Part shown: positions 1 through 64,000 of the stretch, one piece after another
Numbering within the stretch: position 1 is the first letter of the stretch
How the letters are laid out: each line of letters opens with the position of its first letter
Assembly (NCBI GenBank): GCA_963971305.1
Contig: OZ020306.1
Location: 4,704,842 to 4,768,841, forward strand
Length of the DNA: 64,000 nt
Direction of reading: 5' to 3'
DNA from: Arcuatula senhousia
Taxonomy: Eukaryota; Mollusca; Bivalvia; Mytilida; Mytilidae
Notes under the pieces: model-generated
What the model saw: the letters and a program-made list of their open reading frames with translations, nothing else
What the model was told of the DNA's origin: nothing
Databases searched by the model: none
Made by a program: the position numbers and the translations under genes

Positions 1-46
1 ATCTTTGCTTGCTTTGCTGACTGCTTGCCTTATATCTATTTTACAG

Positions 47-155
47 GAACTGTGTTTTCCATCACAGGTAAAACACCAGTACACAGGGTACCAACAGATT
101 ATGATCTTCCACCTTTACCAGCCCCAAGAAAAACTACCGCAGCTGAAACAAACAA
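47..155 (+). CDS. CBL: CBL exon, proline-rich segment
   Basis: 109 nt. The acceptor AG is at 45-46 and the donor GTAAGT at 156. It is read from base 49 after two bases that complete an upstream codon. A different frame of the same stretch is also open, but only this frame joins to the UBA exon. Confidence 0.7.
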
Positions 156-2521
156 GTAAGTTATCTACCAGTTATCAGAAAAACAGTTTCTCATTAGCTA
201 CTTGTCATAGCCTTTTGATATTTAGTATGCAGCATCCACAATGGGTTTCATATTGTTGGATTTGATTGAAGGTCTGTGGCTTGCCTACTTCCTGTTTGCT
301 GACTAAACCACCTTTTGAAATTGATGGTCAATGGTAAATAAAAAATTCTGACAGGATTTCTCAGCAGATACTTATCACACACTGTTGATATTTGGCACCA
401 GCATGGGGTCTTACATCATGAAGGTAGCTTTATACTTCCTGATAAATGAAAGATGGCCATTTTTGTCTTTGACCCATTTTTGGTCAGGTTTCACTTAGTG
501 ATAAATCCGCATAACAAAATGGTGAATTTTGAGCAGAAGGGTAGCTTGCATGCTGGGAAAAAAAATCATAACAGTTTTCTCAGCAACTATTATACAATCA
601 CATCCTCTTGATATTTGGTATAAAGCATGACCATAAGGTCTCATAATGTGGGATTTGATTTCACATCTATCGCTCATCTACTTCCTATCAAACTTAATTT
701 AGCAACTATTGACTGACAGATTTTCCCAATGTTCCTATGAGGGTATACTGAGCACAACCTAGTGCAAATGATTGTTTTGACTTCTGTAAACATGAAATTA
801 CAAAAAAAAATCCTGCAATAAAATACATTCAACTCTGAGAAAAAAGCTACGCCGAGCGCAGCATGATACGACCGCAACAAGTTGAACCCTGTACGTTGGA
901 GGCCCAATATGGATAGTCCATTGCTTTGGTCACATGAAGCCCATGGTGGACTTACAAAGCTTTTTGACACATGCATCCTGTGGTGGACTTAGAAATGCAT
1001 TTTTGACAAATATATTTACATCAACATCTTATACAAAAAGCCTTATTTCTATACTTGTATTAATTTACAATTTTGGCCCTTTGACCCCTAATTCCTCAAA
1101 AATGGTAAAAGATATTGCTAATCCCATAAAAAATAATAGGAAATTGTGTACATGGAATCCGATGAAAAAAAGATTTTGAAAATCGGACCACAAATAAAAA
1201 AGTTGATTTTATGGGCGTGGCCTGTCTTTAGCCCCCTGTAACAATGTAATGGTGAAATACATATCAAAATCATTGACACATTTTGCTGACAGAATTTAAC
1301 GATGAATTCAACAAAGAAAGAATTTTCAAAATCTAATGAATAATAAACATTCTACAACAGTTTTGTCAATACACTCGTTTTAGCCCTTTTTGGCCCTTTT
1401 TTTTAAAACAGTAGGGGCCACAAACCCCAAATACAAAACCAAGATTCCTTTAGTGGATATAATCATCATATATAAACTTCATAACAATTGGCAGACCCAC
1501 TACAACTTAATTTTTGGTATAAAACTATTTGCATTGACAAACTTTTAAAAATGGCGTTTTTGGCCCCTTTGACCCCTAATTTCCCAAAAACAGTAAGAGA
1601 TATTGCAAATCTGATTGAAAAACGCAGGCAGGGATTTTCACAAGGATTCCAATAAAAAAAAGATTTTGAAAATCGGACCACAAATAAAAAAGTCAATTTT
1701 TTGGGTGTGGCCCCTTTTTGACCCCCAGTATCAATGTAACAGTGCAATATATATCAAAACCATTGACACATTTTGTTGACAGAATTTAATAATGAATTCA
1801 ATAAAAAAAGAATTTTCAAAATCGAATGAATAATAAACATTTTACAACAGTTTTGTCAATACACCCGTTTTAGCCCTTTTTGGCCCTTTTTTCTAAAATG
1901 ATAGGGGCCACAACCCCCAAATACAATACCAACCTTCCTTTAGTGGTAACAAACATCATATCAAAATTTCATAACATTCGGTCAATATTTACTTAAGTTA
2001 TCGCACGGAAACCAAAGTGTCCACAGACGACGACGACGACGCCGACAACGACGACGACGACATCGCCATAACATTATACGATCGCAAAAATTTTGCGGTC
2101 GTATAAAAACATTACACCAAAATCTCCAACAGACTGGATTTCTTTCAAGTGTATGCTGTTCCTGTAGAAAAAAAATGAAAACAGTATGTTTTAAAAAATA
2201 TGCCTTTAAAAAAAGACAGAAACAGATACAGTAGAATTTGGATTTTCTTTTTACAAGATAACCATTTAGATTCACAATTATTCTGATTTTTGTAGAAAAA
2301 CCGAGAGTTCAGAAATCCCTCTTCCTGTACGCAACAGAGAAAGCCGAGAAAGGTTAAAGGAAAATTGTGACAGTAATAAAGAGAACAGTGTGGACGAACA
2401 ATCGGTAGATCATTTAGTGCAAAAAGGTTATGACAGATTACGTGTGGTGGATGCACTACGAGTGGCCAGGAATAATTTACGAATGGCCGAAGATATACTG
2501 GAAACTTTTGTCAGGAATTGA
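47..2521 (+). CDS. CBL: CBL-type E3 ubiquitin ligase, C-terminal end (partial gene)
   Basis: Two exons, join(47..155, 2296..2521), give the last ~111 codons; the TKB and RING domains would lie left of the window. The first exon encodes a proline-rich stretch (DYDLPPLPAPRK) like the SH3-binding tail of Cbl proteins. The second ends in a UBA-like domain whose pattern (hydrophobic pair, GY, ALxVAxNNxxMAxxILxxF) closely follows the Cbl UBA, and the protein stops just after it, as expected. Frames agree: two leftover bases of exon 1 plus the first base of exon 2 make a lysine codon. Acceptors (TTACAG, TTTGTAG) and the donor (GTAAGT) are consensus. Known role of the family: ubiquitination and down-regulation of tyrosine-kinase receptors, with the UBA binding ubiquitin or dimerising. 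Another UBA protein with a proline-rich tail is possible, because the diagnostic domains are not visible. Confidence 0.75.
165..680 (-). repeat. Decayed units of the CAGGAAGTAG-type tandem repeat, in CBL intron
   Basis: About three diverged units, antisense to the copies at 6.4-8.8 kb. Shared landmarks are a CTACTTCCTGTTT block, a TTTGATATTTGGTA block and a run reading 'gtctcata..tgggatttgat..tc..gtct', spaced about 170-190 bp apart. No coding potential seen. The same family recurs weakly at 2985-3120 and 4950-5165. Confidence 0.55.
866..2104. mobile_element. Non-autonomous TIR element in CBL intron
   Basis: A 12-bp inverted repeat, ATACGACCGCAA (866-877) and TTGCGGTCGTAT (2093-2104), brackets about 1.24 kb without a coding ORF. 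Inside are two related blocks (about 1035-1400 and 1530-1960) sharing 'ggcccttt(g)acccctaatt', 'gaaaatcggaccacaaataaaaa' and 'gacagaatttaa' landmarks. Near the right end is a GAC-rich microsatellite (about 2023-2062). The right end is itself a long palindrome (2074-2106). This looks like a MITE or a derivative of a larger DNA transposon; the superfamily is not determined. Confidence 0.55.
2296..2521 (+). CDS. CBL: CBL last coding exon with UBA domain
   Basis: 226 nt after the acceptor TGTAG at 2291-2295. It encodes a charged linker (RNRESRERLKENCDSNKENS) and then a UBA domain of about 38 residues. The stop TGA is at 2519-2521. Confidence 0.78.
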
Positions 2522-5500
2522 ATGTTCTGTTTTTTTTTCTACTCATTTCAATGTTATCCATTTGTTTTTGTCATAATCCAAAATCAAAGTTTGACTCCCC
2601 CATGTCACAATAGGTATTTTTACTGACACATTTAGTCACTTACTCATTTCTTTCATATGAAGCATTATTATAAAGTAACTGGTTCAAATATGTCTGCCAA
2701 GTCCTCATTTCTTCAGGTCGAAATAGATGTTTGTGTTTTTCTGTTATACAGATTGTCACATCTCTTTTGATACATGATGTGTTTTGTGTTGATAGAGTCT
2801 ATTGACAGAAATGTTCTCGATATAGCACTTAATTTCAGATAGTTTAAAAAAAATATAACGGTAGATGGGTTAGTTATAGGCTACATAAATGATTTCTAGT
2901 CAACATTTACCCTCTGCCCTTTTTTACTTGATTCCTGAGCAAAAATTATTTCATAAAATAGTGAATGTTTGGTGTCAGGTGAGGAAACATTTTCGTTAGT
3001 TTTCTCATTAACTACTCTTAGCCACTTGAAATTTGGTATGCAACATTACAGGTCTGTCTCTAATCTATTTCCTGTTAAATGAAATCTGCTGTTTTTGCCT
3101 GTAATCCATTTTATACATTGTAGCATACAACTGATTTGAGTTGCATCAAAACAATTACTTCTAAAAAAAAAGATTAATATGTTTTTTTTTCAAGAATATA
3201 AACAGTAAAATACACACACTTCAACCCTATAGTTCTCAGGGAGCATACCTTACTTTAGTCATCAAACCTTTTGTTCTTTCACGCATGTGTCACAGTATTG
3301 TTCAATATAATATCTCGATATGTATGGTATGTTTTAATTTTTTTTTATAAGAGGAACAAAATTTTAATGTGGTGAAAATTTCAGTCTTGTCACCAAGTGA
3401 AATTTTAAGTGCTTGGCAATTATGCTTTCTTCTTTTTTTCATCAATAGATGTTCTTAAAGAGTATTGAACTAAGTTCACATTTTCAGTTTGCTTCTGAAA
3501 TTTTCACCCTGTGCAATTTGCAGAACGTTTGCTTCCTATTTTTCTGTTCTCAAAAATCATTGAGTAGTGACATCAACATATTAGAAATCTAGTTGGGATT
3601 TCACTTTATCAACTTTTGGCTAAATGTTTGGTTTATAATGATAGAATTGTCTGATATCAAGAAGAAACAATTATTTGTTAGTATATTTATGTCAGTGTAA
3701 AAGTTTCCTGCAGGCAGAGTTACAGTTTACAGCTTTGTGTTCTACATAAGTGTAACATTGTAAAGATCTCTTACTTTTCATGTTTTTGTTCAGAGCTGTC
3801 GTACATTTGAATTATTATACAGAACAGTCAGGAGGCAGTTGCAATGCTAACTCGAGAAATGAAATTCAAATATTGGTTTCTCCAATGGTTTATTTTGAAA
3901 CAGCACAAATTCCTTTTGTGTGTTTGAATTCACTTTGTGTTCTTTATTGATAATAAAGATTTAAGTCAAGAAAGGTATTATAACCATGGAGGGGAATCAT
4001 TAACACTTATTCATATGAATTATAACATTAATTCTTTTCATTAAGGTTCATCTTTGTAATGATCTCTCTCAATGTATTAATTTGTACTCTTGAATAGTTT
4101 CAAAATTGCCTTATAAGGATTGACTCCAGCTGTACCCATGTGACTGTCCAGCTGTACCCATGTGACTGACAGTTCTATTAATAGGTGCTAGGGTTATCTG
4201 TTGTGTGTGAACATGTGAGTGTCATCTGTATGGTATACATTATCAGTATTTTCTGTGTCAAATGATTCATGTTTGTAAGTGTTATTTGATCCTTAAACAG
4301 AAGTGGAACTTCTAGGTCTGGATTTGATTTGTTTATAAAGTTATTACTGAATGGCTTTGGTTTCTAGTTCCCCTCTTGGGTTGGTTTTAGATCTATAGGA
4401 AAAGTAGTTGTTGAATACATGTTTTTTAAAGATAGATTATGAAAAAACTAGAACATTTTAAGACAAATATACTTCATAATATAAAAAATGCATAACTTAT
4501 AATTTCAAATCTACTGACTTGATGATAAACTTTCTTCATTGTTTTAATTTGATTTAGTGCTAATATTTCTGCATTTAATTTATCCTGTTTCATGTGATAT
4601 ATTTTTGTTATAAGTGCTACATATATACATTTTATTCTATTGATGTTTGTCATATGAAAAGTTTATTTTATGTATTTATCCAAAGAATTTAATAAATGTA
4701 CAAGAATATTTGATACCAGACATTTTAGACTTGCTTTGTATAATAATTGCTGACTATTCTAATTAACCTGTTCAAATACTGTTATCTCACAAACTTGTTA
4801 TTATTGCAGCAAGTTTTATGGGTTTTTTTGTCTGTTGTCTTTTGTTAAAAAAATTTGATTTACCATTTTTTTAATCATGTTATCTAGTTTATCTTCAAAT
4901 TCAGGTCTTTTACAATCTTAAACTTAGTATTCTATATTCATTTTTGTCCGGATTTCTCAAAATGAAAAATCTGAGTAATAAAATGGTGAAAATTGGGTGG
5001 AAGGGGTAGGGTGTGGGTGGGGGGGAAATTTTTATTAACAGTTTCCTCAGTAACTACTTGTCACAGCCCTTTGATATTTGGTAAACAGTATCAGCATGAG
5101 GTCCCACAAGGGGGGATTTGATATCAGGTCTGTCGCTCACCTACTTCCTGTTTAAAGAAATCCAATCATTTTTAAATTCAACAAGTTTTATTTTTATTGA
5201 GATATTTAATGTAACCGGTACAACACAATATGCATTGAAACAATATAGTTCCAAGGATAATTTTGAATGAATTTATCATTGTGTAAACTCAGCAATTCAA
5301 TTATAAACTGAATAAAGACAGAAAGATGATATAAAGTTTTTTAGAGACTCTGTGGGTTTAAATGTCCATAAATTCCTTCAAAATGATCTGCAGCATTACC
5401 TATAATTCCGTAAATTTTCATTACACATTCAATTAACATAATTTATATTGTAAATGATTACGACTGCTTTATATTTTGAATTGAAGGATTCATACAAAAA

Positions 5501-6365
5501 CATTTCCACTACTTTACTTCAGTCAGAAAACACATTTTATTTATTTCAAATATTTTATTGATTAAACAAAAGGATTGGATAACAGGCAGAGCCTATAAGG
5601 ATCCTCTCCTATAAACAATATAGTTCAAAGGACGCATGTCACAGGCACCAAAAAGTATTGGCTCTAACTAGGATAACTGAATGGTAAAACATACATGTAG
5701 GGTTAAGTAAGGTTTATTATTTATACCTGTCCGTCCACTTATCATGTAATAAAGAGATTCCAGGTTTAATTATTAAAATTTTGTCTATTCTATAGTTTGG
5801 AGTTACCTCAATCTTTAAGGTAAAAAAGTATTAGTGCATATTAATTAGATAAAAAATCTCGTTAATGTTTCAGACGTTTTTTTTTTTAATACTGACCCCT
5901 GCTATATATTTTTTTAAATACATGTACCATGTTTTGTTACTATTCCATTTAAGTCTTGCATCTCAAATATACCTTAAACTTAACTGTGCTAACTTATTAT
6001 GTAAATATTTAGAATAAATTAATAAGCTTTGACCTATATAAAAGGTCATGACATTTGTAAATAGGTCATACAGATTTAACAGCTGTTCCATGTGATAAGT
6101 TTTGTTAATATATATTTCATTAAGGTATATATAACCCTTTTCAGTGGTTATAAATGATTATTATGAAAATAAAATATATTATTAATTAATTTCTTGATTT
6201 TAATAGATTGTATTGAATTTGTTATGTTGAAACCGTATGATTCATGGTTTCCAGGATAGATAAGATTTGGTTTATCCTGACACTTGGGTTTAGCAATGGT
6301 TCAAAAGTGTTTCTTAGAAGGTGATTGATTATTATACATTGTACAAAAACATAATGACAAGAACC
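2522..6365. other. CBL 3' UTR candidate and intergenic sequence, no gene seen
   Basis: AT-rich and without a supported ORF. Candidate poly(A) signals AATAAA lie at 3952-3957 and about 4690, so the CBL 3' UTR may reach 1.4-2.2 kb; nothing here decides between them. A 21-22-bp direct duplication (CAGCTGTACCCATGTGACTG) sits at about 4126-4170. Fragments of the CAGGAAGTAG-type repeat occur near 2985-3120 and 4950-5165. Confidence 0.5.
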
Positions 6366-7170
6366 AATGAAAGAACCTTAGTGAGCACGCTCACATACCC
6401 CACGCGTCCACATAATGGACAGAGAATATCTATTTCCAGTTAAGAATTACAATGTCAGAGTTGTTGTCTTTCCAAGTCAGCTCGTTAAACAGGAAAAAAA
6501 ATGAGTGACAGACCTGAAAATGTATCCCACCATATGGGACTCCTACCTCAAGCTATGTACAAAATATCAAAAGCCTATGATTAATAGTTGCTGAGAAATC
6601 TGTGAGGAAAATTTTCAACCCTGAAAATTAAGTGAAATAAATCTAAGTTGGCACGTTTACAGGAAGTAGCTGATCAATGGACCTGAAAATGTATCCCACC
6701 ATATGGGACCCCTACCCAAAGCTATATACCAAATATCAAATACCTACAATTAATAATTGCTGAGAAATCTGTTACGAAAATTTTCAACCCTGAAAATTTA
6801 ATGAAAAAAGTGTAAGTCGGCTTGTTAAACAGGAAGTAGATGATCAACAGACCTGAAAACCAATCCCACCATATGGGACCCCTACCCGAAGCTATATACC
6901 AAATATCAAATACCTACAATAAACAGTTGCTGAGAAATCTGTTACGAAAATTTTCAACCCTGAAAATTTAGTGAAAAAAGTGTAAGTCAGCTTGTTAAAC
7001 AGGAAGTAGATGATCGACATACCTGAAAACGTATCCCACCATATGGGACCCCAACCTGAAGCTACATACCAGATATCAAAAGCCTAGGATTAATAATAGC
7101 TGAGATATCTGTTACGAAAATTTTGATCACGGACAGACGGACGGACCATTCAAAAACATTATACCCTTAA
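6366..7170 (+). repeat. TIR/tandem-unit element, copy 1 (right end lost)
   Basis: It begins with the same left end as copy 2 (AAAGAACCTTAGTGAGCACG, then CATACCCCACGCGTCCAC). It then has four units of about 172 bp, each with 'acctgaaaa..tatcccaccatatggga', 'accaaatatcaaa' and 'gctgagaaatctgt', and reaches the 'cagacggacgg' tail. The terminal GCGTGGGGTAT seen in copy 2 is missing. Confidence 0.7.
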
Positions 7171-7804
7171 TGGTCCTGACTTGGTACAGGCATTTCAAGA
7201 GAAATGGTGGGTTCAACCAGGTTTTAAGGCACGCCAAACCTATCTCTTCCATTGCGATCTTTGGTAAAAAAGAGCATTTAAAGTAGTATTTTTTTATAAT
7301 GTTTCAAGTTTTTGCTTCGCTTCAGATAAGTGAAAGAAATGGCTCATCTGACTTCTAGTATTGCTGAACAATAAATAATTTTGATAAGAAAAGCTTTAAA
7401 TTCTCTTGAGAAAGAATACAGTTTCAAAGCCATTCCTTAAGTGGTTTCAGAATAATTATAGAAAGCAGTTAAAATTGATTAAAGGCATATTGTCTACGAA
7501 AAAATATTTTTTTGTTAAACCAAATAATTGTCGTCAGACTGTTGGTTTTGTTTATTTAGAAGGATACAAACGTTCAAAATACCACTAGGGTACCTTATTA
7601 CTTCAAAAATTGAAAAATATATAATATTTGTAAAGCTTTACAAAAATTCATATTCATGAGATGTAGATGAGCTGTAAGCATGCGCACTATACTTTCTTTA
7701 ATTGAAAACTTCCATAGTTCTTGCGCTTGGTGCATAATCTGTTTCTCGAAGTTTAAGCTCGAAAGAAAATTAAAACGGCAACTTATTATTAGAGCTGCTT
7801 AATG
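7171..7804. other. Spacer between two repeat copies, nothing recognised
   Basis: AT-rich sequence. The one open frame (7406-7588) has neither a recognisable domain nor splice context. Confidence 0.4.
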
Positions 7805-8808
7805 AATGAAAGAACCTTAGTGAGCACGCTCACATACCCCACGCGTCCACATTATGGACAGAGATTATCTATTTCAATTTAGGAATAAAAAAGTCTTAGT
7901 TGTTGTCTTTCCAAGACGGCTCATTAAACAGGAAATGAATGAGTGACAGAGCTGAAAATGTATCCCACCATATGGGATCCCTCTCTGAAGCCACGTACAA
8001 AATATCAAAAGTCTATGATTAATAGTTGCTGAGAAATCTGTCATAAAAATTTTTAACCCTGAAAATTTTGTGAAAAAAGTCTAAGTAGGCTTGTGAAAAA
8101 CAGGAAGTAGAAAATCGACAGACCTAATAAACAATCCCACCATATTGGACTCCTACCTGAAGCTAAATACCAAATATCAAATACCTACGATCAATAGATG
8201 CTGAGAAATCTGTTACGAAAATTTTCAAACCTGAAAATTTAGTGAAAAAAGTTAAAGTCGACTATTTAAACAGGAAGTAGATGATCGACAGACCTGAAAA
8301 CGAATCCCACCATATGGGACACCTACCTGAAGCTAAATACCAAATATCAAATACCTACGATTAAGAGTTCCTGAGAAATCTTTTACGAAAATTTTAACCC
8401 TGAAAATTTAGTGAAAAAGTCAAAGTCGGCTATTTAAACAGGAAGTAGATTATCGACAGACCAGAAAACATATCCCACCATATGGGACACCTACCTGAAG
8501 CTAAATACCAAATATAAAATACCTACAATTAATAGTTGCTGAGAAATTTGTTACGAAAATTTTCAAACCTGAAAATTTAGTGAAAAAAGTTAAAGTCAAC
8601 TCGTTAAACAGGAAGTAGATGATCGACAGACCTAAAAACGTATCCCACCATATGGGACCCCCACCTGAAGCTTCATACCAAATATCAAAAGCCTACGATT
8701 AATAATAGCTGAGATATCTGTTACGAAAATTTTGATCACAGACAGACGGACGGACGGACCAGTCAAAAACATTATACCCTTCGCAACTTCGTTGCGTGGG
8801 GTATAATA
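7805..8808 (+). mobile_element. TIR/tandem-unit element, copy 2 (complete)
   Basis: The left end carries ATACCCCACGC (7834-7844), matched in inverted orientation by GCGTGGGGTAT (8794-8804). Just inside the right end is a small hairpin, CGCAAC-TTC-GTTGCG (about 8782-8796). Between them are five tandem units of about 170 bp, the same as in copy 1. No transposase. The layout (short TIRs, internal tandem units, 'cggacggac' tail) suggests a non-autonomous DNA element; the superfamily is not assigned. Confidence 0.65.
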
Positions 8809-9670
8809 ATTGCCTGTATTAAGTTTTGAATGTGATTTAAAAGGTAAACACGAAAAAAAATGGTATTTTTTCAACATATCAATGTATTCGGGGACAAAAT
8901 GCGAGATTCCGATTAGTTTCCACGTTAAAACTCCTCAGTCTAAAATCTGTGTCAATGTGACGTAATGCAGGTACATAAAATATTAATCAATATTGTCGAG
9001 CTATTTTGATCACAATAAACTACTTTTGAGGCAAATTTGTTTTTCAATATTCATTTTATTGCATTTCGGTCTAATTGACACCAGAAAATTGGGGGGTAAA
9101 AAAAAATGAGTTTGCCGTAGACAATATGGCTTTAAACAAAGTAGAAGGTGATTTCACTGCAACAGTTAATCAGACGATTTTGACTGAAGAATTTACCACT
9201 GCTAACTTTTCTCTAGCACTTAAAGGAGTAAAGACACGAAGGCCTCAAATCAGTCGTTTTTTTTACTTATTTTCAACCTACGCTAACTCTTCTTAAATAA
9301 ACCCAAAATGAGTTAAGGTACATTGTATAACTGAACTTTTCATATATGTAAGATAAACCAAATATTTACAGTTTAGCTCTAACCTTGACATTTCAAACAT
9401 GCCATAAATTGTAAAAATCTTAATTTTTCACACATTTTCACTGTTTTCTCATCATATTTTGTCAAAATTAGTATTGGCCACATGCGTCACCCATCATTAT
9501 TTATGTCCAACTTTGATAAGGTCCATTATCATGATTGTGTTAGAGAGTTTATGTTTGGTAGGAAGGCCATTCTTATGTCTCATAGAAAAGAGTTAACAGG
9601 AGAAATACTACTAGATTAGTGTATCCTGAGGAATGTTATGTGTCATATACATGTATTTTATAAAAAGAAC
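8809..9670. other. Intergenic, no gene seen
   Basis: No convincing exon. A short open frame at 9075-9296 has no motif, and its residues read like random AT-rich translation. Confidence 0.4.
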
Positions 9671-9676
9671 TTTATT
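9671..9676 (-). terminator. Candidate AAR2 poly(A) signal
   Basis: AATAAA on the minus strand (TTTATT on the plus strand), about 150 bp downstream of the AAR2 stop codon. It is the first canonical hexamer I noticed after the stop. Confidence 0.45.
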
Positions 9677-9827
9677 TTTACTTCCAAATTGTCTTGCCTG
9701 AAAAGCAGGAGTTACTTTAATAGAGGCAAAAGCAAAGCCAAGAATGATAAACCTAAAAGAAATCCTTCAACTTCCTACCTGTCACCAATAATATATATGA
9801 AACTAATTAACAGAAGATATAAATGAT

Positions 9828-10569
9828 TTATGGGTTTAATTCTACAACAACAGGTGCATAATCATCAGGTTCTGTCTCAAAATCCCAGCGGAATTTTTTT
9901 GTCAGGTGTTCTTTAAACTTTCTGCCCTTAGTTTTCAGAGTTTGATCTGCAGAACTGTCTTCTAAATTAGAGAAGAATTCCTGTAGTGTGGATGTCAGAA
10001 AGTTGTTGCACGACACAATGTCTACAAAGAAATCTTCTGGAATCTCATGGACCTGAAAATGAAGGACTCCTATAAAGTCAATAAATAGCTGTGTTTCATT
10101 GGCCAAAGCATCCTCACTGCTACACAACAGATGAACCAGCTTTTTCCATTGGTCAAATCCATCATATACTTGTCCAATCAAAAAGCAGATAAATGAGAAC
10201 TGGATTTCCCCTAATAACTGTTTGTGATTGGAATGATAATTGTTAGATAGCAGTGTCTGAAGTAAATAGGTAGAGTCCATGTTATATTTAGTAATTTTGG
10301 CAGGAGAACACCCTTCTGGATACCTCTTCTTGGGTATTTCTGTAAACCTTACAAATGTTCCAGGTTGTAATTTCATGTCTGGTAACTTTGATTCAGACTT
10401 TTGAGGAGATGACAGTTCGGGTGTTTTCTCGCTAGTTGCCTTCCGACTCTGTGTGGTACTTTTCTCGGATACAAACTCTGATACACTCACTATCCTTCCA
10501 TTCTCTGGCTGTAATCTTTTAACAAGATCTTCGTCCAAACAACTGGACAAAGAAACCCACTTTTTGTAG
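9828..10569 (-). CDS. AAR2: AAR2 last coding exon (exon 4)
   Basis: 742 nt. The acceptor follows a T-rich tract (TTTGTTTTTCAG at 10581-10570). It opens with [20 protein letters not shown] after a codon shared with exon 3 and carries a lysine/serine-rich linker (roughly residues 35-65 of the exon). It ends with VVVELNP and TAA (9828-9830). The open frame runs past the acceptor to 10592, but that extension is intronic. Confidence 0.95.
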
Positions 10570-13500
10570 CTGAAAAACAAAATCATATACATGTTACAAT
10601 CTTATACCATATAAGTTTGGATTTTTTTGCCATTGGAAAATTCCACATTTTTTATGTAATAAGGGGTGTTTTTTATTTTTGCGAAATGTAATTTTTGTGG
10701 TTTAATCTCTGTATTCCTACTTAAATATGATCTTTTAATTTTTCTGATGGTCTTATTTCGGCGTCCTGATGAATGTCAGGTGGAAAAAAGAGAAAATTAT
10801 ATTATTGTGAAAAAACCCACTTATAATGTATGCAGAAATAGATCATTGTCAACAACTTAATCATTCTATTCAAACAGTTCCTAATCAGAAATTGATAACT
10901 AATTAATGAAATTTATGATGGATCATTGAGAAACCCCAAAAGAAATGAGTATTCACACTTGGGTTAATTTTGCTTTAATTTCTTTCTCAAAGAGTAGCTC
11001 AAAGATCAATAATGATAAGATATTCTAACAAAAACTGGTATTTAAAGTAAAAATGTGTCAAAAACAGAAATAGCCGGATTTATTTAAACAGGAAGAAGAT
11101 GAACAACAGATCTGAAATGGATTCCCTCCTTACCGGAGCCCATGCTGCTATTGCATACCAAATATCAAGAGGCTGTGATAAGTAATTGCTGAAAAAAATG
11201 TTATGAAAATTTTTTCCTCGCCTGCAAACATGCCAGACATTCACCATTTTATTACTGCTTACTTGGATTTATACTCTGTGAAATGTATTGAGCTTGTGTC
11301 TTGTTTATTTATATGATTCATATCATGTTTGTTTCTATTTGAGGAACAAAACAATTCTTTATTTATGACATTGAAACATAATATTGATACAAATGACTTA
11401 CTTTTCATAAGGATAAGCACCAAGGAAACGGTCTAATTCTTCTTTGTTTTCTAAGATACTGTTAATAGTACTATCTTCAATAATACCAGGATCAATATCT
11501 GGAAGTAACAATAATACCAGGATCAATATCTGGAAGTAACAATAATACCAGGATCAGTATAAAGAATAACAATAATACCAGGATCAATACCTGGAAATAA
11601 CAATAATACCAGGATCAATATCTGGAAATAACAATAATACCAGGATCAATATCTGAAAATAAAAATAGACCAGGATTAATATCTGGAAATAACAGTTAAA
11701 CCATGATCAATATAAAGAATAACAATAATACAAGGAATAATAATAAAACCAGGTATAATGTCTGAAAATAACAATAATACCAGGATCAATTTATGTAAAT
11801 AACAATAATACCAGGATCAATTTATGTGAATAACAATAATACCAGGATCAATATCTGGAAAATAACAATACCAGGATCAATATAGGGAAAATAACAATAA
11901 TACTAGGATCAATATCTGGAAAATAACAATAATACCAGGATCAATATCAGGAAAATAACAATAATACCAGGATCAATTTCTGGGGAGTAGTGGACAGACG
12001 GACAGGACAAAAACAATATGTCTCCCCACAAAAGTGGGGGGGAGACATAATAATACCAGGATCAATGCCACAGTGTTCCAGCTAGGCTGTTTTTAGAGGG
12101 CGGTCCGCCCGCCTGCCTTTGCCTCCGCCCGATTGCCCTTTTCAGGATACCTGCCGGTTTTCATCTCCGCCCTGCCCTTTTTGATCGTACATTTGCCTTT
12201 TTTAGTCAATCGTACATAGTTTGTGTATTGAGAATGAAGCCATTTGGGACAATTGAATGGCATATTTACAACCCCAAGCCAATTAACAAATTAAATAAAC
12301 ATGTGTTCTCTAGTCAATTAATTAAGGTATCTATTTTGATAATTCAATTTTAATTACAGGTAAGTTGTCCGATTGCACAGTAAATTTCTCTGCCTCGGTA
12401 ATGATAATAGTGCACAAATCAGAATCTGAACCCAACTGGATGTTTTCTATTAAAAACAACATTAAATGTGCGCTTTTATTAGCTCACCTGGACCGAAGGT
12501 CCATGTGAGCTATTACCATCACTTGGCGTCCGTCGTCGTCGTCGTCCGTTAACAATTTTTAAAAAATCTTCTTCTCTGAAACTGCTGAACAGAATTTCTT
12601 CAAACTTGATATGATTGATCCTTAGGGTGTCCTGCACAAAAATTGTGTTCGGTATTTTGATCCGTCAAAAAATATGGCCGCCGTTGCTAAAAATAGACCA
12701 GGGGGGGTCAGACTACTGTTTTTGGCTTGTAAATCAAAAAGTATAAGAGATAGATGAAATCTGATGCCACGCTACTGCTTCAGCATCAAAAGCTCTACAA
12801 AAGTCTCCATTGAGTCGAAGTTGTCAGATGACCCCTTATGGGAGTTACGGCCCCTTAAAGGTGAAAAATAGCATTTTTTCATGTTTTTGGCCTATGGAAT
12901 GAAAACTATTGCAGATAGAGAGAAGCTGTTGCTTGCTTAAATGTTCAGCTCATTTAGCTCAACAAAAGTCTCCATAAGGTCAAAGTTGTCAGATGACCCC
13001 TTATAGGGGTTATGGCCCCTTAAAGGCAAAAAACAGAGTTTTTGGCCTGTAGAATGAAAACTATTGCAGATAGAGAAAAGCTGTAGCTTGCTTAAATGTT
13101 CAGCTCCTTTAGCTCTACAATAGCCTCCATAGGGTCGAAGTTGTCAGATGACCCCTTATAGGGATTACGGCCCCTTAAAGGCAAAAAATAGTGTTTTTGG
13201 CCTATAGAATGAAAACTATTGCAGATAGAGAAAAGCTGTTGCTTGCTTAAATGTTCAGCTCATTTAGCTCTACACAAGCCTCCATAGGGTCGAAGTTGTC
13301 AGTTGACCCCTTATAGGGGTTACGGCCCCTTAAAGGCAAAAAATAGTGTTTTTGGCCTATAGAATGAAAACTATTGCAGATAAAGAAAAGCTGTTGCTTG
13401 CTTAAATGTTCAGCTCATTTAGCTCCACACAAGTTTCCATATGGTCGAAGTTGTCAGATGACCCCTTATAGGGGTTACAGCCCCTTAAAGGCAAAAAATA

Positions 13501-16500
13501 GTGTTTTTGGCCTATGGAATGAAAACTATTGCAGATAGAGAAAAGTTGTTACTTGCTTAAATGTTCAGCTCATTTAGCTCTACAAAAGTTTCCATAGGGT
13601 CAAAGTTGCCAGATGACCCCTTATAGTGGTTACGGCCCCTTAAAGGCAAAAAAAAGTGTTTTTGGCCTAAAGAAAGAAAACTTTTGCAGATAGAGAAAAG
13701 ATGTTGCTTGCTTAAATGTTCAGCTTAATTAGCTCTACAAAAGTCTTTTTAGGGTCGAAGTTGTCAGATGACCCCTTTAAGAGGTTATGGCCCTTTAAAG
13801 GTGAAAAATAGTGTTTTTTGCTTTGGAATGAAAACTATTGCAGATAGAGAAAAGCTTTTTATTGCTTAAACATTCAGCTCATTTAGCTATACAAAAGTCT
13901 TCAAAGGATTGACATTAAGACCAGGTGAGCGATTCAGGCTCCTGGGAGCCTCTTGTTGAAAAATAGAAACAATGTTGATGGATTTGTGAAATGCTCCATC
14001 ATAATGTTTTGTTTATAAGGTTACAATAGCGTATTGATTTACAATGCATTTTCCATAGGGGGGTACCCTGGTTTTCGATTTTTTTAAAAATAGATCTTAC
14101 TCGAATTTTAATTTCTTTGGCACAGAACCTTTGTGTTGACATGCATATGTTTATTTTTAGCCAATAAAAAATTGGGGTTTGTGCGGCGTTTATGGGCGTA
14201 ATTTTTGGTCGAAAAAAGGGGGGTGCTTTTTTAACGTTATTTTAATTGCACATTTTTAAATTATTATGAGCGCATAGGTGACTTCAGAATTTCTTTACCA
14301 GTATTACCCAAAAGCTTGCTTGGTGCTATATTTAGAAACAACAAATATATCAACCAATGGAAATCATTTCTGTATTTTCTCCTACGCTTTATGTTGGGTT
14401 CAAAAACTTATCGGTGACCGGGATTTGCTCGCAATTGTAACCATAAATAATGACAGGAAGCGGAAGTTAAAAACTAAACACGAACTCTGTCTGGAATGGT
14501 ACTAAATCTCCGGATTTTACTAGCAAATTCAATAAAAATCAAATGGGTTTTCTTAATTTTTTCTTGGGCAGACATTCAAGCTTTTTAGCACTGATAGAAT
14601 GTATGAATGTAATGAAAAGCCTAAAGTCTTGTAATAGAAACAAGAGGCTCCCCTTAAGCCTCAAAATGCATGTTTGTTTGTTAAAAAGAATGTATGCTGT
14701 ATTTGATTGTTATTAGCTACATTTGTATGCCCTTTTGAAAGATTGAGTCAACGCATGAATGTGCCCTTTTTTAAAATTCATCCCTGCCCTTTTCAAATCC
14801 TGGCTGGAACACTGTTTACTAACAATAATACCAGGATTAAATATCTGGAACTGACAATATAAAGAAATAACAATAATATATTTAAATACCAGGATAAATA
14901 TCTTTAAATAGCAGTAATTTTAGAATCAATATCTGGAAATATCAGTGATACCAGAATCCATACCTAGAAATAACAATTTGATGAATGAGATTGTCCGGGA
15001 AAAAAAACCCATAACATAAGCTGTCGACATAAAAGAAACTTGACACACTCAAAGAATGTTAAGGAGGTTTGCTCCTCATATTTTGAGATTTTTGTCAGAT
15101 TTTCGAGATCCTCGGGGTTTATCCATCTATTATGCTTGATTTATTTTGCCCATGAACCCCCTATTTTCTTTTTCTTATTCAAAAGTATGTCCACCAAATA
15201 TGCACTTCACAATTTTTTATGAAATTTTATTTATTCAGTCATACATTTTAAAGAGTTTAAAGATAACGATCTGTGGCAATGCAAAAGTAATGAAAAATCT
15301 AGAGAGAACGTATTTCCCGCCAAAATCATAAATGCTTATAGCATAAAAACGAGCACATGGACCTACATTTTTGTCTTCCTTATTTTGATCATTTGTCCAT
15401 ATTCTTTTAAAAAGATGCAATTTTATCCATTTTTATTTACTTTAAGATACAGGAGCAAACCCCCTTAAATGAAAAAAAAATCCACCAATAACAGAACATT
15501 AACCATAGTTCAGTTATTTTTTTTTACAAAGTAGGTCATCCACATGTACCAATTTTTAAACCTTTAAATATATGTGCAGTACTTAAAAATTGATATCAGT
15601 GATAAGATGATTAGCTTGATATCTTCCCTTATATGGTGTTTGCAAGTTTGACTATTTATGTAAACATGAGGGTACTACAATAATTTTACCATGTTCTTTA
15701 TATAAAAGATGTCTTTTTTATCCCTAGTTCAAAAAGTTTACCTCTACTAAACTTAGGTAGCTCATAGTTAACTAATCATTTACAGTCAGGACAGTAACAT
15801 GAGCTGTTATCTTATCATTAAAGATTAATATACCTTCCATTACTTTGTTCCATCTTCGAACTATCACTTCTTTCTTTTGAAAGTTATGGAAGAAACCAGT
15901 CCTAGGAGCTGATTGATTATCTTTATTACAGGCACTGCAATAAGAAATCAGTCGTATCAGGTGTAAATGACCACTATCAATTTTGTCTTAACATAGATAA
16001 TCTATGTTATAAATTAGTATAACTGAAGAGTAATTCCAAATGTGAGAAAAAAGCATGCAAAGAATGAACAACAAAGTAAATGACATGCAGTGGCGGGGTT
16101 TTGGGGGTTGGAACCCCCCTTTCCTCCGAAATTTTAAAATTTTTGTGTAGATGTTCAGCAAAATTGGTCTGGAACCCCCCCTTTGGCCCATAAAACCCAG
16201 TATGTGGTACCCCCCCCCTTTCGAAAATTTCTGGATCCGCCCCTGACATGTACCACAGTATTTAACAGAAGTCAGTAGTATTAATGTAGAGCTGTATATA
16301 AGCTAAATATAAAATTTATATACAAGATATTGGAGAAATTGAAATTGCTTAGTAATAAGCACATCAGGATCTACAAAACATATATAAAAGCAAAGTTGTA
16401 GGACCATTGATTTTAGGAAATATTAAGATTGAAGTTGTTAGGTCATCACTTGTTGGAGATGAGGCTTGTTAGATGTCACTGAAATATTAAAGCTGTTTTG

Positions 16501-16938
16501 ACCTATACAATGTACGCATGCAGCTGAAAAATTCTGCATTGAATTGAGGTGTGTGTTTCGGGTCTTCTTATTACACATGTACAGTAGCTTCATGTTGTAG
16601 TTACATGCTAAACAATGACTGACTATTTTTTTCCCTTAAATGGTTTAAAAATAAAACTTACTTTGTCAGAGACAATGTTATAAATAACCTCTGTGATCAC
16701 TGCTGTAGTTTGTGTATTCTATAATGATGTCTTATAAATAATGAAGTACTGTTTGACCTTAAATTAGTTACCTATAGTAAATAAAGTGAATGCCTGGGGG
16801 GATCATTTTGACCCCTTTAAACTGTGGTCCTACATTCCATGAGTTATAATCTATGCCAATCTCTGTCCCAACTGGTACATCTAGGAAAATAAATATGGCA
16901 CCCTCAGAGAACAAAACTTGGGCTGTCTCTTGGTCCAT
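9828..16938 (-). CDS. AAR2: AAR2 splicing factor homolog (complete, four coding exons)
   Basis: complement(join(9828..10569, 11402..11498, 15834..15934, 16772..16938)): 1,107 nt, 368 aa plus stop, near the ~384 aa of vertebrate AAR2. All junctions are GT-AG and keep one frame. The N-terminal exon carries the family signature ([20 protein letters not shown], then KMIPPGIHF). The third exon ends in the conserved GAYPYE, continuing as KKWVSL in the last. The last exon contains the helical domain ([19 protein letters not shown]), the [20 protein letters not shown] block and the C-terminal [14 protein letters not shown]. Known family role: a cytoplasmic/nuclear chaperone that binds Prp8 and holds U5 snRNP immature before Brr2 joins. 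The start is the ATG three bases after an acceptor, so an upstream non-coding exon must exist. The gene is convergent with CBL. Confidence 0.95.
10860..11395. other. AAR2 intron 3 with repeat remnant
   Basis: AT-rich intron. A single decayed unit of the CAGGAAGTAG-type repeat lies at about 11075-11270 (AAACAGGAAGAAGATGAACA, 'accaaatatcaagaggctgtgat'). Confidence 0.5.
11402..11498 (-). CDS. AAR2: AAR2 exon 3
   Basis: 97 nt encoding [20 protein letters not shown] and then [12 protein letters not shown]. The donor is GTAAGT (11401-11396). The acceptor TTCCAG (11504-11499) is the first unit of the neighbouring minisatellite. Phase 1 in, phase 2 out. Confidence 0.93.
11478..12062. repeat. 31-bp minisatellite seeded on the AAR2 exon 3 splice acceptor
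   Basis: About 19 tandem units of roughly 31 bp with the core AATACCAGGATCAATATCTGG and an 'aaataacaat' linker. On the minus (transcribed) strand each unit is the first ~21 nt of AAR2 exon 3 plus a ~10-nt tract ending in TTCCAG. The first unit overlaps the real exon (to 11498). Units vary by point changes and 1-2-nt indels. About five more decayed units follow at 14818-14985, on the other side of the inserted element. Confidence 0.85.
12070..14815. mobile_element. 2.7-kb TIR element splitting the AAR2 intronic minisatellite
   Basis: Terminal inverted repeats ACAGTGTTCCAGCTAGG (12070-12086) and CCTGGCTGGAACACTGT (14799-14815), differing at one position. Subterminal 'ctgcccttttt' blocks occur in both arms (about 12110-12200 and 14750-14800). 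No transposase ORF is visible. A second element (12481-13957) lies inside it. I could not identify a clear target duplication. Confidence 0.7.
12481..13957 (+). mobile_element. AGCTCACCTGG-type TIR element with tandem internal units, nested
   Basis: It starts AGCTCACCTGGACCGAAGGT and ends with CCAGGTGAGCGATTCAGGCT. The outer 10 bp are inverted repeats. After a GTC microsatellite (about 12530-12550) come about seven units of 155-165 bp, each with 'ggccccttaaaggc', 'atgaaaactattgcagatag', 'ttgcttgcttaaatgttcag' and 'gtcgaagttgtcagatgacccc'. Remnants of the same family occur at 49209-49300 and 53590-54000. Confidence 0.75.
14986..15833. other. AAR2 intron 2, remainder
   Basis: AT-rich sequence with overlapping short open frames on both strands (15040-15420) that lack any motif. 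Nothing else recognised. Confidence 0.4.
15834..15934 (-). CDS. AAR2: AAR2 exon 2
   Basis: 101 nt encoding roughly [34 protein letters not shown]. The aromatic GFF and the RW pair match conserved positions of the AAR2 N-terminal domain. The acceptor is TTATTGCAG, the donor GTATAT. It has no complete ORF of its own and is recognised only by frame and homology. Confidence 0.9.
16088..16243. mobile_element. Short MITE in AAR2 intron 1
   Basis: A 156-bp element with GC-rich ends (CAGTGGCGGGG and CTGGATCCGCCCC, inverted with mismatches). It is flanked by a 7-bp direct repeat TGACATG (16081-16087 and 16244-16250). The minus-strand open frames across it (for example [13 protein letters not shown]) are the familiar spurious translation of such elements, not genes. 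Confidence 0.65.
16260..16771. other. AAR2 intron 1, remainder
   Basis: AT-rich intronic sequence, no further feature recognised. Confidence 0.4.
16772..16938 (-). CDS. AAR2: AAR2 first coding exon
   Basis: 167 nt of coding sequence, beginning [14 protein letters not shown]. The minus strand reads TTATGTTACAG|GAATGGACC, so the exon starts at 16940 and the ATG is at 16938-16936. The longer ATG-initiated frame reaching 16959 is in the preceding intron. The donor is GTAACT after IYY plus two bases. Confidence 0.93.
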
Positions 16939-17289
16939 TCCTGTAACATAAATGTTCATACATATTTTACATGTTTCATGAAGAAAAGTGAGCCGATATA
17001 CGTGTGTCTCTATCTAACATCTAACAAGCAATCTAGGACATCCTGATATATTGTAGTTTTCTTTATTTAAATTTTTAGTTTATGCTTTACTTCTATGCTA
17101 TATGTTTTTTTATGATACTGATATTTTAGTTGACACACTTTGTTTCTGTTTTTACAGAAAAGGAGAAAGTAAGTTTTACCCCTACATTTTATGATGACCT
17201 AATTTAATTAAGCTTGATTTATGTCAACAAATTCCAATATGTCAACATTTTCAAAAGAAAACCATTATTGAAACATATAAATCCAAAAT

Positions 17290-18400
17290 CTAAGAAAGGC
17301 ATTTGACACCATATGGAGAGAAGGTCTGTTTTATAAACTATATACATGTATAAATGATTTCCCACATTACATTATTAGAATTATTCTCTCTAAGTATGAA
17401 GATCCAAATTGCATGCTTAAGTTCAAAGAAGGCCTAACCAAATGTTTTAATTCCAAATGTGGAGTTAAACAAAGAGATGTGTTGAGACCTATCTTGTTTT
17501 ACTTATATATTAATGATCTTGTTGATAATCTTAATGAAGGAGAAACCGATCCAATTATTATTGGTGACATCTCAATAAAATCCCCTTTTTTATGCAGATA
17601 ATATTATACTTTTGTCTAGTAGTCAGCAAGGACTACAAAAATCTCTTGATGTCCCTCATAAATTCTGCACATCCTGGAAACTAGAATTTAGCCCAAAAAA
17701 TTTTTAACTTGAATTGTAAATCCCATCAAAACTGCTTTAAACTTAAACAAAATTACATTGAGACTGTAAAATCATTTTGTTATCTAGAAATAACCTTTAA
17801 ATATACAGGTAATTTAAACTCCTCAAGCCAATTATTAATGGAAAAAGGTCGCAAGGCCTGGTTTAAAATAAAGAAACCTATAGGTCATGACAATCCTGGC
17901 AGCTTATTAGAAAAACTCTTTGAACTCTTTGACACATTATTATGTCCAATACTATTATTTATACTATAATATATTTTATCAAATTAGAAGCAATTGGGAT
18001 TAAACAAATTGACATTAAAGTCATTTTTAGAACTTCCCGTACTAAATCAAAGGGAGCTAATTTAGATAGAATGAAAAGGATTTTTTTCAATTTTCATGAA
18101 TATCTTGAAAAAATGAATGGTGACCCTATATTTTTTCAATCAATTTCAAAAAGCTTATGAATGAAAATGGACTTTCCTTCAAAAAAACCTTTTTTTATAA
18201 ATTGTCCATCCCTTATAACATGTATAAATTTCAGACAAATCAAAAACCAACTGAATAAAAGCATCACATTGATAACAAAAACAACTTGTTTCAATAGTAA
18301 ATCTTTGATTTTGTTTAAATCTCTAATTGAATATATTAATAAATGTCAAGCTTTCACCAGCACTCCAGAAACATGAAACAATAGGTTTCAATTTACTGTG
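17290..18400 (+). pseudogene. Decayed LINE reverse transcriptase fragment
   Basis: Broken frames on the plus strand. In order they read KAFDTIWREGLFYKL (RT domain), GVKQRDVLRPILFYLYINDL (normally GVRQGxxLSPxLFxxYINDL), a YADN at the usual YADD catalytic box (about 17594), and QQGLQKSLDVPHKFC. A downstream C-terminal region follows to about 18370 in frames 1-3. The Asp-to-Asn change in the catalytic box, frameshifts and stops make it inactive. It belongs to the same general family as the fragment at 49408-49740. Confidence 0.75.
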
Positions 18401-18577
18401 TGTGAAATCTGTATTTTTAACAAGGCCAAATAAAAAAAAAATCATATGTATTTGTGGGTTCCCTAACGTCCCATTTTAGCTTTAAATTGAAATCTGTTCC
18501 CAATTACATTTGTAACTCATGTTAAAAAAATAAAAAGTAATGCCTACCAACCAACCATATTTTTTTTCAGCATGAAA

Positions 18578-18883
18578 CTAGCTTACAATAATGTAGCTCC
18601 TTTGACAGCTTTGAAATGGCGGAGCTACATGTGTACATGTACAATGCGGTCCCATCGCTGGTAACGGAACAATGCCGAAAGTGAAATCACACTGGGCGAA
18701 ATTCAATTGATTAAGTTTCAAATTTGGTACTAAAATATTGCTAATAGTAATTTAATGACGAATGCAATTTAAATCTACCAATGTTTAGCGGAATTTAAAA
18801 TTTTTCGTGAAAATATCTACTTTTGAAGACTCTTGATCCTGAACTTTATAATGAAGTCAAAGGAGCTACAGTGTTGTAGCTAG
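18578..18883. repeat. Inverted-repeat element (MITE-like)
   Basis: Arms of about 28 bp at 18578-18605 and 18856-18883 share GTCAAAGGAGCTACA and TTGTA..CTAG in inverted orientation, with about 250 bp between. Each arm is followed by a CATGAAAC in direct orientation, so the exact ends and target duplication are unclear. Confidence 0.5.
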
Positions 18884-18889
18884 CATGAA

Positions 18890-20182
18890 ACCAGAAACCT
18901 ATATACTTTTTTTTTGCATTTTATAGGCTCTCAAAGTGAGCGATAATGGTAGAAATGTCAATATTTTAGTTGTACTATGGGCTGAACCGGTATAGCACCC
19001 TGCTTTTCCCGAACTTTCAACGTCTTTTTAATGCCTTTTGCTTTGCAAATTTTGAACATCAGGTACCGTATAAAACCACTAATTCACAATCCGGTAGAGG
19101 ACGAACCTGAATATAGTTCCTATTTTGAGACAATATAGTTCCATTAAAGTATTGACCCAGCTAAAACTATTGCATGCAAATCATTAAATGAGCTTTTATT
19201 TGAAAGATGAACATCTTAGAAACAAACAGCCCATGTTTGTTCATATATATGTTAAGTGTCAATTTTGAGGATTACTTTTGCTTGGGGTCTCATTCTTGCT
19301 AGAAACATGACTAGAAAGTACCGGACGTTCAGGATGATATAAATCGGGAACCAGTTTTTCCCGTTATTCAATGTAAGATGTGCTAGTTTTTGAACTGGAG
19401 TGAGCCAAATCATTTTGCATTGAAATAAGACTATTGACACCTCATTTGAACTTTAGAAAAAAAATCTACAGCATTTAAGAAATGTCCAATTTAACATAGA
19501 AAGCAATGGGACTCGGAATTAGTGGTTTTATATACCATCATCCAGTGCATATCTGACCCACAAGAAAAACTAGTTTTATCTTATTTTTGAATAATTCTAT
19601 GGATTTTGTCCCATATGGGATTTTGCATTTTTAATAATAAAATTGCAATGAAAATCTCAATTTCAATTCATCGCGTTATAGATATTTTAAAATTTATTTT
19701 AGCTTGTAAAATATTTGAAAATACAATGTAACTTCAGGAGCGTCACACTCACAGGTTAAACCTGTCTCATATTAAACATTTAGTGTAAATGTGTTATAAC
19801 TACTAATTATTGTCTACTTAAAGTAAACTAAAAGTTTTTTAGATTCTAAATGGCAGGGAAATGACTCAACGTTTACCAAATTTCAGAATTGCGAGAGAAA
19901 AAAAATAGGGGTAATAATTTGGGGGGGAAACGAAATGTATTCCTCAGACCAGCGGGTTTGTCTAGAACAGATTATTTTATCCCGTATCTTATCTATTCAC
20001 TTTTTAAAAATTTAATTGTTTTAGGCCGGTGACCAAGACCACATTTTAAAAAGTTTAATCGTCATGAATAACATACACCTATATCATACCTCTTTCGATT
20101 TCTTATTGTCTCTTCTTCAAAATAAGATTGGTCGTCAAAGCCAAAATTGGTGTAAATTTACATACAAGGTCAAAGGTCGATA
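18890..20182. other. Intergenic, nothing recognised
   Basis: AT-rich. The minus-strand frame at 19252-19440 has no motif. Ends immediately left of the 6,214-bp tandem segment. Confidence 0.4.
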
Positions 20183-21267
20183 TGTGTTTTTTGAACTTTT
20201 TGTATCAACACAATTTTCTTAAGATTGAAGAGATATTTGAGGTATCAACACCGACTAAACAAATAAAACTAGACATTTGACTATATTTGTACCGATTTGC
20301 ATGCCTATGATAACCAAAGAAAAAGATAAACTTTCTCGATTATATATACTTTTGAAAAGGGGGAGGGTTTTTGGTTCATTTTGACACCTAAAAGTGTTTT
20401 ATTTAGAAAATTCCATAAGCTTTTAATTGTTAATTTTGATAAAATGTGCAAGAAGTATCATCTCTTTTTGAATATTTAAAAGGAAATCAGCATAAACTAA
20501 ACATAAGGCGTAAAATTTGGACAAAATGACATGTACCCCAAACAACTTTGTGAATTACAAAAAAATCTGTTTTTACAAAAGTTCAAAATTCAATTGCAAT
20601 TTTACAATTATTTTTTTGCATAATTTTAAACTAGAAGTAGACATTTTTCAAATTCATCATTTAACATGAAATTATCGGATTTGTTAATCACTTACATAGA
20701 GGTTTATTTAGAAAAAAGGGGGAGGGACATCAGATTTTAATTTTTAATTTAAACATATTTTATTTGAAACAATTTCAAAAGGGAATCGGACACAAGTACA
20801 AAGTATTTATGAAGTCCTCTCCCGATAACAATACAATACAGAAATAGTTATGGACATGCACGTTCAAATATAAATATGATTGTGATAAAGTAACAACAAC
20901 AAAAATAATTAAGAAATAAAGTAAATTTAGGTAAATAAAAAGGGTAAATCAGAATGAGAAAAACTGCGTTTTTCATCTTGATATCAATTTTTTGTTATCA
21001 TTTTCAAAAATACAAAAGAATGAGCAGCAATTCTCAAATTATATATTTTATGATCTATCATGTGGTAAAATTCTAAAACAATCGATGCCGATCTTCGGGG
21101 TGCTAAATCCGATTTAAGAAATGAGGTATCAAATTTCGTCGGATTTGCCAAATAAGGTAAAAGGGGCGGGACTTAATTTCCAATAGAAAATTCTTCTATT
21201 CGGGTTTTTCTAACTATTGAGTAATATTAATAAAATATAATGGTTTGGATAACTGTAAATTACTATG

Positions 21268-21956
21268 TCAGACTACATAAGACAATAAAACTACAAATAT
21301 TTTATCAAATCTATATGGTACAACGTCATTAACATCACTGTGTTCGGAAAGATGCTTATCACCTATAAGAAATAATGATATGTTGCGTGGAATTTGAGGG
21401 GACAGGAACGACAGGTTTTCAATTAACGTTTGCCTTATTATCGCATATATAGGGCATTCAAAAAAGAAATGAAAAAGGGTTTCTTGCTGATACCCACATC
21501 TACAAGAGGGATCTTGTATGATGCCTACTCTGCTGAGGTCATAATAAAGAAAGGTGGCGCCACATCTCATTTGTGTTAAGATAATGTTTAATTTTCTAGG
21601 CCCATAACAGTTAAATTGGAAAAAAGCAGTGGTTTGGATTCTGATTTTTTAAAGCCTTTTTAAATTTTGAGATCGTAGGTAGGTTTCTGATAGTGGACTC
21701 TAAATTGTTCCATCATAACAAATGATTCCGTAGTTAACGATAATCTACAAAAAGGAATAACAAGATCATCTCTATTTCTTAACGGATAGTCTGATAAGCT
21801 ACTAATACTTGGGGGAGCCAGTCTACAGAGAAATGGGGGAGCAAGATTGTTCACCATAGTATACATCACTTGTAATTTTCTCCGATCGCACCTGGCTTTC
21901 AGGGTTTCCCATCCTACTTCATGATAGATCTGTTCTTTGTTCGTAAAAATAGGCAC
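21268..21956 (-). pseudogene. LINE 3' coding remnant (copy 1)
   Basis: Two minus-strand frames in element order. The first (21956-21660) reads GWETLKARCDRRKLQVMYTM then VNNLAPPFLCRLAPP, like the post-RT region of CR1/L2/Jockey-type LINEs. The second (21570-21268) has CRCGYQQETLFHFFFECPIY, a C-x-C-x(7)-H-x(4)-C zinc-knuckle-like motif typical of LINE C-termini. The 5' side is cut off where the minisatellite begins (about 21957). Confidence 0.75.
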
Positions 21957-21959
21957 ACC

Positions 21960-24900
21960 TGGTCACTCTACACACTTGCCGCCTGGGGAACATCATCCTG
22001 TATACTGATATACAATCACTCTACAAACCTGCCGCCACGGGAACATTATCCTGTAGACAGATATACAGTCATTCTACACACCTGCCTTCTGGGGAACATC
22101 ATCCTGTATACTGAGATACATTCACCCTCCACACCAGCCTCCCGGAGAACATAACCCTGCACACTGATATACAGTCTCTCTACAAACCTACATCCTTGGG
22201 AATATCATCCTGTACACTTTTTAAGAATCATACTACACACCTGCCTCCTGCGGTCCATCATCCTGTATACTGAAATACAGTCACCCTCCACACCTGCCTC
22301 CTGGGGAACATAATCCTGCACACTGATGTACAGTCTCTCTACAAACCTACCTCTTGGGATTATAATCCTGTACACTTATATAGAGTCATTCTACACCTGC
22401 CTCCTAGGGAACATCATCCTGTATATTGGAATACAGTCACTCTACACACCTGTTTCCTTGGAAACATCATCCTGCACACTGATATTCAGTCATTCTACAC
22501 ACCTGCCTCCTGGGGAACATCATCCTATATACTGATTTACATTCACTCTACAAACCTGCCTCCTAGGGAACATCATCCTGTACACTGATATACAGTCACC
22601 CTACACACCTGCCTCCCTAGGAACATCATCCAATACACCGATATACAGTCTCTCGACGAACCTGCCACCCTGGCAACATCATCCTGTACACAGATATACA
22701 GTCACTCTACACACCTACCTCCGTGGGTACATCATCCTGTCTTGTACACTGATATACAGTCACCCAACACACTTGCCTCCTGGGGATCCTCATCCTGTAT
22801 ACTCAACACACCTGCCTCTGGGGACATCATCCTGTACAATGATATACAGTCATTCTACACATCTGCCTCCTGGAGAACATAATCATGTACACTGCTTTAC
22901 AGTTTCTCTATACATCTACCTCCAGGGGAAAATCATTATGTACACAGATATTCAGTTACTATACAAATCTGCTTCCTTTGGAACATCAACCTGTACACTA
23001 ATATACAGTCACTCTACACACCTGCCTCATGGGAAACATCCTGCATACTGATAAACAGTCACTTGTCGAACCTGCCTACTGAGGAACATCATCCTGTACA
23101 ATGGTAAAAGTTTCTCTACACACCTGCATCCAGGGGAACATCATACTCTACACTGATATACAGTCTCTCTACACACCTGCCTCCTTGGGAATATTATCTT
23201 GTACACTGATATACAGTCTCTCAACACATCTGCCTCCTGGAAAACATCATCCTGTATTCTGATATAGTCAGTCCACAAACCTGCTTCCTGGGGAACATCA
23301 TCCTGAACACTGGTTTACAGTCACTCTACACACCTGCCTCATGGGAAACATCCTGCATACTGATAAACAGTCACTTGTCGAACCTGCCTACTGAGGAACA
23401 TCATCCTGTACAATGGTAAAAGTTTCTCTACACACCTGCATCCAGGGGAACATCATACTCTACACTGATATACAGTCTCTCTACACACCTGCCTCCTTGG
23501 GAATATTATCTTGTACACTGATATACAGTCTCTCAACACATCTGCCTCCTGGAAAACATCATCCTGTATTCTGATATAGTCAGTCTACAAACCTGCTTCC
23601 TGGGGAACATCATCCTGAACACTGGTTTACAGTTTCTCTACACACCTGCCTCCAGGTGAACATCATCCTGTATACTAATATGCAGTCTCTCTACACACCT
23701 GCCTCCTGGAGAACATCATCCAGTATACCGATATAGAGTCTCTCTATACATCTGCCTCCTAGGAATATCATTCTGTACACCGATATACAGTCACTCTACA
23801 CGCCCTGTTCCTTGGGAAAATCATCCTGTACACTGATATACAGTAACTCTACACACCTACCTCCATAGGAACATCATCCTATACACTGATATACAGTCAC
23901 CCTACACACCTGCCTCATGGGGAACATCATCATGTATACTGATATACAGTACCTCTACACACCTGCTTCCGTAGGATCATCATCCAGTACACTGATATAC
24001 AGTCACTCTACACACCTGTCTCCCTTTGAACATCATCCTGTACACTTATATAGAGTCACTGTACACACCGGCCTCCTGTGAAATATTATCCAGTACACAG
24101 AAATGCAATCACTCTACGCACTTGCCACCAAAGGGAATATCATCCTGAAAACTGACATACAGTCAACCTACATATCTGTCTTATGGGGAACATCATCCTG
24201 TACACTGATATACTGTCACTACACACCTGCCTCCTAGGAAACATCATCCTGTACACTGGTATACAGTCACTCTACACACTTACTTCTTTGCGAACACAAT
24301 CCTGTACACTGATATACAGTCACTCTACACACTTGCCGCCTGGGAACATCATCCTGTATACTGATATGCATTTATCTACAAACCTGCCTCCACGGGAACA
24401 TTATCCTGTAGACAGATATACAGTCATTCTAAACACCTGCCTCTTGGGGAACATCATCCTGTATACTGATATACAGTCACCCTCCACACCTGCCTCCTGG
24501 GGATCATAATCCTGCACACTGATATACAGTCTCTTTAAAAAGCTACCTCCTGGGGAACATCATCCTGTACACTTTTATAGAGTCACCCTACACACCTGCC
24601 TCCCTAGGAACATCATCCAATACACCGATATACAGTCTCACTTCAAACCTGCTTCCCTAGGAATATCATCCTGTACACAGATATACAGTCATTCTACACA
24701 CCTACCTCCTTTGGTACATCATCCTGTACACAGATATACAGCCACTCTTCACACCTACCTCCATGGGAACCTCATCCTGTACACTAATATACAGTCACTC
24801 TACACACCTACCTCCAAAGGAACATCATCCTGTACACTGATATACAGTCTACCTACACACATGCCTCCATAGGAACATCATCCTGTAAACTGATATACAG

Positions 24901-26396
24901 TCACCCTATACACCTGCCTCATAGGGAACATCATCATGTATACTGATATACGGTAACTCTACACACCTGCGTCCGTAGGATCATCATTTAGTACATTGAT
25001 ATACAGTCATTCTACACACCTGTCTCCCAGGGAAAATCATCCTGTACATTGCTAGAGTCACTCTACACACCTGCTTCATGGGGAACATCATCATGTATAC
25101 TGATAAACAGTCACTCTACACGCCCTGTTCCTTGGGAAAATCAACCTGTACACTGATATACAGTCACTCTACACACCTACCTCTATGAATAAATCATCCT
25201 GTACACTGATATGCAGTCACCCTACACAGCTGCCTCCTGGGGAACATTACCTTGTATACTGATATACAGTTTCTCTACACACCTGCTTCCCTGGGAGCAT
25301 CATCCTGTGCACAGATATACAGTCACTCTACACACCAACCTCCATGGGAACATCATCCTGTACACTGATATACAGTCACTCTACACACTTACCTCCATGG
25401 GAACATCATCCTGTACACTCATATACAGTCACTCTACACACTTACCTCCATAGGAACATCATCCTGTACACTGATGTACAGTCACACTACACACCTGCCT
25501 CCTATGGAACATCATCCTGTACACTGATATACAGTCACCCTTCACACATGCCTCCTGGGGAACATCATCATGTATACTGATATACAGTCACCCTACACAC
25601 CTGTCTCCCTAGGAACATCATCCAATACACCGATATACAGTTTCTCTACGAACCCACCTCCCTGGCAACATCATCCTGTACACAGATATACAGTCACTCT
25701 ACACACTTACCTCCCTTTGTACAAAATCCTGTACACTGATATACAGTCAATGTACACACAAACCTCCCTGGGAACATCATCATGTACACTGATATACAGT
25801 CACCCTACACTACTGCTTCAAGGGGAACATCATCATGTATACTGATATACAGTAACTCTACACACCTGCGTCCGAAGGATCATCATCCACAACACTGATA
25901 TACAGTCATTCTACACACCTGTCTCCCAGGGAAAATCATCTTGTACGTTGCTATAGAGTCACTCTACACACCTGCTTCATGGGGAAGATCATCTTGTATA
26001 CTGATAAACAGTCACTCTACACGCCCTGTTACTTGGGAATAGCATCCTGTACACTGATATACAGTCACTTTACACACCTACCTCTATGTGTAAATCATCC
26101 TGTACAATGATATGCAGTCACCCTACACAGCTGCCTCCTGGGGGAACATTATCTTGTATACTGATATACAGTTACTTTACACACATGCCTTCATAGAAAC
26201 ATCATTCAATACACCGATATACAGTCTCTCTACAAACCTGCTTCCCTGGGAGCATCATCCTGTACACAGATATACAGTCACTCTACACACCTACCTCCCT
26301 TGGTACATCATCCCGTACACAGATAAACAGTCACTCTACACACCAACCTCCATGCGAACATCATCCTGTACACTTATATACAGTCACTCTACACAC
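21960..26396. repeat. 53-bp minisatellite, array A
   Basis: About 84 units. The consensus runs CTCTACACACCTGCCTCCTG, GGGAACATCATCCTGTACAC, TGATATACAGTCA (53 bp). Unit divergence is roughly 5-20%. A six-unit (312-bp) higher-order duplication is present at 23021-23332 and 23333-23644. The consensus has no stop in any plus frame, which produces many incidental short open frames. Confidence 0.93.
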
Positions 26397-27481
26397 TGTG
26401 TTTTTTGAACTTTTTGTATCAACACAATTTTCTTAAGATTGAAGAGATATTTGAGGTATCAACACCGACTAAACAAATAAAACTAGACATTTGACTATAT
26501 TTGTACCGATTTGCATGCCTATGATAACCAAAGAAAAAGATAAACTTTCTCGATTATATATACTTTTGAAAAGGGGGAGGGTTTTTGGTTCATTTTGACA
26601 CCTAAAAGTGTTTTATTTAGAAAATTCCATAAGCTTTTAATTGTTAATTTTGATAAAATGTGCAAGAAGTATCATCTCTTTTTGAATATTTAAAAGGAAA
26701 TCAGCATAAACTAAACATAAGGCGTAAAATTTGGACAAAATGACATGTACCCCAAACAACTTTGTGAATTACAAAAAAATCTGTTTTTACAAAAGTTCAA
26801 AATTCAATTGCAATTTTACAATTATTTTTTTGCATAATTTTAAACTAGAAGTAGACATTTTTCAAATTCATCATTTAACATGAAATTATCGGATTTGTTA
26901 ATCACTTACATAGAGGTTTATTTAGAAAAAAGGGGGAGGGACATCAGATTTTAATTTTTAATTTAAACATATTTTATTTGAAACAATTTCAAAAGGGAAT
27001 CGGACACAAGTACAAAGTATTTATGAAGTCCTCTCCCGATAACAATACAATACAGAAATAGTTATGGACATGCACGTTCAAATATAAATATGATTGTGAT
27101 AAAGTAACAACAACAAAAATAATTAAGAAATAAAGTAAATTTAGGTAAATAAAAAGGGTAAATCAGAATGAGAAAAACTGCGTTTTTCATCTTGATATCA
27201 ATTTTTTGTTATCATTTTCAAAAATACAAAAGAATGAGCAGCAATTCTCAAATTATATATTTTATGATCTATCATGTGGTAAAATTCTAAAACAATCGAT
27301 GCCGATCTTCGGGGTGCTAAATCCGATTTAAGAAATGAGGTATCAAATTTCGTCGGATTTGCCAAATAAGGTAAAAGGGGCGGGACTTAATTTCCAATAG
27401 AAAATTCTTCTATTCGGGTTTTTCTAACTATTGAGTAATATTAATAAAATATAATGGTTTGGATAACTGTAAATTACTATG

Positions 27482-28170
27482 TCAGACTACATAAGACAAT
27501 AAAACTACAAATATTTTATCAAATCTATATGGTACAACGTCATTAACATCACTGTGTTCGGAAAGATGCTTATCACCTATAAGAAATAATGATATGTTGC
27601 GTGGAATTTGAGGGGACAGGAACGACAGGTTTTCAATTAACGTTTGCCTTATTATCGCATATATAGGGCATTCAAAAAAGAAATGAAAAAGGGTTTCTTG
27701 CTGATACCCACATCTACAAGAGGGATCTTGTATGATGCCTACTCTGCTGAGGTCATAATAAAGAAAGGTGGCGCCACATCTCATTTGTGTTAAGATAATG
27801 TTTAATTTTCTAGGCCCATAACAGTTAAATTGGAAAAAAGCAGTGGTTTGGATTCTGATTTTTTAAAGCCTTTTTAAATTTTGAGATCGTAGGTAGGTTT
27901 CTGATAGTGGACTCTAAATTGTTCCATCATAACAAATGATTCCGTAGTTAACGATAATCTACAAAAAGGAATAACAAGATCATCTCTATTTCTTAACGGA
28001 TAGTCTGATAAGCTACTAATACTTGGGGGAGCCAGTCTACAGAGAAATGGGGGAGCAAGATTGTTCACCATAGTATACATCACTTGTAATTTTCTCCGAT
28101 CGCACCTGGCTTTCAGGGTTTCCCATCCTACTTCATGATAGATCTGTTCTTTGTTCGTAAAAATAGGCAC
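27482..28170 (-). pseudogene. LINE 3' coding remnant (copy 2)
   Basis: Same residues as copy 1, carried by the 6,214-bp duplication rather than by separate retrotransposition. Confidence 0.75.
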
Positions 28171-28173
28171 ACC

Positions 28174-31100
28174 TGGTCACTCTACACACTTGCCGCCTGG
28201 GGAACATCATCCTGTATACTGATATACAATCACTCTACAAACCTGCCGCCACGGGAACATTATCCTGTAGACAGATATACAGTCATTCTACACACCTGCC
28301 TTCTGGGGAACATCATCCTGTATACTGAGATACATTCACCCTCCACACCAGCCTCCCGGAGAACATAACCCTGCACACTGATATACAGTCTCTCTACAAA
28401 CCTACATCCTTGGGAATATCATCCTGTACACTTTTTAAGAGTCATACTACACACCTGCCTCCTGCGGTCCATCATCCTGTATACTGAAATACAGTCACCC
28501 TCCACACCTGCCTCCTGGGGAACATAATCCTGCACACTGATGTACAGTCTCTCTACAAACCTACCTCTTGGGATTATAATCCTGTACACTTATATAGAGT
28601 CATTCTACACCTGCCTCCTAGGGAACATCATCCTGTATATTGGAATACAGTCACTCTACACACCTGTTTCCTTGGAAACATCATCCTGCACACTGATATT
28701 CAGTCATTCTACACACCTGCCTCCTGGGGAACATCATCCTATATACTGATTTACATTCACTCTACAAACCTGCCTCCTAGGGAACATCATCCTGTACACT
28801 GATATACAGTCACCCTACACACCTGCCTCCCTAGGAACATCATCCAATACACCGATATACAGTCTCTCGACGAACCTGCCACCCTGGCAACATCATCCTG
28901 TACACAGATATACAGTCACTCTACACACCTACCTCCGTGGGTACATCATCCTGTCTTGTACACTGATATACAGTCACCCAACACACTTGCCTCCTGGGGA
29001 TCCTCATCCTGTATACTCAACACACCTGCCTCTGGGGACATCATCCTGTACAATGATATACAGTCATTCTACACATCTGCCTCCTGGAGAACATAATCAT
29101 GTACACTGCTTTACAGTTTCTCTATACATCTACCTCCAGGGGAAAATCATTATGTACACAGATATTCAGTTACTATACAAATCTGCTTCCTTTGGAACAT
29201 CAACCTGTACACTAATATACAGTCACTCTACACACCTGCCTCATGGGAAACATCCTGCATACTGATAAACAGTCACTTGTCGAACCTGCCTACTGAGGAA
29301 CATCATCCTGTACAATGGTAAAAGTTTCTCTACACACCTGCATCCAGGGGAACATCATACTCTACACTGATATACAGTCTCTCTACACACCTGCCTCCTT
29401 GGGAATATTATCTTGTACACTGATATACAGTCTCTCAACACATCTGCCTCCTGGAAAACATCATCCTGTATTCTGATATAGTCAGTCCACAAACCTGCTT
29501 CCTGGGGAACATCATCCTGAACACTGGTTTACAGTCACTCTACACACCTGCCTCATGGGAAACATCCTGCATACTGATAAACAGTCACTTGTCGAACCTG
29601 CCTACTGAGGAACATCATCCTGTACAATGGTAAAAGTTTCTCTACACACCTGCATCCAGGGGAACATCATACTCTACACTGATATACAGTCTCTCTACAC
29701 ACCTGCCTCCTTGGGAATATTATCTTGTACACTGATATACAGTCTCTCAACACATCTGCCTCCTGGAAAACATCATCCTGTATTCTGATATAGTCAGTCT
29801 ACAAACCTGCTTCCTGGGGAACATCATCCTGAACACTGGTTTACAGTTTCTCTACACACCTGCCTCCAGGTGAACATCATCCTGTATACTAATATGCAGT
29901 CTCTCTACACACCTGCCTCCTGGAGAACATCATCCAGTATACCGATATAGAGTCTCTCTATACATCTGCCTCCTAGGAATATCATTCTGTACACCGATAT
30001 ACAGTCACTCTACACGCCCTGTTCCTTGGGAAAATCATCCTGTACACTGATATACAGTAACTCTACACACCTACCTCCATAGGAACATCATCCTATACAC
30101 TGATATACAGTCACCCTACACACCTGCCTCATGGGGAACATCATCATGTATACTGATATACAGTACCTCTACACACCTGCTTCCGTAGGATCATCATCCA
30201 GTACACTGATATACAGTCACTCTACACACCTGTCTCCCTTTGAACATCATCCTGTACACTTATATAGAGTCACTGTACACACCGGCCTCCTGTGAAATAT
30301 TATCCATTACACAGAAATGCAATCACTCTACGCACTTGCCACCAAAGGGAATATCATCCTGAAAACTGACATACAGTCAACCTACATATCTGTCTTATGG
30401 GGAACATCATCCTGTACACTGATATACTGTCACTACACACCTGCCTCCTAGGAAACATCATCCTGTACACTGGTATACAGTCACTCTACACACTTACTTC
30501 TTTGCGAACACAATCCTGTACACTGATATACAGTCACTCTACACACTTGCCGCCTGGGAACATCATCCTGTATACTGATATGCATTTATCTACAAACCTG
30601 CCTCCACGGGAACATTATCCTGTAGACAGATATACAGTCATTCTAAACACCTGCCTCTTGGTGAACATCATCCTGTATACTGATATACAGTCACCCTCCA
30701 CACCTGCCTCCTGGGGATCATAATCCTGCACACTGATATACAGTCTCTTTAAAAAGCTACCTCCTGGGGAACATCATCCTGTACACTTTTATAGAGTCAC
30801 CCTACACACCTGCCTCCCTAGGAACATCATCCAATACACCGATATACAGTCTCACTTCAAACCTGCTTCCCTAGGAATATCATCCTGTACACAGATATAC
30901 AGTCATTCTACACACCTACCTCCTTTGGTACATCATCCTGTACACAGATATACAGCCACTCTTCACACCTACCTCCATGGGAACCTCATCCTGTACACTA
31001 ATATACAGTCACTCTACACACCTACCTCCAAAGGAACATCATCCTGTACACTGATATACAGTCTACCTACACACATGCCTCCATAGGAACATCATCCTGT

Positions 31101-32610
31101 AAACTGATATACAGTCACCCTATACACCTGCCTCATAGGGAACATCATCATGTATACTGATATACGGTAACTCTACACACCTGCGTCCGTAGGATCATCA
31201 TTTAGTACATTGATATACAGTCATTCTACACACCTGTCTCCCAGGGAAAATCATCCTGTACATTGCTAGAGTCACTCTACACACCTGCTTCATGGGGAAC
31301 ATCATCATGTATACTGATAAACAGTCACTCTACACGCCCTGTTCCTTGGGAAAATCAACCTGTACACTGATATACAGTCACTCTACACACCTACCTCTAT
31401 GAATAAATCATCCTGTACACTGATATGCAGTCACCCTACACAGCTGCCTCCTGGGGAACATTACCTTGTATACTGATATACAGTTTCTCTACACACCTGC
31501 TTCCCTGGGAGCATCATCCTGTGCACAGATATACAGTCACTCTACACACCAACCTCCATGGGAACATCATCCTGTACACTGATATACAGTCACTCTACAC
31601 ACTTACCTCCATGGGAACATCATCCTGTACACTCATATACAGTCACTCTACACACTTACCTCCATAGGAACATCATCCTGTACACTGATGTACAGTCACA
31701 CTACACACCTGCCTCCTATGGAACATCATCCTGTACACTGATATACAGTCACCCTTCACACATGCCTCCTGGGGAACATCATCATGTATACTGATATACA
31801 GTCACCCTACACACCTGTCTCCCTAGGAACATCATCCAATACACCGATATACAGTTTCTCTACGAACCCACCTCCCTGGCAACATCATCCTGTACACAGA
31901 TATACAGTCACTCTACACACTTACCTCCCTTTGTACAAAATCCTGTACACTGATATACAGTCAATGTACACACAAACCTCCCTGGGAACATCATCATGTA
32001 CACTGATATACAGTCACCCTACACTACTGCTTCAAGGGGAACATCATCATGTATACTGATATACAGTAACTCTACACACCTGCGTCCGAAGGATCATCAT
32101 CCACAACACTGATATACAGTCATTCTACACACCTGTCTCCCAGGGAAAATCATCCTGTACGTTGCTATAGAGTCACTCTACACACCTGCTTCATGGGGAA
32201 GATCATCTTGTATACTGATAAACAGTCACTCTACACGCCCTGTTACTTGGGAATAGCATCCTGTACACTGATATACAGTCACTTTACACACCTACCTCTA
32301 TGTGTAAATCATCCTGTACAATGATATGCAGTCACCCTACACAGCTGCCTCCTGGGGGAACATTATCTTGTATACTGATATACAGTTACTTTACACACAT
32401 GCCTTCATAGAAACATCATTCAATACACCGATATACAGTCTCTCTACAAACCTGCTTCCCTGGGAGCATCATCCTGTACACAGATATACAGTCACTCTAC
32501 ACACCTACCTCCCTTGGTACATCATCCCGTACACAGATAAACAGTCACTCTACACACCAACCTCCATGCGAACATCATCCTGTACACTTATATACAGTCA
32601 CTCTACACAC
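28174..32610. repeat. 53-bp minisatellite, array B
   Basis: Copy of array A inside segment copy 2. Confidence 0.93.
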
Positions 32611-35600
32611 TGTGTTTTTTGAACTTTTTGTATCAACACAATTTTCTTAAGATTGAAGAGATATTTGAGGTATCAACACCGACTAAACAAATAAAACTAG
32701 ACATTTGACTATATTTGTACCGATTTGCATGCCTATGATAACCAAAGAAAAAGATAAACTTTCTCGATTATATATACTTTTGAAAAGGGGGAGGGTTTTT
32801 GGTTCATTTTGACACCTAAAAGTGTTTTATTTAGAAAATTCCATAAGCTTTTAATTGTTAATTTTGATAAAATGTGCAAGAAGTATCATCTCTTTTTGAA
32901 TATTTAAAAGGAAATCAGCATAAACTAAACATAAGGCGTAAAATTTGGACAAAATGACATGTACCCCAAACAACTTTGTGAATTACAAAAAAATCTGTTT
33001 TTACAAAAGTTCAAAATTCAATTGCAATTTTACAATTATTTTTTTGCATAATTTTAAACTAGAAGTAGACATTTTTCAAATTCATCATTTAACATGAAAT
33101 TATCGGATTTGTTAATCACTTACATAGAGGTTTATTTAGAAAAAAGGGGGAGGGACATCAGATTTTAATTTTTAATTTAAACATATTTTATTTGAAACAA
33201 TTTCAAAAGGGAATCGGACACAAGTACAAAGTATTTATGAAGTCCTCTCCCGATAACAATACAATACAGAAATAGTTATGGACATGCACGTTCAAATATA
33301 AATATGATTGTGATAAAGTAACAACAACAAAAATAATTAAGAAATAAAGTAAATTTAGGTAAATAAAAAGGGTAAATCAGAATGAGAAAAACTGCGTTTT
33401 TCATCTTGATATCAATTTTTTGTTATCATTTTCAAAAATACAAAAGAATGAGCAGCAATTCTCAAATTATATATTTTATGATCTATCATGTGGTAAAATT
33501 CTAAAACAATCGATGCCGATCTTCGGGGTGCTAAATCCGATTTAAGAAATGAGGTATCAAATTTCGTCGGATTTGCCAAATAAGGTAAAAGGGGCGGGAC
33601 TTAATTTCCAATAGAAAATTCTTCTATTCGGGTTTTTCTAACTATTGAGTAATATTAATAAAATATAATGGTTTGGATAACTGTAAATTACTATGTCAGA
33701 CTACATAAGACAATAAAACTACAAATATTTTATCAAATCTATATGGTACAACGTCATTAACATCACTGTGTTCGGAAAGATGCTTATCACCTATAAGAAA
33801 TAATGATATGTTGCGTGGAATTTGAGGGGACAGGAACGACAGGTTTTCAATTAACGTTTGCCTTATTATCGCATATATAGGGCATTCAAAAAAGAAATGA
33901 AAAAGGGTTTCTTGCTGATACCCACATCTACAAGAGGGATCTTGTATGATGCCTACTCTGCTGAGGTCATAATAAAGAAAGGTGGCGCCACATCTCATTT
34001 GTGTTAAGATAATGTTTAATTTTCTAGGCCCATAACAGTTAAATTGGAAAAAAGCAGTGGTTTGGATTCTGATTTTTTAAAGCCTTTTTAAATTTTGAGA
34101 TCGTAGGTAGGTTTCTGATAGTGGACTCTAAATTGTTCCATCATAACAAATGATTCCGTAGTTAACGATAATCTACAAAAAGGAATAACAAGATCATCTC
34201 TATTTCTTAACGGATAGTCTGATAAGCTACTAATACTTGGGGGAGCCAGTCTACAGAGAAATGGGGGAGCAAGATTGTTCACCATAGTATACATCACTTG
34301 TAATTTTCTCCGATCGCACCTGGCTTTCAGGGTTTCCCATCCTACTTCATGATAGATCTGTTCTTTGTTCGTAAAAATAGGCACACCTGGTCACTCTACA
34401 CACTTGCCGCCTGGGGAACATCATCCTGTATACTGATATACAATCACTCTACAAACCTGCCGCCACGGGAACATTATCCTGTAGACAGATATACAGTCAT
34501 TCTACACACCTGCCTTCTGGGGAACATCATCCTGTATACTGAGATACATTCACCCTCCACACCAGCCTCCCGGAGAACATAACCCTGCACACTGATATAC
34601 AGTCTCTCTACAAACCTACATCCTTGGGAATATCATCCTGTACACTTTTTAAGAGTCATACTACACACCTGCCTCCTGCGGTCCATCATCCTGTATACTG
34701 AAATACAGTCACCCTCCACACCTGCCTCCTGGGGAACATAATCCTGCACACTGATGTACAGTCTCTCTACAAACCTACCTCTTGGGATTATAATCCTGTA
34801 CACTTATATAGAGTCATTCTACACCTGCCTCCTAGGGAACATCATCCTGTATATTGGAATACAGTCACTCTACACACCTGTTTCCTTGGAAACATCATCC
34901 TGCACACTGATATTCAGTCATTCTACACACCTGCCTCCTGGGGAACATCATCCTATATACTGATTTACATTCACTCTACAAACCTGCCTCCTAGGGAACA
35001 TCATCCTGTACACTGATATACAGTCACCCTACACACCTGCCTCCCTAGGAACATCATCCAATACACCGATATACAGTCTCTCGACGAACCTGCCACCCTG
35101 GCAACATCATCCTGTACACAGATATACAGTCACTCTACACACCTACCTCCGTGGGTACATCATCCTGTCTTGTACACTGATATACAGTCACCCAACACAC
35201 TTGCCTCCTGGGGATCCTCATCCTGTATACTCAACACACCTGCCTCTGGGGACATCATCCTGTACAATGATATACAGTCATTCTACACATCTGCCTCCTG
35301 GAGAACATAATCATGTACACTGCTTTACAGTTTCTCTATACATCTACCTCCAGGGGAAAATCATTATGTACACAGATATTCAGTTACTATACAAATCTGC
35401 TTCCTTTGGAACATCAACCTGTACACTAATATACAGTCACTCTACACACCTGCCTCATGGGAAACATCCTGCATACTGATAAACAGTCACTTGTCGAACC
35501 TGCCTACTGAGGAACATCATCCTGTACAATGGTAAAAGTTTCTCTACACACCTGCATCCAGGGGAACATCATACTCTACACTGATATACAGTCTCTCTAC

Positions 35601-38600
35601 ACACCTGCCTCCTTGGGAATATTATCTTGTACACTGATATACAGTCTCTCAACACATCTGCCTCCTGGAAAACATCATCCTGTATTCTGATATAGTCAGT
35701 CCACAAACCTGCTTCCTGGGGAACATCATCCTGAACACTGGTTTACAGTCACTCTACACACCTGCCTCATGGGAAACATCCTGCATACTGATAAACAGTC
35801 ACTTGTCGAACCTGCCTACTGAGGAACATCATCCTGTACAATGGTAAAAGTTTCTCTACACACCTGCATCCAGGGGAACATCATACTCTACACTGATATA
35901 CAGTCTCTCTACACACCTGCCTCCTTGGGAATATTATCTTGTACACTGATATACAGTCTCTCAACACATCTGCCTCCTGGAAAACATCATCCTGTATTCT
36001 GATATAGTCAGTCTACAAACCTGCTTCCTGGGGAACATCATCCTGAACACTGGTTTACAGTTTCTCTACACACCTGCCTCCAGGTGAACATCATCCTGTA
36101 TACTAATATGCAGTCTCTCTACACACCTGCCTCCTGGAGAACATCATCCAGTATACCGATATAGAGTCTCTCTATACATCTGCCTCCTAGGAATATCATT
36201 CTGTACACCGATATACAGTCACTCTACACGCCCTGTTCCTTGGGAAAATCATCCTGTACACTGATATACAGTAACTCTACACACCTACCTCCATAGGAAC
36301 ATCATCCTATACACTGATATACAGTCACCCTACACACCTGCCTCATGGGGAACATCATCATGTATACTGATATACAGTACCTCTACACACCTGCTTCCGT
36401 AGGATCATCATCCAGTACACTGATATACAGTCACTCTACACACCTGTCTCCCTTTGAACATCATCCTGTACACTTATATAGAGTCACTGTACACACCGGC
36501 CTCCTGTGAAATATTATCCAGTACACAGAAATGCAATCACTCTACGCACTTGCCACCAAAGGGAATATCATCCTGAAAACTGACATACAGTCAACCTACA
36601 TATCTGTCTTATGGGGAACATCATCCTGTACACTGATATACTGTCACTACACACCTGCCTCCTAGGAAACATCATCCTGTACACTGGTATACAGTCACTC
36701 TACACACTTACTTCTTTGCGAACACAATCCTGTACACTGATATACAGTCACTCTACACACTTGCCGCCTGGGAACATCATCCTGTATACTGATATGCATT
36801 TATCTACAAACCTGCCTCCACGGGAACATTATCCTGTAGACAGATATACAGTCATTCTAAACACCTGCCTCTTGGGGAACATCATCCTGTATACTGATAT
36901 ACAGTCACCCTCCACACCTGCCTCCTGGGGATCATAATCCTGCACACTGATATACAGTCTCTTTAAAAAGCTACCTCCTGGGGAACATCATCCTGTACAC
37001 TTTTATAGAGTCACCCTACACACCTGCCTCCCTAGGAACATCATCCAATACACCGATATACAGTCTCACTTCAAACCTGCTTCCCTAGGAATATCATCCT
37101 GTACACAGATATACAGTCATTCTACACACCTACCTCCTTTGGTACATCATCCTGTACACAGATATACAGCCACTCTTCACACCTACCTCCATGGGAACCT
37201 CATCCTGTACACTAATATACAGTCACTCTACACACCTACCTCCAAAGGAACATCATCCTGTACACTGATATACAGTCTACCTACACACATGCCTCCATAG
37301 GAACATCATCCTGTAAACTGATATACAGTCACCCTATACACCTGCCTCATAGGGAACATCATCATGTATACTGATATACGGTAACTCTACACACCTGCGT
37401 CCGTAGGATCATCATTTAGTACATTGATATACAGTCATTCTACACACCTGTCTCCCAGGGAAAATCATCCTGTACATTGCTAGAGTCACTCTACACACCT
37501 GCTTCATGGGGAACATCATCATGTATACTGATAAACAGTCACTCTACACGCCCTGTTCCTTGGGAAAATCAACCTGTACACTGATATACAGTCACTCTAC
37601 ACACCTACCTCTATGAATAAATCATCCTGTACACTGATATGCAGTCACCCTACACAGCTGCCTCCTGGGGAACATTACCTTGTATACTGATATACAGTTT
37701 CTCTACACACCTGCTTCCCTGGGAGCATCATCCTGTGCACAGATATACAGTCACTCTACACACCAACCTCCATGGGAACATCATCCTGTACACTGATATA
37801 CAGTCACTCTACACACTTACCTCCATGGGAACATCATCCTGTACACTCATATACAGTCACTCTACACACTTACCTCCATAGGAACATCATCCTGTACACT
37901 GATGTACAGTCACACTACACACCTGCCTCCTATGGAACATCATCCTGTACACTGATATACAGTCACCCTTCACACATGCCTCCTGGGGAACATCATCATG
38001 TATACTGATATACAGTCACCCTACACACCTGTCTCCCTAGGAACATCATCCAATACACCGATATACAGTTTCTCTACGAACCCACCTCCCTGGCAACATC
38101 ATCCTGTACACAGATATACAGTCACTCTACACACTTACCTCCCTTTGTACAAAATCCTGTACACTGATATACAGTCAATGTACACACAAACCTCCCTGGG
38201 AACATCATCATGTACACTGATATACAGTCACCCTACACTACTGCTTCAAGGGGAACATCATCATGTATACTGATATACAGTAACTCTACACACCTGCGTC
38301 CGAAGGATCATCATCCACAACACTGATATACAGTCATTCTACACACCTGTCTCCCAGGGAAAATCATCCTGTACGTTGCTATAGAGTCACTCTACACACC
38401 TGCTTCATGGGGAAGATCATCTTGTATACTGATAAACAGTCACTCTACACGCCCTGTTACTTGGGAATAGCATCCTGTACACTGATATACAGTCACTTTA
38501 CACACCTACCTCTATGTGTAAATCATCCTGTACAATGATATGCAGTCACCCTACACAGCTGCCTCCTGGGGGAACATTATCTTGTATACTGATATACAGT

Positions 38601-38824
38601 TACTTTACACACATGCCTTCATAGAAACATCATTCAATACACCGATATACAGTCTCTCTACAAACCTGCTTCCCTGGGAGCATCATCCTGTACACAGATA
38701 TACAGTCACTCTACACACCTACCTCCCTTGGTACATCATCCCGTACACAGATAAACAGTCACTCTACACACCAACCTCCATGCGAACATCATCCTGTACA
38801 CTTATATACAGTCACTCTACACAC
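32611..38824. repeat. 6,214-bp tandem segment, copy 3
   Basis: Again offset by exactly 6,214 bp. I noticed no private differences. At 38824 the sequence continues into unduplicated minisatellite instead of restarting, so this is the outer right breakpoint. Confidence 0.93.
33696..34384 (-). pseudogene. LINE 3' coding remnant (copy 3)
   Basis: Third copy, same residues, inside segment copy 3. Confidence 0.75.
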
Positions 38825-41800
38825 TTACCTCCATTGGAACATCATCCTGTACACTGATGTACAGTCACCCTACACACCTGCCTCCTATGGAACATCATCC
38901 TGTACACTGACATACAGTCACCCTACACTCCTGCTTCATGGGGAACATCATCATGTATACTGATATTCAGTAACTCTACACACCTGCGTCCGTAGGATCA
39001 TCATCCAGTACACTGATATACAGTTACTCTACAGACCGGTCTCCCAAAAAAAAAATCATCCTGTACACTGATTTAAAGTCACTCTACACAGCTGCCTCCT
39101 GGGGAACATCATCTTGTATACTGATAAACAGTTACTCTACACACCTGTCTCCCAAGGAACCTCATCCAATACACCGATATACAGTCTCTCTACAAACCTG
39201 CTTCCCTGGGAACATCATCCTGTATACAGATATACAGTCACTCTACACACCTACCTCCCTTGGTACATCATCCTTTACACAGATATACAGTCACTCTACA
39301 CACCAACCTCCATTGGGAACATCATCCAGTACACTGATATACAGTCACTCTACACACCTGTCTCCCTGGGAACATCATCCTGTACACTGATATAGAATCA
39401 CATCCAGTACACAGAAATACATAGAATATCATCCAGTACACAGAAATACAATTACTCTACACACTTTCCACCAAGGGAATATCATCCTGAAAACTGACAT
39501 ACAGTCAACCTAACTATCTGTCTTACGGGGAACATCATCCTGTACTCTGATATACTGTCACTCTACACACCTGCCTCAAAGGGAACATCATCCTGTACAC
39601 TGTGATACAGTCACTCTTCACACTTATCTCTTTGCAAAAACCATCCTATACACTGATATACATTCACGCTACAAACCTGCCTCCACGTGAAGATTATCCT
39701 GTAGACAGATATACAGTCATTCTACAGACCTGCCTCATGGGAACATCATCCTGTATACTAATACACAGTCACCCTCCACACCAGCCTCCCGGAAAACATA
39801 ACCCTTCACACTGATATACAGTCTCTCTACAAACCTACATCCTTGGGAATATCATCCTGTACACTTTTAAAGAGTCATCCTACACACCTGCCTCCTGGGG
39901 ACCATCATCCTTTATACTGATATACAGTCACCCTCCACACCTGCCTCCTGGGGAGCATAATCCTGCACACTGATATACAGCCTGTCTACAAACCTACCTC
40001 TTTGGATTATCTTCCTGTACACTTATATAGAGTAACACTACACACCTGCCTCCTGGGGAACATCATCCTATATACTGATTTACATTCACTCTACAAACAT
40101 GCCTCTTAGGGAACATCAACCTGTACACTGAAATACAGTCACCCTACACACCTGCGTCCTGGGGAACATCATCATGCATACTGATATACGGTTACTCTAC
40201 ACGCCTGCCTCCTGGGGAACATCATCCAATACACCGATATACAGTCTCTCCACAAACCTGCCTCCCTGCAAACATCATCCAGTACACTGATATACAGTCA
40301 TTCTACACACCTACTTCCATGGGAACATCATCCTGCACACTGATAAACAGTCACTCTATACACCTACCTCATGGGGAACACCATAATGTATACTGATATA
40401 CAGTAACTCTACACACCTGCCTCCATATGATCATCATCCGGTACACTGATATACAGTCACTCTGCACACCTGTCTCCTTGGGAACATCGTCCTGTACTCT
40501 GATATACAGTCACTCTACACACCTGCCTCATGGTGAACATCATCATGTATACTGATATACAGTAATTCTACACACCTGTCTCCGTAGGATCATCATCCAA
40601 TACACTGATATACAGTCACTCTTTACATCTGTCTCCCTGGAAACATCATCCTGTACACTGATGTTAAGTCACTCTACACACTTGCCACCAAGGGAATATC
40701 ATCCTGAAACTTGACATATAGTCAACCTACATATCTGTCTTATGGGTAACATCATCCTGTACACTGATATACAGTCACTATACACACCTGCCTCCTAGGG
40801 AACATCATCCTGAACACGGATATACAGTCTCTTAACACACCTACCTCCTGTGGAACATCATCAAGTACACCGATGCTGTACAATGATACACAGTCACTCT
40901 ACTAACCTGCCTCCTGGGGAACATCATCCTGTATACTGATATACAGTCACTCTACACACTTGCCAGAAAGGGAATATCATCCTGAAAACTGATATACAGA
41001 CAACCTACATATTATCTATCTCATGGGGAACAGCATTATGCACACAGATATAAAGTCACTCTACACACCTTCCTCCTGGGGAACATCATCCTGTACACTG
41101 ATACACAGTCACCCTACACACCTGCCTCATGGGTACATCATGCTGTACACTGATATTCAGTCACTCTACACACCTACCTCCCTGGGAACATCATCCAGTA
41201 CACTGATATACAGTCACTCTACACACCTACTTCCCTGGGAACATCATCAAGTACACTGATATACAGTCACTCTACACACCTGCTTCCTTGGAAACATTAT
41301 CATGCAAACTGATAAACAGTCATTCTACACACCTGCCTCCTGTGGAACATCATCCTGTATACTGATTTACATTCACTCTACAAACCTGACTCCTAGGGAA
41401 CATCATCCTGTACACTGATATACAGTCACCATACACACCTGCCACCTGGGGAACATCATCATGCATACTGATATACAGTTACTCTAAACGCCTGCCTCCC
41501 TATGAACATCATCCAATACATCGATAAACAGTCTTTCCACAAACCTGCCTCCCTGCAAACATCATCCAGTACACTGATATACAGTCATTCTACACACCTA
41601 CTTCCATGGGAACATCATCCTGCTACACATCTCCCTCGTGGGGAACATCATCATGTATACTGATATACAGTCACTCTGCACACCTGTCTCCCTGGGAACA
41701 TCATCCTATACACTGATATACAGTCACTCTACACACCTGCTTCATGGGGAACATCATCATGTATACTGATATACAGTAACTCTACACACCTGCCTCCGTA

Positions 41801-44800
41801 GGATCATCATCCAATACACTGATATACAGTCACTCTACACATCTGTCTCCCTGGAAACATCATCCTGTACACTGATGTTAAGTCACTCTACACACTTGCC
41901 ACCAAGGGAATATCATCCTGAAAACTGACATACAATCAACCTACATATCTGTCTTATGGGTAACATCATCCTGTACACTGATATACAGTCACTATACACA
42001 CCTGCCTCCTAGGGAACATCATCCTGGACACGGATATTCAGTCTCTTAAAACACCTACCTACTGGGGAACATCATCAAGTACACCGATATACAATTTTTC
42101 TCTACAAACCTGGCTCCTGGGGAACATCATCCTGCATACTGACATACACTCTTTCTACACACTTGCTTCCTGAAAAAACATCATCCTGTATAATCTACAC
42201 ACCTGCCTCTCTGGGAACATTATGCTGTACAATGATACACAGTCACTCTACTAACCTGCCTCCTGAGGAACATCATCCTGTATATGATATACAGTCGCTC
42301 TACAACCCGGCCTCCTGGGGAATATCATCCTGTACATAGAAATACAGTCACTCTACACACTTGCCAGAAAGGGAATATCATCCTGAAAACTGATATACAG
42401 ACAACCTACATATTATCTATCTCATGGGGAACAGCATTATGCACACAGATATAAAGTCACTCTACACACCTTCCTCCTGGGGAACATCATCCTGTACACT
42501 GATATACAGTCTCTCTACACACCTACCTCGCGGGGAACAACATCCTTTACACTGGTATACAGTTTCTCTACACACCTGCATCCTTGGGAACATCATCATG
42601 TACACTAATATACAATTTCTCTACACACCTGCCTCTTGGGGATCATCCTTTGTAATGTTTTACAGTCACCCCATAAATCTGCCTCCTGGAGAATATCACC
42701 CTGTACAATGGTAACAGTTTCTTTACACACCTGCATCCAGGGGAGCATCATCCTATACCCCGACATACAGTCTCTCTTAACACCTGTGTCCCTGGGAACA
42801 TCATCTTGTACACTGATATACAGTCACCCAACACACATTCCTCCTGGGGAACCTCATCTTGTATACTCTACACACCTGCCTGTGTGGGAACATCATCCTG
42901 TACAATAATATACAGTCACTCTACACATCTTCCTCCTGGAGAACATAATCCTGTACACTGGTACATGTATACAGTTTCTCTACACATCAACCTACAGGGC
43001 AAATCATTATGTACACAGATATTCAGTCACTCTACAAACCTGCCTCCTTTGGAACATCAACCTGTACACTAAAATACAGTATCTCTACACACCTGCCGCA
43101 TGGGAAACATCCTGTATACTGATTTACAGTCACCTTTTAAACCTGCATCCTGGGGAACATCATCCTGTATACTGATATACAGTCACTCTACACACCTGCC
43201 TCCTGGGGAACATCATCCTGTACAATGGTAAAAGTTTCTCTACACACCTGCATCCAGGGGAACATCATCCTCTACACTGATATACAGTCTCTCTACACAC
43301 CTGCTTCCTTGGAATATCATCCTGTACACTGATATACAGTCTCTCAACACATAAGCCTCCTGGGAAACATCATCCTGTATATAGTCAGTCCACAAACCTG
43401 CTTCCCAGGGAACATCATCCTGAACACTGGTATACAGTTTCTCTACACACCTGCCTCCAGGGGAACATCATCCTAAATACTGATATACAGTCTCTCTACA
43501 CACCTGCCTCCCTAGGAACACCATCGAATACACCAATATACAGTCTCTCTACAAACCTGCCTCCCTGGGAACATCATCATGAACACAGGTATACACTCAC
43601 TCTACACACCTACCTCCATGGGAACATCATCCTGTACACAAATATATATATACTCTACACACCTTCCTCCATGGGTACATCATCCTGTACATTGATATGC
43701 AGTCACTCTACACACCTACCTCCCATAAAACATCATCCAGTACATTGATATACAGTCACTTTACACACCTTCTTCCATGGGAACATCACCCTGTACACTG
43801 ATATACAGTCATCCTACACACCTGCGTCATGGAAAACATCATCATGTATACTGATATACAGTAACTCTACAAACCTGCCTCCGTATGATCATCATCCAGT
43901 ACACTGATATACAGTCAATCCACACACCTGTCTCCTGGGAACATCATCCTGTACACGTACATAGAGTCACTCTACACACCTGCCTCACGGGGAACATCAT
44001 CCTGTATATTGAAATACAGTCACTGTACACACCTGCTTCCTTGGAAACATCATCCTGCACACTGATATACAGTCATTCTACACACTTGTCTCATGGGGAA
44101 CATCATCCTGTATACTGATATACATTCACTCTACAAACCTGCCTCCTAGGGAACATCATCCTGTACACTGATATACAGTCAACCTACACACCTGCCTCCC
44201 GGGGAACATCATCATGTATACTGATATACAGTTACTCTACACACCTGCCACCTGGGGAACATCATGATGTAAACTGATTTACAGTTATTCTACACACCTG
44301 CCTCCCTAGGAACATCATCATGTACACGGATATACAGTCACTCTACATACCTACCTCCCTGGGTACATCAACCTGTACACAGATATACAGTCACTCTAAA
44401 AACCTACCTCCATGGGAACATCATCCTGTACACAAATATATAGTCACTCTACACATCTACCTTCATGGGTACATCATCCTGTACACTGATATACAGTCAT
44501 TCTACACACCTACCTCCCCGGGAACATCATCCAGTACACTGATATACAGTCACTCTACACACCTACTTCCATGGGAACATTATCCTGTACATTGATATAC
44601 AATCATCCTACACACCTGCCTCATGGGGAATATCATCATGTATACTGCTATACACTCACTCTACAACCCGACCTCCTGGGGAATATCATCCTTTACACAG
44701 AAGTACAGTCACTCTACACACTTGCCACAAAGGGAATATTATCCTGAAAACTGACATACAATCAACCTACATATCTGTCTTATGGGTAACATCATCCTGT

Positions 44801-47800
44801 ACACTGATATACAGTCACTCTACACACCTGCTTCATGGGGAACATCATCATGTATACTGATATACAGTAACTCTACACACCTGCCTCCGTAGGATCATCA
44901 TCCAATACACTGATATACAGTCACTCTACACATCTGTCTCCCTGGAAACATCATCCTGTACACAGAAGTACAGTCACTCTACACACTTGCCACAAAGGGA
45001 ATATTATCCTGAAAACTGACATACAATCAACCTACATATCTGTCTTATGGGTAACATCATCCTGTACACTGATATACAGTCACTATACACACCTGCCTCC
45101 TAGGGAACATCATCCTGGACACGGATATTCAGTCTCTTAAAACACTTACCTACTGGGGAACATCATCAAGTAAACCGATTTACAGTTTCTCTCTACAAAC
45201 CTGGCTCCTGGGGAACATCATCCTGCACACTGACATACACTCTTTCTACACACTTGCTTCCTGCAAAACATCATCCTGTATAATCTACACACCTGCCTCT
45301 CTGGGAACATTATGCTGTACAATGATACACAGTCACTCTACTAACCTGCCTCCTGAGGAACATCATCCTGTATATGATATACAGTCACTCTACAACCTGG
45401 CCTCCTGGGGAATATCATCCTGTACATAGAAATACAGTCACTCTACACACTTGCCAGAAAGGGAATATCATCCTGAAAACTGATATACAGACAACCTACA
45501 TATTATCTATCTCATGGGGAACAGCATTATGCACACAGATATAAAGTCACTCTACCACCTTCCTCCTGGGGAACATCATCCTGTACACTGATATACAGTC
45601 TCTCTACACACCTACCTCGCGGGGAACAACATCCTTTACACTGGTATACAGTTTCTCTACACACCTGCATCCTTGGGAACATCATCATGTACACTAATAT
45701 ACAATTTCTCTACACACCTGCCTCTTGGGGATCATCCTTTGTAATGTTATACAGTCACCCCATAAATCTGCCTCCTGGAGAATATCACCCTGTACAATGG
45801 TAACAGTTTCTTTACACACCTGCATCCAGGGGAGCATCATCCTATACCCCGACATACAGTCTCTCTTAACACCTGTGTCCCTGGGAACATCATCTTGTAC
45901 ACTGATATACAGTCACCCAACACACTTGCCTCCTGGGGAACCTCATCTTGTATACTCTACACACCTGCCTGTGTGGGAACATCATCCTGTACAATAATAT
46001 ACAGTCACTCTACACATCTTCCTCCTGGAGAACATAATCCTGTACACTGGTACATGTATACAGTTTCTCTACACATCAACCTACAGGGAAAATCATTATG
46101 TACACAGATATTCAGTCACTCTACAAACCTGCCTCCTTTGGAACATCAACCTGTACACTAAAATACAGTCTCTCTACACACCTGCTGCATGGGAAACATC
46201 CTGTATACTGATTTACAGTCACCTTTTAAACCTGCCTCCTGGGGAACATCATCCTGTATACTGATATACAGTCACTCTACACACCTGCCTCCTGGGGAAC
46301 ATCATCCTGTACAATGGTAAAAATTTCTCTACACACCTGCATCCAGGGGAACATCATCCTCTACACTGATATACAGTCTCTCTACACACCTGCTTCCTTG
46401 GAATATCATCCTGTACACTGATATACAGTCTCTCAACACATAAGCCTCATGGGAAGCATCATCCTGTATTCTGATATAGTCAGTCCACAAACCTGCTTCC
46501 TATGGAACATCATCCTGAACACTGGTATACAGTTTCTCTACACACCTGCCTCCAGGGGAACATCATCCTAAATACTGATATACAGTCTCTCTACACACCT
46601 GCCTCCTGGGGAACATCATCCAGTATACTGATATAGAGCCCATCTATACATCTGCCTCCTAGGAAAATCATTCTGTACACGGATATACAGTCATTCTACA
46701 CGCCCTGCTCCTTGGAAATATCATCATGTACACTGGTATAGAGTCACTGTACACACCGGCCTCCTGTGGAATATCATCCAGTACACAGAAATACAATCAC
46801 TCTAAACACTTGCCAGCAAGGGAATATCATCCTGAAAACTGACATACAGTCAACCTACATATCTGTCTTATGGGGAACATCATCCTGTACACTGATATAC
46901 AGTCAATCTACACACCTGCCTCCTAGGGAACATCATCCATTATACTGGTATACAGTCACTCTACACACTTAGCTATTTGCAAACACCATCCTGCACACTG
47001 ATAAACAGTCTCTCTTTAAACCTACCTCCTGGGGAATATCATCCTGTACACTTATATAGAGTCACCCTACACACCTGCCTCCTGGGGAACATCATCCTGT
47101 ATATTGAAATACAGTCACTCCACACACCTGCTTCCTTGGAAACATCATCCTGCACACTGATATACAGTCATTCTACACACCTGCCTCCTTAGGAACATCA
47201 TCCTGTATACTGATATACATTAACTCTACGAACCTGCCTTCTAGGGAACACCATCCTGTACACTGATATACGGTCAACTTACACACCTGCCTCCTGGGGA
47301 ACATCATCATCATGTATACTGATATACAGTTACTCTACACACCTGCCTCCCTAGGAACATCATCCAATACACCAATATACAGTCTCTCTACAAACCTGCC
47401 TCCCTAGGAACATCATCATGAACACAGGTATACACTCACTCTACACACCTACCTCCATGGGAACATCATCGTGTACACAAATATATAGTTACTCTATACA
47501 CCTTCCTCCCTGGGTACATCATCCTGTACACTGATATGCAGTCACTCTACACACCTACCTCCCATAAAACATCATCCAGTACATTGATATACAGTCACTT
47601 TACACACCTTCTTCCATGGGAACATCACCCTGTACACTGATATACAGTCATCCTACACACCTGCGTCATGGAAAACATCATCATGTATACTGATATACAG
47701 TACCTCTACACACCTGCCTCCGTATGATCATCATCCAGTACACTGATATACAGTCACTCCACACACCTGTCTCCCTGGGAACATCATCCTGTACACGTAT

Positions 47801-49208
47801 ATAGAGTCACTCTACACACCTGCCTCACGGGGAACATCATCCTGTATATTGAAATACAGTCACTCTACACACCTGCTTCCTTGGAAACATCATCCTGTAC
47901 ACTGATATACAGTCAAACTACACACCTGCCTCCTGGGGAACATCATCATTTATACTGATATACAGTTACTCTACACACCTGCCACCTGGGGAACATCATG
48001 ATGTAAACTGATTTACAGTTATTCTACACACCTGCCTCCCTAGGAACATCATCATGTACACAGATATACAGTCACTCTACACACCTACCTCCCTGGGTAC
48101 ATCATCCTGTACACAGATATACGGTCACTCTAAAAACCTACCTCCATGGAAACATCATCCTGTACACAAATATATAGTCACTCTACACATCTACCTCCCT
48201 GGGTACATCATCCTTTACACTGATATACAGTCACTCTACACACCTACCTCGCCGGGAACATCATCCAGTACACTGATATACAGTCACTCTACACACCTAC
48301 TTCCATGGGAACATTATCCTGTACATTGATATACAATCATCCTACACACCTGCCTCATGGGGAACATCATCATGTATACTGCTATACACTCACTCTACAA
48401 CCCGGCCTCCTGGGGAATATCATCCTTTACACAGAAGTACAGTCACTCTACACACTTGCCACAAAGGGAATATTATCCTGAAAACTGATATTCAGACAAC
48501 CTACATATCTGTCTCATGGGGAACAGCATTATGTACACGTATATAGAGTCACTCTACACACCTGCCTCATGGGGAACATCATCCTGTATATTGAAATACA
48601 GTCACTCTACACACCTGCTTCCTTGGAAACATCATCCTGCACACTGATATACAGTCATTCTACACACTTGTCTCCTGGGGAACATCATCCTGTATACTGA
48701 TATACATTCACTCTACAAACCTGCCTCCTAGGGAACATCATCCTGTACACTGATATACAGTCAACCTACACACCTGCCTCCTGGGAAATATCATCATGTA
48801 TACTGATATACAGTTACTCTACACACCTGCCTCCTGGGGAACATCATGATGTATACTGATTTACAGTTATTCTACACACCTGCCTCCATAGGAACATCAT
48901 CATGTACACCTACTTCCATGGGAACAATATCCTGTACATTGATATCATCCTTTACACAGAATTACAGTCACTCTACACACTTGCCACAAAGGGAATATTA
49001 TCCTGAAAACTGATATTCAGACAACCTACATATCTGTCTCATGGGGAACAGCATTATGTACACAGATAAAGAGTCACTCTACACTACTACCTAATGGAGA
49101 ACAACATCCTGTACACTGGTATACAGTTTCTCTACACACCTGCATCCTTGGGAACATCATCCTGTACACTAATATACAATCTCTCTACACACCTGCCTCT
49201 TGGGGTCA
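34388..49208. repeat. 53-bp minisatellite, array C (about 14.8 kb)
   Basis: About 280 units. The first 4.4 kb is the third copy of array A; after 38824 the units are unique to this array. Higher-order duplications are visible: a block starting at about 42424 recurs at about 45514 (offset about 3,090 bp, few differences), its first part also occurs at 41023 (offset 1,401), and a block at 44320 recurs at 48054 (offset 3,734). It ends abruptly where an AGCTCACCTGG-family fragment begins. Confidence 0.9.
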
Positions 49209-49300
49209 TCAATAGAGAAAAGCTTTTGCTTGCTTAAACCTTCAGCAGATTGAGCTCTACAAAAGTCTCCATTTGGTCGCAATTGTCAGACGATATAGTC
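49209..49300 (+). repeat. Fragment of AGCTCACCTGG-type element
   Basis: Contains 'agagaaaagcttttgcttgcttaaac', 'gctctacaaaagtctcca' and 'gtcgcaattgtcaga', matching the internal units at 12.8-13.9 kb. It may be the left part of the element whose right end is at 53590-54000. Confidence 0.6.
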
Positions 49301-49407
49301 TAATACATTATTCCTGGATTGATTACCCAGTAATGAAATGCTGAAAGTGTCACAATCCCACGTGGTCCATATGTTAAAACTATTCAATTTCTAGATGTGG
49401 TCATTAT

Positions 49408-49740
49408 CCAAATTCTACAAATCTGAAGATCCCAATAAACATGAAACCTATAGAGGCATAGCAATTAACAATAGTATTGGCAAACTGTTTAACATAATTC
49501 TAAACAACAGACTTGATTTTTTTGTCTGAACATGGGATTATACATCAAACTCAAATTGGGTTCTCTAAGAAATCCAGGACATCGGATCATGTCTTCGTTC
49601 TGAAATGCACTATTGATTTGATAAGTATTTAAACTGTGGAAGCAAAAAACTATATACATATTTGACATGGGTTGTGGACTTTTGTAAAGCCTTTGATAAA
49701 GTGCTTCAAGTTGGTATCATGTTGAAATTGTTAGACACAA
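49408..49740 (+). pseudogene. LINE reverse transcriptase fragment
   Basis: Broken plus-strand frames read YRGIAINNSIGKLFNIILNN, then QIGFSKKSRTSDHVFVLKC, then VDFCKAFDKV, the order of RT motifs 1-3 in CR1/L2-type LINEs. Several stops and frameshifts; truncated on both sides. Confidence 0.7.
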
Positions 49741-50590
49741 AGACCAGAAACATCAAACGAAAATGGAAGAACCGGAATGGTTGAAGGAGAACCCGGAATG
49801 AGAAACGGAGAAGGAAGAATCGGATAAGGAATCCAAAATGACTGACGACCTGTCTGAAGACTGAAAACCTTTAATTGTTTTCAAAATAAAGTACCGAAAC
49901 TTAAAATCGCCTTGTGATTCCTTACGCCTAATATAAATTCTATACAAACATACAAAACAATATATCGATCCCCAAACCCCGATGCATACCTTATAATACG
50001 CCACCCAATACAGTAAAAACCAAGAGTTACTCCCTCCTAAGATAAAGACCAAGCCAAGAATTAAAAAGAAACTTTACAATGATATATTACACGCTTAAAG
50101 ACCTGACTGTCCGACCACTACCAACTCAAACATCTCAAAAATAGTATCTACACCTTGCGACCTTTCCAACGATATACAAAAACCCCACCTTTGATCAGAA
50201 ATAAGAAATGGTCACCTAATGGTCAACCCCTTAATGACCACTGACCACCATTATGTTAATTAACGGAAAGACAATGTTGAACCATAGACCATGCAACAAA
50301 CCCGAAAGGAATCTGTCGAGAAACAACAAAGATATAAGCCTTTTACCGTGTGGTGACTTTCCGAAATTACATCCCCTTAAAAAAACGGAAGTTGCACCAA
50401 ACCAAAATGGCGGAACCGGAAGCAAAATGGCCGGTGAGATCCAAGATGGCGGACCGGAAGCGGATATGACGTTATAGGCATGCGCAAAGGCCTAATCAGC
50501 CTTAATCAGCCTGAAAAATAATAAACGTGAACCACGACTCCTACTACTACTGACTCCCCATAATAATAAATAATAATACAATAGTATTTG
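49741..50590. other. Unassigned sequence
   Basis: Contains a GGAA-rich stretch (49760-49830) and a stretch with three 'aa(g)atggcgg/ggcc' motifs near 50405-50460. Short frames on both strands overlap without recognisable motifs. It may be part of an old repeat, but I cannot place it. Confidence 0.3.
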
Positions 50591-50599
50591 TATTTTTAT

Positions 50600-53590
50600 C
50601 TGCATTTTATTTATTTTTCATTTATATGTTGTACTGTTAAAACAATCATCCTAAACAGAACGATAGTTGTATGTGTGAGTGTATGAGAGCGGGATTTATT
50701 AGGCTTTTTATTTCTACTTTCATCTACATCTACAGGATACTCCTTGAACATCAATGTGGTGATGAAAACTAAGGAGGCGCATGCCGGAAATTTGTAATTT
50801 TAAAAATAATAAAGCGAAGCAAATTAGAGGGGGAAACACTGAACATATATACAAATAAGTGATGCTTTTATTTTTTTCTTTAATTTTAATTTATTTTTAT
50901 TTTTCATTTTCAAATAAGATAAAATCAGTTATTTATTTAGAATGTGTATAGGAATGAGGATGCACCAGACTTGAACGTATCCAAGTCTGGGCTGTAAGCA
51001 ACTGCAGAGGGGAGTGAATTCCATATTTTTATTGCTCTGGGAAAAAAGGAGTGTGCGTGGTAGTTTGTGGGAGAGAATGGTACAAGGAATTTATGGTCTC
51101 TTGTTGGTATCATATAGTTGGTGGATTGATAATGTTGACTAGTTGATGTTGGATCTTATATAGCATTGTTACTGTTGTTAAGTTTCTTCTTTGGTGTAAT
51201 GTAGGCCATTCAAGTTGTTGAAGCATGGCACTGACGCTACTTTGATATTGGTATTGGTTAAGTGTGTATCTTGCTGCTCTTCGTTGGGTCATTTCAAGTT
51301 TGTTTATTAGAGGTTTTTGCCAGGGATCCCATATGATGTTGCAGTATTCTAGTTTTGGTCTTACGTAGGTCTTGTATGCTGTTTCTTTTGTTTTGATGTT
51401 ATTTGTTTTGATGTTCCTTTCAATAAATTGTAATGATGCATTTGCTTTGTTTGAGATTGTGTTGATGTGATTATTCCAGCTCAAGTCTTTTGTGATTGTA
51501 ATTCCCAGATATTAAGCTTTGTCTGTTGTTTTGAGTATTTGGTTATGAAATTTATAATCATAAGTGATGGGTGTTCGTTTTCTTGATATTCTTATTATCT
51601 CACATTTATCTGGGTTAAAAGACATAAGCCATTCATTCTCCCACTTTTCAAGTTTATGTAGGTCTGACTGTAGAGTATGACAATCGGTTATGGAGGAGAT
51701 GTTTAGGTACACAATAGTGTCGTCAGCAAACAGGCGAACATTACTTTTCAGGTTGTCCATCTTCGCTAGCCAAGGGTTACGATCCGCTATCTCTCATCTT
51801 CACCCTTGGCAGATCTAGAAGGTTTTTGTAATCTCAACATTTTAATTATCTCCCTTGAAGCAATATCTATTCCAAGTTAAAAAAATTAGTTTCATCCAGA
51901 TAGTTGCAAAAATAGAAAATATGCCATTACATTAACAACAAACATTTATCTAAAGATAAAACAAAGGTAATTTTGGTAAGATTTGATCAAAATTGCTAAT
52001 ATTTTTTGCAAAAATAATAATTATTTATCACCGTTGTAAACCCACATGTTTGTTAACAGATTGTTTAATAATGGAAATGGAGCAATTTGATTGGATGCAG
52101 CCAACTTTCACTGCATCCAATCAGATGAGAGAATGTATGACCACAAAAATCCTTCTAGATCTGCCAAGGGTGAAGATGAGAGATAGCGGATCGTAACCCT
52201 TGGCTAGCGAAGATGCAGGTTGTCTGGCATGTCGTTTATGTAAATTAGAAACAGACATGGGCCTAAAACAGAGCCTTGTGGCACGCCTGAGAGCACTGGA
52301 CAGCTATTGGACATGTGGCCATGTACAGCAACTTTTTGTGAGCGATTGTTTAACCAAGCTTGTACCCAGTTGGAAATTTTGTTGTTAATGCCCATGCGTT
52401 TAAGTTTTAGAATGAGTCTTTGGTGGTCCACCTTATCAAAAGCCTTACTAAAATCCATTACAACTACATCAGTTTGTTTGCCATTTGCCATATCATCAAA
52501 AATTTGCTGTGTAAAAGTTAAGAGTTGTGTTTCACAGCTAACTTTGGATCTAAAACCATGCTGAAGTGGGTAAAGAAGGTGATTAGTATCTAGATGTTTC
52601 ATTATTGATGTTACTAATATGTGTTCTAATACTTTACTTAAAATACATGTCAGTGATATTGGCCTATAGTTTTCTGGTTTTGATTTTGCTCCTTTTTTAA
52701 AAACCGGTGTAACTATTGCATTTTTCCAATCTTTTGGCACTGTTCCTGAATTGATAGATGAGTTGAAAAGGTCAGTTATAATTGGCGATATTTCTTAATC
52801 AACTTCTTTCAAAAAATGTGGTGAGATCATATCTGGCCCTATGGCTTTTTTAGGGTTTAGATTTTGCAATAGTTTACATCTTCCCTCTGATGTTATTGTT
52901 ATTGGGCTCATGCTGCTGTGATGTTTGGTATTATTAAGTTGCTGTAGTTCACAAATATGTGTTAGATTTAAGGGCTTGGGAGTTATGAATGCTGAATGGA
53001 ACTGGCTGTTTAGTGCTTCTGCTTGTTCTGATGGTTGGGTCTTCGTAATGCCATTTACTTTGAGAGGTGCAACACCGATGTTTTCAGTTTTTTTGGGTTC
53101 TAATGAACGACCAGAACTTTTAACTTGGTTTACTTTCACCTGATTTGCTATCTTCTAATATGATCTTTTCTATGTAGCTCCAGTAAGATTGTCTTAGTTT
53201 TTGTTGTACGATCTTTTTAGTATGTTTGAAGTTGTTTTTACTTTTCCCATTTTTAGCTTTTCTATATAGGCGGTCTCTTTTTCTTATGAGTCTTTTTATT
53301 TCTGGTGTTAACCATGGTATGTCACATTTGGGTTTTATTGTCTTTGTTGGAACATGTCTATTTACTAACATGTTATTTGGAAATATTTCAGAGTTGTTTA
53401 TTTCTGGGTTGAGCCAAGATTCTGTGCCAACTATAATATCAGGTTTGACTTGGTTTATGACTTGATGTAGTTCGGGCACCTTAGACTTAATAGATTGACA
53501 ATTAATATTAAGAATAACTAGGCGCTGATTTGTCTTTTTTCTTAATTGTTTTGGTTTATTGTGAGGGCATTTGTTAGGTTTGGGCGATGA
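50600..53590 (-). pseudogene. CR1/L2/Jockey-like LINE with EN remnant and RT, disrupted
   Basis: Element order runs right to left. 53479-53120 has an endonuclease piece (PDIIVGTESWLNPEINNSEI) fused directly to the linker (CDIPWLTPEIKRLIRKRDRL), so the middle of the endonuclease is deleted. 53139-52795 has the pre-RT region. 52740-52204 has RT motifs (WKNAIVTPVFKKG, NYRPISLT, FSKAFDKVDHQRL, SGVPQGSVLGPCLFLIYIND). 51760-51512 has the FADDT catalytic box, and 51484-51110 the C-terminal region (YKTYVRPKLEYCNIIWDP). It is broken by frameshifts and by a 458-bp MITE between the last RT motif and the FADD box. 50600-51109 is presumably its 3' UTR. Confidence 0.85.
51758..52215. mobile_element. 458-bp Mutator-like MITE with 9-bp target duplication
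   Basis: Perfect 65-bp terminal inverted repeats (51758-51822 and the complementary right end to 52215), beginning CATCTTCGCTAGCCAAGGGT. It is flanked by the direct repeat CAGGTTGTC (51749-51757 and 52216-52224). A 9-bp duplication with long TIRs is the hallmark of Mutator-like elements. It sits inside LINE reverse-transcriptase coding sequence, and removing it with one duplication reconnects the frame between the RT block and the FADD box. There is no transposase in the ~330-bp interior. Confidence 0.88.
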
Positions 53591-54003
53591 TGCCTATAGA
53601 ATAAAAACTTCAAGGCAAATAGAAAAAAAGCTGTTACCTGCTTTAACCTTTAGCCCATTTAGCTGATCAAGCTCTATAAAGTACCCATTAGTTGAGCCTA
53701 TCAGAATGAGATAACCCTTTATAAAGTTAAAACACCTAATATTGTAAAGCTTTTGGTTTTTTGCCTTGCAGATCAAACCTGAGAATAACTATCTCAGATC
53801 AAACCTATAAAAGATAATGTAAAGTTTTTGCTTGTTGAACTTTGAAGTGTTTGGCTATATGCGCTCTACAAAAGCCTTCATAGGTTGAAGTTATTTGATT
53901 CTTTACATTTTTAACCTCAAAATATGTAAATATTTATTTTCATTCTATCAGTCACCGAAGTCAGGTGAGCGGTTCAATCAGGCCTCTGTGAGCTTCTTGT
54001 TTA
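53590..54003 (+). repeat. Right end of AGCTCACCTGG-type element
   Basis: Contains 'gcctatagaataaaaact', 'aaaaagctgttacctgcttt' and ends TCAGGTGAGCGGTTCAATCA, 'cctctgtgagcttcttgtt', like 13920-13957. Confidence 0.6.
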
Positions 54004-54249
54004 TACTGTGTGCCAGTGTATGAAAAATTCTCAGTGACCCGGCCTCGCTCAAGCAAAAAAAAAAGATACTTTATTGACCGAAAAAATAGGCCCCCCCTTT
54101 TGAGGAATTATTTACGTTATTATCTTTTATTTGATGAATTTAACATGTAACATGCTCCCTAAACATTTAAATCTCGCTAAATAAGCTGACTTCAAGAGAT
54201 TATCAAAGCACAACTTCATGTTCAATTTCTTTTAACTCACCACACGGTT

Positions 54250-55425
54250 TGAAACTGGAATTACATAAGGATGATTCCTTTAACAGGCTTCGGTAGAAGC
54301 CTCTACTAAAGGCTCAAATTCTTCTTCGACCGATGTTGAATTTGGTCCGTGACTTCCATACATCGTATCTATCTCTGCTCTATAGTTGTAAAAAAGTTCT
54401 TCGTTTTCCCAGTGTCTATCAAGTCGGTATTTGAAGCTGTTAATTGATGGTGCATTCACAACGTTATAGGGTAATTTGTTCCAGATTTTCGAAGCTCTAA
54501 TGGAAAAGAAATTTCTTCTGCTCTCAAGTGTTGGTCTTTGCTGGATAATTTTCAGATTGTTGGTCTTTGTACTATATCTGATGTTGGTGTCTTTAATTAG
54601 TTTTATGCCATTTGTAGCCATTGGATAGTAAATTTCGTGTGTTATCTTATATAGTTCAATCATATCCCCTCTTACCCTTCTGTAGCTTAATGTTGGTACA
54701 TGTAGTTTCAATTTCCTTAGTCTTTCTGGGTAAGAGAGGTTACTGGCAAGGCCCGGGATTTGTTTGGTGGCTCTTTTCTGGACTTGCTCAATCTTGTCTA
54801 ACATCTTTTTTTGGTATGGTCCCCATATCGTGCTAGCATAGTCAAGTTGTGATCTTACCATGGCTTTGTAAAGTGGTAGGAAGGTCTCCGCTGTCAAGTT
54901 TCTAAATGATCGTCTGATGATTGCAAAAATGGAGTTTGCCTTGTTGACCTTTTCGCTTATGTGTTTCTCAAATCTAGGTTGGTTGTCTACAGTGTCTCCA
55001 ATGTCTTTTTCCTCCTCTGTTTTTCCAATGTTCTTTCCCATGAGTTTATAAGTGGTCTCTTGCTGGTTCTTGTCTCTTGTTATTGTCATGTGCTTGCATT
55101 TATCTGGGTGGAATCTCAAAAGCCAGGTATTACTCCATTCTTCAAGTTTGTTCAAATCGTGTTGCAGAATATCCCTATTGGAGCTTTGTTTTATTCTGTA
55201 TATTTTTGTATCATCTGCGAACAAGTAAGCTGGTGACTCAACTGTCCCAGGGAGATCATTTATGTATATAACAAAACGAAGTGGGCCAAGAACAGATCCT
55301 TGAGGTATTCCTGACGACACTTGTTTCCATTCCGATTCTTGCCCATTCAAAATCACTTTTTGTTTTCGGTTCTTTAGGAAACTTTTTAATTATCCACTCT
55401 GTTATTTCGTGGTTGATAAATTGTT
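54250..55425 (-). pseudogene. LINE reverse transcriptase, C-terminal half with long intact frame
   Basis: A 358-codon open frame (55356-54280) has SSGIPQGSVLGPLRFVIYIN, the FADDT box (YLFADDTKIYR), the HPDKCKHM block, SQLDYASTIWGPYQKK and a C-terminal SRRNFFSIRASKIWNKLPYN. A frameshift near 55350 connects to EITEW further upstream, where the element is cut off near 55421. RT motifs 1-3 and the endonuclease are missing. It is a different family from the element at 50.6-53.6 kb, and the long open frame suggests a younger insertion. Confidence 0.82.
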
Positions 55426-56776
55426 CCTTGTATAGCTTAGGTAAAGTCGAGGCAAAGAAATCAAACAGACATATAGAATTTGGCAGTATTATTAAACGAA
55501 AGTCAATATACAAATTACAAAAATAAATATAAATCACATCAATATCATAAATTACCAATAAATTATAATAAAACAACAATATTTTTGGCACAAAAGTCTG
55601 CTCATAATACATTAACACAAAAATAGAAAAAGGGTGGGAGAGGCGGGTTATAAAAAAAAATCACGTTTTGTCGTGCAATCGTTGCATATAAGAATGATAA
55701 AATTTACTCAGATAGGAAACTATATATCGATCTTAACAAAGAAATGAAATAAACCAATGAAATGAACAAATTAATCAGTCACGCTAAGAAGATGAACTCT
55801 AGAAATAAATGAACCGAAGATAATTAATGTGAAAAAATTCTAACCCGCTCCTCAATTCACAATTAAATATTTTTACATTACAAAAATATATAAATTGTTC
55901 CTTGTATAGCTTAGGTAAAGTCGAGGCAAAGAAATCAAACAGACACATAGAATTTGGCAGTATTATTAAACGAAAGTCAATATACAAATTACAAAAATAA
56001 ATATAAATCACATCAATATCATAAATTACCAATAAATTATAATAAAACAACAATATTTTTGGCACAAAAGTCCGCCAAACCAAAGGCCGCCAAAAATACC
56101 AAATATATAAAACCTTTCTACTTATTGCTTTCTCTTTCTCTTGAAAATAAAATAGTCCTAGAGCACAACACTTCAAAACGCATAAAGGTAATGAAGTAAG
56201 TGCAATCCACTCAAAGCACTTAAAGGCTAAAAATGGACTAAAAGGGAAAAAGCACCATATTCTGGGTAACTTCTTCCTGAAAAGAGAAAAAGAAAACAAG
56301 ATTAGAAAAGTAAAATTTTATAACTGAATATACAAAAACACAAAATACATCCAATCTACTATTAAAACATTAAAGTTGAACATGTCTAATAATATTAATA
56401 AACTTGAGTCTTAGCCTTGCTGTACCCGCATTATTTAAATGCAAACCATCATTTGGGGCAAATAAAGATGCATCCGGTCTATTTTCATGTAAAAAAAACT
56501 TCTATAAAGATTAGAAAATAAAACTTTTCGTCTAGCAAAAAAAAATCACGTTTTGTCGTGCAATCGTTGCACATAAGAATGATAAAATTTACTCAGATAG
56601 GAAACTATATATCGATCTTAACAAAGAAATGAAATAAACCAATGAAATGAACAAATTAATCAGTCACGCTAAGAAGATGAACTCTAGAAATAAATTAACC
56701 GAAGATAATTAATGTGAAAAAATTCTAACCCGCTTCTCAATTCACAATTAAATATTTTTACATTACAAAAATATAC
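55421..56776. repeat. Complex repeat with two pairs of direct duplications
   Basis: Block A (55421-55605 and 55892-56075) and block B (55652-55890 and 56538-56775) are each present twice with few differences, in the order A1-B1-A2-spacer-B2. Each B copy begins with an A-run followed by TCACGTTTTGTCGTGCAATC. Overlapping ORFs in the A blocks are incidental. The arrangement looks like rearranged LTR-like or tail sequence of an element; the class is undetermined. Confidence 0.55.
56370..56486 (-). pseudogene. C-terminal tail of a SGNH/GDSL hydrolase-like domain
   Basis: The minus strand reads RPDASLFAPNDGLHLNNAGT, then ARLRLKFINIIRHVQL and a stop at 56370-56372. The DGLHLNxxGxxRL pattern is the catalytic Asp-His end of SGNH hydrolases, a domain found in some retroelement ORF1 proteins as well as in host enzymes. 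No upstream part is visible, and it sits inside the duplicated-block repeat, so it is probably an element remnant. Confidence 0.4.
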
Positions 56777-56989
56777 TACGAATACGAAAACCGTTAATTC
56801 TAAACTTTCCAGTTTCCCGATTATTGACCATCATTCTCGGCATTCTCGAATAAGGATTATTTTTATGTTATTTTAGAAAGAAAATATTGATTTTATCATT
56901 CTCCAGGTTGTCATTCCAGATTTTGAGGAGAAATAAAAATATTTTTTTATAATGTAAACATATACACGTGTAAATTTCCCGCAATATGA

Positions 56990-57124
56990 CGACACTGCTT
57001 TCGTAGCAACTCGTGAACGGAAGAAGTTTGTGATTGGATATCACAACGTTGGTATTTGTGCGCGGAGACGGTTATGGTGGACATTCCAGAAAATTGATGA
57101 AAACAAAGAAATTTTAGCTAATTA
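56990..57124 (+). promoter_or_regulatory. BTG 5' UTR exon 1 (start unknown) and likely promoter side
   Basis: The donor GTGAGT at 57125 and the acceptor TTCTTTCAG at 57390-57398 define a first non-coding exon ending at 57124. Its start cannot be fixed; the sequence around 56990-57070 is less AT-rich than its surroundings. A seven-codon upstream ORF lies at 57074-57097. Confidence 0.45.
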
Positions 57125-57497
57125 GGTGAGTTTGGTGTCCTTCTTCTTTTGAAATACATAATTCTATATCAAAATAGTGTCATGAATTGTTAAAATTATA
57201 ATCTTGAAGTCGTGTAACTGCGTATTTCGAAAACTGATTCATCGTCTGATATCATCATAAAAATTTTCCGCTGTGGGCTAGAATTCAATGACAAATTAAA
57301 GAACGGGAAAATGAATCTTATTTTTAAAGTTTTTTCTTTGTTTTGGCTATTTGAAAGCTATCGGAAATAACAAGTACAATTGTAAACATTTCTTTCAGAT
57401 CGTAAACAAAGACACAATAACAAACCCAAACCGAGGCTAGGAAATTAGACAGGATCCAACAGATTCTGTCCCAAGTGATTTATTTTATCACAACTTG

Positions 57498-57608
57498 ATG
57501 AAGTTTTATCTAAGTGACAGCTCAAAAGACACTAACAATGAGAGAAGAAATAGCAGCAGCAGTTGTTTTCCTGACGAGGGTTGTTCGTCAATGTGGCAGT
57601 ATTGCCAA
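57498..57608 (+). promoter_or_regulatory. Upstream ORF overlapping the BTG start codon
   Basis: An ATG at 57498, in a different frame from the main ORF, opens a reading frame of about 36 codons that runs through the BTG ATG (57538) and stops near 57608. Together with the short uORF in the first exon this would be expected to limit initiation at the BTG start. Whether it is used cannot be told from sequence. Confidence 0.4.
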
Positions 57609-57848
57609 TGACAAAATGGAATCATTTTCTGACAGTTTATCAGCTGCTTTAGTTGAGAGATATAAGAACCACTGGTATAATGATCATCCCGCCAAAGGAC
57701 AGGCATACAGATGTATTAGGATTAGTCCTGAAGAACCAGTTGATCCAGTAATCGAGAGAGCTTTGAGCAAAAGTAATCTGGGATACAGAGATCTGATGCT
57801 ATATTGTGAACTGACATTATGGGTTGATCCTAGTGATGTTTGTTTCAG
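57538..57848 (+). CDS. BTG3: BTG first coding exon
   Basis: 311 nt, 103 codons plus two bases, ending in DVCF plus AG of an arginine codon. The donor is GTACAC at 57849. The open frame beyond it to 57888 is intronic. Confidence 0.92.
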
Positions 57849-60800
57849 GTACACCTGTAGATTTGAAATAAACCTTTTAAGGTTTTAACAATTTAGATTA
57901 TGATAATTTATGTCGATGACACTACATGCATATTTTAACATTTATATGTTCTATACATGTAACAATGTTTTTATGCCCCCGGGACTACATATCGGGTGGG
58001 GGGCATTAAGTTTTACTGATGTCAGTATGTATGTCCGTCCGTATGAATTTCCATCAAGCTTTTCTCACAAACGGTACATGAGAATGATTTGAAACTCAGT
58101 AGGATGGTTCAGTATGACAAACTGTTCATCAAGAGCGACTTTAAGACCTGTCAGACTTAAGCTTCTACTTCCTCTTTGGGGCTGGAACGAGATGAAAAAA
58201 TTACATGAAAAATAACCGTCAAGCTTTTCTCAGAAACTGTACGTGAGAATGATTTGAAATTTGGTAAGATGGTTCAGTATGACAAACTGTATGTCCTAAG
58301 CTACTTTCAGACCTGTTCACTGTTGGACTTCTACTTTCTATTATGGTGCCAGCTGGGGCACCTGTGTCCCATAGACACATTCTTTCTTTATTTTCAATAA
58401 CTATCTTGTTTTGGAGTGATAACCCTGGAGCATTAACATTGGCTTACCAGCTAGTTATTTGAAACTATGGTTTCATCATATAGACCTTTACAAATTTATA
58501 ACTACCTTGTCATGCTTGTAGACAAATAATATTTTCTTTATCATATTTTATTTATAAAAGAGTTATATTGCATTTTGTAGATTTGGTGAATCATTTGGAG
58601 CAATCTGCACACTGGCAACATCAAAGGATGGAAATATGGAAAATAAAGCACACACTGTTGACATTGATGAATATCTGCAGAAAGAAAAAGATAGATACAA
58701 CAATCAGGTAATGTTCACATAACAATAATACATGTACAATCAAGGCATGGAAAGACATTATTTCAGTTTATTGTGATAATTTGTAATACATGTATGTACT
58801 TAAGTAAGTTCTCTTATTTATACATGTTATATCTTGAAACAAGCCAAAATAAACCAGCACCAAACTGTTTCTTAAATATCTCAATTTTTATGAAAAGAAA
58901 AAGGACAACAACATCAACTGGATTTGCAAGTCTATGTCTTTATTTCTGTTTGACCGACTAGTTTCGGTGCCTAGGGCACCGTCATCAGGGTACAGATATT
59001 AAAAAAATAGGACCTGAAGTACAAATGTGGGTTCATAAAATATGACGTCATAATTAAGAGTCCATGACGACGTTGAAAATGAAAGTGAAAGTAAAATTTA
59101 ACTATTAATAGAAATAATGGTTTAAAATATCTCAAGGCAAAAAAAAAAAACAATAATACAAAGTTATCAAATTTGTGTAGAGTTTCTTAATACTATGGTG
59201 CCAAGTTTGTAGTATGTTTTTGGTTGGCAAGAGGTTTGTTTCAGTTTTGTTAAATTCACATGTTGGTTGAGTTTGTAAAGTCAACATTTTTTGCACTGTT
59301 CTGGTGATTTTAAGACTTTCATCAGGCATTATCAATGATGAATGGCGGGTATTCCAGTGGACACACATTCTATACCCCCGTACCACTTCCCCTGGTTTCC
59401 CTCCTGGCCAATAGAGGTACTGCTCCCAAGAGCGTCGGGGGGTATAAGAATGACGGGGATTGTCGCAATAAGGAAGTCTGTTGATTATCAATCTATTATG
59501 TTCATAATGATATGGTATTGAATGTAATTCTCCATGGGTGGTTTGGTTTTGGGTTTTTTGACTCATTAAAAAATTCTGCTTTCTTGTAAATAGTTCGAAT
59601 ACGGCTTCCAAGTCACTGTTGGTTTATGTTTTTATAATTGTATCAATTTAGCTTTACACATGTGAATAGTGGATTTTTAAATGAGTACACAATATTTCTC
59701 TGCTGGTGTATTAATGGTTATACTGGTTTCTCAAGTCCTTTTGAATCTATTGTATATGTAGGGCACTGGGTACGAAATCTTTGGGATAATCCAGGTTTCC
59801 TTTTGAAGTTAAAGAGCTAAGTTGATCTGTGGGTTCCTTCCAATAAGTTGTGGGTTCAAGTAAGTTTATCAGTGTGTTGATACTCCGTGCAGTTGGCTGT
59901 GGGTTCAGCGCGGGTTCGTGCAACGGCGGTTTCCTTAGAGGAATGCAGGGGTTCACAAAGAATAATAAATTAAACGGAAAAGTGAACCAACGCCGGTTTC
60001 TTTGGGTTCATCAGAAATCCAGATGAGGATACCTCTTGGTATGCTGGGTTGTCTCTATCAACATTAAAATGAAAAGAAAAAGGACAACAACATCAACTGG
60101 ATTTGCAAGTCTATGTCTTTATTTCTGTTTGACCGACTAGTTTCGGTGCCTAGGGCACCGTCATCAGGGTACAGATATTAAAAAAATAGGACCTGAAGTA
60201 CAAATGTGGGTTCATAAAATATGACGTCATAATTAAGAGTCCATGACGACGTTGAAAATGAAAGTGAAAGTAAAATTTAACTATTAATAGAAATAATGGT
60301 TTAAAATATCTCAAGGCAAAAAAAAAAAAAACAATAATACAAAGTTATCAAATTTGTGTAGAGTTTCTTAATACTATGGTGCCAAGTTTGTAGTATGTTT
60401 TTGGTTGGCAAGAGGTTTGTTTCAGTTTTGTTAAATTCACATGTTGGTTGAGTTTGTAAAGTCAACATTTTTTGCACTGTTCTGGTGATTTTAAGACTTT
60501 CATCAGGCATTATCAATGATGAATGGCGGGTATTCCAGTGGACACACATTCTATACCCCCGTACCACTTCCCCTGGTTTCCCTCCTGGCCAATAGAGGTA
60601 CTGCTCCCAAGAGCGTCGGGGGTATAAGAATGACGGGGATTGTCGCAATAAGGAAGTCTGTTGATTATCAATCTATTATGTTCATAATGATATGGTATTG
60701 AATGTAATTCTCCATGGGTGGTTTGGTTTTGGGTTTTTTGACTCATTAAAAAATTCTGCTTTCTTGTAAATAGTTCGAATACGGCTTCCAAGTCACTGTT

Positions 60801-63428
60801 GGTTTATGTTTTTATAATTGTATCAATTTAGCTTTACACATGTGAATAGTGGATTTTTAAATGAGTACACAATATTTCTCTGCTGGTGTATTAATGGTTA
60901 TACTGGTTTCTCAAGTCCTTTTGAATCTATTGTATATGTAGGGCACTGGGTACGAAATCTTTGGGATAATCCAGGTTTCCTTTTGAAGTTAAAGAGCTAA
61001 GTTGATCTGTGGGTTCCTTCCAATAAGTTGTGGGTTCAAGTAAGTTTATCAGTGTGTTGATACTCCGTGCAGTTGGCTGTGGGTTCAGCGCGGGTTCGTG
61101 CAACGGCGGTTTCCTTAGAGGAATGCAGGGGTTCACAAAGAATAATAAATTAAACGGAAAAGTGAACCAACGCCGGTTTCTTTGGGTTCATCAGAAATCC
61201 AGATGAGGATACCTCTTGGTATGCTGGGTTGTCTCTATCAACATTAAAATGAAAAGAAAAAGGACAACAACATCAACTGGATTTGCAAGTCTATGTCTTT
61301 ATTTCTGTTTGACCGACTAGTTTCGGTGCCTAGGGCACCGTCATCAGGGTACAGATATTAAAAAAATAGGACCTGAAGTACAAATGTGGGTTCATAAAAT
61401 ATGACGTCATAATTAAGAGTCCATGACGACGTTGAAAATGAAAGTGAAAGTAAAATTTAACTATTAATAGAAATAATGGTTTAAAATATCTCAAGGCAAA
61501 AAAAAAAAAACAATAATACAAAGTTATCAAATTTGTGTAGAGTTTCTTAATACTATGGTGCCAAGTTTGTAGTATGTTTTTGGTTGGCAAGAGGTTTGTT
61601 TCAGTTTTGTTAAATTCACATGTTGGTTGAGTTTGTAAAGTCAACATTTTTTGCACTGTTCTGGTGATTTTAAGACTTTCATCAGGCATTATCAATGATG
61701 AATGGCGGGTATTCCAGTGGACACACATTCTATACCCCCGTACCACTTCCCCTGGTTTCCCTCCTGGCCAATAGAGGTACTGCTCCGAAGAGCGTCGGGG
61801 GGTATAAGAATGACGGGGATTGTCGCAATAAGGAAGTCTGTTGATTATCAATCTATTATGTTCATAATGATATGGTATTGAATGTAATTCTCCATGGGTG
61901 GTTTGGTTTTGGGTTTTTTGACTCATTAAAAAATTCTGCTTTCTTGTAAATAGTTCGAATACGGCTTCCAAGTCACTGTTGGTTTATGTTTTTATAATTG
62001 TATCAATTTAGCTTTACACATGTGAATAGTGGATTTTTAAATGAGTACACAATATTTCTCTGCTGGTGTATTAATGGTTATACTGGTTTCTCAAGTCCTT
62101 TTGAATCTATTGTATATGTAGGGCACTGGGTACGAAATCTTTGGGATAATCCAGGTTTCCTTTTGAAGTTAAAGAGCTAAGTTGATCTGTGGGTTCCTTC
62201 CAATAAGTTGTGGGTTCAAGTAAGTTTATCAGTGTGTTGATACTCCGTGCAGTTGGCTGTGGGTTCAGCGCGGGTTCGTGCAACGGCGGTTTCCTTAGAG
62301 GAATGCAGGGGTTCACAAAGAATAATAAATTAAACGGAAAAGTGAACCAACGCCGGTTTCTTTGGGTTCAAAGATATTTTATGAACCCACATTTGTACTT
62401 CAGGTCCTATTTTTTTAATATCTGTACCCTGATGACGGTGCCCTAGGCACCGAAACTAGTCGGTCAAACAGAAATAAAGACATAGACTTGCAAATCCAGT
62501 TGATGTTGTTGTCCTTTTTCTTTTCATTTTAATGTTGATAGAGACAACCCAGCATACCAAGAGGTATCCTCATCTGGATTTCTGATGAACCCAAAGAAAC
62601 CGGCGTTGGTTCACTTTTCCGTTTAATCTCAATTTTTAGTTGATTTATTTGACAGGTGTTGTTTAGATTCATAATTGGAAATTAGAATAAAAAAAAAGGT
62701 TTTGACTGTTTGTATGTTTTCTTAATTTACATGTATGTACAAATGTACTTTACATCAACTCAATTATTTGCTTCTTCTTGGTTGTTATACACCTCCAGAT
62801 ATTAAATATTCTATCAAAACAAAATCTGGTTTAGTGTTTTATTTGTGCAAAAACATTTATGTTAAAATCCAATAAGTGAAAGTTTTTTCTGTGTGTTTGT
62901 ACAGATGGTGAAATTATTCTTGTCTTGTAGGTTAACATTGTAACAACAAGATCAAACACTTCATCCCGTCCATATGCCAACAATCATAATCTAGTCTACA
63001 GCGGGTACCATTACAACCACCACCGACATCATCGAAGTAGTAGTAAGCGTAAACAACAAGAGCAGCAAGTCAACGGTGTGCGATACTCTCCAGACCATGT
63101 CAATGAGGTACGACAACAGTTTCTGAATCAGGTTAACAGCATAGCTGGGAAGTCCAAGTCTGACGATGAGCAGGCCATGTCTCTGTCTTCTGATGATGGA
63201 GGATCTCTGTCTGACAGCAGCAAGTCACCTGACCAGAGCCCAGAAAAATCTCAAAAGAAAAATCTGCAATCAACAAAAGCTCACCATAGTAAGGGGAAAA
63301 ATACCTCAAATCTGAATCAGGGAAAGTCTAGACCAAGCAGTCAGGGTGTGAAGCAGAAGAGTGGAGAGTATTTCTGGGGGAAAGCTGCCAACCATACCAA
63401 GTTCAATCAGGCACAAAAGGTTCATTAG
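57538..63428 (+). CDS. BTG3: BTG/Tob family antiproliferative protein, BTG3/BTG4-like
   Basis: join(57538..57848, 58581..58707, 62931..63428): 936 nt, 311 aa. The BTG (APRO) domain fills residues 1-~120. It has the N-terminal EIAAAVVFLTRVVR helix, box A (YKNHWYNDHPAKGQAYRCIR), and box B (ELTLWVDPSDVCFRFGE) spanning the exon 1-2 junction. The KGQAYRCIR and DVCxR versions and the MxxEIAA start place it with BTG3/BTG4 rather than BTG1/2 or Tob; I cannot separate BTG3 from BTG4. Known family role: the APRO domain binds the CAF1/CNOT7 deadenylase and promotes mRNA decay and growth arrest. The C-terminal half is unlike the proline-rich vertebrate BTG3 tail: a His-rich patch (YHYNHHRHHRSSSKRK, about residues 173-188), then acidic/Ser-rich and Lys-rich low complexity. 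The GTG 24 nt upstream is not the start. Intron 2 hosts the 3.7-kb ribozyme-bearing insertion. Confidence 0.92.
57967..58395 (+). repeat. Interspersed repeat in BTG intron 1
   Basis: Begins TATGCCCCCGGGACTACATA, 'tcgggtggggggcattaag'. It contains two related halves ('caagcttttctca(c/g)aaac(g/t)gtac(a/g)tgagaatgatttgaaa', at about 58053 and 58209) and ends 'ggcacctgtgtcccatagacaca'. No ORF. It looks like another widespread non-autonomous element. Confidence 0.6.
58581..58707 (+). CDS. BTG3: BTG second coding exon
   Basis: 127 nt after the acceptor TTTTGTAG, completing the Arg codon and encoding FGESFGAICTLATSKDGNME, NKAHTVDIDEYLQKEKDRYN, NQ. It ends in phase 0 at the donor GTAATG. Confidence 0.9.
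58891..60069 (-). repeat. Unit 1 of 1,179-bp tandem repeat
   Basis: On the plus strand it begins TGAAAAGAAAAAGGACAACA and ends 'caacattaaaa'. It contains a hammerhead motif (58946-58995, minus), a poly(A) tract in the plus sense (about 59139-59150), and an imperfect hairpin with CATTCTATACCCCCG and CGGGGGGTATAAGAATG arms (59366-59380 and 59436-59452). The 159-codon minus-strand frame through it is not supported as a gene. Confidence 0.88.
58946..58995 (-). ncRNA. Hammerhead ribozyme-like motif, unit 1
   Basis: The minus strand has the core CTGATGA, a 6-bp stem II (GGTGCC/GGCACC, loop CTA), GAAA, a palindromic stem III (ACTAGT) and a cleavage-site C. Stem I is ACC/GGT plus CTG/CAG around an internal loop (T opposite CAAA). 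This is type I topology. One irregularity: an extra C between CTGATGA and stem II leaves a C-C at the stem base, or pairs with the core G. Predicted cleavage is between 58956 and 58955. Confidence 0.75.
60070..61249 (-). repeat. Unit 2 of 1,180-bp tandem repeat
   Basis: Same as unit 1 apart from a handful of small changes, including one G fewer in the hairpin arm (about 60618), which shifts the incidental frame, and a longer A-run near 60320. Confidence 0.88.
60125..60174 (-). ncRNA. Hammerhead ribozyme-like motif, unit 2
   Basis: Same 50 nt as in unit 1, 1,179 bp away, so cleavage at both would release a unit-length RNA. Confidence 0.75.
61250..62370 (-). repeat. Unit 3 of the tandem repeat, lacking the last 59 bp
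   Basis: Follows units 1-2 closely (G for C near 61787). It stops after TTTGGGTTCA, and the next base starts the inverted segment. Confidence 0.88.
61305..61354 (-). ncRNA. Hammerhead ribozyme-like motif, unit 3
   Basis: Same 50 nt, 1,180 bp from the unit 2 motif. Confidence 0.75.
62371..62627 (+). repeat. Inverted partial copy spanning a unit-unit junction
   Basis: Reverse complement of the end of one unit plus the beginning of the next: it runs from the GGGTTCATAAAATAT region through the hammerhead, across TGAAAAGAAA|TTTTAATGTTG, to the CCGGCGTT/AAACGGAAA region. A single linear unit could not supply this piece; a tandem or circular template could. Confidence 0.85.
62422..62471 (+). ncRNA. 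Hammerhead ribozyme-like motif in BTG sense orientation
   Basis: Same 50 nt in the inverted segment, therefore present in BTG pre-mRNA. Core CTGATGA at 62429-62435, GAAA at 62452-62455, predicted cleavage after the C at 62461. Confidence 0.72.
62639..62930. other. BTG intron 2, right part
   Basis: AT-rich intronic sequence between the insertion and the last exon; nothing recognised except the splice acceptor. Confidence 0.4.
62931..63428 (+). CDS. BTG3: BTG last coding exon
   Basis: 498 nt after the acceptor TCTTGTAG, in phase 0. It encodes VNIVTTRSNTSSRPYANNHN and onward through the His-rich and Ser/Asp-rich tail to TAG at 63426-63428. An alternative acceptor (TGTACAG at about 62898-62904) would break the frame. 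Confidence 0.88.
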   Translation, partial: VNIVTTRSNTSSRPYANNHNLVYSGYHYNHHRHHRSSSKRKQQEQQVNGVRYSPDHVNEVRQQFLNQVNSIAGKSKSDDEQAMSLSSDDGGSLSDSSKSPDQSPEKSQKKNLQSTKAHHSKGKNTSNLNQGKSRPSSQGVKQKSGEYFWGKAANHTKFNQAQKVH

Positions 63429-64000
63429 CTGCTTATTATCATAGACCATGTGTTCAAGTTTTAAATGGCCAGATTATCAATTATTGTTTTAATTTATACC
63501 AGAGTATTTATTTTATCTCTACTGTTGTTTTGATGTTAGAAATACATACATGTAAAGTCTTCAAAGTTTGGTTGTTATTATATTCAAAATGGATTTACTT
63601 TACTGAATGTAATTAGCTCACTATATTAATGTTAACTATTAAATAAAATTTACTTCAGGTCCTATCAAACATTTGTCATTTCAGTTTTTAGTGCTAGTTA
63701 AAATTTACTTTTGGTAGGGTAAAATGCATTTGATATTTGAACTCCATACATGTATATGACATATATGCTCTGAAAACTTTTTGCTGATATGAAGTGCTTA
63801 GATTTGAAATAGTTTGGGTAATTTGATGCCACTGCATGGAACTGTTGTGTACAGAAAATTTATAATTCAAGCTTAGATATATTTGTATCATTTAATTCTA
63901 ATTCTTTTTTTATTTTTTAAGATGAGTGAATTCATCAAGTTGTGTATACTTTAGAGCATTGAAAGTGCAAATTGTGACATGTCCATCAACTCAATATGAT
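63429..64000 (+). other. BTG 3' UTR candidate and downstream sequence
   Basis: A canonical AATAAA at 63642-63647, about 215 bp past the stop, is the best poly(A) signal candidate. No ORF with recognisable content follows (the minus-strand frame at 63694-63891 has no motif). Confidence 0.45.

Follow-up and report, generated by a model that had tools for sequence, protein, structure and literature searches.

The window, i.e., the whole 64-kb stretch of DNA that was analysed, contains an AAR2 open reading frame (ORF) at 9.8-10.6 kb, of which the best named match is from Mytilus edulis (73% identity), and a BTG-family exon at 57514-57885. At this identity, the host is probably a bivalve resembling mussels but not M. 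edulis itself. Downstream of this exon, and antisense to it, lies an insertion built of tandem units, which is probably located in an intron of the BTG-family gene, as judged from further open frames. Elsewhere, the window holds a 6,214-bp segment that is repeated in tandem as three near-identical copies (approximately 20183-38825; offsets 6214 and 12428), representing either a recent duplication or an assembly artefact, and a 27-kb minisatellite-like tract (21962-49205) with units of approximately 53 bp and a strong GC skew. Degenerate LINE reverse transcriptase (RT) ORFs (RVT_1) are present on the minus strand at 51.5-55.4 kb, and LINE-1 ORF2 is among the best solved matches of one of them. 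These RT ORFs were considered as a Penelope-like element (PLE) and rejected, as they are LINE-type and not PLE-like.

Architecture of the insertion and its hammerhead motif

The insertion spans 58880-62637 and is flanked on both sides by the target duplication CTCAATTTTT. The minus strand of the window is taken as the RNA sense of its units, and unit coordinates are counted from the first base past the predicted ribozyme cut (+1). It is composed as follows:

58880..58889, plus strand: left target-site duplication CTCAATTTTT (13 bp, 58878-58890, counting ambiguous bases)
58890..62370, minus strand (RNA sense): arm A, approximately 2.95 tandem units, from the RT start at 58890 (site A, +66) to the cDNA limit at 62370 (unit +125)
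58891..60069, minus strand: unit 1, 1,179 bp
58956..58988, minus strand: minimal type I hammerhead of unit 1 (descriptor scan), predicted cut after 58956
60070..61249, minus strand: unit 2, 1,180 bp
60135..60167, minus strand: minimal type I hammerhead of unit 2 (descriptor scan)
61250..62370, minus strand: unit 3, truncated, 1,121 bp
61315..61347, minus strand: minimal type I hammerhead of unit 3 (descriptor scan)
62371..62373, no strand: filler AAG, 3 nt, at the head-to-head arm joint, belonging to neither arm
62374..62627, plus strand: arm B, the inverted piece of 254 nt, covering unit 1093 to +166, with its RT start (site B) at 62627
62429..62461, plus strand: minimal type I hammerhead of arm B (descriptor scan)
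62628..62637, plus strand: right target-site duplication CTCAATTTTT

The original prediction described three units of these lengths, which is borne out by starts at 58891, 60070 and 61250 and by the cut of the third unit at 62370. The three units are one substitution and two homopolymer-length changes apart. In unit coordinates, +66 is the end of the direct array and +166 that of the inverted piece; this piece is 100% complementary to 61149-61402 and has a 42-nt overlap with the end of the direct array. When the flanks of the insertion are joined, the empty site is recovered plain. The predicted 11-bp target duplication proved real, but its length needs correction: 10 bp are exact and 13 bp are reached with ambiguous ends, 11 lying inside this ambiguity. 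There are exactly two exact occurrences of CTCAATTTTT in the window, where 0.5 is expected, and two or more are found in 10 of 100 shuffles. As the bare 10-mer is not rare, the evidential weight is on its position at both ends of the insertion.

At the arm joint, an 8-bp palindrome was considered as an indication of self-priming and set aside; GGGTTC is over-represented in the unit, so the palindrome may be a coincidence. GAACCC is present seven times on the sense strand of the window unit (e.g., 60070-61249) and zero times on the other strand. None of the four unit ORFs scanned contains a Pfam family at its cut-off, and the longest one (217 aa) additionally has no homologue at E ≤ 1. The unit thus does not carry the RT and GIY-YIG endonuclease ORF of autonomous PLEs, and can therefore only be non-autonomous.

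A ribozyme once per unit had been predicted, and this is what a custom descriptor finds on both strands of the window: four predicted sites, in the three units and the inverted piece, and none outside the insertion. The background of this descriptor is one match in 60 random Markov sequences as long as the window. Rfam reports no hammerhead in the window, either at gathering or at E ≤ 10, probably because helix III of the motif is only 2 bp. This minimal form is attributed in literature to PLEs. Because ACUAGU is self-complementary, two ribozyme copies could form a joint 6-bp helix, and dimer action of minimal hammerhead variants is mentioned in a review. On the sense strand, each unit has three CTGATGA sequences where 0.09 would be expected; two of these three were rejected as ribozymes since they have no helix II. 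The core pattern is present in 48 of 55 genomic copies examined, helix II being broken or shortened in a few.

The window hammerhead has an extra base, a C, between A9 and helix II. For comparison, 10 distinct three-helix sites were collected from viral contigs, which had been selected by a search pattern for a base at this position; seven have a true extra base, which is U every time, and three pair it. Scanning prokaryote genome contigs once, and viral ones a second time, yielded nothing. One viral contig (L005, 5664-6062) contains two three-helix hammerheads on one strand, 362 nt apart, around a 100-aa ORF; if they are active, a small RNA carrying this ORF would be excised.

Start sites and two-armed copies across the genome

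The original prediction proposed an assembly search for solo and tandem copies. This was run on the 1.036-Gb assembly, in which the window lies at C4:4704842-4768841, and one- and two-armed copies, target duplications and inverted ends were tabulated. The unit search gave at least 106 matches (from the best 40 of 178 candidates scored), and a search with the ribozyme core pattern gave 53 exact matches against none for the reversed control. The regions read comprise 34 from the unit search, some of them widened, three from a second search and one of the five new places from the pattern search; a unit-search place on C1735 and the other four new pattern-search places were left out of the reading.

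The 3' ends of the genomic copies lie mostly at one of two sites. Site A is located mainly at +65 to +72, right after CTTTTCAT (BLAST ends at +57 to +79), and site B at +165 to +180, right after CTTTTCCGTTTAAT. The spacing between A and B is approximately 100 nt, while the tails given in the published PLE papers, as far as these were available, are 30-40 bp. The 20 one-armed copies end at A (eight), at B (nine) or elsewhere (three); L039 was set aside from the A count, being the outer end of the two-armed copy C3. A possible third start site is seen near unit 1014-1021 in L048, L052 and L068.

Flanking sequences share 9 nt or more in 18 of 30 loci tested, compared to 1.3% of 870 mismatched flank pairs. 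All 13 two-armed loci in the test set are among those that share, and L112, compared separately, shares 14 nt. Seven of the 37 loci (L053, L059, L061 and L068-L071) were left out of this test, an earlier comparison having given no shared flank or at most 6 nt there. The remaining 12 of the 30 tested loci share less than 9 nt, which means that many copies, mostly one-armed and diverged, are without a clear duplication. An AT-rich target and a target duplication of variable length, which are features of PLEs, are also found in this family.

Eighteen copies are head-to-head, with the 3' ends of the arms outward and their 5' ends meeting. The joints mostly consist of 0-4 nt of common sequence or a few filler bases; the unusual ones are found in L041 (35 nt taken from another part of the unit), L047 (15-nt overlap) and L054 (10-nt gap). 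Both ends were mapped, and a target duplication is present, in 14 of the 18. Eleven of these have one end at A and the other at B (the window, C3 comprising L039 and L040, L038, L041, L042, L045, L047, L060, L082, L083 and L084), three combine A or B with another site (L048, B and unit ~1017-1021; L054, A and +112; L112, B and +6), and none has the same site twice. With independent choice at the one-armed proportions, half of the pairs would be mixed, which for 11 of 11 gives p = 5e-4, the three other pairs being left out. The four uncounted two-armed copies are L052 (B and ~1015, no duplication), L061 (B and +58, its second end concealed by another insertion) and the complex L053 and L070; equal ends are found in none of them.

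These two start sites recur across the genome, and the inverted piece in the window is therefore read as a second arm. The original prediction correctly described it as spanning a unit junction, but it is not the oddity of a single insertion, as the second arm starts approximately 100 nt further downstream and the same sites are used genome-wide. Four of the two-armed copies (L082, L083, L084 and L112) are tiny, with arms that break off at unit 1140-1148, close to the initial bases of the ribozyme core; short ribozyme repeats in L082 and L083 suggest template jumps. Long gaps in genomic copies were considered as an autonomous version and rejected: judged by eye, those of C3 (two gaps; L039 and L040) and of L047 hold long LINE-like ORFs, and that of L041 has no long ORF.

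As predicted originally, Penelope-like enzymes are encoded elsewhere in the genome. There are at least 140 GIY-YIG matches (from the best 150 of 1,106 candidates scored) and, among the matches listed, neighbours less than 7 kb apart are head-to-head (-+) in 20 cases, on the same strand in 13 and tail-to-tail (+-) in none. In the one frame checked, a 912-aa frame at C1:25059127, an RVT_1 domain (E 5.5e-11) is located upstream of the GIY-YIG match; the frame has no solved relative at E ≤ 0.01. The GIY-YIG loci are taken for PLEs. In the PLE array L086, which has a 912-aa frame, the ribozyme core is, by eye, apparently CCGACGA instead of CTGATGA, with helix II kept.

Of the 20 head-to-head GIY-YIG neighbour pairs, 12 loci were read at their outer ends. 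Eleven were resolved, the ends not being reached in one, and all 11 end at two different sites, 84-99 nt apart in 10 loci and 36 nt apart in one. Five of them, belonging to one family, share 11-18 nt of flank, and six lie in TA-rich repeats where the duplication length is not measurable. Arms were assigned to A or B by eye and then checked by motif, with C8:14506809 having no relative for confirmation. When both sets are pooled, each of the 22 insertions with both ends at A or B combines the two sites (p ~2e-7 under independent ends, with the proportions of the one-armed ribozyme-unit copies applied to the GIY-YIG families as well). Among the matches listed, no autonomous element with the ribozyme/start-site module of the window family was found, and the 12 GIY-YIG loci read carry other cis modules.

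Unit identity, the template and rival explanations

Eight loci supplied 22 near-full units of 900 nt or more, whose relatedness was determined with gaps ignored. Substitutions amount to 0.11% within an arm (12 pairs) and 0.15% between the arms of one locus (12 pairs), compared to 3.2% between loci (207 pairs; range 0.86-8.6%, or 0.9-3.4% without the most divergent locus, L045). Of 28 within-locus derived variants, 25 are confined to a single unit or, for one of them, to the two units of one arm; 16 are private to their locus and 12 are also found elsewhere, ten of these in one or two other copies. Unit-for-unit copying of multi-unit RNAs over generations would make the divergence within arrays equal to that between loci, so a bottleneck of one unit at each insertion is the simplest explanation for the low values within arrays. 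The clonality of the units thereby speaks for a circular RNA that was reverse-transcribed repeatedly, although it is no proof of this. Derived variants common to two or three consecutive units are present in C3, which points to local duplication of units after insertion at that locus.

The region from -51 to +170 differs at 4 of 221 sites, vs 170 of 959 in the body of the unit (eight loci, gaps counted; Fisher p = 3e-12), and among the same number of loci only one site differs in the 70 nt around the ribozyme. Judged by this sequence conservation, the ribozyme module is under constraint. Only one of 38 hand-listed arm 5' ends lies within 2 nt of the predicted cut (L082-L084 and L112, with stops near 1140-1148, are not on the list, nor are some of the one-armed copies), which argues that cut, linear RNA is not the usual template.

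By its architecture, as read from the DNA, the window insertion is a non-autonomous PLE. The array is likely, in our judgement, a young, non-coding PLE insertion made by dual target-primed reverse transcription from sites A and B, probably on a circular template. We infer a mechanism in which a PLE enzyme acting in trans would cut both target strands with a stagger of approximately 10 nt, after which each target 3' end would prime reverse transcription inside the element's sense RNA, one at A (+66) and the other at B (+166). The cDNAs would extend, in some copies across several units, and their ends would meet head-to-head through a short stretch of microhomology or filler. The near-identity of all units in an insertion, whichever arm they belong to, indicates as the probable template a single monomer-length sequence that was traversed repeatedly, most simply a circle arising from putative ribozyme cleavage and ligation. 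The part of the original prediction that derived the retroelement from a multimeric or circular RNA template is supported, and that this RNA was self-processed or circular is suggested by unit clonality.

The template of dual priming could instead have been a linear multimeric RNA, transcribed from an array already present and not cleaved, with the hammerhead inert or acting later and with gene conversion or unequal exchange keeping the units uniform. The variants shared by consecutive units of C3, a mark of local duplication, fit such a history. However, the contrast between 0.11-0.15% and 3.2% would require homogenisation at every multi-unit locus, inverted arms included, and the confinement of most derived variants to single units as well as the strong conservation of the ribozyme region argue in the same direction, making this explanation rather unlikely. 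A metazoan retrozyme, i.e., a canonical type I hammerhead on a small self-paired circle with tandem copies inserted by a PLE or LINE, would account for the non-coding, ribozyme-bearing tandem units and their target duplications, and retrozymes are known from mussels. This reading is improbable given the 2-bp helix III of the minimal type attributed to PLEs, the 1,180-nt unit vs 170-400 nt, and the predicted folding of the 1,180-nt sense circle, which at -215.5 kcal/mol is close to the mean of 25 random sequences (-218.4, sd 14.6) and has a paired fraction of 0.55 vs 0.53. Since the hammerhead is of the minimal PLE type and the predicted circle is not unusually self-paired, the original wording "retrozyme-like" is not supported, whereas its remark that the unit is far above the small hammerhead circles of animals is correct (3-7 times larger).

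Two further explanations do without a PLE. An inverted piece on the 5' side of the RNA with a 42-nt overlap resembles twin priming, and remnants of LINE RT lie a few kb away, so that a LINE-type insertion with twin priming and 5' inversion from the transcript of a satellite array was considered. It is very improbable in view of the 3' end without poly(A), the recurrence of A and B, and the two-site geometry that is also present in the GIY-YIG loci of the same genome. Satellite expansion through unequal crossing-over, followed by an inversion, or else an assembly artefact, could explain the high identity of the units, and a 6.2-kb near-identical triplication does exist elsewhere in the window; the target duplications, recurrent termini and equal architecture at many separate loci leave this explanation hardly credible.

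Returning to dual priming by a PLE enzyme on a probably circular template, a tentative extension, which we put at somewhat less than an even chance, is that the two RTs of a dimer on one circular RNA must start at different sites and then chase each other round the circle. If true, one step would account for units in tandem, the terminal copy in inverted orientation, a tail confined to one end and the clonality of both arms, and the PLE hammerhead would be the maker of the circular template. Counter-evidence to the A/B rule is provided by the three of 14 two-armed and three of 20 one-armed copies that end at other sites. The ordinary predicted stability of the circle likewise counts against the main reading, as do the shared variants of C3.

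Comparison with known systems

The novelty of the window insertion itself is modest (a non-coding 1.18-kb unit), and attention is due to the pattern of two arms, two start sites and one near-identical unit. The different-site rule and the near-identical arms lead to a testable model of two primers, two sites and one template. In L1 twin priming, two primers likewise act on one RNA, giving an inverted 5' part and a joint with microhomology or overlap. L1 reverse transcription starts at poly(A), unlike that of the window family, and to our knowledge L1 has no fixed second start site, which is another difference.

Three structural features of PLEs are found here: copies that are wholly or partly tandem and include an inverted one at the terminus (in the window and further loci), a repeated terminal region that bears a minimal type I hammerhead, and an optional tail, i.e., a second 3' end at a fixed distance downstream, corresponding to A and B at approximately 100 nt. 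PLE insertion and the role of the hammerhead are described as little known (PMC11167929, PMC7761336). Inverted pLTRs, one-sided tails, internal RT starts and extension on both strands have already been published (PMC7229834, PMC11167929, PMC3846280, PMC7761336, PMC6155905, PMC8969392, PMC10294476, PMC6685494). In the parts of the PLE literature covered by the search, no statement was found that differing start sites of the two arms are the rule; novelty is not established.

Metazoan non-LTR retrozymes, for which circular RNA and mobilisation by PLEs have been proposed, are likewise tandem arrays of non-coding units, each of which has one type I hammerhead (PMC7229834). Their units of ~170-400 nt, canonical hammerheads with helix III and highly self-paired circles are not shared by the window family. 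Head-to-head arms are present here, while none are described for retrozymes in the available parts of that source (PMC7229834).

Penelope elements of Adineta vaga have an inverted pLTR, an optional tail at one end and duplications of 8-10 bp (PMC3846280). The window insertion resembles Pen2a_Av and the gene mobilised by Pen3a in having two direct terminal repeats and one inverted one, the inverted repeat overlapping the direct one, and non-coding or foreign DNA is carried in trans in that species as well (PMC3846280). Unlike in these elements, the window unit is wholly non-coding, an arm can comprise as many as several near-identical units, and the end spacing is approximately 100 nt vs a tail of 31 bp (PMC3846280).

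PAc (Poseidon, Anolis carolinensis) encodes RT and EN, unlike the window family, and its start sites are closer, with a tail of 30-40 bp (PMC11167929). In vitro, its ribozyme is not needed for insertion, unprocessed RNA is the main substrate and there are no RNA ends at the cut (PMC11167929). Together with the start sites in bulk, these results speak against a strict two-site rule or a circle in PAc. Like the window family, PAc has a hammerhead in the pLTR region with two RT starts downstream of it, and in vitro its reverse transcription starts internally at two sites, with both target strands cut and extended (PMC11167929). The genomic ends of the window family pair A with B, whereas in bulk PAc has no difference in start site between the top and bottom strand (PMC11167929).
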